Shown: piece after piece, positions 1 through 56,368 of the stretch
How positions within the stretch are numbered: position 1 is the stretch's first letter
How the letters are laid out: every line of letters begins with the position of its first letter
NCBI GenBank assembly: GCA_021767325.1
Contig: JAASTM010000001.1
Location: forward strand, 1-56,368
Origin: Spirochaetales bacterium
GTDB taxonomy: Bacteria > Spirochaetota > Spirochaetia > DSM-16054 > Sediminispirochaetaceae
DNA length: 56,368 bases
Direction: 5' to 3'
Position numbers and translations under genes: made by a program
Notes under the pieces: generated by a model
Databases searched by the model: none
What the model was told of the DNA's origin: nothing
What the model saw: only the letters and a program-made list of their open reading frames with translations

Positions 1-2
1 AA

Positions 3-281
3 CAAATCCAGAAAGACCTGTATGAAAAGGCACTCGAGCTGCGGCGGGAGAATACCCACCAAATGGACGACTACGAGCAGTTCAAGGCCCTCTACAATGA
101 CGGCAACGGATTTGTGGAGACCCACTGGTGCGGCTCGGCCGACTGCGAATTGGCCATAAAAGAGGACACCAAAGCCACCATCCGGGTGCTGCCCTTCGAC
201 CAGGGCGACATGGACGGAAAAACATGCATTCGCTGCGGCGAGCCCGCCGCACACCGGGCGATTTTTGCTAAGGCGTACTGA
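3..281 (+). CDS. proS: Prolyl-tRNA synthetase, C-terminal end (partial)
   Basis: The frame is open from base 3 and ends at the stop at 279-281, so only about the last 92 residues of the gene lie in the window. The residues match the C-terminal zinc-binding domain of the archaeal/eukaryotic-like type of prolyl-tRNA synthetase: a WCG...C segment, then an IKEDTKATIRVLPFD stretch, then CIRCG (second Cys pair) and the characteristic end AKAY. The enzyme charges tRNA-Pro in the cytosol. A hairpin follows the stop codon. It appears to be an ordinary housekeeping gene and marks the conserved side of the accessory region. Confidence 0.88.
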   Translation, partial: QIQKDLYEKALELRRENTHQMDDYEQFKALYNDGNGFVETHWCGSADCELAIKEDTKATIRVLPFDQGDMDGKTCIRCGEPAAHRAIFAKAY

Positions 282-293
282 GTGGGTGAAGTC

Positions 294-325
294 CAGGGCG
301 GTAAATCGTATATTTACCTGCCCTG
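294..325 (+). terminator. Hairpin after proS
   Basis: CAGGGC-G-GTAAAT (294-306) pairs with ATTTAC-C-(T)-GCCCTG (312-325) around a 5-nt loop with one bulged T. It sits 13 bases after the proS stop. There is no clear run of T after it, so it may be a weak or factor-assisted terminator, or a 3'-end stabiliser. Confidence 0.5.
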
Positions 326-360
326 AACAATAGATGTGGTGGATAATTTAGTAAGATTAA

Positions 361-690
361 TTAGAAGGGTTTGAAAGGTTCGGGAAGGTTGTTGATGATA
401 CGGCCGTTGAAATCATCCTGAATACGACCGCCGATAAGCGATTTGTTGGAGAAACCTCCAAAGGAATCGCGGATGTTGCCGAATGAATCGACAGATGCGA
501 AAGTTGGGCGACCGAGGGGATCGGTGATGTTACCGGTGATATCCACATTGCCAATCACATTGAAGTTAGAATCACGGATCGGTCCGCCGGGGATTGGAGG
601 GCGAATTGGGTCCATGCGATGATCGAAGAGAGGGCCGGGACCTCCGAGAGGTCCTCCACCGAAAGAATTAGGTCCATTACCGATATTCAT
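361..690 (-). CDS. Small Gly/Pro/Asn-rich protein of unknown function
   Basis: A 109-aa protein with no recognised family. The first 40 residues are rich in Gly, Pro and Asn (starts MNIGNGPNSFGGG); the rest carries loosely repeated units of the type G-N-[IV]-[RD]-D-x-F-G and IGGRIQDDFNG. No signal peptide or membrane segment is visible. The start is supported by an AAGGAGA ribosome site 6 bases upstream (703-697). Further upstream, at 735-721, is a copy of the A/T box found before several transcription units of the accessory region, which is the main reason to think the gene is real and tied to that region. Codons read well only on this strand. A structural or assembly role is possible but is only a guess. 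Confidence 0.6.
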   Translation of the reverse strand: MNIGNGPNSFGGGPLGGPGPLFDHRMDPIRPPIPGGPIRDSNFNVIGNVDITGNITDPLGRPTFASVDSFGNIRDSFGGFSNKSLIGGRIQDDFNGRIINNLPEPFKPF

Positions 691-720
691 AGGTATTCTC
701 CTTGTTTAGTTTTGTTTATC

Positions 721-735
721 TTAAGAAAATTTTGT
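721..735 (-). promoter_or_regulatory. A/T box (copy a), upstream of the Gly/Pro-rich gene
   Basis: On the minus strand this reads ACAAAATTTTCTTAA, 13 of 15 matches to the box ACAAAAAATTCTTAA found elsewhere in the window. TTCTTAA ends 19 bases before the GGAGA of the ribosome site. Spacing and orientation match the other copies, so it is probably a promoter element giving a very short leader, or another leader signal. Confidence 0.55.
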
Positions 736-825
736 TATTTTAAGTTGTGTCTTCTACTTCTTCAGACTAATATGTACTCCAATAAATACATGTTTTGCTT
801 TGATAATTCATGATAGAATCTCCAC

Positions 826-2562
826 ATGAATACTGCCTACACCGATTATTCCCGCCGGCAACTTGACGCGAATCATATCATTGTGCGCTATCTTATTCGT
901 CCAAAGAACCCTCATGGAATAGAGGAGATAATTGAAGACTTTGTGTTGGAACTCAAGGGTAACTCCTGGACGGATTTACCGGTGAACTATCTCACTCGGG
1001 TAAAATCTTATGAAAGTTATGTTTACGAGTTGACCATCAACGATGTTTCCAACTATGCCTATATGAGTATCGCTTTCAAGGCAGATAATTTTGATTTCGA
1101 ACTCGGTGGAATAGCTCAGATACTTGCATTAGTCGCTGGTGATAATATCAGCACCAAGAAACTCGAGTCGATTCGAATTGTTGACCTCTATTTACCAGAG
1201 CGCGTATTAACACAATTCAGAGGACCGACTAATGGAATAGAAGCAATTCGGGATCTCTATCAGACTCCCAAGGCCCCTATACTGCAGATGATCCTCAAAC
1301 CACGTTTTGGTTTGACGGCTGAAGAATATGCACACATTGCGTACCGTTGCGGAGTTGCCGGGGTGCAGGCGGTGCGTGATGATCAAATGCTGATTTCTAC
1401 TTCATACTGTCACTTTAATCAAAAAGTAGATAAAATTCTGGAAGCACTCAAGCGAGTCGAGGATGAAACCGGCAAAAGAGTTCTTTATTACCCGAATGTA
1501 ACCGTCTCTCAGAGACACATACCTAGGATCATCGATGAACTTAGGAAGAAGGGCATCCAGGCTTTAACAGTAAACTGCATCTACGAGGGATTGGGAGTGA
1601 TTGAACTTTTGAGGGATATTGCACCTGATTTTATCATACAGGCACACCGTTCCGGCTACGTATTGCTATCAAATAATCTGAACTACTCTATTTCCTATTC
1701 CGTTCTTGCTCAACTAATGAACTTGGCGGGGGCTGATGAGGTACATATAGGATCCATATTTGGAAGGTTCGATGTAAAAAAACAAGAGACACTCAAGAGT
1801 CTCGAGTTCCTGCGGAACCCGGGGGGCGGTCTTAAAAGTTCACTACCCATTATTTCAGGAAGTGTGACTCCGGCGATTATACCCGCCACCATCGATGCAA
1901 TTAGTCGTGATGTAGTGTTTTTGGCCGGTTCTGGAATCCTTGGGCATCCGCATAGTATGGAAGCTGGAGTGAGAGCAATGCGCGAAATGATCGATATCAC
2001 AATGGATGCGGCCGGTATAGAGGATATGCTGCGTAATGGTCGCGTCAGTGACGATTTGTTGAGAGCACTGGCACTTTGGGGGTATAAACCCGATGGGATA
2101 CATTTTGATCAACGGGTTCACGAACTGTCGCTGCAGAAGTTATCGTTAAAGGATCAACTTGACAGCAACGTAAAGGAGCGTCTGAGATCGGTAGTCCAGC
2201 AGTATTCACAGCGCTTTGCCGATGACGAAATCTGTATTCTTTCATCAGCTCTAGATGCAACCGGTCGAGTTTTGGCGGGAAACGTGGGGCAGATCACCGA
2301 AAAGTACCTGCGTAAACTCACTATCTATGAGAACATCGAATACCGACAGTTTTTTTCTGCAGTGAGCCGTTTATTCGAAGCGGGTGTAATAGATCAAGAA
2401 CTCGAATCGGGGCTCGATGAAATCCGGAAACTTTATAATAAAGCTAAGCACAAGGACATCTATATTTTGTTCAAGGAGGTCCTGCCCTCAGTCGATCATC
2501 TTTTTTCCTTTTTTGCCTGGATGGAGGCACGAGTATTTTCATCAGAAGGCGGAGCCGGATGA
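826..2562 (+). CDS. RuBisCO-like protein (form IV-type) with C-terminal extension
   Basis: 578 aa. The N-terminal and barrel parts follow the RuBisCO large-subunit plan: LKPRFGL around 157-163 corresponds to the KPK motif, VRDDQ at 183-187 to the carbamylation motif KDDE, AHRSG at 273-277 to the active-site His-Arg, GSIFGRFD at 309-316 to loop 6, and SGS plus AGSGILGHP to the phosphate-binding loops. By eye the carbamylated Lys is Arg (R184), the metal-binding Glu is Gln (Q187) and the loop-6 Lys is Arg (R314), so carboxylation is not expected; it should be an enolase-, isomerase- or decarboxylase-like RLP. About 150 mostly helical residues beyond the usual RLP end have no match I recognise. 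The stop overlaps the start of the phosphatase gene (ATGA). No good ribosome site precedes the start. Confidence 0.85.
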   Translation: MNTAYTDYSRRQLDANHIIVRYLIRPKNPHGIEEIIEDFVLELKGNSWTDLPVNYLTRVKSYESYVYELTINDVSNYAYMSIAFKADNFDFELGGIAQILALVAGDNISTKKLESIRIVDLYLPERVLTQFRGPTNGIEAIRDLYQTPKAPILQMILKPRFGLTAEEYAHIAYRCGVAGVQAVRDDQMLISTSYCHFNQKVDKILEALKRVEDETGKRVLYYPNVTVSQRHIPRIIDELRKKGIQALTVNCIYEGLGVIELLRDIAPDFIIQAHRSGYVLLSNNLNYSISYSVLAQLMNLAGADEVHIGSIFGRFDVKKQETLKSLEFLRNPGGGLKSSLPIISGSVTPAIIPATIDAISRDVVFLAGSGILGHPHSMEAGVRAMREMIDITMDAAGIEDMLRNGRVSDDLLRALALWGYKPDGIHFDQRVHELSLQKLSLKDQLDSNVKERLRSVVQQYSQRFADDEICILSSALDATGRVLAGNVGQITEKYLRKLTIYENIEYRQFFSAVSRLFEAGVIDQELESGLDEIRKLYNKAKHKDIYILFKEVLPSVDHLFSFFAWMEARVFSSEGGAG

Positions 2563-3335
2563 ACTATCCAGTACCTTATATGGAATTGATTCGATCGGAA
2601 CTCCTGAACCTTGGTCAACACATCAGAGATGTATGGCGTGGTGAAGTATCGGTTAGCTTGAAATCGGATAACTCGTTTATCACATCGGCCGATATGCATG
2701 TGCATGAAGCGTTATTGAAATACCTACCACAGATTGATGCGGTGCCGGTTTTGTCGGAAGAGGTGCCCTTTGATTATGTGCCGGATGAATGTTGGATTAT
2801 CGATCCCATCGACGGGACCGGAGCCTTCGTGGCCGGTATTCCAACATGGTCTATTAGTATTGTCAGGATTTCTAAGGGACAACCGTCTTTCAGTTGCATT
2901 TATTTTCCTGCCTTCGATTGGTTGCTCCATTCGGAAATGTCTGGCGAGATGCTGAAAGTTCATCCTGATAAAAACTTGATAGAACGAGAAGACTTTGTGA
3001 CGGTGCCTTCCGATTTTCACCAGAACTATAACACAGATTTCAATGGTAAGCTTCGCTCATTGGGATCCTGCTCGAGTGAAGCGGCTTATGCGGTAATCGG
3101 AGCATCGCTATGCGCTTTTATTGGGCAAGTAAAAATATGGGATATCGCCCCAGCGGTTCCGTTAATAAAGAGAGCCGGAGGCGTAATTCGGTCTGTGGAT
3201 GCCGAGCTATTCTCTATTAAATCGATGCAGAACAGCCCAAATGCACTCAGTCCGCCACTACTGGTAGGTAACCCTGTATTGATTGAACGGTTTGTAAAGG
3301 GGCTTACTTCCAGGAGTGTCGGTAATTCCCGATAG
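2559..3335 (+). CDS. Inositol monophosphatase-family sugar/nucleotide phosphatase
   Basis: 258 aa. Shows the Mg-dependent phosphatase signature of the IMPase/FBPase/CysQ family: SEE near residue 70, DPIDGTGAF at 82-90 with the two metal-binding Asp residues, and the late motif WDIAPAVPL with D195. The length is usual for the family. The start ATG overlaps the stop of the RuBisCO-like gene by 4 bases, so translation is coupled and both products probably act on one phosphorylated sugar-like substrate. The family does not predict the substrate (inositol phosphate, PAP/PAPS, fructose bisphosphate and others are known). No export signal is seen, so it should be cytosolic. Confidence 0.88.
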   Translation: MNYPVPYMELIRSELLNLGQHIRDVWRGEVSVSLKSDNSFITSADMHVHEALLKYLPQIDAVPVLSEEVPFDYVPDECWIIDPIDGTGAFVAGIPTWSISIVRISKGQPSFSCIYFPAFDWLLHSEMSGEMLKVHPDKNLIEREDFVTVPSDFHQNYNTDFNGKLRSLGSCSSEAAYAVIGASLCAFIGQVKIWDIAPAVPLIKRAGGVIRSVDAELFSIKSMQNSPNALSPPLLVGNPVLIERFVKGLTSRSVGNSR

Positions 3336-3394
3336 ACAGTTGAACGACCACTGACTCACCGATTGTATACTCATTTTATTCAATGAGGTGTAAA

Positions 3395-3413
3395 AATAAC
3401 ATATTCTTCTTAA
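3395..3413 (+). promoter_or_regulatory. A/T box-like element (copy b), looser match
   Basis: AATAACATATTCTTCTTAA keeps AATAACA and TTCTTAA at the same distance as copy e (30171-30189), but the five bases between differ. It lies 27 bases before the ribosome site of the next gene, more than the 17-19 bases of the strong copies. Listed as a weaker member. Confidence 0.3.
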
Positions 3414-3453
3414 TAAAACAAAATGGATAAGCATGTAGCTGGAGGTGAGAAGA

Positions 3454-4023
3454 ATGTCTGTGGTGAATAAGTTTGGTGAGATTATGGATAAGGATCGGCG
3501 GCAACCGAATGACCTCTATAGGTCACGATACTCAAGCAGGTCAGTTTTACCAAGAGCTATTTCTCCAATAAGTTTGGAGGGTGATAATGCGTTAGGTAAA
3601 CTGCTAACAATTCTAAGTATACTGTCTGTACCTAGTATTATGTACCTATATTATAGCCAGGTGCCCTATACCCCAGGAGCAGGTGAACACTGGGAGCTTT
3701 ATGTGACCCTCGGTTCTCTGCTCGCTATCGTGTTTGATGCGATCGGTATCGGACTGCTCTACTTCACCTTCCATGGATTATACACGGTCATGGGTGGATA
3801 TCTGTTTTTCGATAGCCTCCTGAACCTACAGGATAACCGGGTTTCTATAGCTTGTGTGCGCCTATTGCTGCTGCCATGTTCTCTAATTTTCGCCTGTATT
3901 TCAAATCACTTTATTGCCACTCATATTATTTTTAATACCTTTAACCAGCTCGCATGGATAGTAGGGCCATTCTTACCGCTGTTAATGCTGACAGTCATAA
4001 TCTTTGCGGCGATGTTGGATTAA
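3454..4023 (+). CDS. Membrane protein with N-terminal NxFGE signature
   Basis: 189 aa from the ATG at 3454, chosen over the GTG at 3445 because GGAGGTG at 3441-3447 is then correctly placed. The protein starts MSVVNKFGEIMDKDRR; two other proteins of the region (25437 and 37707) start with the same pattern N-x-[FY]-G-E. After a polar 45-residue stretch come about four hydrophobic segments (near 55-70, 85-110, 120-150 and 160-185), so it is a polytopic inner-membrane protein. No known family is recognised. It precedes the tandem AAA+ gene by 89 bases. The shared N-terminus suggests a docking or targeting tag that could place part of the system at the membrane. Confidence 0.72.
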   Translation: MSVVNKFGEIMDKDRRQPNDLYRSRYSSRSVLPRAISPISLEGDNALGKLLTILSILSVPSIMYLYYSQVPYTPGAGEHWELYVTLGSLLAIVFDAIGIGLLYFTFHGLYTVMGGYLFFDSLLNLQDNRVSIACVRLLLLPCSLIFACISNHFIATHIIFNTFNQLAWIVGPFLPLLMLTVIIFAAMLD

Positions 4024-4059
4024 TAAATCTATCCGACTATATCACTGAGATTAACTAGA

Positions 4060-4094
4060 GCAGACAGAAGTAACGTCTGCAACCTTTCGATCAC
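4060..4094 (+). promoter_or_regulatory. Hairpin plus CTTYCGAYCAC box upstream of the tandem AAA+ gene
   Basis: GCAGAC (4060-4065) pairs with GTCTGC (4075-4080) over a 9-nt loop. Three bases later CTTTCGATCAC (4084-4094) matches the box seen before the RNA polymerase and secreted-protein genes. The start codon is at 4113, 29 bases from the beginning of the box, and AGGAG follows the box. Probably a leader RNA element or operator. Confidence 0.45.
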
Positions 4095-4112
4095 TAATGA
4101 GGAGAAATATTT

Positions 4113-7070
4113 ATGAACGCACACGAACAGGCAGATGAGGTATTTGAATTACTCTTGAAAGAACAGGAATCCCCGCTTGCACAATTCCGGGATAAGCTTC
4201 CGAAGAATGACTCAGAATATCTGGATATGTGGTTTGCCTATTACAACTATGTCTATTCGGAAAACGAATGGCTCAAACGCTTTATGGAGAGCTATACCGA
4301 ACCGGATACATTTCAGTTTCACTACTACTTCACTCAAAAGATTAAAAATTTCTTTGAAAAAGAGCTGCAAAAAAAGTTGGAGCACATCGACTTTATACCG
4401 CGGGTCGAGCAATATATTGCTTGGCGTGGAATGGAATACGATGTGAATGATAAGAAGTTCTTGTTGGCTTTTTTATATTACTTTGAGGAAGATAGCGTTT
4501 CGGTGGACCTGGATGACATCGCACGTAAAGTCCATATTCCCCGCTTTTATGTGCACTCCTTGACTCTGCAGCACCCCTTTTTTGCCGACCGTATAATCGA
4601 ATTCGAGGATTCTTCGCTGAATGAGGATCGTCCCTTCCATAAGAAGGATCTATTTTTCGACCGGGCGATGTTTAACCTGTTCTCCAACCATACAATTCCA
4701 GAGGATGAGTATGCTTCTTTTGTGCATAAGCCGGTGGCGCAGCTATTTGGCTATGAGGAGAGCATATTGGATGCAGATGAGACTACACGGAATTCTCACA
4801 GCTCAGTTGCTGATGAAGCCTACGAAGAACTTGATATTGAGGAGATTTTAGCCGGCAGACAGGAAGAACTGGCAGAAGAGGATGACTCCTCTATCGATAG
4901 AAATGAAAGTGAGCTCAATGCCGAGAGTATTGCTGGTGAGTTTGTTGCGTATACGGACGATCTCGAGTATTTGTTTCACGAATACTTATGGATACAGTCA
5001 ATGCTGGCAGCGCGGGAGAAGGCAGAGGATACCTTCTCATTAGATCGAACTCAGCAGGAACGTACAGTAATGCAGCTGAAACAGCGAAGCCGCAGATTGA
5101 AAAACGCCTGTACGGTTCGATTGCAGAAGAGTCGAGAGTTGGGTTTCACCCCCCGGCTGGAGCACTTGGCGGATACACTTAAACTAAACGAGTTCGAAAA
5201 GGATGTGCTCAAGGTACTGGTGACGATGAATGTCTTCCACACCGGTAATGATTACCACTCCATGCGGAACATGGTGAGCGTAGGTGACCTGCTCTTGCTG
5301 CTGGTGGAAGACCCCCGGGAACGGGTTCACTATAAGCGCTCGTTTCTCAAAACCGCACGGCTTGTGAGAAGCAATATCATTTATCTCGAGATCAACAGTA
5401 TTGATGACAATATCTACGACATCAACGTACAGATAGACAATCGCCTGATCGAATACCTTATCGGTGAGCAATTCGACATCTCTGATTATGTTGAAGGAGG
5501 CTTTCTGTACAGATCTGGAATCAGCCTCGATCAAGTTGTTCTGCCGGAGGAACAAAAGCAAGGGATACTTCAGCGCATCGAAACCTTTCCGCGATTTTTG
5601 CAGGAAAAGACAAAGATCAGCTTCTCAAACATCGTGGAATATGGAAATGCCCTGGTAATGCTGTTCGTCGGACCTTCAGGTACCGGTAAGACTATGTGTG
5701 CCCATGCCATCTCGAACGCCATGAACAAGAAGGTGTTGCAGTTCAACCTGAACAACCTCTTCCACCTTACCGGAACCGGGGACAAGCGTATGTTCTCCTT
5801 ACTCTTTCGTGAGAGCCGGATGCATGATGCGGTTCTGTTCTTCGACGAGGCTGAGGCGCTGTTAACCGACCGGATCCAGGATCTCCTGATTGAGCTCGAA
5901 AAACACGAAGGGCTCGTGATTTTTGCGACCAACGCCTCTTTCCGAATCGATGAGGCCATTCGGCGGAGGATCAACCTTATTGTCAATTTCCAGGAGCCAG
6001 GACCGGCCCTGCGCAAAGAGATCTGGCAGCTCCATCTGCCGCATAACGTGAGACTGGCCGATGAAGTTGATCTGGACCGGTTGGCCCACAAGTACGAGCT
6101 CAACGGTGGATTGATCAAGAATGCGGTGTTTTCGGCACTTTCTTGTTCAACCGCACGGGCTGAAGGGGGAGAGATCGAAATGAATATGGAAGATCTCTGT
6201 TACGGTGCTGAGGAACAGTTACACAATAAGCTGTTTATGACACAGCTGCAGGATGTACGGATTCCACAGAAAGGCACCGACTCGGTTGTTCTACCCGAGT
6301 CTACCGTCAAAGACGTCCAAGAGATCATTGACAACGAGAAAGCTCGCAAGGTGCTGGAGGGGCAGTGGGGATTTCACGAGGTGTTTCCCGATCATAACGG
6401 CTGCGCGGTACTCTTCCATGGGCCTTCCGGTACTGGCAAGACCCATACTGCCGAGGCAATCGCTTTTGAAACCGGCAAGACACTGAAGGTAGTTAACTAT
6501 GCTCATGTGCTATCAATGTGGGTGGGAGAAACCGAGAAATCCCTGGAAAGCCTTTTCAAGGAGGTGGCCGATGATAACAGCATTCTGCTGTTTGATGAGG
6601 CTGATGCGCTGTTCGCCCCGCGTACCGGTGTAAGTACTGCTAATGACCGGTATGCGAATGTGGAAATTGATGTGCTGCTCGGTTTGATTGAGCGGTACAA
6701 CACCTTCGCGATTCTCACCACCAACTTTATCGAAAATATTGATCAAGCCTTTCATCGTCGTCTTCGCTACGTTGTCGAGTTTCGGGCGCCGTCAAAGGAG
6801 CTGCGCAGCAGGTTGTGGCACATTCTCTTGCCGCCGAAACTTCCACTGGATGAATCGGTAGATATTGATGAGTTGGCCAAGAAATATGTTTTTACCGGGG
6901 GTGAGATAAAGAATGTGATTATCCGGGCAGCTACCCGGGCGGCATTATCTTTAGAATCGGAGGCTGCGGTGCGCCAGGCGGATTTTCTGGCGGTGTGTGA
7001 AGAGCTTCAGGCTTTCAAACACAACGGCCGGAACACAATTGGATTTACAACCACAGGGGCAGATCGATAA
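4113..7070 (+). CDS. Tandem AAA+ ATPase (two AAA modules)
   Basis: 985 aa. About 500 N-terminal residues without a recognised domain, including an acidic linker (about 230-275), then two AAA modules. Module 1 has Walker A GPSGTGKT at 520-527, Walker B LFFDEAEAL near 577 and an arginine-rich IRRRIN segment. Module 2 has GPSGTGKT at 770-777, Walker B LLFDEADAL near 827 and FHRRLRY. Both look competent for ATP binding and hydrolysis, as in Cdc48/ClpB-like or Ycf46-like remodelling machines. Pore-loop Trp (MWVGET) is present in module 2. Likely a cytosolic unfoldase or remodeller acting on another product of the region. It converges with the FGE-type gene 23 bases downstream. Confidence 0.85.
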   Translation: MNAHEQADEVFELLLKEQESPLAQFRDKLPKNDSEYLDMWFAYYNYVYSENEWLKRFMESYTEPDTFQFHYYFTQKIKNFFEKELQKKLEHIDFIPRVEQYIAWRGMEYDVNDKKFLLAFLYYFEEDSVSVDLDDIARKVHIPRFYVHSLTLQHPFFADRIIEFEDSSLNEDRPFHKKDLFFDRAMFNLFSNHTIPEDEYASFVHKPVAQLFGYEESILDADETTRNSHSSVADEAYEELDIEEILAGRQEELAEEDDSSIDRNESELNAESIAGEFVAYTDDLEYLFHEYLWIQSMLAAREKAEDTFSLDRTQQERTVMQLKQRSRRLKNACTVRLQKSRELGFTPRLEHLADTLKLNEFEKDVLKVLVTMNVFHTGNDYHSMRNMVSVGDLLLLLVEDPRERVHYKRSFLKTARLVRSNIIYLEINSIDDNIYDINVQIDNRLIEYLIGEQFDISDYVEGGFLYRSGISLDQVVLPEEQKQGILQRIETFPRFLQEKTKISFSNIVEYGNALVMLFVGPSGTGKTMCAHAISNAMNKKVLQFNLNNLFHLTGTGDKRMFSLLFRESRMHDAVLFFDEAEALLTDRIQDLLIELEKHEGLVIFATNASFRIDEAIRRRINLIVNFQEPGPALRKEIWQLHLPHNVRLADEVDLDRLAHKYELNGGLIKNAVFSALSCSTARAEGGEIEMNMEDLCYGAEEQLHNKLFMTQLQDVRIPQKGTDSVVLPESTVKDVQEIIDNEKARKVLEGQWGFHEVFPDHNGCAVLFHGPSGTGKTHTAEAIAFETGKTLKVVNYAHVLSMWVGETEKSLESLFKEVADDNSILLFDEADALFAPRTGVSTANDRYANVEIDVLLGLIERYNTFAILTTNFIENIDQAFHRRLRYVVEFRAPSKELRSRLWHILLPPKLPLDESVDIDELAKKYVFTGGEIKNVIIRAATRAALSLESEAAVRQADFLAVCEELQAFKHNGRNTIGFTTTGADR

Positions 7071-7092
7071 ACTGACCCTGATGGCCGTGAGC

Positions 7093-7716
7093 TTACTCAA
7101 TAGGTATGGGAGGAATTGCGTTCCGGACAAATCTGATACCCATGTAGTTTCCGCCCCAGGTCGGGTTGAAGTCTTCGCGGTTGTTGATCCGCGCTTCTCT
7201 ATGCCCCCAGGCCCAGGCTCCGCCTCGCCCAACCCTGCGGATGCCGTTCTTCGGACCCTTCGGGTTGACTCCGGTGGCTCGGGCATAATACCCGGCATCG
7301 TACCAATCCCAACACCACTCCCACTCGGCTTCGGTTGGCAGGCGGTAGCCGTTGGCTTGCCAGCGGCACACCACCGTTTGTTCTGCAAGAGTATAGACTG
7401 GTTCAAGGCCGTCTAATTCGCTAAGGCGGTTGCAGAACTCCACGGCATCGAACCAGCTGGCGCAGTAATACGGGGCCTGGTTGTGGCCGTCGCAGGCATA
7501 GGTTATAAGCTCCGGCCCCATGAGGGCCCGGTACACCGCTTGGGTAACCGGATACACAGCCATGTAAAACGAGTCGACCTGTACCGGGTGAGGCGGTTGT
7601 TCGTCGGCGGTATCGGGGGCCTGCTCCCGGCTGCCCATCGTGAAACAGCCGCCGGGTACAAGGACCATCTTCATTCGCCCGTGGGCGGCGCTGATCATGC
7701 CCATGAGTTGCTCCAT
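7093..7716 (-). CDS. FGE/SUMF1-type (formylglycine-generating enzyme-like) protein
   Basis: 207 aa. The family signature is clear: MVLVPGGCFTMGS near 17-29, VYPVTQAVYRALMG, the YRLPTEAEWEW motif, RVGRGGAWAW, and a C-terminal IGIRFV-like end (YMGIRFVRN). It is shorter than classical sulfatase-modifying enzymes. Members include formylglycine generators, EgtB-type sulfoxide synthases and many noncatalytic binding modules; the catalytic Cys pair of true FGE is not obvious, so a binding or scaffold role is as likely. The start overlaps the end of the upstream 1337-aa gene by 22 bases, so the two are one minus-strand operon and probably partners. Confidence 0.82.
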   Translation of the reverse strand: MEQLMGMISAAHGRMKMVLVPGGCFTMGSREQAPDTADEQPPHPVQVDSFYMAVYPVTQAVYRALMGPELITYACDGHNQAPYYCASWFDAVEFCNRLSELDGLEPVYTLAEQTVVCRWQANGYRLPTEAEWEWCWDWYDAGYYARATGVNPKGPKNGIRRVGRGGAWAWGHREARINNREDFNPTWGGNYMGIRFVRNAIPPIPIE

Positions 7717-10700
7717 TTCGCAACTACTGAGGAGGGCTTCAGATGCGGGGGGGCGGCCACTGTGATAAGCGAATCTTTGCCGTGGTCCCGGAAATTAGTG
7801 ACGGTCTCAATCCACAGTCGGGCTCGAAGTTCGGGGGAGTATTGCGGAGACACCGCCTCGAACTCAGCTGCATTCTCTCTTTCTTGTATTTCTTGTTCCA
7901 ACCGTGCGAGATCATAACCCGGCTCACCGAGTTTTACCATCCACCAATCAATCTCTTCTAAACCATCAAAGTACCAGGCGCAGAAGACTTTAAACTCTTC
8001 GCCGTCATCCTCAAAGAACCTGTCCTCGTCCTTTTGCTTTAGTAGGCCGAGTCCGGAGCGTTTGGCAATGTCCATGCACATGAGATCCGTGTAGTTTTTA
8101 ATCACGGAGTAGAGCTTGGGGTCAGAGACATAGGTGTTGAAACAGGCCAGAAAACCTGTAGGGACTACTGCGATCAATTTCCGCGCAATCACATTATCGT
8201 GGGTATCCCGCATGTAGATAACTTGCTTGTTCACTTCCACTGCGTTGGCAATGGTCGCGAATGCATTGAAGTTTCCCGTACTAAGGCAGGTGTCGAAGTA
8301 ATTGCCCATTTGCAAGATCTTCAGCGGGTCAGGTTCGATATACAGGTGGTAGGGACGGCCGTGAATAGTGACCTTCCACGCCACCGGTGCAAGCCACTCG
8401 GCGGGATCAGCCCCGTGCCGGGCGAATTCATCCAGAAACTGTTGATTGCTCGGGTGCTGCCGGGGCCACTGGGGATCCTCCTGTGCCAGGGCTTGTAGCA
8501 GTCGCCTTAAGGGCCGCTTGTTTTTATCCGTGGTGAAGTACAGGTAAAAGGCATTATCCCAGTCGGGGTTGCGAAACACCTTCTTTCGACTTCCGATGAT
8601 CGGGTACCAGTAGCTTTCGAGAAAGCGGTCCAGGATGTGTGCAAGGGCCTCGGTTTTCAACAGCAACAGCTGCTTCTCGTATTCCGCATCGAGTTGTTCT
8701 GAAAGGCTCTGCTGCAGCTCCGCGGGGTCATGCAGGAGCGCCGTTACTTTCTGCAACCGCTTCTCCGCCGACTGGGTCAGTGCATGCTTTGCCTGGCGCG
8801 TTTGCAGGGCCTGCTGCTCCTTCCGAATTGCCTGGGGCATTGCGATGATCTTACGGACCGCCTTGGGTAGTTTCCCCTCCCGCTCGCTCATTAGCGAATA
8901 GGTGTACAACCGGTTGATCTTCTCTTGTGCATCCGGCGACGGGAACCCCTCTTGGGGAGTGTCGGGATATTGGGAGAGCTGCGGGTGGTGCCAAGCTGGC
9001 ATCTGGGTGGAGGCGAACACCCGGTGCAGTTGAAGACGGTGCAGGAAGAATGTCTTGCGGACCAGGTACCACAACCGGTCGAACATCTCCGGCCGCTGGG
9101 CCAACGCCTTCAGTAGTTCCGTAATGGGGGGGAACTGAGAGAGGAAATCAAACCCGGCATCAAAGGGAACATACCGAAGTGCCGAACTGTGCTGGATAGA
9201 ATACAGGAGATTGACCAGCGCCTCCGCATCTCCATCGGCGAGGCGACTGCAGAGTAGAATCTTGTGGTCTTCCAAGTTATCGATGAAAGTAGAGGGGGGC
9301 GTGCGAATATCCAGCCCATCTGTTGGTAGCTTTGTTTCGCCTTCATCTTCTTTATCCAGCATAGACAAAATGTTGGTGGTGATGTGACGGGAGACGAGGC
9401 GCAGGGTAACGGAACCGAGATGGCGGTTGTGAAACAGAATTTTTATCAAGGGTGCGACCTCATCTGAAAAGTTACACGTGTGACGCCATCCCTTGCAGTT
9501 CCCCTGAGCAAGAATGGCTTCATAGCTCTGAAGTACAGATACAATTGCATCCAATATCCACAGGTGCTGCTTTAAAAAGCGATAGCGCTCAGACCTGTCA
9601 TGTCCACCAGATGCATTATCTTCGCTGTCGAACAGTTCGTGAGAGACGTCACTCAACACCGCGGTCAGCAATTCCCAGGTGTCGGCGTCTTTATCACCGG
9701 ATGAATTCAGCCACTGGGTGATGAACTGGGGAAGCGGAAGCTCATCATACATCAGCAGCTCGACAAACCGCATTTTTGCCATGTTGGTCTGCATGGTTTC
9801 GATGGAATCAAGGGCGCGGAAGAAATCAATCAACCGCACGAAACCATCGGCATCGCCTCCCGGACGTAACCGGTAGTGACAGGACTCGATAGCCGCTTCG
9901 AGGTCGAACTCGAAAACCGAGTTCACATAATCCCGGAATTCATCATCATGCAGGTTGCCGGAGGTGCCGGCTGCCAGAAAGAGGGGGTTATGGGTAATCT
10001 GCTTGAAGGAGAACCCTTCAAGGGTGGGGAAAATAAAGCGGTGGCCGAACTCAGTCAGCAGACTGAGGATGTGCCGGATTCCGTTCACATCTCCTTTTGC
10101 GATTTTCTTGCCGGAGAAAAGCACTCCGCAGGTCGTTTGTGAAGGGATGTCCTGGTGTGGCCCTACCGGGATCCTGTCGTGGAGAATCTCTGTCCAGTCA
10201 GACAGAAAGCGGTGAACCTCGTATGGGGACAGAACTGTCGTCAATCGCCCGGTAATTCCGGCTAGCAGGTCTAACCATCGATATGCAGGATTCTGCCATT
10301 TTGCCTCGATGCAGGACTCGATCTTGTTCAGCACCTCTTGTTTGACCTGCGCCAGAGGCAGCACATTCAACCGGTCGGACATATATTTCCAGAAAGTGAT
10401 TTCTCGTGAGTATCCAGTGTGCCAGCGGGCGGCGTGGGTGATACCACTTTGATGAATATCCTTTTCCTCAACACCCATGCTCTGATAATCGGGAAAGGTA
10501 CGGTGAAAGACTTCTGTTTGAATAGCGCGTTCGACTGATCTTGTGTCTACCGTATGTGCAAGCTTCGGGCCAGGGGTATCTACAATCTCAAGCTCGTGTG
10601 GACAGACAGTGTCGAAGGCTTGCCGGAGGAGTTGGTAGAACTCCAATTTACGCCGCTCCGGTTCGCTGCCAAGTTGTTCGAGGATGTTGACGAGGCCGCC

Positions 10701-11708
10701 GAAGACATGGATAAACTCCTGCAGTTGTTTCGAGCGCTCTGTCTCTGAGGAAGCACCGGCGTACTGCAGTAGTCGGAACTCATAGAAGAGCCGGGTGGCG
10801 AACCTGGAATTGAGGCGGGATTCTGCGCGGGCCGCTGTGAGTAACTGCAGGGCTTCTTCGTCGTTCAATGTGGCCAACAGCTCGACGGGCCAGGCTTTAC
10901 AGGTCCGCCCCAGGTTCTGCCACCGCTTTAGTGTGGGCGGAAAGGTAAGCGAGAGGCTTTGCTGGCCGGCCAGGATTATCGCTGCCCGCAATCCACTTGT
11001 CGGGGCCTCGGATACCGGCGCGGAAGGTTGGCGGTCGGGTGCGACGGATGAATCCTTCGTATTTGCTTCACCAGCAATCTCGCCGAGGGTGGCAGGGCTC
11101 ATCGCAGCACCCTGCTCCGGGTATATCCCGAAGGCCGCCTCTTGTACTCGGAGTAGCGCTGTGAGATTGTCGGGGTCGTGTAGTAATTCTTCGGCGGAAC
11201 GTATCGCCGTACCGATGATATGCAGCCGTTCCAACACCCAATCGTGGTAGGCCTGTACGTCTCCCACTACCCTGGGCAGCGCCTTGGGGTATTTACCGGC
11301 GGCCTCAAAGGCGTAGTTGGTGCGAGCCAGTCGTCGCTTCGACACCGGAATTACCGTGGGTATCTGTGGGTTGAACGACTCTGTATCGGGATCGGTGATC
11401 GAATCGACCACGTGCAGTGCATAGAGTCCGGGCTGCAAACCGTGCATCCGCTGAAGGATCAGCTGAAAAATCGGAGTATATGTTTTTGAGGGCACCAGTT
11501 GGCTGGCGGTGCCTACATCGTGGTAGGTTGATTCCGAGTCGGTCTGCGCAGCCCACCCCTCTCCCGGCCAATAGAACAGGGGATACGTAAGCCATTCGGT
11601 TCGCCGGACAATCTCCCGAGCCCCAAGGCGTTTTTCTCTGTTCTTGAAGGGACGTTTGCGATTGGCTTTTTTCCGCGGTGGAGGAGTTTTGAAATCATCA
11701 TTTAGCAT
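7695..11708 (-). CDS. Very large protein of unknown function, partner of the FGE-type protein
   Basis: 1337 aa from the ATG at 11708; longer starts would run into the divergent phosphatase gene. The N-terminus is strongly basic (KKANRKRPFKNREKR), suggesting nucleic-acid or membrane contact. The middle is helical without a known domain. Residues around 1000-1080 form a coiled-coil-like stretch rich in Gln, Ala and Lys (RKEQQALQTRQAKHALTQSA). Near 1170-1260 is a compact block, ILQMGNYFDTCLSTGNFNAF then NKQVIYMRD...VIARKLIAV, with a Cys and a Thr in Y-x-D-T-C-L that look like conserved active or binding residues; it distantly recalls PcfJ-like domains, but I cannot assign it. Coupled to the FGE-type gene. 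Confidence 0.75.
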   Translation of the reverse strand: MLNDDFKTPPPRKKANRKRPFKNREKRLGAREIVRRTEWLTYPLFYWPGEGWAAQTDSESTYHDVGTASQLVPSKTYTPIFQLILQRMHGLQPGLYALHVVDSITDPDTESFNPQIPTVIPVSKRRLARTNYAFEAAGKYPKALPRVVGDVQAYHDWVLERLHIIGTAIRSAEELLHDPDNLTALLRVQEAAFGIYPEQGAAMSPATLGEIAGEANTKDSSVAPDRQPSAPVSEAPTSGLRAAIILAGQQSLSLTFPPTLKRWQNLGRTCKAWPVELLATLNDEEALQLLTAARAESRLNSRFATRLFYEFRLLQYAGASSETERSKQLQEFIHVFGGLVNILEQLGSEPERRKLEFYQLLRQAFDTVCPHELEIVDTPGPKLAHTVDTRSVERAIQTEVFHRTFPDYQSMGVEEKDIHQSGITHAARWHTGYSREITFWKYMSDRLNVLPLAQVKQEVLNKIESCIEAKWQNPAYRWLDLLAGITGRLTTVLSPYEVHRFLSDWTEILHDRIPVGPHQDIPSQTTCGVLFSGKKIAKGDVNGIRHILSLLTEFGHRFIFPTLEGFSFKQITHNPLFLAAGTSGNLHDDEFRDYVNSVFEFDLEAAIESCHYRLRPGGDADGFVRLIDFFRALDSIETMQTNMAKMRFVELLMYDELPLPQFITQWLNSSGDKDADTWELLTAVLSDVSHELFDSEDNASGGHDRSERYRFLKQHLWILDAIVSVLQSYEAILAQGNCKGWRHTCNFSDEVAPLIKILFHNRHLGSVTLRLVSRHITTNILSMLDKEDEGETKLPTDGLDIRTPPSTFIDNLEDHKILLCSRLADGDAEALVNLLYSIQHSSALRYVPFDAGFDFLSQFPPITELLKALAQRPEMFDRLWYLVRKTFFLHRLQLHRVFASTQMPAWHHPQLSQYPDTPQEGFPSPDAQEKINRLYTYSLMSEREGKLPKAVRKIIAMPQAIRKEQQALQTRQAKHALTQSAEKRLQKVTALLHDPAELQQSLSEQLDAEYEKQLLLLKTEALAHILDRFLESYWYPIIGSRKKVFRNPDWDNAFYLYFTTDKNKRPLRRLLQALAQEDPQWPRQHPSNQQFLDEFARHGADPAEWLAPVAWKVTIHGRPYHLYIEPDPLKILQMGNYFDTCLSTGNFNAFATIANAVEVNKQVIYMRDTHDNVIARKLIAVVPTGFLACFNTYVSDPKLYSVIKNYTDLMCMDIAKRSGLGLLKQKDEDRFFEDDGEEFKVFCAWYFDGLEEIDWWMVKLGEPGYDLARLEQEIQERENAAEFEAVSPQYSPELRARLWIETVTNFRDHGKDSLITVAAPPHLKPSSVVAKWSNSWA

Positions 11709-11723
11709 ACTACCCTGTATCTT

Positions 11724-11774
11724 AGAATTGAATGGCGCCCCGGACAAGTACAAATTCTGCAAGCTTCTGACCAC
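11724..11774 (+). promoter_or_regulatory. CTTYCGAYCAC-like box upstream of the phosphatase gene
   Basis: CTTCTGACCAC at 11764-11774 matches the box before the RNA polymerase gene with one change outside the consensus. An A/T-rich inverted repeat, AGAATT (11724-11729) and AATTCT (11753-11758), lies just upstream, as hairpins do in the other copies, though this one is weak. The start codon is at 11811. Confidence 0.35.
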
Positions 11775-11810
11775 ACAGGATATTCGCACAAGTATATGCA
11801 GGAGGACACC

Positions 11811-12947
11811 ATGCAAGAAAATGTGTACATGAAACTCAACAACAATTTCGATCGCACCATAGTCGTGGGTGACATTCACGGCTGTTTTGATGAGTTCCAG
11901 CAGCTGTTGGAAAAGGTCGGATTCACTTCACGGGATGCACTCATCGCGGTGGGTGACTTAGTTGACCGCGGACCGGCTTCCTGGGAGGTGGTGCGGTTCT
12001 TCAGAGAAACTCCCAACGCCTGGTCGGTCATGGGGAATCATGAGCGGCGCGTGGTGCGTACGGTGAAAGGATCGTCTCAGCCGGCCTGGAGCCAGTTGCA
12101 GACTCTCGCCCGGGCACCGGAAGCCGAAAAAGAGGGGCTATTGGAGTATCTCGGCAGTCTGCCGGCGGTGATCGAAACACCGATGGTGATTGTTACTCAT
12201 GCCCGTTTTGACCCGACGGCAGACATCGGCAGACAAGACCTCCGTTACGCGACGGCGGTCGGCGGGCCGGGGGTGGTAATACCCCTTGATGATGACGGGG
12301 TGCCAAGATGGTACCGTCAGTGGGTCCGGCACTCTCACCAGGACACTTCAATCTGCATAGGGCATATCGGTTATGATCGAGTAGAACTGGTACCAGGCGG
12401 GCTGTATGCCTTGGATACCGGGGCAGTACAGGGCGGACAGCTAACGGCGGTGATTGTTGAAGAGGGGAGGATTGTACAGGTGCCGGTACTGCGGAACTAT
12501 GTGCATGAAGCCCGGCAGGCCTGGCTCAAGCAGCAGTATGCAGAAGCTGATCCGTGGCAGATGTCATTTTCGACAATCAAAGACCTACTGAAGCAAGATT
12601 CGCCAATGCCACCGTTGCAAGCTGCACTTGATCACTTTTTCCCAGCCTTCGAGCAACTGGAGTTTGAGTGCCGGATTGAGCGGATTCGGGAGCGGGTTAT
12701 CGATGTATACGGAGAGCCACCGGAGTCGGGGCCGGAGCGAGGAAAGGTCTTCCGCTCTATCGCGGCGGAGTTGCCGCAGGGGGTGGCCAGAGTTGTGCGC
12801 TTTGCCCTGTCGCGGCATCCCCGCACTCCCGAATCAATGGTGAATACGTTTAAGGGCGAACGCCATCTGAGGGGAGTCACTACCCTTCTACAGCAGGCTG
12901 AGATGTACCTGTCGTCTTTGCACCGCGAAGGAAAAAGGAAGGAGTAA
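11811..12947 (+). CDS. Calcineurin-like metallophosphatase (PrpE/ApaH-type) with C-terminal extension
   Basis: 378 aa from ATG 11811 (GGAGG at 11801). The first 230 residues carry the phosphoesterase motifs in order: GDIHGCFDE, GDLVDRGPASWE, GNHERRVV, a VTHARF motif and CIGHIGYD, which supply the two-metal site. The pattern is closest to PPP-type serine/threonine phosphatases and Ap4A hydrolases. The last 150 residues are helical and unrecognised. It is transcribed divergently from the 1337-aa gene, with about 100 bases between the starts. A role in removing phosphate, or a nucleotide cap, from a component of the system is reasonable but unproved. Confidence 0.82.
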   Translation: MQENVYMKLNNNFDRTIVVGDIHGCFDEFQQLLEKVGFTSRDALIAVGDLVDRGPASWEVVRFFRETPNAWSVMGNHERRVVRTVKGSSQPAWSQLQTLARAPEAEKEGLLEYLGSLPAVIETPMVIVTHARFDPTADIGRQDLRYATAVGGPGVVIPLDDDGVPRWYRQWVRHSHQDTSICIGHIGYDRVELVPGGLYALDTGAVQGGQLTAVIVEEGRIVQVPVLRNYVHEARQAWLKQQYAEADPWQMSFSTIKDLLKQDSPMPPLQAALDHFFPAFEQLEFECRIERIRERVIDVYGEPPESGPERGKVFRSIAAELPQGVARVVRFALSRHPRTPESMVNTFKGERHLRGVTTLLQQAEMYLSSLHREGKRKE

Positions 12948-13047
12948 TTCCGTCTAAAGTTGATAAAGAAAGCCATTGGTATGCGCAAGGCGCTACAAAG
13001 AGCATAGATTCCATTGATTGAAACCCCTTGCCAACAGCTTAAAATTC

Positions 13048-13062
13048 ACAAAAATTTCTTAA
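13048..13062 (+). promoter_or_regulatory. A/T box (copy c)
   Basis: ACAAAAATTTCTTAA, 14 of 15 identical to the box at 22264 and 30175. TTCTTAA ends 17 bases before GGAGG at 13080-13084. A TTGCCA lies at 13029-13034, but no TATAAT-like hexamer is seen at the normal distance, so this does not read as an ordinary sigma-70 promoter. Confidence 0.55.
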
Positions 13063-13090
13063 TTCTTTAGGGATCATATGGAGGTGTGAT

Positions 13091-13174
13091 TTGGAAGATT
13101 CTAAATCCAAGATTATCGAGTTTCAGTCAGAACAGAGCCTACTGAATTATATCTATACGTGGTTCGATGAGTAA
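13091..13174 (+). CDS. Possible 27-aa peptide with a TTG start
   Basis: TTG at 13091 is 6 bases from a strong GGAGG (13080-13084) and opens a short frame (LEDSKSKIIEFQSEQSLL...TWFDE) ending at 13174. The strong ribosome site right behind the A/T box has no longer frame to serve, and the next gene starts 18 bases later with its own GGGGGAAG site. The peptide is acidic and amphipathic. It could be a small partner protein or a leader peptide. Confidence 0.4.
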   Translation: MEDSKSKIIEFQSEQSLLNYIYTWFDE

Positions 13175-13192
13175 AAATAAGGGGGAAGTTCA

Positions 13193-13450
13193 ATGCGACA
13201 TCACACACATCATGGATTCTCTTTTCTTCTGGGGGTACTGCTGTCGACTATTATCTCCGAGGCGTTTCGCAGTTATCTTCCATTTCTTAGTGCACTCATT
13301 ACCCGCCTGGCGGAGTCTCTGAAAAATTGGTTCGTGCTGGAGATTGACAGGGGAACTCTCGAGCTGATCATCATTACCTTTTTCGTGGTGCTGCTCTATG
13401 GATACGTACGGGAGGTAGCCGAACGCAACTACACCGAGGGGAGGCGTTGA
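13193..13450 (+). CDS. Small two-segment membrane protein
   Basis: 85 aa, starting MRHHTHHGFSFLLG. A hydrophobic segment covers about residues 8-35 and a second about 62-80 (ELIIITFFVVLLYGY-type), with a short cytosolic basic tail. No family is recognised. The next gene begins 2 bases after its stop, and the two following genes are also membrane proteins, so this is the first clear gene of a small envelope module downstream of A/T box c. Confidence 0.65.
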   Translation: MRHHTHHGFSFLLGVLLSTIISEAFRSYLPFLSALITRLAESLKNWFVLEIDRGTLELIIITFFVVLLYGYVREVAERNYTEGRR

Positions 13451-13451
13451 A

Positions 13452-14000
13452 ATGAATAATCCTCACAATCAAAACGAAACCTACATCGACAACAATGGTC
13501 AGGTCCACAGACGGGGGCCGGGTTCGACGGTGCGGTCCAACAGCCGACCTTACCGGCCTGGACCGGGGGACTATCGGATCACCCGTGGAGGTGGCGGCAT
13601 CGAGCTCGATGAATCCTCCCGCCGAATACTGACCATCGCCGTGGTTGCGATGCTGCTGATGGGGTTAGCTTCGTTCGGGAGTGGTTACAAGAGTGCTCAC
13701 AATGAGCGGGACCATGAGCAGGAAACTCCTGTAGAGCGCAATTTGGCGGCGGATGACCAGAGTCTTGATGAGCAGCGTCGAAAAGACGGTGTTCTCGCCG
13801 GAACGAAGGGCGTAATCAGTGGTGAACTGGTACGTTACCCGGGTTCCCCGTATCCCTACAAGATCAATTATGCCGGACGGAACATTCCGATTGAACTGGA
13901 TAATGGGCATCAGTATTTGGGTAAGTGGATAAATCTATGGGTTGAATACACGGGTGATGGAGAGAAATTTGATATTAAAAAGGTCAACGTAGTGGAGTAA
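13452..14000 (+). CDS. Single-span membrane protein with a small beta-rich outer domain
   Basis: 182 aa. The first 55 residues are polar and rich in Arg, Pro and Gly (PGSTVRSNSRPYRPGPGDYR); one transmembrane helix follows at about 58-76 (ILTIAVVAMLLMGLASFGSG). After a charged linker, about 65 residues (GTKGVISGELVRYPG... to the end) alternate like an OB-fold or similar small beta barrel. No family is recognised. The orientation predicted from the Arg-rich N-terminus puts the C-terminal domain outside the cytoplasm. Neighbours on both sides are membrane proteins. Confidence 0.65.
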   Translation: MNNPHNQNETYIDNNGQVHRRGPGSTVRSNSRPYRPGPGDYRITRGGGGIELDESSRRILTIAVVAMLLMGLASFGSGYKSAHNERDHEQETPVERNLAADDQSLDEQRRKDGVLAGTKGVISGELVRYPGSPYPYKINYAGRNIPIELDNGHQYLGKWINLWVEYTGDGEKFDIKKVNVVE

Positions 14001-14038
14001 GCCATACATCGAAACCCTATTTCAAAAAGGAGAAAGAG

Positions 14039-14818
14039 ATGAAAACAGAAACTAACCTTCATCCACACCCGGTGGCGTTCCTTGATGAGTACATTTTCTG
14101 GCTCCTACTCTTTGCCGTGCCCTTTGTGATTCAGTATATTGGTACGATTCTTGTGCCGGTGGTTGCCGGGTGGAGTTGGTTGTCCTCGCTTTTAGCCAAG
14201 CTGGGTGTGGCTGATCATTCGAGAACCTGGCTGTACTGCGTGCTCTACTTGCTGGTGTATTTATCCGGAGGGGCTCTGTTTAGTTTTAAAAAGGTTTCGG
14301 CGGCCTGGTTTCGAGTGATGGTAGTGTTGGCTCTGTACACTCTTGCTGTGAGTGTTTGGCTAGTCTCCTTCGAAGCAGTACGCCTGGCCTTACTGTGGGG
14401 AAGCGGGCTGACCGCACTGGGCGGATTCCTCTTGGTGGAGTTGCGCCGGCGTGAGATCTACTACCGGATCGAGAGCGACGGGGTGGTGGTCGGCAGGCGC
14501 TCACGGTTCTCCCATTCCGAGATGTTCTACCGATTTCAGCACATCTCCCACATGTACCTCAAAACCACCTGGGCTGAAAGACTCTTCAGCTGCGGTACCG
14601 TCATCCTGATTCCCACTTCTGGAATGAACCTGGGGTATGAGAGTATCCGCAGCGGCCTGTTCCACTTTTTCATCGGCAGCGAGCGAACCCGAACATTGCC
14701 CCGCAGTATCCCGGTCTACAGCCTGTTTAGCATCAAAAATGCAGAAGCAGTGTTTCAACAGATACGGTGGCAGGCTGCCAATGCGGGGTGGGGAGGTTCT
14801 TTGCATGCCGTCTTGTAA
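14039..14818 (+). CDS. Membrane protein with bacterial PH-like domain (bPH2/YdbS-like)
   Basis: 259 aa with an AAAAAGGAGA ribosome site. Four hydrophobic segments fill about residues 15-140. The C-terminal 120 residues (YYRIESDGVVVGRR... to ...CGTVILIP) have the pattern of the bacterial PH-like domain found next to membrane helices in YdbS/YdbT-type proteins, with the usual beta strand beginning Y-x-[IV]-x-x-D-G. Such domains are thought to bind proteins or lipids at the membrane surface. It closes the small envelope module that begins at 13091; the RNA polymerase gene follows after a 223-base leader. Confidence 0.68.
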   Translation: MKTETNLHPHPVAFLDEYIFWLLLFAVPFVIQYIGTILVPVVAGWSWLSSLLAKLGVADHSRTWLYCVLYLLVYLSGGALFSFKKVSAAWFRVMVVLALYTLAVSVWLVSFEAVRLALLWGSGLTALGGFLLVELRRREIYYRIESDGVVVGRRSRFSHSEMFYRFQHISHMYLKTTWAERLFSCGTVILIPTSGMNLGYESIRSGLFHFFIGSERTRTLPRSIPVYSLFSIKNAEAVFQQIRWQAANAGWGGSLHAVL

Positions 14819-14900
14819 GCGGTAGGAGTTCGTCCATTGAACAAGGCAATTTTTCTGCTTTGAAATCCGGAGCCTATGTACTATGATAATAAAAAAATAT

Positions 14901-15021
14901 GTGGTCGAAAGCTTGAAGAAAAGTATTACGACAGCTTTGGCAGCGAGAACGTAGCGAATAGTTCTTAGCATCTGCGGCTGGAGTAGTTGGGCTTCCGCAA
15001 ATTCTGTAATCTTCCGACCAC
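14901..15021 (+). promoter_or_regulatory. Inverted CTTYCGACCAC boxes and hairpin in the leader of the fused RNA polymerase gene
   Basis: GTGGTCGAAAG (14901-14911) and CTTCCGACCAC (15011-15021) form an inverted repeat, 10 of 11 complementary, separated by 99 bases. Inside it TGCGG (14973-14977) pairs with CCGCA (14995-14999), 11 bases before the second box. The 17-mer CTTCCGACCACCTCAGA (15011-15027) recurs exactly at 30454-30470. The polymerase start is at 15042. The whole 223-base gap (14819-15041) holds no convincing gene. It may be a structured leader or a looping operator. Confidence 0.5.
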
Positions 15022-15041
15022 CTCAGAAAGGCACCCACAAT

Positions 15042-18000
15042 ATGGCTTATCGGTTTATTGTCCGCGACATTTTGTCGCATCTCGATGCCGGATTGACAAC
15101 TCTGGAACACAACTCGACGATAGGAGAGCGTGTACAGCTTGACTACCAGCCTCCGGCGAAGGGTGCAATGCTGCACCGAGTTTTAGCAACCCGTAAAGAT
15201 TCGGGGGCGCAGCTCAAGGTTCAATTTTTATACGATTCTGAGGTAGAAGCGTTTTTCAGTTTTGTCTTTTCGCTGGGTAGTGCCGGCACTGCAGCTGGAT
15301 CAGGCCTAATGAAGAGCTCACAAAATGGCTTGGGCTCGGGGGGAGGGGGGAGCTCGAAGGATACTCAGTTAAAGAGCATTCGTCCATTTCTCTTTCCATT
15401 GCAGATGGTCGATGGACCGGGATTGGTGTGTCGTTCAGGGCGATGGCACTTCTTTTCCTACACACGTTTCGACCTGCTGAACGATCGACTTTGGACGCAT
15501 CTGAAGACCGGGACTCCCGCGTTTCAGACCTATCTCGGGACGGTGGGTCGGCGTAGACTTCACCATCTGTACTATATGTCCGGCGTGCCACGGCAACATG
15601 ATGATGACTTCTTTTACCACGAGGATTACGAGTTCGTGCACAGTCTGTTAGATGGGGGGGCTCTCCCGTCCGAATCCACGAGCCATACGCCGGAGCTTTC
15701 ACAGTTTCTGGCCTACCTCTCCCATCCGAACAACCTCTACACCAAATCATTTCTCGGGTTTGATCGGGTGATCAAAACTGCGATTATCGCATTTGCCTTT
15801 GATGGGCTGCAGATTCCCGTTACTGCCGGGCAGATAGGTGACAGAGAAGGCGGCCCAAGTCACTCCAAGGCACAGAGGACTCTGCTCTACAACCCCACCA
15901 ACACTCTCAACCGGCTGCGGGCCTATATAAGCAATGAAAAAAATCCCTTCTATTCCTATCACATCCGGAATAAGCTCACCGTTTTCGGCGAGTACGGGCC
16001 TCCGCAGGGGGCTAAAATGTACGCCCGCCGCATGTTTCATCCCTCTTATTGGGGTTTTATCGCCCCCTACCAGACTCCCGAATCGGAGCGCATCGGATTG
16101 GTTCAGGAAAAGGCATCCGGGGCACTCTATCGCGATGATGTGCTGTGGAATCGCTTTATTGTAAACGGCAGTTCGCATGAACTGAGCATCGACGATATTG
16201 TTGAGCAGGGCTATCACTTTCAGCCGATTGCCGCTGAGCAGGTCCTGTCTGCGGACTACTTCTACCCGGACAACGGCTTTGAAGCGGGGGCGGACGGGCA
16301 GGAGCCGGGTTCTCAGGCCAGGGGGAGCAATGACATGCAGATTCGGTTGGAGGATGCAGGCGACGGTTTCTCCGCCGTGTTCCGGCTGATTCCCTTCATC
16401 AACCACAATGATGCCTCTCGCTTGCTGATGGCGGTAAAGAACTACAAGCAGGCTCTGCCGCTCAAGGACGGCGAAGAGCCGGTGGTGAGTACCGCCGATT
16501 CCCACCGCTTTAAAGAGCACATGCAATCTTTCTACCACGGCCACGAATACGGGGTAAACTTACTGACTGCATATCTGCCCTATTACGGGTATAACTTCGA
16601 AGACGGTATCGTAATATCGGAGACAGCTGCTGCCAAGCTTACCAGTATACACACCAGCATCATAGAATTCTCGGTATGTCGGGGAGACCGGTTGATCTGC
16701 TCACCCGAGCACCGGCAGTTCACCCTCGCGATCGATGACGAGGAGCGCAGGGCTGAGCTGCTGACCGTCCTGCGCCGGCGGTATCCTGGGTTTCACTTCG
16801 ACCTGCGTGAGAGCCGCCTGAGGTGCAGACCCCGGAACAAGAGCAATTTTCGGCCTACTGCGGTGGTGAAGTTACCCGAGCATATCGGCATGGCGATTCC
16901 CGAGCAAGAGTATACCTTTATAGTACCGGCAGTGGAGCAGTTTCACTTCGGCATCCGCTTCGAGGAAGAACGCCCGGCGGAAGTCGGGGACAAAATTATC
17001 GGGCGGCATGCAAATAAGGGGGTAATTACCAAAATTGTACCGGAGAAAGAGATGCCATTCTTCGGCGCAAGGAAAAGGGTGGAGGTGCTGATCAACCCGA
17101 TGAGCGTGGTGTCGAGGATGAATATCGGGCAGCTGATGGAGGTTGGATATCGGAAGGACAATGCCCGAGTTCTGCCCCTGTTCTACGAGTACAGTGCCGA
17201 AGATTTCAAACCAACCGGCATTGCCGAGTACCGTGGGGGGATGGCCTTTCCTGCTACACACGGTTACCAGTACTTTCTCAAGCTCGATCACTGTGCCGAG
17301 GATAAGGTCTACTTTAACACTAGACCACGTAACTCTTATCTTGGGTATTACGTGAAAGGCAAGCGGAATCTGGGGGGAATGCGCTTTGGGGAGATGGAGC
17401 TCTGGGGGCTGCAGGCCCATTCGGCCTACGCGTTGACGCAGCAGCTGTTGCAGCGCTACGCCTACGAGGAGAGGCTTCTGCTTTCTCCGGTGGTGAAGAC
17501 CCTTGGATGGTATCTTTTGCTGCTTCATCTTCAATTGGAGGTGTCTAAGAACGGCAGTGAGTTCATTCCCTTCTACCAAGAAGAGCGCTTGCGCAAGACC
17601 GACCGGATTACCCACTTCCGATTCCGGCGGATCGATCAACTCGATGAACTGAAGAAGTACTTTGGAACGCAGATGCAGCAGCTGAGAACGATTTCTGAGT
17701 TCCAAAAACATGTTTCCGCTGGCAAAGAAACGACGGCTCCCGGGTATGTGCAGCTCAGCCAGCGCCCGGAGGCTGCTGGTGAAACCCTGGTGTCGTACTT
17801 GGAAGGTATGCCGGCACTGCTGGTGTTGCCGGGCGGCTACCTGTTGTCAAACCTAAATAAGAGCCTGCACGATTCCTTGTCTGAGACTGTGTACTATCGT
17901 GTGCTCACCGCCGGTAACCGGGAGAACCGTTTTTATCCGCTGGTGAGCCGCAAAGGTGAAGACTGGGGCTATAAGCTGGTGTCCGGGCTGATTTCCGGAA

Positions 18001-19904
18001 AGCGCGGATTATTGAGGACCCAACTGCTTGGACGTCGGGTGAGCTCGGCCGGCCGGGCAGTGATGGTGCCCGAGCCGAAACTTGCACTGCATGAGGTGAG
18101 CCTCCCGTCTATCTACGCCGAGGAATACGGCGGTGCCCGGCAGAGCTTGATGATCCGTTATCCGAGCCTTTTTAAGTACAATATTCAGCAGTTCTCGGTC
18201 AATGATCGATATGCGGATAAATATGTGGTTAAAGTGAACCCGCTGATCTGTTCAATGGTGGCCGGCGATTTCGACGGTGATGCCATGACGTTCATGGCCG
18301 CGGACAAGCTGTTTCCCAGGAATGCTGCTCACTTTACGCCGGTTGAGAACCTGTATCACGAGGGCGATGGATCGATCTTCCTACACCTCTCCCAAGATCT
18401 GACATATGCCTATCACCTGTTGCGCACCCACCAGGAATATAGTCTGCTGGCTGAGCGGCTGAGAACGGAGTGGCTGGCCGAGCTGTGCGCTCAACACGAG
18501 AATCTAAAAGATTTTGCCGAAGCTGCCCGCCGTAGCTTCGAAGAGCGAGAGAGCTATATTCGGTTCATGGAGCAGTTTGTGCAGGCCTTGTTCGAATACA
18601 TAACTAGAGATAGGCCATACACGGTTTCCATCCGAGACTTGGATGTTCCAGGTTCGATTGCAGCCACTCGACGGACACAGGTCAATCACCTGCGGCAGAT
18701 CATTGCCACTGGTGCCAGGGGAAAAACAACCCACCTTGAAAAAATGACTCGGCAGGCCTCGGGGGCGATCTACCTAATGACGCCGGTTGCAGGGGAAGCG
18801 CATCACGGAGCCAGTAATACCTGGGCGGCTAAGCTCGAGGAGACAAAGCATGAGTTTCCCCTTTCGACCTGTCTTCGGGATGGACTGACTCCGCGCGAGC
18901 TGGCCTTTTTCTCCAATGATGCCCGGGCCGGCTTGGGCGAGAAAAAGCTCAAAACCCCGGACGGAGGCGAGTTCAACCGGCGCATCCACGAGATTCTCTA
19001 CGATGTGGAGATTGACGGCCAGGAGACTGAGAGTTCGAAGAGTCCCGACGCGGTCCGCAGTGCCTGTATGGTAGAAATAAACCGATCCACACTTGATCAG
19101 CTGCGGCAGGCGGTGGAGGCAGTTCTTGGTGAACAGTCCGATGAACAGTTCCGGGCCAATGTATTGGGCTTCCTGCGCCTGCGAAGCTACCGCAATGCTG
19201 CAGGAGAGGCGGTGCAGCCCGAAGAGGCGGTGACACAATTGTATGGAGGAGAGACCGCCGATTACTGCCTCGAGGTATCCAGCCCATTAGCCTGGAACTT
19301 TGATGGTACTGACCGGATACCGGCTAGTTGTTTTGGATACCGCAATCATTTCGAACCGGATGGGTACACAGCCGGTGAGCGTATCGGCTTAATTGCCGCC
19401 AGCATTATCGGAGAACAGGGAACACAGTTGGCCATGAAATCGTTCCAGGGCGAAAACCTGGTACCGCTGGACATGGTGGGCCGAGAGCTTACCCGGGCCC
19501 TCGCGGGTGGCAGTGGAAAGAACGCGACTGTCGCCGGAGAGGCAGCTCCTATACCTGTCGGGGCGCAAGAAGCAAGTACCACTGCAGAGGTTAAGAGCCG
19601 GCAAACCGCGCTGTTGGCCCATGCGTTCACTATCTACTGCATCTATGGCGGAAAAGTTCGGCCGGTTTTCATCGAGCTGCTTCTGGCTTATCTCCGGGAC
19701 AAAACTGCGCCGGGCAGTTTCAACCCCCTCCATTACCACTCTCTGCCGTGGAAGGGCGGATTGTACAACCTGGCTTTTGGCTTTTTCCGGGACAATATCC
19801 GGCAGCTGTACCGCGAGGCTGAAGAAGGGCTGGTGGTTCCGATAGACGAATCGTACCAATATCGTCTCATGTTCGATCAGTTTGACGAAGAAGGAAGGCA
19901 GTAG
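15042..19904 (+). CDS. Single-chain DNA-dependent RNA polymerase, fused beta/beta-prime cores
   Basis: 1620 aa. Motifs of both large RNA polymerase subunits occur in order. Beta-type: GYNFEDGIVIS (516-526), GDKIIGRHANKG (649-660) with the two catalytic-site lysines K651 and K659, NPMSVVSRMNIGQ (685-697), and MRFGEMELWGL (780-790). Beta-prime-type: the catalytic loop GDFDGD with D1076, D1078 and D1080; a bridge-helix segment GARGK (1224) and DGLTPRELAFF...DARAGL (from 1280); and the trigger-loop segment IAASIIGEQGTQLAMKSF (from 1451). All key catalytic residues I can place are present, so it should make RNA. At 1620 aa it is far smaller than the housekeeping subunits together and lacks their large lineage domains and the beta-prime zinc ribbon. 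It is not the cell's rpoBC: there is no ribosomal protein context, and divergence is extreme. Two coupled genes follow. Confidence 0.92.
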   Translation: MAYRFIVRDILSHLDAGLTTLEHNSTIGERVQLDYQPPAKGAMLHRVLATRKDSGAQLKVQFLYDSEVEAFFSFVFSLGSAGTAAGSGLMKSSQNGLGSGGGGSSKDTQLKSIRPFLFPLQMVDGPGLVCRSGRWHFFSYTRFDLLNDRLWTHLKTGTPAFQTYLGTVGRRRLHHLYYMSGVPRQHDDDFFYHEDYEFVHSLLDGGALPSESTSHTPELSQFLAYLSHPNNLYTKSFLGFDRVIKTAIIAFAFDGLQIPVTAGQIGDREGGPSHSKAQRTLLYNPTNTLNRLRAYISNEKNPFYSYHIRNKLTVFGEYGPPQGAKMYARRMFHPSYWGFIAPYQTPESERIGLVQEKASGALYRDDVLWNRFIVNGSSHELSIDDIVEQGYHFQPIAAEQVLSADYFYPDNGFEAGADGQEPGSQARGSNDMQIRLEDAGDGFSAVFRLIPFINHNDASRLLMAVKNYKQALPLKDGEEPVVSTADSHRFKEHMQSFYHGHEYGVNLLTAYLPYYGYNFEDGIVISETAAAKLTSIHTSIIEFSVCRGDRLICSPEHRQFTLAIDDEERRAELLTVLRRRYPGFHFDLRESRLRCRPRNKSNFRPTAVVKLPEHIGMAIPEQEYTFIVPAVEQFHFGIRFEEERPAEVGDKIIGRHANKGVITKIVPEKEMPFFGARKRVEVLINPMSVVSRMNIGQLMEVGYRKDNARVLPLFYEYSAEDFKPTGIAEYRGGMAFPATHGYQYFLKLDHCAEDKVYFNTRPRNSYLGYYVKGKRNLGGMRFGEMELWGLQAHSAYALTQQLLQRYAYEERLLLSPVVKTLGWYLLLLHLQLEVSKNGSEFIPFYQEERLRKTDRITHFRFRRIDQLDELKKYFGTQMQQLRTISEFQKHVSAGKETTAPGYVQLSQRPEAAGETLVSYLEGMPALLVLPGGYLLSNLNKSLHDSLSETVYYRVLTAGNRENRFYPLVSRKGEDWGYKLVSGLISGKRGLLRTQLLGRRVSSAGRAVMVPEPKLALHEVSLPSIYAEEYGGARQSLMIRYPSLFKYNIQQFSVNDRYADKYVVKVNPLICSMVAGDFDGDAMTFMAADKLFPRNAAHFTPVENLYHEGDGSIFLHLSQDLTYAYHLLRTHQEYSLLAERLRTEWLAELCAQHENLKDFAEAARRSFEERESYIRFMEQFVQALFEYITRDRPYTVSIRDLDVPGSIAATRRTQVNHLRQIIATGARGKTTHLEKMTRQASGAIYLMTPVAGEAHHGASNTWAAKLEETKHEFPLSTCLRDGLTPRELAFFSNDARAGLGEKKLKTPDGGEFNRRIHEILYDVEIDGQETESSKSPDAVRSACMVEINRSTLDQLRQAVEAVLGEQSDEQFRANVLGFLRLRSYRNAAGEAVQPEEAVTQLYGGETADYCLEVSSPLAWNFDGTDRIPASCFGYRNHFEPDGYTAGERIGLIAASIIGEQGTQLAMKSFQGENLVPLDMVGRELTRALAGGSGKNATVAGEAAPIPVGAQEASTTAEVKSRQTALLAHAFTIYCIYGGKVRPVFIELLLAYLRDKTAPGSFNPLHYHSLPWKGGLYNLAFGFFRDNIRQLYREAEEGLVVPIDESYQYRLMFDQFDEEGRQ

Positions 19905-19905
19905 C

Positions 19906-20805
19906 GTGGCACAATATCAAAGACCAAATCAGATTCCTGTACAGAAAGAAACACAAGACCCGCTGCAAAGATTTGCCCTGCCGGGGTCGAGATTTGAGTT
20001 GGACGGGGAGTTTCTCTATGAACTGTTCGAACTCGGCTCCGGTTCGGAAGAGCAGGATGAGGATGAAATGCCCGATGATGAAACTACCGACTATACTCAT
20101 GCCAGTGACGAGGCCGAATCAGCAGGCCCTTCTTCGAAGTTTGAGGTGGTTGGAGAGGAGTTTTTTACCCACAATCTACCGCAGATGGCACATATTATTG
20201 CCAGGTCCGTGGAGGACATCCGGGTGGTGACCCAGTTTAGGGAGAGTAAATACGCCGATCAAGTCGTTGAGGATATCCGAACCTACCTCAGCCAAAACCA
20301 GGGCGAGATTATCAGTCTGCAGAGCCTGGAACGGGCAGAGCGGATACCATTGGATGATCAGATAGAGAGGGATAAATACAACGAAGTGCAGAAGAATCTG
20401 CTCGATTTATTCGTGTTACTGCCTAACCTGCAGGTCATTCGTCTAAAGGAAATCTACAAATTCCGGCGGGAGTCTAAGTTCGAAGCCCGCGAGGAAGAAA
20501 TCCTGCGGGCACTGGAGCGAATTTATCGGGAGCTGGAACCAATAGGCGACTTCAGCGATACAGGAGAGCTGTTTACTCTGTATGTGAAAAAGAGAATAAA
20601 AGGAGTAAAGGGGCATGAACCGAGTTGGGGCTTGTATGTGCTCGAGATAAAGCGATTTTTTGCAGCCTGTTACGCCCATGGGGCGTCGACTGTTGAGTAT
20701 GAAACAGTCGCAGGACAGCTCCTGCAGAACGATAAGAAAGACAAGATGAAAACCTTTTTGCAGCGATACGGGGAGGTACTGTGGCAGCGACTGAAGAAAA
20801 GATAG
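19906..20805 (+). CDS. Unknown protein coupled to the fused RNA polymerase (candidate cofactor)
   Basis: 299 aa from GTG 19906, one base after the polymerase stop, with AAGGAAGG at 19891-19898; a TTG at 19882 is the alternative. An acidic, unstructured stretch (about 45-80, with EEQDEDEMPDDETTD) separates a short N-terminal part from a mainly helical C-terminal 200 residues. No zinc site, HTH or ATPase motif is visible. The position suggests a polymerase subunit, initiation factor or assembly factor; that is inference from context only. The next gene overlaps its end by 25 bases. Confidence 0.7.
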   Translation: MAQYQRPNQIPVQKETQDPLQRFALPGSRFELDGEFLYELFELGSGSEEQDEDEMPDDETTDYTHASDEAESAGPSSKFEVVGEEFFTHNLPQMAHIIARSVEDIRVVTQFRESKYADQVVEDIRTYLSQNQGEIISLQSLERAERIPLDDQIERDKYNEVQKNLLDLFVLLPNLQVIRLKEIYKFRRESKFEAREEEILRALERIYRELEPIGDFSDTGELFTLYVKKRIKGVKGHEPSWGLYVLEIKRFFAACYAHGASTVEYETVAGQLLQNDKKDKMKTFLQRYGEVLWQRLKKR

Positions 20806-22226
20806 GCATTAAGTGTATTCTCACGCAGGAGAATTTCGACGCATTCGTACAGCAGATCGCCAAATTCGAGCATGGCCTAAAAGAGGACATCGAGCTGCAG
20901 CACGAACCCGAGACGCCGGGACCGGAATTTGTGAAAGACGAAGGGATCTACGTCGTGGATCGAGCTGAAATCATACCGGACTTTCACTTCTATTATTACA
21001 AGAAGTGTCGGCTGTACTATTTCACCTTCGATATGGCAGACACTGAAGAGTGGGTAAAAAATGTGTTGCTGGACGGTATCATTTTGAAATCGAGCGATAC
21101 CACTATCAAGACCTTTCTCGAAGATACCATCAATCATGAGTACCGGCGAAGCGAAGAGCGCTACATCAAGCGCATTGAAGAGTGGCTTTCGGTGGGCGGA
21201 GTGCCACGGGATACCCAGATGCTGACAGTTTCATTTGGAAAGATGCGGGTTATTTACAACGAGTTGAAGAAGTTTGTGGTGTATGAGCAGCTGCGTGACA
21301 AATACGACCAGCCCGAGAGCTTGGCTGAGTATCAACGCTTTATTGAAACATTGTATCGTGCCGATGCGGTTGTCGATACCCGAGAAAAGCAAAATACTCT
21401 GCATACAGCACTTCAGAGTATAAGTGAATACGAAGCGCGGTTGCGGACCGACGGAGTATACACCGTCTCCATCTTGCTCACCGGTGAGACCGGGGTCGGC
21501 AAAAGCCAGCTGGCCGAGTACTTCCAACAGTATCTGCTGCGGGGATTCAACCAAAGCGACCGAGGCGCTGCGAAAGGGCCCGCATCTACCAAACGCACCG
21601 GCAAGGCTGAAGGCAGCGGCCCGCGGTCCCGGCCGGACAAACTGAACTGCTCTCAGCTCAGCAAGGAACAAATCCGCACTGAGCTCTTCGGGGCAATTAA
21701 AGGCACCTACACGGACCAGACCCAGTCGATCCCCGGGCGAATACTGGAAAACGTGCTGAATGTGTTCGTCCTGGACGAAATTGCCGATATGGATCTTTCA
21801 CTGCAGCCGCAGCTTCTATCGTATCTTGATGACTCGCGGGTACACCTGCAGAATCTGAATCAGTCGGTGTATGCCCCGCTTATCTTTCTCGCCACCACTA
21901 ACCGCAACATCCCGGAGCTGATCTCCCGGGGTGAGTTTCGCAACGACCTGTATGAGCGCTTCGATCTTCATTTGCATATCCCGCCAATTCGGGAGCGCCG
22001 GGATGAAATCAAGCCTTTTATCAAAATGATGCTCGGCCGGGAGCGGAACCGCCATCTGCGGATCTTCAAGGAGTTGCACGTCAGTAAGGCTTTCATTGAA
22101 CACATAAAAGCCTACGACTACAGCGAGGGCAACTTCCGTGAGCTGCAGCGAATCGTGCGGCGGGCAGTTCGGAACTGCATCTCTCAAGGTCAGCGTATCA
22201 TCAAGATCGAGCACATAAAAGAATAG
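20781..22226 (+). CDS. Enhancer-binding-type AAA+ ATPase without the sigma-54 GAFTGA loop
   Basis: 481 aa from GTG 20781 (GGGGAGG at 20770). About 200 N-terminal residues of unknown fold precede an NtrC-type AAA+ domain: Walker A GETGVGKS at 235-242, ELFGAIKGTYTDQ near 301-313 where activators have ELFGHEKGAFTGA, Walker B VFVLDEIADM, ATTNRN (sensor I) and ERFDLHLHIPPIRERRDEI. The loop that contacts sigma-54 is therefore changed to GTYTDQ and should not remodel sigma-54. No C-terminal Fis-type HTH is seen. It directly follows the fused polymerase and its partner, so it may activate that polymerase instead, or act as a switch like RtcR or MoxR relatives. Confidence 0.83.
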   Translation: MAATEEKIGIKCILTQENFDAFVQQIAKFEHGLKEDIELQHEPETPGPEFVKDEGIYVVDRAEIIPDFHFYYYKKCRLYYFTFDMADTEEWVKNVLLDGIILKSSDTTIKTFLEDTINHEYRRSEERYIKRIEEWLSVGGVPRDTQMLTVSFGKMRVIYNELKKFVVYEQLRDKYDQPESLAEYQRFIETLYRADAVVDTREKQNTLHTALQSISEYEARLRTDGVYTVSILLTGETGVGKSQLAEYFQQYLLRGFNQSDRGAAKGPASTKRTGKAEGSGPRSRPDKLNCSQLSKEQIRTELFGAIKGTYTDQTQSIPGRILENVLNVFVLDEIADMDLSLQPQLLSYLDDSRVHLQNLNQSVYAPLIFLATTNRNIPELISRGEFRNDLYERFDLHLHIPPIRERRDEIKPFIKMMLGRERNRHLRIFKELHVSKAFIEHIKAYDYSEGNFRELQRIVRRAVRNCISQGQRIIKIEHIKE

Positions 22227-22263
22227 GGCGATACGCCTCGACGACCATACAATCTAACTTTTC

Positions 22264-22278
22264 ACAAAAAATTCTTAA
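22264..22278 (+). promoter_or_regulatory. A/T box (copy d), upstream of the ubiquitin-like operon
   Basis: ACAAAAAATTCTTAA, identical to the copy at 30175-30189, preceded by TTC. TTCTTAA ends 18 bases before GGAGG (22297-22301). The 80-base gap between the AAA+ gene and the E2-like gene holds no other clear signal. Confidence 0.6.
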
Positions 22279-22306
22279 TATCCTCAACAAATCACAGGAG
22301 GTGTGT

Positions 22307-22771
22307 ATGAACAATCTCTGGTACGAGCGTGATCCACAACTGTTGAGTGACGAACAGCGGGCGATGAATCGCTTCTTCCCGCAGTTTCAGCTGGCGAAGC
22401 TGAATGATGGAAAGCTGGCGTGGGAGGGGGCAGTTCAACCAAAGGTGCTTGGCAACCATCAATGGTACCTGCAGGTGGTGTACGACCACAACCATCCCCA
22501 CAATAACGATTACGGCGGCTCCCTGCGGGTGTATTCCATCATGCCCGACTTAGATGAGTTGGAGGACGAACACGGACATTTACCGCATACTTTGCACGAC
22601 TCACGGGGGCACGTGTATCTCTGCACCAGCCGACCCAGCGATTTCAAAGTCGGTACTACCCAGACCACCGCTGCGGCGGCCCTCGGTTGGGCGATTAAGT
22701 GGATCGCAGCATTCGAGCTCTGGGCGAATGGTGACATTACCGAAGGGCAGTTCAGTGGCCATACGATTTAA
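22307..22771 (+). CDS. E2-like ubiquitin-conjugating-enzyme fold protein
   Basis: 154 aa from ATG 22307 with AGGAGGTG at 22296. The layout matches prokaryotic E2-like proteins: a beta-rich N-terminal half ending in YGGSLRVYSIMPD, then H...RGHVYLCTS with a candidate catalytic Cys at 106, then a helical end containing ALGWAIKWIAAFELW. In eukaryotic E2 the corresponding region is H-P-N...G-x-[VI]-C-L. Expected to carry a ubiquitin-like protein as a thioester received from the E1-like enzyme encoded two genes downstream. First gene of a ten-gene run with overlaps or gaps mostly under 30 bases. Confidence 0.75.
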   Translation: MNNLWYERDPQLLSDEQRAMNRFFPQFQLAKLNDGKLAWEGAVQPKVLGNHQWYLQVVYDHNHPHNNDYGGSLRVYSIMPDLDELEDEHGHLPHTLHDSRGHVYLCTSRPSDFKVGTTQTTAAAALGWAIKWIAAFELWANGDITEGQFSGHTI

Positions 22772-22785
22772 TGGTGGAGGATGCT

Positions 22786-24282
22786 ATGCAATTACAAGAA
22801 ACAGACCCACAGAAAGTAGTCATTTCATCCAAAGCATATGCCGCAATCATTGCCGAAACCTACACTCATCCGGAGAACGAGACCGGTGGTATTCTCCTCG
22901 GAACCAATAAAGAGGGCGTCTGGTACATTTTCGAGGTAATTGATCCGGGTTATCAACAGGTGGTAAGGCAGCGGGCCTACTTTGAGTATGACCATGTGTA
23001 TATCACCCACTTAGCCCATGTGTATCACCGAATTTACCGGCAGCCGATCGAGATCATCGGTTTGTGGCATCGACACCCGGGAAGTCTGGATACCTTTTCC
23101 TCAACTGATGATGTGACCAACCGCCGCTTTGCCGATATGCGGGAAGCCGGAGCTATTTCGGGCATCGTGAATCTGGACCCGGACTTTCGCATCACCCTTT
23201 ACCACGTGAGTCGCAGCCTTACATACACGGCAATCGAGGATGTGGTGATCGGGGACGAGCAGATCCCGCCCGGTTTCATGCGGCTCAAGAAAAAAGAGGA
23301 ACTAACACAAAGGAGGAAAAAAGTCGTGAGTGTAGAGACAGACACCGGACATGAACGCGGAGGTATCTTTGGCCGCTGGTTCTCCAAGCCGAAGGAACAA
23401 ACCTCCGATATCGATATCCCCTTCTCGATGGTCGAGGAGGAGATGGATGCGTATCTGGATGCTCAGGTCGATTACGCCTACTCGATTCGCCCTCGAGGGA
23501 ATACCCTGCTGGTGAGCCTCGAGTACCAGGGGCAGATGGCCGAATACCCGCGGAGGGTTGAGGCAGTATTCTTTGAGAAGGATGGAGAGCGCTACTGCGA
23601 GATCGACCACATTGAGCTGCCCTACCGCCGCGGCATACTGAAGGAGTACATACATCAGGCGGTTGCAGTGTACCAGGAGCAACTGGCTAACGAGGCCGCA
23701 TCTGAACAGGCCACTGGTCACTCAGCTGCCGGTGAACACCGCAACAGTCCGGGGGCTGGCACGAGAGCAGAAGAGGGCGCCACTGTCGAGCAGGAGGAGT
23801 TCCAGAGTAATGCGACGAGTCGTGCAGAGGAGCCCGGACCCGCGGAAGATACTGATCACTCCGCGCATGCAGAGCGGGCTGCGCAAGCTGAACGGGCCAC
23901 ACGCAGGGAACACACCCGCCACACCCGCCACACGGGACACGCTGAAAATACAGAACGGCGCCAGAGTACAGGGCGTTCAGAGCATATTTCGCAGGACAGT
24001 CGAGCTGCAGATACAGAAACCGAGATTGAGTGGGCCTGTGGCGTACTGGCAATCGAATGGACGGAATTGGTACAGCTAGGACAACAGACGGCCTTACGCC
24101 GGGCTCGGGATGCACGGGTGCAGATGATTAAGGACTATCATCCAGATAAATACGCTTCCGAAGGCAACGACCTGCTTAACCAAAGGGCCAACGAAGAGAC
24201 CGCCAAGATAAACCGAGCTTACGAAGTTGTGGTAAGAAGCCTGCGGGCTGGATATCCACAAAGGAGGGTATATGAGCGATAA
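22786..24282 (+). CDS. JAB/MPN metallopeptidase fused to a J domain
   Basis: 498 aa from ATG 22786 (TGGAGG at 22775), preferred to the ATG at 22771. The N-terminal 150 residues are a JAB/MPN+ isopeptidase: ETGGILLG with E32, then the full zinc motif HRHP...SSTD (H95, H97, S105, D108). The family removes ubiquitin-like tags or trims their C-termini. After a middle beta region comes a low-complexity linker (about 315-410) with RHTRHTGHAEN-type repeats. The end is a J domain with HPDK at 452-455 followed by INRAYEVV, the site that stimulates Hsp70 ATPase. The fusion suggests delivery of the peptidase, or its substrates, to DnaK. The stop overlaps the E1-like start. Confidence 0.88.
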   Translation: MQLQETDPQKVVISSKAYAAIIAETYTHPENETGGILLGTNKEGVWYIFEVIDPGYQQVVRQRAYFEYDHVYITHLAHVYHRIYRQPIEIIGLWHRHPGSLDTFSSTDDVTNRRFADMREAGAISGIVNLDPDFRITLYHVSRSLTYTAIEDVVIGDEQIPPGFMRLKKKEELTQRRKKVVSVETDTGHERGGIFGRWFSKPKEQTSDIDIPFSMVEEEMDAYLDAQVDYAYSIRPRGNTLLVSLEYQGQMAEYPRRVEAVFFEKDGERYCEIDHIELPYRRGILKEYIHQAVAVYQEQLANEAASEQATGHSAAGEHRNSPGAGTRAEEGATVEQEEFQSNATSRAEEPGPAEDTDHSAHAERAAQAERATRREHTRHTRHTGHAENTERRQSTGRSEHISQDSRAADTETEIEWACGVLAIEWTELVQLGQQTALRRARDARVQMIKDYHPDKYASEGNDLLNQRANEETAKINRAYEVVVRSLRAGYPQRRVYER

Positions 24283-25435
24283 AACAATACTCCGCCGAAT
24301 TCCCACAGTACACTATCCGTCTGAACTCGACGGCAACGGGTTTCACGGTCCATTGTACGGCTACTTTCACCCCGAGTCGCACCACTTCAATGTCGTTGAG
24401 TATGGTCGACGTACCGACCCGCAGTTTGCACTCCTGGGTGAAATCCTGCCGACGGATGCCAAAACCTCCGGCTCCGCTGACCAATCCGAGCCCCGGCTGA
24501 GTGCGCGCCGTGACGAGCATGGAAACCTCGAATTCCGTTTTGGTGGCCGCCGTTGTACTGCCAAGCCGTACGAGGCAAAACTGAACATATTTTCCCGCAA
24601 CGCAGGCATTCTCGAGACGGATGTAATGCTGCACACCTCGGTGGCTATTTCCGGCATCGGCTCGGTGGGCAGTCTGGTGGCGCTGGACTTGGCCCGCAGC
24701 GGAGTGGGGCGCTTCTTGTTGATTGACAACGACACCATGGAGTATCACAACATCTGCCGACACCAGTGCGGTATTGCCGATGTGGGCCGCTACAAGGTAG
24801 AGGCGGTGAAAGACCGCATCTTACAAATAAACCCCTACGCCGAAATCCGGACCTACATCGGAATCCTCGAGGACGTGCCGAAGGAGCTGTTCGACGAGTT
24901 TATCGATGAACACAGCCTCATTGTTGGCTGCAATGACAACCGGGCTGGCAACATCTACGCCAACACGGTGGCCTCAACCTACCGGGTGCCGTTTCTGGCA
25001 ATCGGCTTTTGGGAACGGGCCGCCGCCGGCGAGGTTTTTTACACCATTCCGGGTGAGATGCCCTGCTATGAGTGTGCCTTTGGGCGCGGACAAGAGCTCA
25101 GCGGAACACCGGCGACTACTGCCAACCGCCGCTTCTACACCAATCAGGAAGACCTGCGGGACGCCCACTTCGAACCGGGGATTGCTACGGATATCCACTT
25201 TGTAACCAACGTGGGGATCAAGGTTGCCTTAGATTTGCTGAACCGCAGCAACCCGGAGTACACCCCCCGCCTCATCGATGATCTGAACCAATTCACCCTG
25301 GTATGCAACTCCAACAAACCGAAGGTTGGTGGCGAGCAGGTAGAGATATTCGCATATCCCCTGCAAATCACCCGGTCCCTCGAGGTGGAATACTCCGAAA
25401 GGTGCTCTATCTGCACATCAGTGCGGAGTGCTTGA
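24272..25435 (+). CDS. E1-like (ThiF/MoeB/HesA family) adenylating enzyme
   Basis: 387 aa. After about 120 residues of unfamiliar N-terminal domain comes a Rossmann core with GIGSVGSLVALDLARSGVG near 128-146, LIDNDTMEYHNICRH and YKVEAVKDRILQINP, the hallmark E1 nucleotide-binding sequence. Cys pairs CYEC (near 268) and CSIC (near 380) form the structural zinc site common in MoeB/E1-like proteins. It should adenylate the C-terminal glycine of a ubiquitin-like protein and pass it to the E2-like protein. Start has an AAGGAGGG ribosome site and overlaps the JAB gene by 11 bases. Confidence 0.9.
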   Translation: MSDKTILRRIPTVHYPSELDGNGFHGPLYGYFHPESHHFNVVEYGRRTDPQFALLGEILPTDAKTSGSADQSEPRLSARRDEHGNLEFRFGGRRCTAKPYEAKLNIFSRNAGILETDVMLHTSVAISGIGSVGSLVALDLARSGVGRFLLIDNDTMEYHNICRHQCGIADVGRYKVEAVKDRILQINPYAEIRTYIGILEDVPKELFDEFIDEHSLIVGCNDNRAGNIYANTVASTYRVPFLAIGFWERAAAGEVFYTIPGEMPCYECAFGRGQELSGTPATTANRRFYTNQEDLRDAHFEPGIATDIHFVTNVGIKVALDLLNRSNPEYTPRLIDDLNQFTLVCNSNKPKVGGEQVEIFAYPLQITRSLEVEYSERCSICTSVRSA

Positions 25436-25436
25436 T

Positions 25437-25925
25437 ATGACGATTATCAACGAATACGGTGAGACGGTTTCGATTGAAAAAGTACCTTTCCGGTCCGTAT
25501 TCGATTTTGCGGTAAGCTATCGCGGTTTGAACAAATCCGAACCCGGGGCCCGGGCGTTCACCGAACGCTGGAGGCGCACCTGTTCGCAGGCGAGTTTCCG
25601 GGAGTTCGTCCGAGCCTACCAATTCGCCTTTAGCCAAGAGGGACTGGATTACGGCAGCCGCGCGGCGGAGGAGTTTGCCATCAGCTGGGTCAGTACCTTT
25701 CCCCGTTACTCGTTCGCGGTGTTTATCAACCTCTACCGGCAAGAACTGCGGCGCGGCCAACGACCGAAGGTGGAGGTACTCTTTGAGAAGCTCGAGAGAC
25801 AGTGTGTGAAAGACACACAGTACAAGGAGATTATGTATGAGCATGGTAGTCACAGTAAAAACAGAGATAAGGAACTACTCGGTATTACAGCGGATGCTGG
25901 AAAAAATGGAGCTGCACATCAGTAA
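25437..25925 (+). CDS. NxYGE protein with two 39-residue repeats
   Basis: 162 aa from ATG 25437, one base after the E1-like stop. It starts MTIINEYGETVSIEK, the same signature as the proteins at 3454 and 37707. Two 39-residue units follow (about 24-62 and 63-101), each of the form [FY]-x-F-A-x-S-x-x-G-[LM]-[ND]...A-x-x-F-x-x-x-W...F-x-x-F. These match the five repeats of the 37707 protein but are more diverged. The last 89 bases overlap the DUF1257 gene in another frame. The repeat family is not one I recognise; tandem helical units that bind a partner are plausible. Confidence 0.72.
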   Translation: MTIINEYGETVSIEKVPFRSVFDFAVSYRGLNKSEPGARAFTERWRRTCSQASFREFVRAYQFAFSQEGLDYGSRAAEEFAISWVSTFPRYSFAVFINLYRQELRRGQRPKVEVLFEKLERQCVKDTQYKEIMYEHGSHSKNRDKELLGITADAGKNGAAHQ

Positions 25926-26238
25926 GCGAGTTGCCTTTCAGCGAATGCTGCAGAACCGGGATCGTGGAACCTATGTGGGAACCGTCCATACCGCATCCGG
26001 GGAAGCCCTCTGCAATCTATATCAGCAAGAGGAGAAGTACACTCTGGTAGCCTTTTCAGAAGAAACGGATGACCCTGGACAAATTGATACCGTCAAGCAG
26101 CAGCTGCACACCCGGCTTGACCAGCTTAAACAGAACTACGCGGTGGAAGAGGTATTGGACACCGCCCGGCGGGAAGGCTGGAACCCGGTCAAGACCTACG
26201 AAGAAGATGGTACGATCTACCTGCACTTGGCAGTGTAG
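25837..26238 (+). CDS. DUF1257 (Ycf35-like) protein
   Basis: 133 aa from ATG 25837 with AAGGAGA at 25824. Sequence and length match the DUF1257 family, which includes chloroplast/cyanobacterial Ycf35: MSMVVTVKTEIRNYSVLQR at the start, a Tyr-rich middle and a C-terminal GWNPVKTYEEDGTIYLHL. Function is unknown. In other bacteria it is typically encoded next to a DUF2997 protein and a Ycf46-type AAA+ ATPase, exactly the arrangement here, so the three probably form one machine. Confidence 0.8.
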   Translation: MSMVVTVKTEIRNYSVLQRMLEKMELHISKRVAFQRMLQNRDRGTYVGTVHTASGEALCNLYQQEEKYTLVAFSEETDDPGQIDTVKQQLHTRLDQLKQNYAVEEVLDTARREGWNPVKTYEEDGTIYLHLAV

Positions 26239-26268
26239 CGTTGGAAAGTGAGATAAGGAGATGCACAT

Positions 26269-26481
26269 ATGAAAACGGTAAAGGTTGCAATCGATAAGTA
26301 CGGTAATGTTGACATCGACGTGCAGGGAACCCGGGGAAGTCAGTGTGAAGAGATCGTTGCCCCGTTGATAGAACAGCTCGGCAGCGTTGAGTCGGAGGAG
26401 AAGAAGGATTCCTATTACCATCACGAACATATTCGCAGCTCACAAAACACCGAGATTGATACGGAGTGGGGAGGAGGTTGA
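26269..26481 (+). CDS. DUF2997 small protein with a C-terminal Gly-Gly-Gly
   Basis: 70 aa. The first 45 residues (MKTVKVAIDKYGNVDIDVQG, then GSQCEEIVAPLIEQLG) match the DUF2997 family: two beta strands then a helix with a conserved Cys. Function unknown; usual partner of DUF1257. The C-terminus is IDTEWGGG. A terminal Gly-Gly is what an E1-like enzyme needs, so this protein is a candidate modifier for the E1/E2/JAB set next to it. The caution is that the GGG codons (GGAGGAGGT) also form the ribosome site of the next gene, which may be the whole explanation. Confidence 0.78.
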   Translation: MKTVKVAIDKYGNVDIDVQGTRGSQCEEIVAPLIEQLGSVESEEKKDSYYHHEHIRSSQNTEIDTEWGGG

Positions 26482-26483
26482 GG

Positions 26484-27290
26484 GTGACGGCCCCGCGACA
26501 CTTCCTCCTCTGTAACAATCAGCACGGGCAGGGCGTGTGCACGCCACTGCACTACCGGAGTGTGCATACCAATCGGTTTGAGGTGTTGAAGCTGCAGGCC
26601 GACCTCTGGAGCCGCGATAGAGGGCTCCAGCATTATACCGGTATCCGCATATTCGATGCGGGGCTCTACCACCAGGTGCTTGCCGAAGCCGATCGGTGGC
26701 AGGCGGCCGGGAACAACCCGATGGAACACTCCCTGTACCTTTCGTTGGTAGAGGGGCTGCAGATCGAACTTCGGCGCTCCGGGTTTTGTGGAATGAAACT
26801 GCTGGATACCCAAACTCCCCGGCAAGAGAACGGACAGGCACGATCCTTTGATCGAGAGATTGGGGAGATATCGATCCAGTATGAGCTGGATACAGTTGGA
26901 TTACAACACCTGGCTGATTTCTACTTTGCGGTTCGCCGGCCGGCGGCGGCCTGGGTCGTGCTCCAGCAGGTGCAAAGAGAAACGGGGGACCGTTTTGTAC
27001 AAGCTTCCATCCAGGAGGTGAAGACCGCCATGCGCCGGCAGGTTGCCGAGCTGCTTGACCGGCTCTTTCCTTCCATAGGCGATTCTGATGTAGCTCTGGA
27101 AGAGGTGCCGGCTGCGGAGGTGTTGGCGGTACCAGTGGTTTATGGAGAAGGATTCTTTCGACAGAAGTTGAGAGGGCGCTGTGACAGTGAGCATATGCAA
27201 CAGTTATTTGAAGCCTATGAAGGAATAAAGCGCTTGAAGGCGGCCCTGCCGTTGGTTACCTATAAGGAGGTTCTCAATGTTACCGGATGA
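26484..27290 (+). CDS. Unknown operon protein between DUF2997 and the Ycf46-type ATPase
   Basis: 268 aa from GTG 26484, placed behind GGAGGAGG (26470-26477); a GTG at 26466 would lengthen it by 6 residues. It begins VTAPRHFLLCNNQHGQGVC and is mixed alpha/beta with a helical second half (LADFYFAVRRPAAAWVVLQQ). Cys residues are scattered without a CxxC pair. No family is recognised. It overlaps the ATPase gene by 14 bases, so it is surely translated with it and likely contacts it or the DUF1257/DUF2997 pair. Confidence 0.7.
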   Translation: MTAPRHFLLCNNQHGQGVCTPLHYRSVHTNRFEVLKLQADLWSRDRGLQHYTGIRIFDAGLYHQVLAEADRWQAAGNNPMEHSLYLSLVEGLQIELRRSGFCGMKLLDTQTPRQENGQARSFDREIGEISIQYELDTVGLQHLADFYFAVRRPAAAWVVLQQVQRETGDRFVQASIQEVKTAMRRQVAELLDRLFPSIGDSDVALEEVPAAEVLAVPVVYGEGFFRQKLRGRCDSEHMQQLFEAYEGIKRLKAALPLVTYKEVLNVTG

Positions 27291-28917
27291 ATTGCGTTAC
27301 TACCTGAAAGCACATACGCCTTTGGTATGGATTCAAACCTTCGAAGAAGCCCGGTACACCGAGCTGATTCGTCAGGCATATCCCGAACAAGTACATCGCT
27401 GGAACACTGCCGAAGGACTGATAGGCTCCGGAAGAAATTCCCAGTCTGCTCCGGTGAACATGTTAGAACACATCTGCGATGATGATTCCCCCAAGGGTAT
27501 CTACCTACTGCACGATTTTCAGCATTACATTGAGAACCCGAACGTAATCCGGCTATTGCTCGGATTTTCAGATGCAGCCCGCCGGAACGGAAGCAAGAGT
27601 ATCGTATTTATCTGCCCCGAGATGACGGTACCGGAAGAGTTAGCAAAAGAGCTGGTTGTCTATCATGCCGGTTTGCCCGGCTCGCGGGAAATTTATGCCT
27701 ATTTGACCCAGAGCGTAGATTATATGGTGCAGTCCGGCATCATTACCTCCGGGTTTGCCCGGCGCCGGGAATTGCTGCGCACTATTCAGCATCTCAAAGG
27801 GCTGACCCTGAATCAAATCGACGATGTGTTGGCCTATTCGGTACTGAAGCATGGCCGAATCGACCCCGAAGAAGTATTGCGACAGAAGACAGACCGTCTT
27901 TCCCACGAGAGTGTGATCGAAATCAAGGATTGGCGTCAATGCCCCTCGTTTGCACAGATCGGAGGGCTCCAACGTCTGAAGAGATGGTTGACCGACCGGA
28001 AAACGGTGTTTCTCGATGCCAGCACTCGCCAGTCCTACCGGCTGCCCTTGCCGAAAGGGGTGCTGCTGACCGGGGTACAGGGGAATGGCAAGAGCTTCAT
28101 TGCTCAGGCCTGTGCCCGGGAGTGGAAGCTGCCCCTCATAAGCTTGGAGCTCGGACGGGTGTTTCACTCCAGGGTGGGTGCTTCCGAGGCCAACCTGCGT
28201 AAAGCACTAAAGATAGTTGAAAGTATGCAACCGGCGCTCCTTTTTATTGACGAGTTCGAAAAGGGGTTTTCCGGAGTGCAGTCAGCAGGCTTATCCGACG
28301 GTGGTACTGCATCGCGGGTCTTCGGTACCTTTCTTACCTGGTTGCAGGAGCACCGCTCCCAGGTCTTTGTCATTGCCACAAGCAACGAGATTTCGGTGAT
28401 TCCACCGGAGGTTATGCGGAAGGGGCGCTTCGATGAGATCTTTTTTATTGACCTCCCTACCCCTTATGAGAGGACGCAGATTTTTACACTTTACCTAAAG
28501 CAACACAAGCTGTACCACCTGCTTCCATTGGCAGAGCGATGTGCCGCCCAGTGCAGGGGATACACCGCCGCGGAAATTCGTCAGGTAGTCGTGAATACCG
28601 TGTATATGGCAATTGCACGTAATGTTGAGGCTGATAAACAGATGCTCGAGGCAAACCTAAAAGACCTCATCTCCCTGAGTGTGACTCGTGGAGAGGAGCT
28701 CGAGCGAAGCCGTACCTGGGCACGGGGCAGATGTGTTCCAGCATCTGATCCTGAACCTTTAGCTGCGGGGGTATCCGATCATAATAAAGATGTCGGAAGG
28801 TCAGAATTCACTGATGGATTGGACGAAGAGCAAGAAATAAGTGGCGAAGAAGCTGAAAGCGGGTCAAGTGATCCCGTCAACAATCGAATTGTAGAGTTCC
28901 CCAATGCCAGGAGGTGA
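27277..28917 (+). CDS. Ycf46-type AAA+ ATPase
   Basis: 546 aa. An N-terminal 225-residue domain starting MLPDELRYYLKAHTPLVWIQTFEE is typical of the Ycf46 group of AAA ATPases. The AAA module has Walker A GVQGNGKS at 266-273 (with Gln-Gly-Asn in place of the usual Pro-Gly-Thr, as in this group), Walker B LLFIDEFEKGF near 319-329, sensor ATSNE and the MRKGRFDEIFFIDLP segment that contains the arginine finger. About 75 acidic residues end the protein. Ycf46 proteins are found with DUF1257 and DUF2997 in cyanobacteria and elsewhere; their role is not settled. Ribosome site AAGGAGG precedes the start. Confidence 0.87.
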   Translation: MLPDELRYYLKAHTPLVWIQTFEEARYTELIRQAYPEQVHRWNTAEGLIGSGRNSQSAPVNMLEHICDDDSPKGIYLLHDFQHYIENPNVIRLLLGFSDAARRNGSKSIVFICPEMTVPEELAKELVVYHAGLPGSREIYAYLTQSVDYMVQSGIITSGFARRRELLRTIQHLKGLTLNQIDDVLAYSVLKHGRIDPEEVLRQKTDRLSHESVIEIKDWRQCPSFAQIGGLQRLKRWLTDRKTVFLDASTRQSYRLPLPKGVLLTGVQGNGKSFIAQACAREWKLPLISLELGRVFHSRVGASEANLRKALKIVESMQPALLFIDEFEKGFSGVQSAGLSDGGTASRVFGTFLTWLQEHRSQVFVIATSNEISVIPPEVMRKGRFDEIFFIDLPTPYERTQIFTLYLKQHKLYHLLPLAERCAAQCRGYTAAEIRQVVVNTVYMAIARNVEADKQMLEANLKDLISLSVTRGEELERSRTWARGRCVPASDPEPLAAGVSDHNKDVGRSEFTDGLDEEQEISGEEAESGSSDPVNNRIVEFPNARR

Positions 28918-28922
28918 TTGCC

Positions 28923-29591
28923 ATGGAAGAACAGCTGGCAGCCTTATTAGCATCCGAAGAGAAGATACTCGCAAGCGTGCGCGGCCGGCTGGAACAGATT
29001 CATGGTCAACACATCTTTTTTCCGGCCCTGCAGGCAGCGCCTGTTGAACCGACTATATCCAAAACCCTTCAGGATGACAGCGCCATCGAAAATGAAGGCA
29101 ATGTTCATGAATTACGCCCCCTGCTGGGGCGACTGGTTCAAGCCTGCGAAGAGCAGTACCTGTTCACCAAAGGAATACGCTGCCCGCTGTGTGGCCGTCA
29201 GCAGAGCTCTGGTAGTGAGTGTGGGCAGTGTGGATCGCCTCTGGACGGGCAGGTATTGAAAAAGAGCATCCGGGTACGCCGGGTGGCGCTGGGTTTCGAT
29301 GCGTCCGGACCAACTGCCGACGAGCTTCGCCCGGGAGGGCGCCGATGGAAATCGGTACGCATCTTCGATCTGCTCAAGGCGATTGGTGAAAAGGGTTTTA
29401 CCCGCCGGGAGTGGCGGGCCGGAGCAGTGGTGCGCAACAGCCGAACCGAGTACTGTCTTAAGTGGGACGGTGCATGGTACCTGCTGCGCACGGACGGGAT
29501 GAAGATGCTGGAGACCGGCTCACACCATGAACTGGTGAAGGGGCTGTGGAAGTTATGGAAGAAGGGAGGCGCATATGCAGCCATGCAGTGA
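28923..29591 (+). CDS. Zinc-ribbon protein of unknown function
   Basis: 222 aa from ATG 28923 behind AGGAGGTG. A zinc ribbon of the form CPLCG...CGQCG lies at about 85-105, preceded by a helical 80-residue region. The C-terminal half has a segment that could be a small winged-helix (FDLLKAIGEKGFTRREW) followed by beta strands containing YCLKWDGAWYLLRTDG. Nucleic-acid or protein binding is possible. It overlaps the radical SAM gene by 17 bases. No named family is recognised. Confidence 0.7.
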   Translation: MEEQLAALLASEEKILASVRGRLEQIHGQHIFFPALQAAPVEPTISKTLQDDSAIENEGNVHELRPLLGRLVQACEEQYLFTKGIRCPLCGRQQSSGSECGQCGSPLDGQVLKKSIRVRRVALGFDASGPTADELRPGGRRWKSVRIFDLLKAIGEKGFTRREWRAGAVVRNSRTEYCLKWDGAWYLLRTDGMKMLETGSHHELVKGLWKLWKKGGAYAAMQ

Positions 29592-30189
29592 TAACCACAC
29601 ACCTGCACTGCAAATTCAAGCTCTCATGCCACATTCGTACGTGAACGGTCCCGGCCGGCGGACAGTGATCTGGGTGCAGGGCTGTCACTCACGGTGTCCG
29701 GGCTGTGCCAACCGATCCACTTGGGATATGAATGGTGGACAGTCGGCTACAGTGGCGGAGTTGGAGCAGTATATTATAGAGGCCGGACCAATTGAGGGAA
29801 TTACCCTCACCGGAGGCGAGCCGCTTCTGCAGGCCTCTCCGCTGCTGAGACTGGTGCAACGGGTAAAAAAATCAGGACTCACGGTGGTGACCTTTACCGG
29901 TTACACAGTGCAGACAATTCATGAGATGCAAGATACGGCGGTGTGGGACTTATATACGCTCTCCGACCTGATAGTGGCCGGTCCGTATGTGCAGGATCAG
30001 CCTCCAACCCATCCTCTAACCGGTTCGGGAAACCAGCAGATTATCTGTCACAACGAAGTGTACCGGCGCTATGCTCAGCAAAACCAGAGCCGGGCTTCCG
30101 GGGAACTGCGCTTCGATCAGAGTGGCGGCATGACCCTGACCGGTTTTCTGCCGCCATCGGCAGTCGAAAAAATAACAAAAAATTCTTAA
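29575..30189 (+). CDS. NrdG-like radical SAM enzyme
   Basis: 204 aa, with the 4Fe-4S cluster motif GCHSRCPGC (C37, C41, C44) in the context VIWVQGC, and LTGGEPLLQ for SAM binding. Size and sequence are those of the NrdG/PflA-like activating-enzyme group, which makes glycyl radicals or modifies small substrates. No anaerobic ribonucleotide reductase or glycyl radical enzyme is encoded nearby, so this copy must serve the operon. The target could be one of the small proteins, including the 54-aa peptide encoded immediately downstream, but this is not shown. The 3' end of the gene contains A/T box e. Confidence 0.87.
   Translation: MQPCSDNHTPALQIQALMPHSYVNGPGRRTVIWVQGCHSRCPGCANRSTWDMNGGQSATVAELEQYIIEAGPIEGITLTGGEPLLQASPLLRLVQRVKKSGLTVVTFTGYTVQTIHEMQDTAVWDLYTLSDLIVAGPYVQDQPPTHPLTGSGNQQIICHNEVYRRYAQQNQSRASGELRFDQSGGMTLTGFLPPSAVEKITKNS
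30175..30189 (+). promoter_or_regulatory. A/T box (copy e), upstream of the 54-aa gene
   Basis: ACAAAAAATTCTTAA, identical to copy d, overlapping the last codons and stop of the radical SAM gene. TTCTTAA ends 18 bases before GGAGG (30208-30212). That the box can sit inside coding sequence and still keep its spacing to the next ribosome site argues that the spacing is selected. Confidence 0.6.
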
Positions 30190-30220
30190 AACAATTAACA
30201 TTAACTAGGAGGGATTACGT

Positions 30221-30385
30221 ATGGGTACACAAAACCAAGCAATGAGCGAACACGACCGCCGCAAGAAAATTAGAGAGAAACTCTTACATGGTGATGGTGT
30301 GAAAATCTCTAATCAGGGCGGCGAGGTCGAACCGACCAAGGAGAATGAGGATACCCTCACCACTCCTCGCGGTATCTTGGCCTAA
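30221..30385 (+). CDS. 54-aa hydrophilic peptide of unknown function
   Basis: ATG 30221 follows AGGAGGG by 7 bases; the frame ends at 30383-30385. The peptide has a basic helix-like first half (SEHDRRKKIREKLLHGDG) and an acidic, disordered second half (NQGGEVEPTKENEDTLTTP) ending RGILA. No signal peptide, Cys or membrane segment. It has its own A/T box and strong ribosome site, so it may be made in larger amounts than the operon before it. Possibilities: substrate of the radical SAM enzyme, a substrate or tag of the conjugation system, or a small regulator. It has no recognisable homologue to me. Confidence 0.6.
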   Translation: MGTQNQAMSEHDRRKKIREKLLHGDGVKISNQGGEVEPTKENEDTLTTPRGILA

Positions 30386-30399
30386 GTTCCGGTGCGTTG

Positions 30400-30470
30400 G
30401 CCCCGGGTCCAACCAGTATGGCGCCCGGGGCTGCATGCCCCTCTGTATGCGAGCTTCCGACCACCTCAGA
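30400..30470 (+). promoter_or_regulatory. Strong hairpin plus CTTCCGACCACCTCAGA box upstream of the secreted-protein gene
   Basis: GCCCCGGG (30400-30407) pairs perfectly with CCCGGGGC (30424-30431) around a 16-nt loop. A smaller hairpin GCAT/ATGC (30433-30450) follows, then the 17-mer at 30454-30470, identical to that at 15011-15027 before the polymerase gene. GGAGAG and the start at 30492 come next. No T-run follows the first hairpin, so it is not a classic terminator; it may stabilise or regulate the downstream message. Confidence 0.5.
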
Positions 30471-30491
30471 TGGGTAGTAAGGAGAGATCAT

Positions 30492-31085
30492 ATGTTTCTG
30501 AAGAATCGCAGAATCCATACCTGTCCGCGGAGTGTGGTGTTATTGGCAATCCTGGTTACCCTCCTCAGTATGGTTCCCGCCTTGGCCTCCGCTGGGACCA
30601 ACCACTATGAAGAACAGATTCAGTTTTACGATATGTCCTTTGAGATTCCCCTTGAAATCCGGCTGAGTGCAGTTCAGGTCCACCTGTTTGTTACGCATCT
30701 GCGGAAGGTCTTTTTGACCGGACACTTCGCCGAACGCAACTACCTGTTTGAGGAAGACCAGGGCCATAGCCGTAGGATCAACCTACGAATTGCCCGGTTC
30801 GAACCTCGGCAGCAGGCTATCATCTACATCCGTTACCTCCGACTCGATGAATCCGGCAACGGGTGGATTACCAGTGAACACATGTTGGAGTACGACTGGC
30901 GGCAGGTGCATTTCTACGATGGAAGGCGGCGGCAAGCCCACAACCAGGATGATCTGATTGAGGCAACCGGCGAACTTCTGGAGGGGGCCTACACAGCCCT
31001 GCAACAGAAGCAGTACCGCTACCGCTACAATGCCGAACACTGTGCCGAGCAGGTGCTTCACATCGTTGAAATGCTCGACAAGTAG
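30492..31085 (+). CDS. Secreted (periplasmic) protein of unknown function
   Basis: 197 aa from ATG 30492 behind GGAGAG. A basic N-terminus (MFLKNRRIHTCPR) and a hydrophobic core (VVLLAILVTLLSMVPALASAG) form a signal peptide with likely cleavage after ALASA. The mature 165 residues are rich in Tyr, Arg and His, with alternating beta-like segments (INLRIARFEPRQQAIIYIRY) and a C-terminal helix. No family is recognised. It is the only clearly exported protein in the core of the accessory region and shares its leader element with the RNA polymerase gene, so it is probably co-regulated with it. Confidence 0.7.
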   Translation: MFLKNRRIHTCPRSVVLLAILVTLLSMVPALASAGTNHYEEQIQFYDMSFEIPLEIRLSAVQVHLFVTHLRKVFLTGHFAERNYLFEEDQGHSRRINLRIARFEPRQQAIIYIRYLRLDESGNGWITSEHMLEYDWRQVHFYDGRRRQAHNQDDLIEATGELLEGAYTALQQKQYRYRYNAEHCAEQVLHIVEMLDK

Positions 31086-31109
31086 GGTTCGAAAGGAATC
31101 ACAAAAGGT

Positions 31110-34100
31110 CTATTTGAAAAAAGTCTCTATATTATTCTCTAACCACCGTACTACTTCCTCACTGTTCTGTAATTCCTGTTTTTCCACTCGTTTCTTGATA
31201 TCTTTTTTAATAGTGCCTATCTGCTTTTTATTTTCTTTATTCCACTCGATACCCTTACGCGTTCCAATTTCGATAATCTTATCACCATCGATAATTTTTG
31301 GTTCGGTGAGCTTGGGATTTCGGGCTTTGATGTCGGCAATCTTGTTAGCCAGGTTAAACACCGTATTGATTTTCGCCTGGTCTTCCTTCAACCGGCTTTC
31401 GGCATACAGCAGCCAAAGGAGGTCATCGGTGGTGTCGGCGCCCAGGTCGATCTGCTGTGTGTAGTACAGCGAGGTCTCCTGAATAAGCGTTTTTATCCTT
31501 CGGTCTGTGACTATCTCGGACTCAAGGCTGTTTTCGAGGAATGTGAGTACCGTTGTACACGCGGGCAGAATGAAGTCGATATAGCGCTGTTCTTCCGGGG
31601 ACAGGTCGAAACTGTTATCGGTCATTGATACTGGTAGAGAGGAATCTACTGGTGCGTATGACATAAGTTTTTCGCTCGCTTTCTCGTCAACCTCTTCATC
31701 ACTACTGCGGTACAAGAGTGCTGCCAGCATTAGAAGGTCTGGCCTGCCCGGAAGCCGGGTTGGAAGGCCCTGCTCATTCTCGTCCTGCATGTCTATCTTT
31801 ACAGGCTCTTCTCTCTGTAGACCAGGGTGGGATCCAGTGTTCCTGTCGGTGAAATCAAGTGTGAAAAACCTGCGCAGCCGCTCAAACACTGCCTGTGAGT
31901 GCACCGAAAACGCCTGAGCATCGGGAATCCGAACTAGCTCGAGTGGTTGTTTCGACTGGAGAAAATCGAACCAGTCCAGGATCCCTTTATCTTGCCACCA
32001 CCTTGTTTTGCGGGGTATGTGGTGCAGTTCCTCTATGAACCGGTGAAACTGGGGGGCAAAATACAGAGGGTGTTCAGGGGTATGTATCAGTAAGGCACGG
32101 CGTAACAACTCTGTGATTTCGTTTTCTGCCCGATGAGGGTTAGAAAAGAAACGGCACAGGGTTTGATAGTTCTCGAGAGTAACGGGATAGTAGTAGAGGT
32201 AGTGAATGGTCTCGCGGCTTGGCTTGGTCCCAATTTTTTCGTAGACCCTTTGCTTAAAGTAGGTTCCCATCGCAGACCCCATGATCATGTTGATATCATC
32301 AGGCGAGTTTTGTAGTGCATTGGTAATTCTGCTTTCTTCCTGTCGGATGTAATCCAGCACCGCAGGGTATTCCTGGTACCTACGCAGCAACTTCTCGATC
32401 GGTGCACGGAGTTCGGGGTGACGGACTATTTTCGGGCCCACATACTTTTTGGAGAAGGCCTTTTGCATGTCTTTCTCCGAAAAATGCGGCAATGCGAGCA
32501 GCATCGGGTTCTTGTTCTGTTTGTCTAACTGTAACATGGCCGGCAGTTTCTGTGAGAACCCGATTACCGTTGCCAGACCCTTCTTATTGGTGATCTTACT
32601 CAGGGTTACAAAGAAATCCCGCAGGAAACGGTAGGTAACATAGCGGTCGTGTCTCCTTGAGAGGACGTGGATATCATCGAATATGAAAAGGTAATTGGGT
32701 TTGTTCAACTTACCGAAAAGGTACGGCCAATAGGACTCATCGATTGAAGGATTGTTTCGCAGGAGATTATAAAAAAGAAAGTCGCCCTGGGATGCAAGAA
32801 AGAACACAAATCGCTTTATAAGGTAATTGATGTTCTCATTCTCACCTGTTTTCTTCAATCCCTCGCAGGGAATGTAGCAAATACTGAGTACTTCTGTGGT
32901 CCCGTCGAGGCACTCGACTTGCTTGTTGAGAAGATAGTTAGCCAGGGTGCGAGAGAAAGTAGTCTTTCCCGAACCCTCCGGCCCGAGAAAGAAGTAGACG
33001 CGGCCTCCGCCGTATTTAATAGATTCGTGGATGCGGGTTCCGATTAGTTCTTCGTAATGTGCATCATTGAGGACAGGTGTGGGGGCGCCGGGAATATGGT
33101 TCCAACGGGGCCCGAATTGTTGTAGCTCGTTAATCCTGCTTTTATGAAGGTGTGGGTCGAACTCCTGGGGAATGAGGTTTATTTTCAGACCCGCCGACTC
33201 TAAGATTTCGTTCAGGCCATTGCCGATCAGTGCCTGCCCTTTCACTCCGATACATTTCTGATTTCTCTTTTTCTGTCTGAGTTCTACTTTTTGCTTAATT
33301 GTGTAATTAGAGAGAATTGGTGCGCTTAGCTCCTTACACAGCTCTTCTTTCAAGTGAATGGCCCTGTTTATTGACACCGGGGTGCTGCTGGTTATTTTCG
33401 AGAGAAACATAGATTTGGCATGATCGTCAGGAAGTGAATAGACCACTGTGAATGATTTTACTTTGTCATCATCAGTGACAGTTTCATCTGGAAGGAACCA
33501 TACTTTTTCGATGGAGGCGTGCTTGTAAAAGTGATCGGGAATTTGGGAACTCAGAAAAAGGATTTTCTCCTTTACTCTATCGAGCTGAGACTTAAGATAC
33601 TCGTGAAGTTCCGCATCTTCCTGTTGAAGTGTTTCGATAAATTTTAGAAGATTGTTTTTTTCCTTTTCCTTTTCTTCAATCTTGTGTCGAATCTCATCTA
33701 TCTTTGATGTGGTATAGAGAGCTGAACCAAGCCGGGAATACTGTATATCAACTGCATCTATTATTCTCAGCAGTGAGGCGATGAACAACAGGTCTACTGG
33801 CTTACCGAGGAACTTAACACGTCTATTTTCTGAGTCGGTAGATGAGGGAGAGCTATGACTAACTGCATGAGTTTCAACGAAAGACTCCAAAGACTCTTTT
33901 ACGGCAAAATCGTTTTTCGGATCATCTTTTGTCTTTTGTTGCATGTTTTGTAGCTCTTCATTGCTTCCATCTTTATTTCCGTCCCTCCACAGTGCTTCCT
34001 CTTCCAGCTCTTCCTGTCTATCCTCTGCCTGCTCATCCTTGTGGTATTCAAGTTCTCTGATTGGCGCCGAAGATTGGTGGTGCAGACAGATCCTTTTGAT

Positions 34101-34625
34101 GATTTCGATATCCTTCTCCTCCCAGAGGGAAGCGTTCGGAAAGAGATTGTTCGGATCATAGTCGTTCAACTGGTGACGCTGCCGGAAACAGGTGTCGATG
34201 ACTTGGGCAGAGAGCTGCGAATGATGTTTTCGGATGTATGCAATGGAATGGTTTGTCTGGTCTACCGCCGACATTCCAAGGTCGTGGAAAAAGATACCGG
34301 TGATTAGTAGGAAAAGTTCGGCATTGTTGACGATGATGTGGTCTTCCTCTTTACCAGCCTCGACTGCTGTGCGAATCGGGGGACCCAGCAACTCGGCTGC
34401 CAGCGTGCACATATTGGCAATGTGGGCACTTCCATGGGACACCATCTCTGGATAGCGATCGTAGAAGTCGGAATGGGTCGTAATGTAATTTTTCCAACAG
34501 GGAATTAGCAGCGAACCAACCTTGAACTGCTCCTCGATTTTTACCCCCTGGTTGGATTGCAGGTTATCGAGTTGTGTGAGCCAATACACCAATGTGTTGG
34601 CCGATTCGAAAGCATCTATTACCAT
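31110..34625 (-). CDS. HD-domain/STAND-type NTPase protein
   Basis: 1171 aa. The N-terminal domain has HD-type metal motifs: SHGSAHIANM near 60-70 and IFFHDLGM near 114-121, followed by a Lys/Glu-rich coiled coil (about 310-370, EEKEKEKNNLLKF). A P-loop NTPase follows with FLGPEGSGKTTFSR near 548 and LFIFDDIHVLSRR near 648, as in STAND/AAA signalling ATPases. The C-terminal 450 residues are mostly helical. HD and metal-dependent domains fused to STAND ATPases occur in bacterial conflict and signalling systems, where ligand sensing triggers the effector. It lies on the strand opposite to its neighbours, with its own promoter region, so it may be a passenger or a guard of the region. Confidence 0.78.
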   Translation of the reverse strand: MVIDAFESANTLVYWLTQLDNLQSNQGVKIEEQFKVGSLLIPCWKNYITTHSDFYDRYPEMVSHGSAHIANMCTLAAELLGPPIRTAVEAGKEEDHIIVNNAELFLLITGIFFHDLGMSAVDQTNHSIAYIRKHHSQLSAQVIDTCFRQRHQLNDYDPNNLFPNASLWEEKDIEIIKRICLHHQSSAPIRELEYHKDEQAEDRQEELEEEALWRDGNKDGSNEELQNMQQKTKDDPKNDFAVKESLESFVETHAVSHSSPSSTDSENRRVKFLGKPVDLLFIASLLRIIDAVDIQYSRLGSALYTTSKIDEIRHKIEEKEKEKNNLLKFIETLQQEDAELHEYLKSQLDRVKEKILFLSSQIPDHFYKHASIEKVWFLPDETVTDDDKVKSFTVVYSLPDDHAKSMFLSKITSSTPVSINRAIHLKEELCKELSAPILSNYTIKQKVELRQKKRNQKCIGVKGQALIGNGLNEILESAGLKINLIPQEFDPHLHKSRINELQQFGPRWNHIPGAPTPVLNDAHYEELIGTRIHESIKYGGGRVYFFLGPEGSGKTTFSRTLANYLLNKQVECLDGTTEVLSICYIPCEGLKKTGENENINYLIKRFVFFLASQGDFLFYNLLRNNPSIDESYWPYLFGKLNKPNYLFIFDDIHVLSRRHDRYVTYRFLRDFFVTLSKITNKKGLATVIGFSQKLPAMLQLDKQNKNPMLLALPHFSEKDMQKAFSKKYVGPKIVRHPELRAPIEKLLRRYQEYPAVLDYIRQEESRITNALQNSPDDINMIMGSAMGTYFKQRVYEKIGTKPSRETIHYLYYYPVTLENYQTLCRFFSNPHRAENEITELLRRALLIHTPEHPLYFAPQFHRFIEELHHIPRKTRWWQDKGILDWFDFLQSKQPLELVRIPDAQAFSVHSQAVFERLRRFFTLDFTDRNTGSHPGLQREEPVKIDMQDENEQGLPTRLPGRPDLLMLAALLYRSSDEEVDEKASEKLMSYAPVDSSLPVSMTDNSFDLSPEEQRYIDFILPACTTVLTFLENSLESEIVTDRRIKTLIQETSLYYTQQIDLGADTTDDLLWLLYAESRLKEDQAKINTVFNLANKIADIKARNPKLTEPKIIDGDKIIEIGTRKGIEWNKENKKQIGTIKKDIKKRVEKQELQNSEEVVRWLENNIETFFK

Positions 34626-34864
34626 GTGTACTTAGTTCTCCCTCAACCGTATTATGGTACATAGTACCAGCAGATAGCCAGCAGGGCCAATTCTTTTTTC
34701 GATGGTAAAAGCGGGCTATCAGCTCACATAATAAAGAAAGGGGGTGTGCAGAGCGCTGAGAATTTATGTTTTTACTGTGTAAACAAACTGTAAAAAAGAT
34801 TCCAATAATACTCAAAGGGAAAGTGTATCTCCCACTATATTTATATCCTTTTATTCCATACCTG

Positions 34865-35206
34865 TTAAATGAATATGCAGAGTCCCGCTTCGACATCCGG
34901 GTGCACTTCCAGCCTCTGAGCCGAGAATGCGTGTGGAGAGTTGTCTTCGAACAGGTATAGTCTTTGGCCGAGCGGCCCGGTGAGTGTAAGCGCAGCACGA
35001 GTTATGAGACTCATCCAAAGCAACATGTGTTTGAGTAGGTAGGCATGAATACCCTGGCCTATCATAAGGTTCCACACAACATCGGCTTTAAGGGTGACTA
35101 CATGGATGTCGAGGTGATCATAGCATCGAGTGATTCGTAGAGGTAGAAAACAGCAAAAAATTCTTAAAACTTCTAAGGAATTGCGTGTTCTACTCTGCAA
35201 TTCCAT
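34865..35206 (-). pseudogene. Possible decayed or unrecognised 113-codon gene
   Basis: The minus-strand frame reads plausibly over its last 85 codons (DIHVVTLKADVVWNLMIGQG and RLYLFEDNSPHAF), with codon choice like that of neighbours. There is no ribosome site at the ATG, and the first 28 codons overlap A/T box f. No family is recognised. It could be the remnant of a longer gene, or chance. Confidence 0.25.
35153..35167 (+). promoter_or_regulatory. A/T box (copy f), with no gene directly behind it
   Basis: GCAAAAAATTCTTAA, 14 of 15 matches to copies d and e. Unlike the others it is not followed within 20 bases by a clear ribosome site and start; the next gene begins at 35389. It may start a leader RNA or be left over from rearrangement. 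Confidence 0.35.
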
Positions 35207-35265
35207 TAGGGAGTGTGTTAAGCATATAATAAACCTTGCTGCTGAACCTCTGGTGGCCGTTCAGC
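35201..35265 (+). promoter_or_regulatory. Sigma-70-like promoter and leader hairpin before the M48 peptidase gene
   Basis: TTCCAT (35201-35206) and a perfect TATAAT (35225-35230) are 18 bases apart. Just downstream GCTGAAC (35241-35247) pairs with GTTCAGC (35259-35265), which would lie at the very 5' end of the transcript. About 120 bases of leader then remain before the start at 35389. Confidence 0.45.
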
Positions 35266-35388
35266 GGCTATCGGGCTTATGATGTACCGGCAATTCCTTA
35301 CTATATGTTTTACACTATGCTTTCACCAAACTCACACTTCCCAAATATTCCCCATTTATAGATACAACAGTCACACAGGAGGTGTCCA

Positions 35389-36723
35389 ATGGCACAGGAT
35401 TACAATGCATGGAAGGCGGTACAGTACCGTGGTGATCGCGAAGATCTCTCGGAGCTGTACAACTCCTATAAAATCGAAAGCTACATCCGCATGTGGGAGG
35501 AAAAGCACAGCCGATCTGAAAACTCGATTCGCCGCCGGCTGACGAAGGACAGCGTACTGCTGACCAGAACCCTCTCACCCCGCGTGTACGGCATTGTCGA
35601 GCACATTAAGCAGACCCTGAGAGTGGAAATCAATTTCGACATTTTTTGTATCGCCAGCAACAACATCAATGCTTATGCGGATATCGACACCAATTCCGAC
35701 GGTGAGTTCCCCTTCATCGTCATCACTTCGAAGGCGCTGGAAGAACTGAGCGACGAGGAGATTACTTTCATCATTGGTCATGAGCTGGGGCACATTCTCT
35801 TTCGGCACAACCGGGTGCTGCACCTGAAGGAGCGGGCGGAGAAGGAGGATTCCAACAAAGAGACCGTCCTGCCCTATCTGGGAGAACACGTGTTTCTGAA
35901 CTGGAGAAAGAAGAGCGAGGTTTCGGCCGACAGAATCGGGTACCTGTGTGCCGGTTCCTTCACTCCCTGCGCACGCGCACTTATCAAAACAGGGGTGGGT
36001 TTGACGGAGAAGAATTTGAATCTCGATATCCAGCTCCTGCTCGAGCAGATTGAGCGGATCCGGGACAAGCCGGAGATTCTCGATACCGATTTCCGCACTC
36101 ACCCACTACTGCCGATCCGGCTGAAATCGCTGGAGCTGTTTGACGAACTGTGGCAGCAGGATACCACCGGCAGAGAAGAGTACACTGCCATGGAGGACCG
36201 TATAGATGACATTTTCGCCTGGCTCGAACGCTTTCCGCGCAAAGCGACCGACCGGGCAGTAATGCACATCCTAGCTGCTTCCGGTATGCGGATGCTGCGG
36301 ACCCATGATCAAATGCAGAACCCGCAGATTGAGGAGCTGTACCTGATTATGCACCGCTACTTTCTCGACGACCCGGAGCGGGTGCTGCTGATGGATGCCT
36401 CCCAGCTGGAAGAGCAGGAGCAGGACGGATACGCGGTGTTGCGGGATCAACCGGAGGACAAGTACACTACCTTCATAATCTCCCGCCTGGCCGATGTAGC
36501 CCTGGCCCGCGGTAGAATACGCGAGGAGGAGGCTGAGGTGATTGCGGACACCGCCCAAGAACTCGGAGAAAGCCGCGAAACGGCCCTGAGTATTCTGATT
36601 TCTGCGGCCAGCACAGTTGGGTTCAAGACCGATGTAAAACTCAATCGAATTGTGGATTCGATTCGCACAAGCTTTTATACTGAGCAAGAGGACCTGCTGG
36701 AAGAGGTTTTGCAAGAAAGGTGA
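35389..36723 (+). CDS. M48-type zinc metallopeptidase, cytosolic
   Basis: 444 aa behind AGGAGGTG. The zinc motif HELGH is at 131-135 in the context EEITFIIGHELGHILF, and the third ligand is the Glu of KSEVSADRIGYL about 55 residues later, as in M48 gluzincins. There is no signal peptide or transmembrane helix, unlike HtpX, so it belongs to the soluble minimal group. The C-terminal 230 residues are helical and contain a tellurite-resistance/TerB-like acidic pattern (LARGRIREEEAEVIADTAQEL). It begins a run of four plus-strand genes with short gaps. A role in processing a component of the region is likely. Confidence 0.85.
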   Translation: MAQDYNAWKAVQYRGDREDLSELYNSYKIESYIRMWEEKHSRSENSIRRRLTKDSVLLTRTLSPRVYGIVEHIKQTLRVEINFDIFCIASNNINAYADIDTNSDGEFPFIVITSKALEELSDEEITFIIGHELGHILFRHNRVLHLKERAEKEDSNKETVLPYLGEHVFLNWRKKSEVSADRIGYLCAGSFTPCARALIKTGVGLTEKNLNLDIQLLLEQIERIRDKPEILDTDFRTHPLLPIRLKSLELFDELWQQDTTGREEYTAMEDRIDDIFAWLERFPRKATDRAVMHILAASGMRMLRTHDQMQNPQIEELYLIMHRYFLDDPERVLLMDASQLEEQEQDGYAVLRDQPEDKYTTFIISRLADVALARGRIREEEAEVIADTAQELGESRETALSILISAASTVGFKTDVKLNRIVDSIRTSFYTEQEDLLEEVLQER

Positions 36724-36732
36724 GGGAACACA

Positions 36733-37356
36733 ATGCGTATCTACATAGTTACCCCGGACCCACAGACAGCCACAGTTTTTATGGCAGCATTCAAAGGAAC
36801 ACCGGTTGAAATCAACTACGGAAATCTGCTGGAGATTGCCGAAGACATCATTGTGAGTCCGGCTAATAGCTACGGTTACCTCGACGGAGGTATAGATAGG
36901 GTGTACCGCGAGTGCTTTGGGCCTCAGTTAGAGACCGATCTTCTAGAAGCGATTGCCAGGCTCGGTGGACGGCTGCAGATTGGGCAGGCCCTTACAATCT
37001 GCACTCCATCTATCCCGCGGATCAGGCAGATTATCTTTGCGCCCACCGTCGAGATGCCTGAGGCGGTACCTTCGGTCAATGTCTTCCGGGCTACCCGGGC
37101 GGCATTGCGGGAGGCTTCCCGGCTTGAAAGGCTCTCGAGGCTGGGGGAAAAGGCCGGCCACCAGGATTCGGAACACTCGCAGTTGCACACTTCCCGCCGG
37201 CCGGGAGTAAGCCGCCGGGATCACTCTGGGCTGCGTGTTTTCTTTCCCGCGATGGGCACCGGGGTTGGACAGGTCGAAGCTGAGGATGCGGCCCGTGAGA
37301 TGCGGCTTGCCTGGGACCGCTGGCAAGCTGCGGAGGCCGAACACGAATTTGAATAA
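36733..37356 (+). CDS. Macro-domain (ADP-ribose-binding/hydrolysing) protein
   Basis: 207 aa. The macro-domain pattern is clear: NYGNLLEIAEDIIVSPANSYG, LDGGIDRVY for the distal ribose loop, IFAPTVEMP, and a C-terminal FFPAMGTGVGQV matching the phosphate-binding P-x-x-x-T-G-x-G loop. It resembles the phage and bacterial subgroup with S-P-A-N-S. It may bind or remove ADP-ribose or a related adduct. An insert of about 35 residues (SRLGEKAGHQDSEHSQ) separates two halves. It starts 10 bases after the M48 stop, so the two are probably co-transcribed. Confidence 0.85.
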   Translation: MRIYIVTPDPQTATVFMAAFKGTPVEINYGNLLEIAEDIIVSPANSYGYLDGGIDRVYRECFGPQLETDLLEAIARLGGRLQIGQALTICTPSIPRIRQIIFAPTVEMPEAVPSVNVFRATRAALREASRLERLSRLGEKAGHQDSEHSQLHTSRRPGVSRRDHSGLRVFFPAMGTGVGQVEAEDAAREMRLAWDRWQAAEAEHEFE

Positions 37357-37370
37357 TAAAGGAGGCGGAT

Positions 37371-37601
37371 ATGGCGTACATCTATCAGTGTAATACCTGC
37401 GGGACTCAAGTCGAGCGGCCGCAAGAGGAAATGCTGACCTGTGCACAGTGCGGACAGCGGATGGATCTGGTAGCCACCAAACGTTGGCTCTTTCGCTGTC
37501 ATGCATGCAACCAAACCTTTGAGGGCACCCTAACCAGGGGCAGGTCGGTCTTTGAGTGCCCCTCTTGCGGGGGGCCGGTAGCGCCGTCGCGGCCGGTATA
37601 G
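37371..37601 (+). CDS. Double zinc-ribbon protein
   Basis: 76 aa behind AAAGGAGGCG. Two zinc ribbons are built from four CxxC pairs: CNTC with CAQC in the first 25 residues, and CHAC with CPSC at about 42-67. Small two-ribbon proteins of this type are often adaptor or transcription-related. No other domain. Given the absence of zinc ribbons in the fused RNA polymerase, a role as a separate polymerase-associated factor is conceivable, but nothing in the sequence shows it. Confidence 0.78.
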   Translation: MAYIYQCNTCGTQVERPQEEMLTCAQCGQRMDLVATKRWLFRCHACNQTFEGTLTRGRSVFECPSCGGPVAPSRPV

Positions 37602-37609
37602 GAGTCTCT

Positions 37610-37663
37610 ATGCCTGCTAATTTGGTTAAAGAGCTGGGTTCTGTAGGTACGTATATCAATTGA
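37610..37663 (+). CDS. Possible 17-aa peptide
   Basis: ATG 37610 is 5 bases after AGGAG (37600-37604) and opens a 17-codon frame, MPANLVKELGSVGTYIN. The ribosome site is good and serves no other frame. It could be a leader peptide for the repeat-protein gene that starts 44 bases later. Weak support. Confidence 0.22.
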   Translation: MPANLVKELGSVGTYIN

Positions 37664-37706
37664 GCCATAGCTTATATCAGGTGCGTAAAGAAATGAGGTA
37701 AGAGGT

Positions 37707-38333
37707 ATGGGGATCAATCAGTTTGGTGAGATAGTGGCTGCTGAAAGGAGAGTGATGACATCCAGCGTGAATCGAACGGATGTCTATCAGTTTGCCTACT
37801 CAGGACGGGGTATGGACAAAACCCGTCAGAACGCCGAGCGATTTACTGCGCAGTGGTATGCAAATTATTACGACAAAGATTTTGAACAATTTAAGCAGGT
37901 GTACCGATTTGCTTACTCGGGTGGCGGAATGGACAAGACTCGCCGAAACGCGGAAGAATTCGCTCTGCGATGGATGCAGCATTACGACGAACACGATTTC
38001 AATGTGTTCATTGATATCTACCGCTATGCCTACTCCGGCCAGGGTATGGACAAAACGCGGCGGAATGCCGAAGAGTTCGCTCTCAAATGGATAGCCCTCT
38101 TTGAGTACCATGAATTTGAAGTGTTCAAGACCGTGTACCGCTTTTCCTACTCAGGTGGCGGAATGGACAAGACCCGGCGGAATGCCCAAGACTTCGCTCT
38201 GTACTGGTTGCACAACTATTCCCGTGCCGACTTCGAACGCTTTAAGGAACTCTACACCTATGCCTACGCCGGGGGTGGTTTGGACATGACTCGCAGCCGG
38301 GCGCAGGAGTATGCGTTGCGGGAAGTGTTTTAA
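37707..38333 (+). CDS. Protein of five 39-residue repeats with N-terminal NxFGE signature
   Basis: 208 aa. After MGINQFGEIVAAERRVM come four complete 39-residue units and one partial unit, starting at residues 27, 66, 105, 144 and 183. Each reads Y-x-[FY]-A-Y-S-G-x-G-M-D-K-T-R-x-N-A-x-x-F-A-x-x-W, then a charged stretch and F-x-x-F. Spacing never varies. Aromatic and acidic residues alternate as in solenoid repeats. The N-terminus and repeats link it to the 25437 protein, and the N-terminus alone to the 3454 membrane protein. Function unknown; a scaffold or modifier-binding platform fits. It ends the accessory region's coherent block. Confidence 0.78.
   Translation: MGINQFGEIVAAERRVMTSSVNRTDVYQFAYSGRGMDKTRQNAERFTAQWYANYYDKDFEQFKQVYRFAYSGGGMDKTRRNAEEFALRWMQHYDEHDFNVFIDIYRYAYSGQGMDKTRRNAEEFALKWIALFEYHEFEVFKTVYRFSYSGGGMDKTRRNAQDFALYWLHNYSRADFERFKELYTYAYAGGGLDMTRSRAQEYALREVF
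37785..38330 (+). repeat. Five tandem 117-bp coding repeats
   Basis: Units begin at 37785, 37902, 38019, 38136 and 38253 (the last is 78 bp). The most conserved part encodes YSGGGMDKTRRNAEEFA. Synonymous differences between units show the duplications are not recent, while the protein sequence is held constant. Confidence 0.8.
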
Positions 38334-38474
38334 GTAGCTATAGGTCGAATAAAATCGTGGCTTTCGTTATATACGGTTTTACCACTGCTGCCTCCAAGGT
38401 CTTACGGTGACGTATTATTATCCGTCAGTAAAAACAAGTTCGACACAATTAACAATTTAATTAGGAGTGGAACT

Positions 38475-38969
38475 ATGAAAGTGAGTGTAGCATTGCTGTG
38501 TGTGGCAGTCTTCATTTTTTGTTCAGTTGTTGGAATAGGTGCTGAAGAGCTCGTAGGCGCAATGGCTCCCGAGATCTCTGCACAAACATGGTTCAATACA
38601 GAGGACTTAACTCTTACCAAGCTAAGGGGCGGTGTGGTGGTTGTCGATTTTTGGGCTATCTGGTGTGGTCCCTGTGTGCGTGCGATACCCCACATACGGG
38701 AATTGAGTGAGAAATTCGACTCGATTACTTTTATCAGTCTTACCAATGAGAGGAATGAGACATCCAATATTGAGTCTTTTGTGGTAGAACATGATATGGA
38801 CTATCCCATTGGTACGGGCAGCAGGTCATTCAGCGATTATGGGGTATAGAGCATTCCGAATGTGTTCATCATCGGGCGGAAAGGCAAGGTCTTATGGCAG
38901 GGCCATCCCGTTAGTCCGAAATTCGAAGAGACTCTTTGTAGTGCAGTCGAGGGAGAAAGCGGGCAGTAG
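38475..38969 (+). pseudogene. TlpA-like thioredoxin-family gene with an in-frame TAG
   Basis: The frame starts MKVSVALLCVAVFIFCSVVG (signal peptide), continues with a thioredoxin fold containing WCGPC (63-67), and meets TAG at 38847-38849 after YGV. The same frame then reads SIPNVFIIGRKGKVLWQGHP and stops at 38967. The cis-Pro region of TlpA-type proteins normally reads Y-x-V-x-[GS]-I-P, so exactly one residue is replaced by the stop; a single change from CAG would do it. The product would lose its last 40 residues, including the cis-Pro. Either a recent pseudogene or a sequencing error. The family reduces disulfides in the periplasm. Confidence 0.75.
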
Positions 38970-39266
38970 TAGAAGCAGGGTATGAGCGTTGAGGTGTAGA
39001 GATCATGAACGATAACGCTATTTTCTATGGTGCCTCTATGAGAACATAAAGAAATACTTAAGCGGCGAGGCAGTTCCTAATTTATTTCATGTTTAAAGAA
39101 TCATAGAAGAATAAGTAGATTTTTATCAAATTTGTGTAAATTAGTGCAGTTTATCTCAAAATTAAGATTGATACAAATAACAATATAATTTTATACTCTA
39201 TCTAATTATCCTGCCAAATATATCAATATTGGTAATGTTATTGAAATACAGGTGAATGGGTGATTT
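38970..39266. other. A/T-rich gap before the glycosyltransferase cluster, no gene seen
   Basis: Base composition drops sharply at about 39040 and stays A/T-rich to 43890. No frame with a ribosome site, repeat or RNA gene is apparent. It marks the left edge of an imported segment. Confidence 0.55.
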
Positions 39267-40394
39267 ATGAATTATAAGAAAACTAATGTTGGCGTTTTCT
39301 CAATGGGACCATTATTTAAACATATAATTCATGGTGGTTCTCAAAGAACGTTATTAGCAATTTTAGATAATCTAAGTGAATATGCAAATGTTCAAGTTAT
39401 ATGTGCGCGTAGAGATGATAATTTCGAACCTTTTTATATTAATAACATCAAAGTATTTCCCATTTTACCGATGAAACAACCATTTCCGCATCCATATTCC
39501 GTTTCAATAGAAAAATTAGCAGAAATGATACATATAATGAAAGAATTTCTTTATAACAAAGATATTCTATACATTCACGACTCACAGTTTCTCTTTAAGT
39601 CAATATTTCCAAGTAGATTAAAGGTTGTTTGTGGAATCAGAGATTTAGTATATATGGAATCATTGATGGGCTTGTTGATATATGCTGGGTCGAAAGTCAT
39701 AGTACCGTCACACTATGTGAAAAATGAAATTATAAAAAACAAATTAGATGAAATAGGGATTGCTCCTAGCTTGATTAGTGTTAAGCCGCATGGAGTAGAT
39801 CTGAAAACTTTTTTTCCGAAAAAAGATAAGAAAAATAATAGTATAAAGAGAATACTATTTCCTCACAGAGCAGAATTTGAAAAAGGTTTATCAGATCTAT
39901 TGTATATAGCTGAATCATTAAAAGATTACCCAATAGTGATATCGATTGTAGAACATATTGATCCTTCAAGTAGCATAAACAAAGTAAGCCCAATAGCAGA
40001 ATATAAATCAAAACTATTAGATAAAGGCCTTGATAGTATTGTTGAGTTTATTCCCTGGTTAACATCTAAGGAATTACGTGATAAGTATAATTCTTCTGAT
40101 TTAACAATTTCTCTCTCTTATTATCCAGAAACCTTCGGTAATGTTATTTTTGAATCCTTAGCGTGTGGAACTCCAGTTATTTCATATAATTCTGGTGCAA
40201 TACCTGAGCTGACGCAGAAATTTAAAAATGTATTTATTGTTAATAGAGGGGATATAGATAGTATAGTCCGTAAAGTAAAATCTATATTGTTTGATGAAGA
40301 TACACTATATATTGAAGATGATCTTGAGTTGTTATCGAAAGAATGGAACAGTGAAAAATTGATACCCGAGATAGTAAAAGAGATATTGGATTAG
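39267..40394 (+). CDS. Glycosyltransferase family 4-type protein
   Basis: 375 aa of GT-B fold. The N-terminal domain has MGPLFKHIIHGGSQRTLL for acceptor binding. The C-terminal domain has LFPHRAEFEKGLSDLL and the donor-binding PETFGNVIFESLACGTPVI, the E-x7-E motif of family 4 enzymes. It should transfer a sugar from a nucleotide donor in the cytosol. The gene is markedly A/T-rich with codons unlike those of the accessory region to its left. The next gene starts 28 bases later. Acceptor and donor cannot be read from sequence. Confidence 0.85.
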   Translation: MNYKKTNVGVFSMGPLFKHIIHGGSQRTLLAILDNLSEYANVQVICARRDDNFEPFYINNIKVFPILPMKQPFPHPYSVSIEKLAEMIHIMKEFLYNKDILYIHDSQFLFKSIFPSRLKVVCGIRDLVYMESLMGLLIYAGSKVIVPSHYVKNEIIKNKLDEIGIAPSLISVKPHGVDLKTFFPKKDKKNNSIKRILFPHRAEFEKGLSDLLYIAESLKDYPIVISIVEHIDPSSSINKVSPIAEYKSKLLDKGLDSIVEFIPWLTSKELRDKYNSSDLTISLSYYPETFGNVIFESLACGTPVISYNSGAIPELTQKFKNVFIVNRGDIDSIVRKVKSILFDEDTLYIEDDLELLSKEWNSEKLIPEIVKEILD

Positions 40395-40422
40395 CTTGGG
40401 TATTGTTGGGAAAAGGGAAAAT

Positions 40423-41568
40423 ATGAAGATTCTATTTATTGCACCAGAGCTACCTCCCTTTATCGGCGGTATGGAAAGTCATGGTATTGAATTTTGTAAT
40501 TGGCTACATATGAAAAAAAAGAAATATATTGTTTTGACTTTAAATCCTGATGAAGTAGAGTTTGAGAATTTGCACAAGGATGGCAGCCTAATAGAAACTC
40601 ATGATATCAAAAAAATTTTAAATGGTGAAATTGATCATGATCTTTTTGAAATTCAGAATATAATTTTTGCTTTCAAACCAAATTTGATATTCTTTAATTC
40701 TATAGGTTACTTAGAAATATTAAAAACACTTGAAATTAGTAAAAAAACTAAAGTATTTGTAAGAAGCGGTGGAAATGATTTAGCAGGAGGTTGGCTTGGA
40801 ATATTACCTGTAGAAAAACATAGTCAATCCTTAGAGGAACGGAAAAAAAATATTAAAGAAACAGTTAATCGATATATCTCATATTTAGTGGTAAATTCTG
40901 AATATTCACTAAGTGTCGCTACAATGATGGGCATAGATGAACGTAAAATTGTTAAAATTGTAGGTGGAGTTGATACAAAGAGATTTTATCCATCTCAACT
41001 TAAGAAAAAACAGATGCTTTTTGTGGGTAGATTTGTTAAATTTAAAGGTGTTGATAAAATTGTAGAAGTTTTTTATGAATCAAAATTGTTTATGAAGGGA
41101 TGGAATCTACTTCTAGTTGGATTTGGTCCAATGTCAAATAAAATAAAAGAAAAAATATTAAATTTAGATATGAATGAGCATATTCAAATTGTAGATGGTG
41201 TGCCTTATGATAAAATACACAGTTATTTTAATAATTCTCAGATATTTTTACATCTACCAATTTATCAAAAAAAAGTAGAAGAAAATGAAATTTGGTATCA
41301 TACTGAAACTATGGGAAGAGCTTTGTGTGAGGCATTGGCTTCTGGTCTTGCTGTATTTTCACATGATGTGGGAGGAGTCAGTGAGGTAGTAGATAAAGCA
41401 GGAATAGTTACAATGATATCAAGTATCCGTGAATATTCTGAAGAACTAAAAAGGCTAGCAAATGATGAAAATGTTTTGAGAAAGCTTCAGCTGCTATCGC
41501 GAAAAAGAGCAGTTGAAAAATTTGATTGGGAAGTAGTTTTTCGAAAATATATGGAATTGTTGGAATGA
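40423..41568 (+). CDS. Glycosyltransferase family 4-type protein
   Basis: 381 aa from ATG 40423, which has AAAAGGGA upstream; a TTG at 40396 is possible but worse. Begins MKILFIAPELPPFIGGMESH, a typical family 4 start with the glycine loop. The C-terminal domain has LFVGRFVKFKGVDKIVEVF and ETMGRALCEALASGLAVF, an E-x7-E donor-binding motif. A/T-rich like its neighbours. It overlaps the radical SAM gene by 4 bases, so the three genes are one operon. Confidence 0.87.
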   Translation: MKILFIAPELPPFIGGMESHGIEFCNWLHMKKKKYIVLTLNPDEVEFENLHKDGSLIETHDIKKILNGEIDHDLFEIQNIIFAFKPNLIFFNSIGYLEILKTLEISKKTKVFVRSGGNDLAGGWLGILPVEKHSQSLEERKKNIKETVNRYISYLVVNSEYSLSVATMMGIDERKIVKIVGGVDTKRFYPSQLKKKQMLFVGRFVKFKGVDKIVEVFYESKLFMKGWNLLLVGFGPMSNKIKEKILNLDMNEHIQIVDGVPYDKIHSYFNNSQIFLHLPIYQKKVEENEIWYHTETMGRALCEALASGLAVFSHDVGGVSEVVDKAGIVTMISSIREYSEELKRLANDENVLRKLQLLSRKRAVEKFDWEVVFRKYMELLE

Positions 41569-43139
41569 AAAAGAAAAGCGTACTATTGATAAGTCCTGTG
41601 GCAGATAACAGTATAGCAAATAACAGTGATTCATTAAAAACACAAGAGAGAGATCCTCATATGGGTCTTTTTTCTATTTATTCTTGGCTATTAAGCAAAG
41701 GCATCCATTGTAATTGGGTCGATCTAAATGTTCAAAAAGATTCATACAAGTTATTACACGAATATGCAAAGACATCAGTAGTTGCAGGTATTACGTGTAT
41801 GACAACAGAAATAAAATCTGCATTGATTGTATCTAAAAAATTGAAGGAATTGAATCCTGAAATAGTTGTTGTTTGGGGAGGAATTCATCCCAGCTTATTT
41901 CCTGAACAGGTAGTGAATTGTAGAGATGTTGATTATGCTTGTGTTGGAGATGGGGAAGAGACAATAGAATACCTGTTTAAAGCTTTAGTTGCAAAAAAAG
42001 ACTTAAGTGATGTTCCTAATTTGGTATATCGAAAGCCAGAAAATAGCGAAATTATCAATAATTTCAGAAAAACTCGAGCGTCTTTTGATTATGATCCTTT
42101 TCCTGCCTATAAAGAGGTGCAGATGGAGCAATATGTTCAACGGGGATATAAGGGAGAAGAGACAAAAACTTTTCCTGTAATAACAGGTATTGGTTGTCCC
42201 TATAGTTGTTCGTTTTGCATTGATCCTTTAATGAGAAGAATTATGAGTCAGACAAAAGCATATATCGCTAAATCTGCAGAAAAGATATTTGAAGAAGTTG
42301 AATACTTAGTAAATGAATATAGTGTGGAATACATCAGATTTAGAGATGAATTGTTTTTTACAGATAGATCAAGAATAGAAAAACTTCTCAGCTTTCTCGA
42401 AAAGAAAAAAATCAAATTCTCATGGAGGGCCAATTGCCGTATAGATTTGATAGGAACAAAAACTTTACCTGTGTCTCTTTTAGAGCGTTGTGTTAGAAAC
42501 GGATTGATTGATATTAATTTTGGCATAGAATCGGGTTCGGATAGAATCTTATCGATACTGAATAAGGATTTAACAGTTAATCAGATTAAAAAAGGTATTG
42601 CATTAGTTGAGAAGATGAATATAACTACTGGATATTCATTTATGGTTGGTATACCTGGTGAAACATATGCAGATTTAATTAAAACGCATGAACTGCTAAA
42701 CTGGATAAGATGTAATTATAGTAATGTCGTTATTTATGGACCACAACTATATAGACCTTACCCTGGCAGCCGATTATTTGAGTCCTGCGAAAGGTATGGG
42801 TTGAAAGTGCCTAATACTTTAGTTCAATGGGATGATTTCTTATACAACAAGTCTGAAGATGGTGAAAGATATAATTTTGTGGGAGGATACATACAAAGAG
42901 ATAAACTTCCATGGATAAAGGAAGATATGACCTCGATTCTGAATTATATTCTACGAGTTGGTCCAGTTCAGTTATCTCAAGCACCAGAGTTAAATAATGT
43001 TATAATTGAGATGGCATATAAAAGGCAAGAGATGAACTTTTGGGATAATATCTTTGAGGATAACATATTGCAACTAACTAAGGGACAGATAAAAAATAAT
43101 ATGAAAATTGTAGAAGTAAATGGAAGATATTATCAATAG
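41565..43139 (+). CDS. B12-binding-domain radical SAM protein
   Basis: 524 aa from ATG 41565. An N-terminal cobalamin-binding-type domain (to about 150; VVWGGIHPSLFPEQV and CVGDGEETIEYL) is followed by the radical SAM core with GIGCPYSCSFCID (three Cys of the C-x3-C-x2-C cluster motif), IRFRDELFFT and DINFGIESGSD, then a C-terminal helical part. Class B methyltransferases and sugar or lipid-modifying enzymes share this layout. With two glycosyltransferases and a deacetylase next to it, it likely modifies a sugar or antibiotic-like glycoconjugate. Confidence 0.87.
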   Translation: MKKKSVLLISPVADNSIANNSDSLKTQERDPHMGLFSIYSWLLSKGIHCNWVDLNVQKDSYKLLHEYAKTSVVAGITCMTTEIKSALIVSKKLKELNPEIVVVWGGIHPSLFPEQVVNCRDVDYACVGDGEETIEYLFKALVAKKDLSDVPNLVYRKPENSEIINNFRKTRASFDYDPFPAYKEVQMEQYVQRGYKGEETKTFPVITGIGCPYSCSFCIDPLMRRIMSQTKAYIAKSAEKIFEEVEYLVNEYSVEYIRFRDELFFTDRSRIEKLLSFLEKKKIKFSWRANCRIDLIGTKTLPVSLLERCVRNGLIDINFGIESGSDRILSILNKDLTVNQIKKGIALVEKMNITTGYSFMVGIPGETYADLIKTHELLNWIRCNYSNVVIYGPQLYRPYPGSRLFESCERYGLKVPNTLVQWDDFLYNKSEDGERYNFVGGYIQRDKLPWIKEDMTSILNYILRVGPVQLSQAPELNNVIIEMAYKRQEMNFWDNIFEDNILQLTKGQIKNNMKIVEVNGRYYQ

Positions 43140-43890
43140 ATTATTAACTGATCCCGTTTTGTTTGTTGTTCCTCATCCAGATGATGAGGTAATTGGATGT
43201 GGAGCATTGATTTATAATAGGGCACGCTTGAAGTCAAAATCAGCCTTCCTTTACTTAACAAGTGGTGCGCCTCCTACATCGATGATGACCCCTGAATTTA
43301 GAAAGCAATATCGAAATTATACTACATATAAAACTATTCGATTATATGAACGAGATGTTGCACTAACATCACTTGGAGTTAATACAGAAGATATTACAGA
43401 TTGTGATTATCCATCGCGCACCTTACTTTATGATATAAAAAATGTGAAGAATAAAATTAAAAAAATAGCTGAACAAAAAGGAATTCGTATTATCCTTGTT
43501 CCTCCGTATGAAGGAGGTCATCCTGATCACGATGTAGCCAATTTTATTGGTTGCAGATTGAGTGAAGAAGACCGGTTTGATTTATTTGAATATGCACTAT
43601 ATCACGCAGAAGAAAATGGTAATGCTGTTTCTCAGAGGTTCGTAAAGGAAGTTAATCAAATATATTTTTATTATTCCTTCGAAAATTGGTGTGCAAAGAG
43701 TATTGCAATCAAGGCTTTTGAATCACAGTTGTTTATGCTTGAATCAATGAGCAAATATATGCCAGAGCAGTATAGAAAATTATTTAGATACAATTACCAA
43801 CAAAAACCAAATAACGGCTTAGTCTTATATGAAAATTACAAATGGAATATTGATAGTGGTGATCTGATAAAAAAGTTTTTGGAATACTAA
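43120..43890 (+). CDS. PIG-L/LmbE-family deacetylase
   Basis: 256 aa. The family signature PHPDDEVIGCG is at about 19-29 and supplies His-Pro-Asp-Asp for zinc; the third ligand is in GGHPDHDVANF near 143. Enzymes of this family remove N-acetyl groups from GlcNAc-linked substrates in glycolipids, mycothiol-like thiols and antibiotics. The start lies inside the end of the radical SAM gene (20 bases), so it belongs to the same A/T-rich operon. It converges with the HEPN-NACHT gene. Confidence 0.9.
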   Translation: MEDIINRLLTDPVLFVVPHPDDEVIGCGALIYNRARLKSKSAFLYLTSGAPPTSMMTPEFRKQYRNYTTYKTIRLYERDVALTSLGVNTEDITDCDYPSRTLLYDIKNVKNKIKKIAEQKGIRIILVPPYEGGHPDHDVANFIGCRLSEEDRFDLFEYALYHAEENGNAVSQRFVKEVNQIYFYYSFENWCAKSIAIKAFESQLFMLESMSKYMPEQYRKLFRYNYQQKPNNGLVLYENYKWNIDSGDLIKKFLEY

Positions 43891-43942
43891 TTTGTACAGT
43901 TGTACTGTTCAGTGATGGTATTCCAGGCCTCCAACTCTTACC

Positions 43943-46900
43943 TCAATCTTTGAATATATCAAAGAAGTTCCGCCCGAGGCCTCGCAACAGCGCCGACATT
44001 TTCTTCTCCGTGAGCACGAGTCTGCAGAAATCCTGCCACTCGCCTCGCAGGCCGTCCTTCTTTCCCGCCGGCTCTGATAGAAGTGAAACGTATTTATAAG
44101 TGCCTCTCATCGAAAGCAGTGTTCCCATATCCTCGGACGGGAACTGTTTTCCCAGTCTTCGTCTAAAATCCTGTGAAATCATTCTCGGCAGTGAGTCTAC
44201 AAAACTGTCGATCTCGAATCTGTGATAAAAGCGCATGCGTGCGAGTATCTTCACTATGTAGTCCGTGCTGGCTTTGTCGAGCTTGTCGAAGTGACGCAGA
44301 TACTGTCGTATTCCGAAATAGGTTGCTTCCCTGTAAATGGTACTCATAGTTCCATATTCGATAGCAAAGACTTCACACCAGCGTAAAATAACATCGGAGA
44401 GGTCTTTTTTTACAGGATCTTGGTCGATCCTATCGGATTCGGTTGTACACACATAATCGATCAATTCTCTAAGAATCGGTTGCTCCGGGTCGCTACGGTT
44501 CTCAACAAGAAAATTTAGCCCGGGCAGAGACCTGTATTCGTGGACCAGGTGAAAGCGTGCCCCCTTCCGATAAAAATAGTGACGTATAATCTCTTCGGCT
44601 CTTTCGCACCAGTGTTCCCCGAGTTGCTCCCTTCCAGTAAGTCTTTTTCCCATGTCGATCAGGTGAAGCCCGGTTAAGATGTCTTGGTTGAATACAAAAT
44701 CATGGTTTTTCCACATATCCCAGTAGCGGTAAGCAGACTCAATACTGGGTTCCCCATTTATTATAGCTCTGCTTGTGAAGGCCGAACCGAGCGGAAGAAA
44801 CAGGAATCCGTGCTCGGGTTTGATCTGCTCGGGACTCAGATGCTCGAGGGTGAGCTCCTCGAGCTCGCTATCTGAACCTTCAGCCGGGTCGATCAGGTCA
44901 ACTACACGCAGAAGACTTTTGATAAATGGGGGCCTCTTTCGCACGATTTTACGGGATTGACTTATCTCATAGAGATTTTCAGGATTGTAATCCTCCGGGA
45001 GCTTGCCAAGGAAAGAGCTGATAATTGGCGGTAGGAACCAGAGCGCAATTTTCGTTCCCCAGGCACGCTGCAAGATTTTCTTCACCTGATCATAAAGAAA
45101 TTTGTTTACTTCTTTTTTATCCTCAGGATCGAAGTAGACCGCCAGTGCACTTCCAATAAAGGGTTTGAGTCGGGAGGGAATCGGTACCCGAAATCGAAGA
45201 CTGTTCTCTGACAGTGTACTCAGAATCTGCATACCGAGTTCGGGTGTACGTCGGGTGATGCGATAGACTCCACCGATGCCCAGCATTAGTACACTCTCAC
45301 TCTTATGCCGGCACAAGCTTACTATGATCTGGCGGATCCTGTCGTGCAATTTCTCATTTGTCGAAACCTCTGTGAGGACATCGACGATGAGCTGGAGAGC
45401 GAGCGTTCGGTTTTGATCAAGCCCTTCATGTTCGATTCGAGCTAATTCCCTGTCTGATACACTTTCGAGAAACAACATAAATGCTTCGGGAGATGTTCTG
45501 CCGAATACACCAAGACACTGTACCGTCATTGTGGCTAAGGATGGACTTAGGTTTTTAAGGAATTCGGTGAAGAGAAACGATACCTCTTCAAATCTTCGTG
45601 CTACAAGAGAGTGTATTATTATATACCGAGCTGTCAGCAGCTCTTCTGATGCGAACACGATATTTGATATCGCATTGATATCAATTGGGAGAATCTCATC
45701 TCCGTTCACTATCTTCTCGGCTGTACTATAAATACTATCATCGAGGGAGTTTTTCTGAAGGTCTACATTCCAAGTCAAAATGCGTTTTTTTATTCCCTCA
45801 AGGTCTCCTTGGTAGTTTGGGTGAAAAACCATGTATTCACCGAAGGTGTCGTGAAAGACGCGAAAGACTGCTCTTCCCTTTTCATCTTTTTCACGGGTGA
45901 TGACTTCGGCACATAAATTAACCAGATTTTCAGTACAAATGGTGTCATTAATGCCGAGTATTTTTCCGATGGTCTCTATGCTCAGATTCTCTCGTGCAAT
46001 TGACAGGAGGAGTAGCACTTGCAGTGTTTTGCTGTCTTGAGCAAAGATGTGATGTATTGTGCTTTCATACACCTCATGGATCGTCTCTGGAATCGTATCC
46101 GGTCTGTTGAGCTCCTTGCTGCCTTCACGAAGCTGAGCGATGAGGAGCGTGAGATACAAGGGGTTTCCTTCGGATTTTTCGATGACTTTTTTTACATATG
46201 ATTCGTCGAGGTCGTATTTGCTCACCGACTCGTAAAGATACTCGCGTATTTCTCCTTCGGAAAGACCTCCTATAGAAAGTTTTCTCCTTTTCTGGCGATC
46301 AAGAGAGTGATAAAACTCATCGATTTCTCTTCTCGGTCTCGAAGTGAATATGAAATAGGTATTCTCTGGTAAGCCGGTTTTCTTAATAATATGAAGTATA
46401 TTCGCTCCAGAGTTTTCCTCTCCGTTGACCGATAAGGTTTCGTCTAGACCGTCTATAAGAAAAATCAACTTCTCATTCGATTGTGAGAGGATACGTGCGG
46501 CTGCCTTCATATTTTCGGTGAATTTATCCTGCAGCTCTTCATTGTCACCTTTTGCCCTGAATTTCTTGTGCTGAATATGTGCCAGCATGTTCTGCATGAC
46601 GGTGAGAAACTTATGCGGCAGAGTGCTTGCATCGTTTCGCTGAATAAAGTAGGGCAGCACTCGCATCTGATTCAGGATTTTACCCGGATGTTCTATGACT
46701 GGGGTATTATGTTCGGTAGTTTTACCTGGAGTGGAGAACTCAAAAAGCGATTCGATGAGCTGTTTTCTGTTGAGTACTGCGGCAATGGAGCTCTTGCCGG
46801 TGCCGGGCAGTCCTTCGATCAGAAGGTATCCCGCTTTGTGTGTGTCTATCCAGCGCAGTATGTGGGAGATTGTGTTCTGGCGGCCAACGAAATTTTGTGT

Positions 46901-47920
46901 CTTATCCTCAATGAAGTTGTTTGCCTGCCGTTCTATCTCTCTTGAACGCCAATCGGCGAGTGGGAAATACTCTACAAAGCGTGAGTATGTCTCACGGTCA
47001 AAGAAATGCCATGCATTTTCGTAGCTGAGATAGTGAATGGTCTCTCTATGTTTTTGGTCGTTATAAAATACGAGTCGTACCTCTTCATCGACACTATTCT
47101 TTTCTGAATGACACCTTAATAGAGGTGAAATCTTAAGGACTTCAGCTTTCTGTGGATGGTGGAGTAGCACCTCGCCGGTTTCGAACCGTGCCGGCTCTCC
47201 GCTCTTTTCGGGATATAGCCCCATGGCGCGATACAGAGTGTTCCCCTTCTGAAAGCAGAGGTGGTACCGGGTAAGAAATTTCGCTCCCGAAAGGAGGCGC
47301 AGTAGATCCGGGAGTCGGGACATAACGTGGTGTTCACTCGCTAACTCGTCGGGAGTCGAGCTGTGGGCAATAAAATTTCGCAGACCTAAAAGGGTATCTG
47401 CCTTGTTCTTAATGTAGTAGTTATAGTAGTCGACAACTTCAGGAATAAAAGGGGAGTCTTTCCATGAGATCATCTCCGCAGTGGCTACTCTCGTGTAATC
47501 AATCCAGTTGCTCAGTAGGGGCACCTTCAATGTCCTGACAAATAGCTCTCGCATGTCGCTCGTCAATCGCTCTTTTTCGAGAATATCGGAGATCATGATG
47601 GACGCGATGTATTTGATGAGCACTTCGAAGGAGTCTATGAGGCGATGCAGACGTCGGTACTTCGCATCGACAGATTCGCACAGCATCATATGTACTGCAG
47701 CTATTATTGGGTAAGGCCACTTGCCAGCTGCATGTTCAGTCGTATCACCTAAGAGTGACTGTTTCTGTTCATTGATGAGTGTGTGCAGGCTTGCTGAATC
47801 ATTTACCCTATGAGGTGGGAGTATATTCTCAGCTTCCTTCTTATACATGCGGCTATCGAGTCCCATAAAGTCGGCAATAACGATTCTTTGAAGGAGCCAC
47901 AGCTCTTCACTTTCTTTCAT
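43943..47920 (-). CDS. HEPN-NACHT-type STAND NTPase with helical repeats
   Basis: 1325 aa. The first 250 residues are helical and contain LRNFIAHS with R181 and H186 in the R-x4-H spacing, an R-N-x-x-x-H pattern typical of HEPN ribonucleases. A NACHT/STAND NTPase follows with LIEGLPGTGKSS near 366-377, LIFLIDGLDET near 483 and FTSRPRRE. The rest is helical and repeat-like (HEAT/ARM-like). This order, effector-NTPase-sensor repeats, is that of bacterial NLR-like defence proteins. Base composition is less A/T-rich than the adjoining sugar cluster. It stands alone with its own promoter on the minus strand. Confidence 0.82.
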   Translation of the reverse strand: MKESEELWLLQRIVIADFMGLDSRMYKKEAENILPPHRVNDSASLHTLINEQKQSLLGDTTEHAAGKWPYPIIAAVHMMLCESVDAKYRRLHRLIDSFEVLIKYIASIMISDILEKERLTSDMRELFVRTLKVPLLSNWIDYTRVATAEMISWKDSPFIPEVVDYYNYYIKNKADTLLGLRNFIAHSSTPDELASEHHVMSRLPDLLRLLSGAKFLTRYHLCFQKGNTLYRAMGLYPEKSGEPARFETGEVLLHHPQKAEVLKISPLLRCHSEKNSVDEEVRLVFYNDQKHRETIHYLSYENAWHFFDRETYSRFVEYFPLADWRSREIERQANNFIEDKTQNFVGRQNTISHILRWIDTHKAGYLLIEGLPGTGKSSIAAVLNRKQLIESLFEFSTPGKTTEHNTPVIEHPGKILNQMRVLPYFIQRNDASTLPHKFLTVMQNMLAHIQHKKFRAKGDNEELQDKFTENMKAAARILSQSNEKLIFLIDGLDETLSVNGEENSGANILHIIKKTGLPENTYFIFTSRPRREIDEFYHSLDRQKRRKLSIGGLSEGEIREYLYESVSKYDLDESYVKKVIEKSEGNPLYLTLLIAQLREGSKELNRPDTIPETIHEVYESTIHHIFAQDSKTLQVLLLLSIARENLSIETIGKILGINDTICTENLVNLCAEVITREKDEKGRAVFRVFHDTFGEYMVFHPNYQGDLEGIKKRILTWNVDLQKNSLDDSIYSTAEKIVNGDEILPIDINAISNIVFASEELLTARYIIIHSLVARRFEEVSFLFTEFLKNLSPSLATMTVQCLGVFGRTSPEAFMLFLESVSDRELARIEHEGLDQNRTLALQLIVDVLTEVSTNEKLHDRIRQIIVSLCRHKSESVLMLGIGGVYRITRRTPELGMQILSTLSENSLRFRVPIPSRLKPFIGSALAVYFDPEDKKEVNKFLYDQVKKILQRAWGTKIALWFLPPIISSFLGKLPEDYNPENLYEISQSRKIVRKRPPFIKSLLRVVDLIDPAEGSDSELEELTLEHLSPEQIKPEHGFLFLPLGSAFTSRAIINGEPSIESAYRYWDMWKNHDFVFNQDILTGLHLIDMGKRLTGREQLGEHWCERAEEIIRHYFYRKGARFHLVHEYRSLPGLNFLVENRSDPEQPILRELIDYVCTTESDRIDQDPVKKDLSDVILRWCEVFAIEYGTMSTIYREATYFGIRQYLRHFDKLDKASTDYIVKILARMRFYHRFEIDSFVDSLPRMISQDFRRRLGKQFPSEDMGTLLSMRGTYKYVSLLSEPAGKKDGLRGEWQDFCRLVLTEKKMSALLRGLGRNFFDIFKD

Positions 47921-47959
47921 TAGACTGTCCTTATTGCTTTTCGCTTTGAGCTTGACTTG

Positions 47960-47988
47960 ATGCTACTGTATTCGTGTTCATGATTCAA
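47960..47988 (-). promoter_or_regulatory. Sigma-70-like promoter for the HEPN-NACHT gene
   Basis: On the minus strand TTGAAT (47988-47983) and TAGCAT (47965-47960) are 17 bases apart. The start codon is 40 bases downstream at 47920, with AAGGACA as a ribosome site. Confidence 0.4.
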
Positions 47989-48354
47989 CTAAAAAAAGAA
48001 TAATTACGAATCTCCCGAGTATTCTCCCTTTCCCTGAAATTTTTTGGTTTGATGGATTTTTATGTTAGTATAATAAAAATATATGGCCTGTATGAGTATA
48101 AGATCCGTTGCATTCAGCTGGATCTCGCATCCGAACGAAGGCTGGTAGAAGAGTTCTTGGCCGGACGGCAGCTCAAACTGGAACCCTATGAGGTTGTGCA
48201 GTTCTATTAGCGGCCACCCTTTTTCTTGATTCACTCGGAATGGATGAGCTATAGATAACAGAGCAAATCTCCCCCCTTAAAAATTCCTTTCAGCCTCACT
48301 GTGGCGTGATAAAATGATTAATGAGAGAAGCCTTTTTATATGGGGGGTAGGGAA
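47989..48354. other. Gap between the HEPN-NACHT promoter and the MTA phosphorylase gene
   Basis: Contains the 52-codon remnant listed separately, an A/T-rich half and a G/C-rich half. A C-run with CCCCCCTTAAAAA at about 48272-48284 and GATAAAAT near 48307 could belong to a promoter for the next gene, but no convincing -35/-10 pair is seen. Confidence 0.35.
48052..48210 (+). pseudogene. 52-codon fragment, probably the 3' end of a lost gene
   Basis: The frame reads MDFYVSIIKIYGLYEYKIRC then a gene-like end, LASERRLVEEFLAGRQLKLEPYEVVQF. The last 35 codons have the composition and codon use of the G/C-rich chromosome, while the first 15 are A/T-rich and have no ribosome site. This looks like the 3' end of a chromosomal gene cut by an insertion on its left, marking the right edge of the imported block. 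Confidence 0.4.
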
Positions 48355-49224
48355 ATGACGAGTGCAAGGATTGCCGTGATCGGAGGATCCGGTATGTACG
48401 AGATGGAAGGGGCCGAGGTGCTCGACCGGGTCGAGATTACCACGCCTTTCGGTATGCATTCCGATGTTATTACCATTTGCGATGTTGGTGGTAAGAATGT
48501 AGCCTTTCTCCCGCGCCATGCCCTGGGGCATACATTGCTGCCGTCTGAGGTGCCCTATCGGGCGAATATCTATGCATTGAAATACATTGGGGTGCGCTTT
48601 ATTATTGGCGCTTCGGTAGTCGGCAGTTTGAAGCAGGAAATTGCGCCCTGCGATTTCGTGGTGCCTGACCAGATAATAGATCGGACCAAAACCCGTCCGC
48701 AGAGTTTTTTCGGAGATGGAGTGTGCGGGCATGTCTATTTTGCCGAACCGTTCTGCAGCTACTTGAGCGGTATTCTCTATTCGGTTATAAAGGATGCAGG
48801 GCACCGGGTGCACAATCATGAGACCTATGTGGCGATTGAAGGCCCGATGTTTTCCACGCGGGCCGAGAGCAGGCTGTATCATCAGTGGGGTGGCGGAGTT
48901 GTCGGGCAGTCGGCTGTGCCGGAGGCTATGCTGGCCCGCGAAGCGGAGATCTCTTATGCTATGGTGGCGATGTCCACCGATTTCGATGCCTGGCTGCAGG
49001 ACGAGGGGCCGGCCAATGACAAAACCGTGCTGGAGAATCTGCGTCTCAACAACCGCGATTTCAAGGAGTTCCTGCCGAAGGTGGTTGCTCGCTTAGATGA
49101 GGACCGAGAGACCGCGGCCCACAATGCAGCGGCCACCGCGATTTTCACCGATCCGGATTATCTGCCGCTGGAAACCCGGCGGAAGCTGGACCTCTTTTAT
49201 CATAAGTATTGGTCGCGGCTGTAA
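48355..49224 (+). CDS. 5'-methylthioadenosine phosphorylase-family protein
   Basis: 289 aa from ATG 48355; the ATG at 48340 would leave no room for the GGGGGGTAGGG ribosome site. The order of motifs is that of MtnP and close nucleoside phosphorylases: IGGSGMYEMEG, ITTPFG, FLPRHALGH, PYRANIYALK, DQIIDRTKTR, NHETYVAIEGPMFSTRAES, and PEAMLAREAEISYAMVAMSTDFDAW. MtnP splits methylthioadenosine into adenine and methylthioribose-1-phosphate. The ribose-binding G-M-T before V-P-E-A is G-Q-S here, so substrate preference may differ from standard MtnP. The AzlC gene follows after 29 bases. Confidence 0.83.
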   Translation: MTSARIAVIGGSGMYEMEGAEVLDRVEITTPFGMHSDVITICDVGGKNVAFLPRHALGHTLLPSEVPYRANIYALKYIGVRFIIGASVVGSLKQEIAPCDFVVPDQIIDRTKTRPQSFFGDGVCGHVYFAEPFCSYLSGILYSVIKDAGHRVHNHETYVAIEGPMFSTRAESRLYHQWGGGVVGQSAVPEAMLAREAEISYAMVAMSTDFDAWLQDEGPANDKTVLENLRLNNRDFKEFLPKVVARLDEDRETAAHNAAATAIFTDPDYLPLETRRKLDLFYHKYWSRL

Positions 49225-49253
49225 GTGCCGGTGCACAAAGAAGTGGAGTATTG

Positions 49254-50048
49254 ATGGTTTTGAAAATGCAACATGAGACGACCGGGCAGCCGACACTGCC
49301 CGGTTTTTTTCAGGGTATCCGCTCCGGGGTGAGCATTGCTATCGGGTATATGCCGATTGCCCTTGCCTTCGGACTGCTGGCCAAGAACACCGGCATCAGT
49401 TTGGCCCACACCGTGGGGATGAGCCTGCTGGTGTTTGCCGGGGCCTCGCAGTTTATGGCCCTCGGGCTGTTGGCACTGGGGACCGGCGCGGTGGAAATTG
49501 TCTTTTCCACTTTTATTGTAAACATCCGCCATCTGCTGATGAGTATGTCGATTAACGAGAAGGCGGTTCCGGAGTCGAAACTGCGCAGGCTGATATACGC
49601 CTTCGGCATTACCGATGAGGTGTTTGCCGTGGCATCTACCCGGGACGGGGCGGTGGGATCCCACTACCTCTACGGGCTCAGCCTGATGGCTTATTCGAGC
49701 TGGGTAATCAACTCCGGGATCGGATATGCGGCCGGTTCGGCCCTGCCGGAGGCCTTTCAGCAGGGGATGAGCGTGGCCCTGTATGCCATGTTTATCGGGC
49801 TGCTGATTCCCTCTGTGAAAAAGTACCGCAAGGCCCTGTTTTTGGCCGGCGCGGCGGCGGTACTCAATAGCCTGTTCGTTATGTTTTTGCCGGCCGGATG
49901 GGCGATTATCGCCGCGACCATGGGGGCTGTTTTGCTGCTGGAGCCGGTGCAGGCTGTACGCAGCTGGCGGGGGCGGTTGGAGCAGGCGGGCAGCCATAGC
50001 CGATCTGGTCGCCCGGCCCAGACCGAGGAGGACACGTATGACAGTTGA
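49254..50048 (+). CDS. azlC: AzlC-family branched-chain amino-acid exporter subunit
   Basis: 264 aa from ATG 49254 (GTGGAG upstream). Begins with a short polar tail and then FFQGIRSGVSIAIGYMPIALAFGLLAKNTGIS, the standard AzlC opening; LVFAGASQFMALGLL and INIRHLLMSMS-type segments (FIVNIRHLLMSMSIN) are family hallmarks. About seven membrane segments. The large subunit works with AzlD to export branched-chain or other amino acids. A 40-residue cytosolic tail ends the protein. It overlaps azlD by 11 bases. Confidence 0.92.
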   Translation: MVLKMQHETTGQPTLPGFFQGIRSGVSIAIGYMPIALAFGLLAKNTGISLAHTVGMSLLVFAGASQFMALGLLALGTGAVEIVFSTFIVNIRHLLMSMSINEKAVPESKLRRLIYAFGITDEVFAVASTRDGAVGSHYLYGLSLMAYSSWVINSGIGYAAGSALPEAFQQGMSVALYAMFIGLLIPSVKKYRKALFLAGAAAVLNSLFVMFLPAGWAIIAATMGAVLLLEPVQAVRSWRGRLEQAGSHSRSGRPAQTEEDTYDS

Positions 50049-50358
50049 ACTGGTCAATCGCAGCGTCTGGATCATCATTATCGGAATGGCTTTGGTTACC
50101 TACATCCCCCGGCTTTTGCCGTTGGTTGCGCTGGATGCGGAGAAAATACCACCTGTGCTGGCCCGGATGCTACGCAATATCCCGTATGCGGCCCTGGGTG
50201 CACTCATCTTTCCGGGGATTCTGGGCATTCACGACCAGCTGTGGTACGGGCTGGTAGGCGCAGCGGTAGCCGTTGGAGTGGCTCTGACCGGAGCCCATCT
50301 GATCGTGGTAGTACTCAGTTCGGTTGCAGTACTGAGTGCCCTGGCGGTGCTGCTCTGA
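50038..50358 (+). CDS. azlD: AzlD-family small subunit
   Basis: 106 aa with about four membrane segments. WIIIIGMALVTYIPRLLPL near the start and MLRNIPYAALGALIFPGIL are the conserved AzlD pattern. Small partner of AzlC in the inner membrane; the overlap with azlC supports stoichiometric translation. Confidence 0.92.
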   Translation: MTVELVNRSVWIIIIGMALVTYIPRLLPLVALDAEKIPPVLARMLRNIPYAALGALIFPGILGIHDQLWYGLVGAAVAVGVALTGAHLIVVVLSSVAVLSALAVLL

Positions 50359-50450
50359 GACCGGCCGCGACCTGTAGGTGTGAATAGCGGGCACAGATAG
50401 TGAGCGGGTAACTTGCAACTCTACCCGAATGGTTTTATCATAGCCGATAT

Positions 50451-51179
50451 ATGTTAACTCTGCCTTCACTGTTTATTTCCTCCTTCCTCATAGCCCTTTC
50501 GGGGGCCATGATGCCGGGCCCGCTGCTGACGGCCACTATCAGCGAAAGCGTAAAACGCGGGCCGGTGGCCGGGCCGTTGATCATGAGCGGGCACCTGCTG
50601 CTGGAAGGGGCACTCGTGTTGGCCCTGATTGCCGGGGTTGCGCCGCTTTTGCAGAATGACCTGTTTTTTATTCTGGTTTCTTTCGGCGGAGCGCTTATTC
50701 TGGGCTGGATGGCCTTCGGCATGCTCCGCAGCCTGCCTACGCTGCGCATCGAGTGGGGCTCGGCCGGCGGCCAAGCTGGGGGCGGGCAGAATGTGGCCGG
50801 CAGTTCCACGGGTCCGGCAGACCCGGCAAGCCCGGCCGGGCCGGAGAAGCAATCGGCGGAGTCGGCCCGTGCACTACGCACCGGCGTACTGCTCAGCATT
50901 GCCAACCCCTACTGGGTGGTATGGTGGGCTACCATCGGTCTGGGGCTAGTCGCCAGGGCACAAAAAGTGGGCCTTCTCGGGATTTTTATCTTTTTTCTCG
51001 GTCATCAGGCTGCGGATTTTGCCTGGTACTCAATTGTATCTACTGCGGTGGGCAAAGGGCGTCGCTTCTTCAGCGATCGTATCTACCGTGGCATTATCGC
51101 CGTCTCTGCGCTTGTTCTGATCGGATTCGCGCTGTACTTCGGCTGGAGCGGGGCCGAGCGGCTTATCCTTCCGAACTAG
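50451..51179 (+). CDS. LysE/RhtB-family amino-acid exporter
   Basis: 242 aa with six hydrophobic segments. Opens FISSFLIALSGAMMPGPLL, matching the LysE family G-x-x-x-x-P-G-P motif, and contains ANPYWVVWWATIG. A Gly/Pro/Ala-rich insert of about 40 residues (GGQAGGGQNVAG through PASPAGPEKQ) sits in the loop after the third segment, unusual for the family. Likely inner-membrane efflux of an amino acid or a similar small molecule. The downstream kinase gene starts 22 bases later. Confidence 0.87.
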   Translation: MLTLPSLFISSFLIALSGAMMPGPLLTATISESVKRGPVAGPLIMSGHLLLEGALVLALIAGVAPLLQNDLFFILVSFGGALILGWMAFGMLRSLPTLRIEWGSAGGQAGGGQNVAGSSTGPADPASPAGPEKQSAESARALRTGVLLSIANPYWVVWWATIGLGLVARAQKVGLLGIFIFFLGHQAADFAWYSIVSTAVGKGRRFFSDRIYRGIIAVSALVLIGFALYFGWSGAERLILPN

Positions 51180-51201
51180 GCCATTTTGAAAGGACCTCAG
51201 A

Positions 51202-52551
51202 ATGAATAAAAAACTGGTTGTATTTGACGATGATCCCACCGGAATTCAGACCGTTCACGGGTGTTACGTTCTTACCGTTTGGGATGAAGCCACCCTCGCA
51301 ACTGCCTTACAAGATGAGGTTCCTTTCTTCTACCTTTTGACCAATATTCGTGCATTGCCGCCTGGAGAGGCTGCCCGAGTATTAGCTGAAGCCTGCACAA
51401 TGGTTAAAAATGTTGCTCGAAATTTAGATATTGAAATTGAAGTCTTGTCACGATCGGACTCTACGCTGCGCAGCCATTTTCCATTAGAAGTTGCTACGTT
51501 CCTGAAAATTTTTGCCTTTGATACACCGGTAGATGGGATTATTTTTGCACCGGCCTTTTTTGAGAGCGGTCGTATTACCGCCGGTGATATACACTATGTG
51601 GTCGAAAACAACCGACGCATTCCTGCCGATGAGACCGAGTTCTCCAATGATCCCGATTTTCCGTATTCAACAGCCTATCTTCCCGGTTATATTCTGGAGA
51701 AGCTGAACTCCTCAAAAATAACCGGTCCTATTGAACGTATTGATGCCGACGCGATTCTTTCAATTCCACTTAATCTAATTCGCAGCAGAGGCACTGAAGG
51801 GGTGACTGAATTTCTGTTAAAGGTAACTCAGGCACGTTTTATGGTGGTGAATGCGGAAACATATGATGATCTGGATACGGTTACCGCGGCCGTTCGCATA
51901 GCGGTTGAGCAGGGAAAGCGGTTTTTCTATCACACATCATCCTCATTCGTACGTTCGTTTATGCAGCAAAGTGCAAAACTAATCGATTTTTCGTCTGTAG
52001 AAACCGGTCCCGGACTTGTAGTTGTCGGCTCGTATGTGCAGAAGACACAGCGACAGTTGAGTAAACTGTTGGAAATTCCGGTGGTAGAGGGGATACCGAT
52101 AACGGTTGATGAAATAGTCTCGCATCCGAAGGACCTGAAGCACAGCATCCTGGGTAAGATCAGTAAAGTGCTGTCAAATGGAAAAACTGCGGCTCTGTAC
52201 CTGGAAAAAAGCAGCAAAGCCACCGAAATTAGCCGGGGAGATGTCATGGACACCGGTCATAAAATTACATCCTTTTTCTGCTCCTGCGTAAATGAATTAC
52301 AGGTAAGGCCGTCATTTATATTGGGCAAGGGAGGCATCACCTCGCATGAATTGCTCAAGCGAGGGCTTAAAGTAGCTTTTGCCCGGGTGGCAGGGCAAGC
52401 CGTGCCGGGAGTACCGGTGATCCGCATGAATTCTGCGCATCGTTTCTCCGGTATGTACTATGCGATTTTTCCGGGCAATGTGGGGTCTGATGATACTCTT
52501 GCCGAAGTGGTGTCACGCTTCATAAATGATAAGCACCTACAGCCCTCTTGA
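51202..52551 (+). CDS. DUF1537 four-carbon acid sugar kinase-family protein
   Basis: 449 aa. N-terminal FDDDPTGIQTVHG is the DUF1537 acid-sugar-binding motif (D-D-D-P-T-G), followed by SDSTLRSHFPLE and a C-terminal nucleotide-binding domain with LGKGGITSHELLKRGL and an NVG end. Members phosphorylate threonate, erythronate, 3-oxo-isoapionate and similar acids. In known acid-sugar pathways such kinases are sometimes partnered with RuBisCO-like proteins; here the nearest RuBisCO-like gene is about 50 kb away, so a link is only a possibility. Slightly less G/C-rich than its neighbours. Confidence 0.86.
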   Translation: MNKKLVVFDDDPTGIQTVHGCYVLTVWDEATLATALQDEVPFFYLLTNIRALPPGEAARVLAEACTMVKNVARNLDIEIEVLSRSDSTLRSHFPLEVATFLKIFAFDTPVDGIIFAPAFFESGRITAGDIHYVVENNRRIPADETEFSNDPDFPYSTAYLPGYILEKLNSSKITGPIERIDADAILSIPLNLIRSRGTEGVTEFLLKVTQARFMVVNAETYDDLDTVTAAVRIAVEQGKRFFYHTSSSFVRSFMQQSAKLIDFSSVETGPGLVVVGSYVQKTQRQLSKLLEIPVVEGIPITVDEIVSHPKDLKHSILGKISKVLSNGKTAALYLEKSSKATEISRGDVMDTGHKITSFFCSCVNELQVRPSFILGKGGITSHELLKRGLKVAFARVAGQAVPGVPVIRMNSAHRFSGMYYAIFPGNVGSDDTLAEVVSRFINDKHLQPS

Positions 52552-52606
52552 ACTTCACCCTCCTGGGCACTACAGTACTAGTAAAAAGCGATAGAGAGGC
52601 AAAGTT

Positions 52607-53719
52607 GTGGGAGTAGTGTATACATTAAGCGGCGGAGCGGCCTATGGGTATGCCCATGTGGGCGTTCTGCGGTATCTGGAAGAGTGGGGGATGCAGCCGT
52701 CTGCTGTGGTAGGCACATCGATGGGAGCCATTGTGGGCGGTTTGTACGCCTATGGGTATGATTCGAATCAGATCCAACAGGTGGCGGATCATGTGCGGTC
52801 TATAGATATGGTGCGGCTCTTCTTTCCCTCATTTCCGCGGGGCGGAATTATCGATACCGACGGCATTCGCGATTTCTTCCATGGGTTCATTGGCGATGCT
52901 ATGATAGAAGATCTGCCGATTCCCTATCGGAGCGTGGCTGTCGACGTGAACAGCGGGCAGCAGATCATTTTCGACAGCGGTCGTCTGCTCGATGCGATGA
53001 TGGCTTCGATGTCTATACCAGCGGTTTTTAAGCCGTATTCGTTTCGCGGCCGGCAGCTGGTGGACGGCGGTGTGTTGAACAATCTGCCCTGGAAGCTGGC
53101 CGATGAGTTCGGAAACCTGCATGTTGTGGTAGATGTTGCTCCCAAGCGTGCTCGGAACCACCAAGAGGTCTTATGCACATCCGAAATAGGTTCGGTCGAG
53201 GGCGCAGCGGAAGAACAGATGAACGGACACCGGTTTGAGAATGACGTAAAACAGGCAGTAGAGAACTATTCGGTGGCTGCGCAGCAGGCTGAACCACAGC
53301 GCAGCGAAAAAAGCAATCGGTCGAAAGCGCTGCAGCAACTGGAAGACAGGCTTTCCAGCGGTGCCTTTAGAGCACCCCTTAAGCGGCTTATGGATACCTT
53401 CCAGGCACGCGAAACCTTTCAGATAAGAGACCTCATCAACAGTTTTACCCGCCGGCCCGACCACAAGACCGCCGCCTTGACCCTGCCCGAAGTAATTACC
53501 AACGTGATGGCAATCTTCAATGAGCAGCAAACGGTGGTACCACAGGGCGGAATTCTTAAAACGTACGCCTACGTGCATCCCGATTTGCGAGAGTACTATC
53601 TAAATGATTTCAATAAGTCTGAGGAGATAATTGATAAGGGGTATTACGACGCCCAAACCGACCCGCAGTTTGTATACCAGATAAGGAAAATTGCCAAGAA
53701 GGCCGGGCATGTCAATTAG
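52607..53719 (+). CDS. Patatin-like phospholipase
   Basis: 370 aa from GTG 52607. Patatin motifs: the oxyanion loop SGGAAYGYAHVG (the usual Arg is Tyr), the nucleophile GTSMG near 40-44, and the catalytic Asp in VDGGVLNNLP near 150. Lipid hydrolysis is expected at the inner face of the membrane, or RssA-like regulation. A polar, Gln/Ser-rich insert (about 185-245) interrupts the second half. It overlaps the oxidoreductase gene by 11 bases. Confidence 0.88.
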   Translation: MGVVYTLSGGAAYGYAHVGVLRYLEEWGMQPSAVVGTSMGAIVGGLYAYGYDSNQIQQVADHVRSIDMVRLFFPSFPRGGIIDTDGIRDFFHGFIGDAMIEDLPIPYRSVAVDVNSGQQIIFDSGRLLDAMMASMSIPAVFKPYSFRGRQLVDGGVLNNLPWKLADEFGNLHVVVDVAPKRARNHQEVLCTSEIGSVEGAAEEQMNGHRFENDVKQAVENYSVAAQQAEPQRSEKSNRSKALQQLEDRLSSGAFRAPLKRLMDTFQARETFQIRDLINSFTRRPDHKTAALTLPEVITNVMAIFNEQQTVVPQGGILKTYAYVHPDLREYYLNDFNKSEEIIDKGYYDAQTDPQFVYQIRKIAKKAGHVN

Positions 53720-54746
53720 AGTTGGAATTGTCGGAACCGGGATGATAGCGGACGTTCACGCCAATGTGTTCGCCCAGTTGGAGAATGTACAGCTTAAGGG
53801 GGTCTACAGCCGCAGCACGGTGCGGGGCGCCGAGTTCGCCGAGCGTCACAGTTGCAGCGCATACAGAGATTATGCCGAGATGTTGAGTAGTGTCGATATA
53901 GTATCGGTATGTACCCCCTCCGGCGCCCATCTCGACGCCGCATTACCGGCGATCGATGCCGGCTGTCATGTACTCATAGAAAAGCCTCTGGAGATCAGCC
54001 TTGAACGCTGTGACTCTATTATAGATGCCGCCGAGCGCAAGGGAGTTCAGGTTGCAGGTGTGTTTCAATCGCGATTTTATGATGCCTCCCGGCAGCTAAA
54101 GGCAGCGGTGGATCAGCGGCGTTTCGGCCGGCTGAGCATGGGCGATGCTTATGTGAAGTGGTTCCGCAGCCAGGAGTACTATAGCGGCAGTGAGTGGAAA
54201 GGAACCGTTAAGTATGACGGCGGCGGAGCTCTCATGAATCAATCTATTCATGCGATCGATCTGCTGCAGTGGTTCATGGGGGATGTAAAGAACGTGCAAG
54301 CCAAAACCGCAGCCCTCGGGCATGAGGGAATCGAAGTCGAGGATACCGCTGTGGCAATTCTCGAGTTTGCCAACGGAGCGCTGGGGGTAATCGAAGGTTC
54401 GACTGCGGTGTATCCCGGATTTCTGAAACGTATCGAAATATCCGGCAGCGCCGGTTCGGCTGTACTGGAGGAGGAGACTCTGAAAGAGTGGTCCTTTGCA
54501 GAGGAGAGTGCCGGGGACGAAGAGATTCGCACAAGATACGGCAGCAGAGCCGGCTCCGGGGGCGGAGCCGCCGATCCTGGTGCAATCAGCCATACCGGCC
54601 ACCGGCAGCAGTTCGAGGACTTTATCGAAGCCGTACAACAGAACCGGCGGCCCTTTGTGGACGGGCGGGAAGCCCGCAAGTCTGTGGCCATTATTCAGGC
54701 AATTTACGAGAGCAGCCGCACCGGCGAAATTACACCGGTGCGCTGA
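53709..54746 (+). CDS. Gfo/Idh/MocA-family NAD(P)-dependent oxidoreductase
   Basis: 345 aa from ATG 53709; a start at 53691 would precede the ribosome site. N-terminal Rossmann fold SIRVGIVGTGMIADVHAN, then the E-K-P motif LIEKPLEIS, and the C-terminal GGGALMNQSIHAIDLLQWF with the His-x-x-x-His-like pattern of the family. It oxidises or reduces a sugar or cyclitol hydroxyl with NAD(P). Coupled to the patatin gene by overlap, with no obvious functional link. Confidence 0.92.
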   Translation: MSIRVGIVGTGMIADVHANVFAQLENVQLKGVYSRSTVRGAEFAERHSCSAYRDYAEMLSSVDIVSVCTPSGAHLDAALPAIDAGCHVLIEKPLEISLERCDSIIDAAERKGVQVAGVFQSRFYDASRQLKAAVDQRRFGRLSMGDAYVKWFRSQEYYSGSEWKGTVKYDGGGALMNQSIHAIDLLQWFMGDVKNVQAKTAALGHEGIEVEDTAVAILEFANGALGVIEGSTAVYPGFLKRIEISGSAGSAVLEEETLKEWSFAEESAGDEEIRTRYGSRAGSGGGAADPGAISHTGHRQQFEDFIEAVQQNRRPFVDGREARKSVAIIQAIYESSRTGEITPVR

Positions 54747-54808
54747 GCAGCTGGACATTTGAGCAGCAGGAAAGCTGAGAAGTTACCCCGCCGCCCTGCT
54801 TATCCTGA

Positions 54809-56299
54809 CTATTTGTCCTGCTTACCTCTTTCCTTGTGTTCCTTGGCATCCTGTACGCCCGAGTCGAAGACAATGGTGGTGCCCTCGATGTTTACCACGT
54901 CGCCGTCTCGCAGTTTGCGGCTGCCGCTGATTTTACGGTTATTCACAGTAATATTGCCCTCTCCCGCCAGGGTGTAATCGCCGCTCTTCTCATCGTGCAT
55001 GATAGTGGCATGCTCGGGTTTCAGTGAAGGCAGTCCGCTGATCGTCAGGTCAGCCCGCTCACCTCCGCCGATCACCGTCTTTTCCTGCGTGAGGGGAATA
55101 GTCGAGGAACTGACCTTGGTGCGGTACCCGGCCTGCAAAACCTCCAGGGCGGCGTTCTTCTGCAGTTTCCGGTAGCGCAGTACCAGCAGCAGCAGCCAGG
55201 CCAGGATTGCGGCTGCCAGCAGCAGTAGTATCAGGTACGGGTAGGGCTGCACGGGTATACCGAACAGGGTTCCGGCATAATAGTAGCGCTCCGCCTCGCT
55301 CTGGAGGCTGCCACGTTGTACCTCCACCTTCACGTACTTGCGGTCGGCCGGAATCATACTGGCCTGATAGGTGAGGCGGTATTCATTTTCGATTTTGCGT
55401 TTGATGTCCTGGTACACATTGGCCAGCTCTTCCTGGTTGCGTGCATCGTAGATGTTGCCGCCGGTCTCTAAGGCCATATTTCCCAGGTTCTTGTCGCGTT
55501 CAATCCCGAAGTGGATGGCGTAGAGGGTAATGCCCTCGAGCTGATAGCTGCGCACCACCTCTTCCGGCTCCATCAGATCGGTACCGTATTGCGGATGGGC
55601 TGCGCCGGCGTGTTCGTAATAGGGGTAGTTTTCTCCGTCGGAGAGCACAACCACCACTTTGCGGCCGCGGTACCCGGCCATCTCCGTCACCGAATCGTCC
55701 AGTGAATGGTACAGCTCTGTGTAGGCCTGCTCGTCCTCCGGCCGGCTGATCGATTCCAGCAGCCCCTCCAGTGCACTGGGATCTTTCAATGCCTCCGAGT
55801 GCAGGGTCATATTGGTGTTGAACGAGGCCAGAGAAACAACATCCCGCGGATTGAAAGAGCGGTTGATGAAGTTGCGAATTGCCCGCTTGGCGTGGGTGAT
55901 GCGCATCTCCTCCCGCTCTTCCGTGGGAGCGCCGGACAGGGTATCGTACATACTGCCCGAGTTGTCGATCAACAGCATAATGTGAATACCCTGTTCCACA
56001 TTGGGCTTTTCTGCCAAGTTTTCGATCGCAGGCACAGCCGAGTAGTCCCGACCGTCTGCCGATTCGAATACTTTGAAGTTGTCCTTCTGCAGCCCGGCAA
56101 CCGGCTCGCCGTCGGCACTGTTTACACTCAGGTACAGATCGATCTCCTGGGACAGGAGCAGGGCCGAGCTGTCGATCTGGCTGATGTTCAGTGATTGGGC
56201 CGCTAAGTTTCCGCCCGCCGGCTTCAGTGGGCCGATACCGGCCCCCATACCGAATAAAATAAAAAATATAACTGTTACTGCCTGTATTTTCACTTTCAT
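54809..56299 (-). CDS. vWA-domain and FHA-domain membrane protein
   Basis: 496 aa from ATG 56299, which has GAGGAGA 6 bases upstream; an ATG at 56317 is also in frame. A signal sequence (VKIQAVTVIFFILFGMGAG) is followed by a vWA domain with the MIDAS motif LLIDNSGSM near 105 and VVVLSDGENYPY. One transmembrane segment lies at about 345-370 (YPYLILLLLAAAILAWLLLLV). The cytosolic C-terminus is an FHA domain (TVIGGGERADLTISGLPSL..., HATI, NNRKISGSRKL), which binds phosphothreonine. It could sense an outside ligand and recruit phosphorylated partners. Transcribed on its own from the right. Confidence 0.88.
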   Translation of the reverse strand: MKVKIQAVTVIFFILFGMGAGIGPLKPAGGNLAAQSLNISQIDSSALLLSQEIDLYLSVNSADGEPVAGLQKDNFKVFESADGRDYSAVPAIENLAEKPNVEQGIHIMLLIDNSGSMYDTLSGAPTEEREEMRITHAKRAIRNFINRSFNPRDVVSLASFNTNMTLHSEALKDPSALEGLLESISRPEDEQAYTELYHSLDDSVTEMAGYRGRKVVVVLSDGENYPYYEHAGAAHPQYGTDLMEPEEVVRSYQLEGITLYAIHFGIERDKNLGNMALETGGNIYDARNQEELANVYQDIKRKIENEYRLTYQASMIPADRKYVKVEVQRGSLQSEAERYYYAGTLFGIPVQPYPYLILLLLAAAILAWLLLLVLRYRKLQKNAALEVLQAGYRTKVSSSTIPLTQEKTVIGGGERADLTISGLPSLKPEHATIMHDEKSGDYTLAGEGNITVNNRKISGSRKLRDGDVVNIEGTTIVFDSGVQDAKEHKERGKQDK

Positions 56300-56368
56300 C
56301 GCGTATCTCCTCAGCACTCCTACTATTCGGTCTTGTAAAACAACTTGGCCGAGCCAATCTGAATTACA

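Follow-up and report, generated by a model that had tools for sequence, protein, structure and literature searches.

The window analyzed here is a stretch of 56,368 nucleotides from a Spirochaetales bacterium (contig JAASTM010000001.1, positions 1 to 56,368). It contains an operon of ten genes on the forward strand, with a convergent gene at the operon end:

15042..19904, + strand: single-chain beta-beta' RNA polymerase (1620 aa, ATG start, no internal stop)
19906..20805, + strand: p2 (299 aa from GTG; Gln-rich N-terminus, acidic linker, C-terminal core)
20781..22226, + strand: AAA+ ATPase of the sigma-54-activator type (481 aa; no C-terminal HTH; loop GTYTDQ)
22301..22771, + strand: E2-like conjugating enzyme (156 aa; PADLOC E2, 9.2e-18)
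22771..24282, + strand: JAB isopeptidase (503 aa; Pfam Prok-JAB, 3.8e-8; PADLOC JAB, 3.4e-11)
24272..25435, + strand: E1/ThiF adenylyltransferase (387 aa; ThiF, 2.9e-31)
25837..26238, + strand: DUF1257 (Ycf35-type) protein (133 aa; 1e-4, barely over the cut-off)
26269..26481, + strand: DUF2997 protein (70 aa; Pfam DUF2997, 2.2e-11; C-terminus ...EWGGG)
27277..28917, + strand: CDC48/Ycf46-type AAA ATPase (546 aa; phrog_8638, 1.7e-94)
29575..30189, + strand: 4Fe-4S/radical-SAM protein, NrdG-like (204 aa; Fer4_12, 1.1e-32)
31110..34625, - strand: HD-CE protein with a NACHT-like NTPase (1171 aa; HD-CE, 7.7e-15; NACHT, 0.0016, under the cut-off)

The earlier note on this DNA had described the first gene as one 1620-aa frame with beta-type and beta'-type motifs and had proposed an HMM search with the Rpb1/Rpb2 models. 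Four such Pfam domains were over the cut-off (RNA_pol_Rpb2_6, 4.6e-29; Rpb1_5, 7.8e-10; Rpb1_2, 2.5e-8; Rpb2_3, 1.3e-6), and Rpb2_7 (0.00033) remained under it. Beta-type motifs lie at residues 344 (QTPESERIGL), 516 (GYNFEDG), 649 (GDKIIGRHANKG), 691 (SRMNIGQ) and 782 (FGEMELW), and beta'-type motifs at 1074 (AGDFDGD) and 1457 (GEQGTQLAMKSFQGEN). The metal-binding residues D1076, D1078 and D1080 of the beta' DFDGD triad and the beta-barrel lysines K651 and K659 (GDK..GRH..KG), all noticed before, were invariant across a 29-row alignment. Domains, alignment and motifs confirmed a compact single-chain polymerase in which both halves of the active site and many cellular motifs are kept. In the trigger loop, Gln replaces the His of the housekeeping TFH motif, and AG stands before the Asp triad where the housekeeping form has NA. 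Accessory polymerases share the signature ETPES..IG plus KN.KQA; the housekeeping reference used has QTPEGGNIG plus NMQRQA in these places, the general housekeeping form.

A phmmer search of the PDB with the window polymerase gave RpoB chains, with 3.5e-38 for the best, and also RpoC chains, aligned to residues 1270-1471 of the query (1.9e-17). An AlphaFold2 model of residues 290-1480 had a mean pLDDT of 73.8 and a pTM of 0.80, with blocks of pLDDT 78-96 in the beta' barrel region. Its top Foldseek matches were RpoB chains (6.9e-24); this comparison bears chiefly on the beta half (model residues 1-558), and the beta' half was judged from profiles and pLDDT only. The window protein almost certainly has a polymerase fold, and its activity is predicted from the sequence.

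The protein was rejected as a housekeeping RpoB or RpoC subunit, since it missed the curated NCBIfam cut-offs for both (142 vs 801 bits for rpoB, 82 vs 963.5 bits for rpoC). Among the best 120 of 970 matches in the protein database, there was one close relative (69% identity, a 916-aa fragment), followed by fused proteins (P0003-P0022) of 1409-2485 aa with 25-35% identity. In a 71-row tree of the beta half, built with the 'quick' method and including eight RpoB-only database matches, the 11 housekeeping rows were split from the rest by a branch with support 100, and the window polymerase fell, on a long branch (2.01), within the accessory rows. Partial or duplicate polymerases (L007, L012, L018, L027, L034, L035 and L036), P0005 (on a contig of 32,032, the same length as that of L009) and P0002 (no beta half) were left out of the tree.

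Scanning one genome per species for the signature region, we obtained 64 matching stretches; a relative is encoded in 36 of them. These 36 loci are a lower bound, because the window's own variant (VKNYKQ) falls outside the scanned pattern. They include Athalassotoga saccharophila (NAS-01) and Fretibacterium fastidiosum, both from records with 'complete' in the title, and Methylobacter psychrophilus (Z-0021); others are MAGs of Thermotogota, Synergistota, Nitrospirae, Desulfobacterales, Desulforudis, Latescibacterota and further groups. Where the frame was whole, the fused polymerase measured 1251-2296 aa. Another pattern scan of genomes gave 73 pattern matches, none of them a relative, and scans of viral contigs with the polymerase and with p2, which reach close relatives only, gave no relative. 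Judged by sequence, there is a clade of such single-chain polymerases, and the window protein is not alone.

The reading as an accessory enzyme would fall, according to the earlier note, if this were the cell's only RNA polymerase. This was excluded in all 11 of the relatives' genomes searched (12 loci were named at first and L023 was left out; the window's own genome is not among them): rpoB (TIGR02013) and rpoC (TIGR02386) were over the cut-off in 11/11, and the fused polymerase frames in the same genomes scored separately and under it. The polymerase is very probably accessory.

The earlier note had also mentioned transcription genes next to the polymerase. They are present and, beyond what it described, conserved with the polymerase in its relatives, which makes them the core of the finding. 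With the window AAA+ as query, homologues were found directly downstream of the polymerase in relatives. In a profile search of the 36 loci, an AAA+ gene followed the polymerase on the same strand in 23 of the 24 loci with at least 2 kb beyond the stop, and also in L026 (1.9 kb). In the 24 AAA+ loci, except L014, this gene starts 0.5 to 1.2 kb past the polymerase stop, which leaves room for one gene, p2. A separate p2 frame of 179-379 aa was called in 19 AAA+ loci; the p2 of L006 has 296 aa, that of L022 is a 473-aa frame overlapping the polymerase end, and none was called separately in L031, L034 and L038. The window p2 has the same place in the operon as the p2 of relatives. In an Ozemobacteraceae MAG (L014, 4997-9121), a p2-like part, matching the L022 frame (BLASTP, 8e-8), is fused with a sigma-54-activator AAA+ in one protein of 1374 aa. 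In the one exception among the loci with at least 2 kb, a Desulfobacterales MAG (L006, 5268-7473), the third gene encodes an AAA_5 (MoxR-like) ATPase, not one of the sigma-54-activator type. The pair of polymerase and AAA+ occurs in Thermotogota, Synergistota, Nitrospirota, Pseudomonadota, Thermodesulfobacteriota, Bacillota and Ozemobacter, and the set of polymerase, p2 and AAA+ spans at least six bacterial phyla. That the three genes form a conserved module is hardly in doubt.

The window AAA+ matched Sigma54_activat (Pfam, 5.1e-24) and RtcR_PspF2 (PADLOC, 1.9e-34), and Sigma54_activat was the best family in 10/10 AAA+ relatives scanned (8.6e-43 to 4.9e-22). A C-terminal DNA-binding HTH is usual, not universal, in bacterial enhancer-binding proteins. 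No HTH or receiver family was found at 1e-3 in the ten relatives, and no HTH family at E <= 1 in the window protein (Pfam); in the window AAA+ and the aligned relatives, little or nothing follows the AAA lid, apart from a longer tail in L009. Sequence is conserved much less in the N-terminal domain (mean pairwise identity 0.19) than in the AAA domain (0.40). The loop reads exactly GAFTGA in L028, L005 and L008 and is a close variant of it in most other relatives; variants extend to GSFTSS and GQATEI, and the window has GTYTDQ, not GAFTGA. The G at position 1 and the T at position 4 are kept in 20/20 AAA+ proteins. They are also kept in L014, L022 and L024, which were left out of the loop profile and of this count and inspected separately; the loops of L014 and L022 have no aromatic residue. 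GAFTGA is the sigma-54 contact, and some activators carry tyrosine at the aromatic position, as described in the review PMC7057263.

The p2 of L009 matched Sigma54_DBD at 3.5e-14 (profile 14-160 of 160; 53.3 bits vs a curated cut-off of 22.8), RpoN in hhalign (97.6% across 302 columns) and the Aquifex RpoN structure 5ui5 (3.8e-9). By these comparisons, it is RpoN-like across almost its whole length. An acidic stretch of at least 0.25 net per residue was present in 21/21 p2 proteins, the window included, vs 5/167 control ORFs of the same loci; five RpoN proteins measured 0.25-0.40 net acidic per residue. The p2 of L022 was left out of both acidic-linker measurements and of alignment A5, and those of L031, L034, L038 (no separate frame) and L014 (inside the AAA+ frame) were not used. 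In the window p2, the linker measures 0.425 net acidic per residue from residue 33, giving the sigma-54 arrangement of an N-terminal segment followed by an acidic linker. When the predicted fold of the L011 p2 was compared with structures, sigma-54 took rows 1-4 and 7 of the 18 rows, a weak match.

An alternative, which we consider unlikely, is that the module is real and p2 is no sigma factor. It would then be an unrelated specificity or elongation factor or an adaptor of the AAA+, and the AAA+ would remodel or load the polymerase in another way. The sequence failures outside L009 count in this direction and stand against the sigma-54 reading of p2. Apart from L009, the sole match, 23 of 24 p2 proteins, that of the window included, had no Sigma54_CBD or Sigma54_DBD match in Pfam. 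Aligned with RpoN by hhalign, the p2 groups reached probabilities of 0.1 (thermotoga), 0.5 (desulfo), 0.1 (synerg), 0.2 (L006) and 0.8% (window), and column shuffles, ten for each of the five groups, reached up to 0.6. An RpoN HTH profile gave p values of 0.05-0.06 for L008/L005 and 0.14 for the window p2. With three versions of a motif profile anchored by eye, the window p2 had p values of 0.0195, 0.025 and 0.0515; four relatives of the window family had 0.03-0.23, and the best other operon protein 0.051. Only four close relatives of the window p2 were found. PDB searches with query A7 and with the window p2 returned no sigma-54. The weak fold match, the degenerate AAA+ loop in the window and two relatives, and the AAA_5 type in L006 point the same way. 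Against this alternative stand the RpoN-like p2 of L009, the first rank of sigma-54 in the L011 fold comparison, the acidic linker common to p2 proteins, and the AAA+ itself, which belongs to the sigma-54-activator family and has a GAFTGA-like loop in most relatives. On balance, p2 is quite likely sigma-54-like in the family; for the window p2, whose own sequence lends weak support, the prediction of a sigma-54-like factor is somewhat less secure, and still probable.

The distribution of canonical sigma-54 bears on the target of the activator. Sigma54_CBD was present in 8/11 genomes. The genome of F. fastidiosum, from a record titled 'complete sequence', had neither a Sigma54_CBD nor a Sigma54_DBD match. 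It had four PF00158 matches, and the sole strong one (7.2e-37) is the AAA+ of the module; the other three (2.4e-10 to 1.7e-6) fall in frames of 655-886 aa. At least one genome, by these profile searches, thus appears to hold the activator without a canonical sigma-54 for it to act on, which points to p2 and the fused polymerase as its target. Of 149 Synergistota genomes, 14 had a p2 match, weak and partial in two of them, and 8 of these 14 gave no rpoN match; of 103 Thermotogota genomes, 16 had a p2 match (one at 9.4e-4). That 6 of these 16 had no rpoN match says little, because the rpoN matches used were mostly weak and partial. In genomes without stated completeness, a missing rpoN may be a gap.

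We propose, with a probability of about 0.68, that the accessory single-chain polymerase, a likely sigma-54-like factor and an activator-family AAA+ form a self-contained, ATP-gated transcription system. At promoters of its own, the one-piece polymerase would be bound by p2 and kept closed; the N-terminal segment of p2 would correspond to region I of sigma-54 and the acidic linker to region II. An AAA+ oligomer would contact p2 via the GAFTGA-like loop and use ATP to open the complex. Lacking a DNA-binding domain, the AAA+ would act from solution or via a signal at the divergent N-terminal domain. The polymerase would then transcribe a private set of genes beside the housekeeping polymerase. 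First candidate targets in the window would be its own operon, with E1, E2, JAB and the Gly-tailed DUF2997 protein.

Compared with the system of housekeeping polymerase, RpoN and bacterial enhancer-binding protein, the module has in common the beta/beta' catalytic motifs, the Sigma54_activat AAA+, a GAFTGA-like loop in most relatives and, in L009, an RpoN-like partner. It differs in that the accessory polymerase is one polypeptide, coexists with normal rpoB/rpoC genes in the 11 searched genomes and has its partner genes in one operon; p2 is shorter than RpoN and without RpoN signal outside L009, and the AAA+, unlike enhancer-binding proteins, has no DNA-binding domain. Like YonO of SP-beta, the window polymerase is a single chain related to multi-subunit polymerases and accessory to the cell's polymerase. 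In Forrest et al. 2017 (PMC5467207), YonO is given as about 100 kDa without detectable trigger-loop homology, and relatives are mentioned in the main genomes of firmicutes and others. The window polymerase, in contrast to that description, has 1620 aa, RpoB/RpoC Pfam domains, a trigger-loop motif, and p2 and AAA+ partners; in the sense of that paper, it is not YonO-like. YonO-family membership was rejected on the length, the trigger-loop motif and the Rpb1_5 match. The polymerases of crAss-like and jumbo phages are fused or split and lie outside the cell's core enzyme, according to PMC7481178; PMC8195603 was a further background source. Matches of the window polymerase to PBS1/AR9 cover 5% of the query, and the viral contigs held no relative (close relatives only).

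In part, the remaining genes of the operon resemble bacterial ubiquitin-like conjugation operons. The E2 gene belongs, by spacing, to the same transcription unit as the module and lies outside the conserved core. E1, E2 and JAB genes are found in type II CBASS-like operons too, but no CD-NTase was detected among the ten operon proteins scanned (PADLOC), and unlike in ubiquitin-like conjugation operons, they are joined here to the polymerase module and to DUF1257, DUF2997, AAA and radical-SAM genes. The Gly tail makes the DUF2997 protein beside E1, E2 and JAB a candidate ubiquitin-like modifier; its homologue on Bacillus paralicheniformis pBP1 ends in TGGE, and a Paenarthrobacter homologue has no such tail. 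Sets of DUF1257, DUF2997, AAA and 4Fe-4S genes occur on plasmids, where homologues of the CDC48/Ycf46-type AAA adjoin DUF1257/DUF2997/4Fe-4S genes; one set also has ThiF and a Prok-E2_D protein. On pBP1 (L001, 160535-178115), the ThiF, Prok-E2_D, 4Fe-4S, AAA, DUF1257 and DUF2997 genes lie together. Plasmid searches with the window E2 and with DUF1257 gave no match. Among the other loci, an E1 homologue was found only in L017, where an E1/ThiF gene (289-1407, - strand; 4.5e-10 to the window E1) lies on the accessory-polymerase contig.

The trigger of the system would be a conflict or infection signal, as suggested by neighbours of the HD-CE type, of which the Fretibacterium gene also has Cas_APE2256. 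That gene (L030, 7060-9306; Cas_APE2256 plus HD-CE) lies immediately upstream of the polymerase and has homologues near the polymerase in 11/11 Synergistota loci; homologues of it or of the L020 HD-CE gene also occur in L009, L020, L027, L028 and L040, in total 16/36 loci. Only the L030 and L020 genes among these were scanned against Pfam, and the HD-CE match of L020 is under the cut-off. The window HD-CE gene matched that of L030 by BLASTP (3e-5); by phmmer at 1e-5, it was neither found by the L030/L020 relatives nor found them. HD-CE does not occur at every locus: on the downstream side, Desulforudis (L005) and Desulfobulbaceae (L008) carry ABC-transporter genes, and Methylobacter (L016) has a TCAD9 gene upstream of the polymerase. 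The Pfam scan of neighbours covered ten chosen genes. The neighbour genes suggest conflict signalling. A further reading, tentative and at somewhat less than even odds, is that many phyla hold a fully private emergency polymerase for conflict signalling, transferred as a cassette of three genes and beyond the reach of agents that disable the housekeeping enzyme.

It is improbable that the polymerase derives from a phage or plasmid and, domesticated or within a mobile element, transcribes that element's genes. Phages are known to carry single-chain polymerases, AAA and DUF1257 genes like those of the operon are found in phages and on plasmids, and the island genes have a GC of 0.49-0.57 vs 0.45-0.48 in core-type flanking genes; against this origin, two scans of viral contigs, with only close relatives within reach, gave no relative, GenBank phage matches extend over no more than 32% of the query, many of them being of housekeeping type, no phage structural gene was found among the scanned window ORFs, and L020, L030 and L031 are in records titled complete. 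A relic or regulatory decoy that keeps the polymerase fold and makes no RNA, to which the Gln in the trigger loop and the fast-evolving window sequence (branch 2.01) might point, is very improbable in view of the invariant Asp triad and lysines in 29 rows, the long open frames and the AAA+ partner kept in 23/24 loci.

The prevailing view is that bacteria rely on a single cellular RNA polymerase, which borrows its sigma factors; additional polymerases, where known, are phage-derived or YonO-like. If the proposed reading is true, a second, chromosomal polymerase accompanied by a start factor and an ATP-driven opener of its own would add another kind of bacterial transcription system. In titles and abstract openings, with most subscription journals outside the scope, we found no published module of this kind; the parts come from known families, and we found no precedent for their self-contained assembly. 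The system is small, so that the sigma-54 opening logic could be rebuilt from three genes, and it is testable now, since the records of A. saccharophila NAS-01, F. fastidiosum and M. psychrophilus Z-0021 carry the polymerase.

Elsewhere in the window, a 1394-aa protein without a Pfam family above the cut-off is encoded at 7695-11879 (- strand). A tRNA-Asp called by ARAGORN at 12725-12813 (+ strand) lies inside a metallophosphoesterase gene (11796-12947) and is probably a false positive. A second NACHT/nSTAND-type protein (43943-47920, - strand; 1325 aa) is encoded in the same accessory region as the operon. A glycosyltransferase gene at 39267-40394 (+ strand), in a glycosyltransferase/B12-radical-SAM/PIG-L cluster, has a GC of 0.30 vs 0.50 for the window and is perhaps a separate acquisition.
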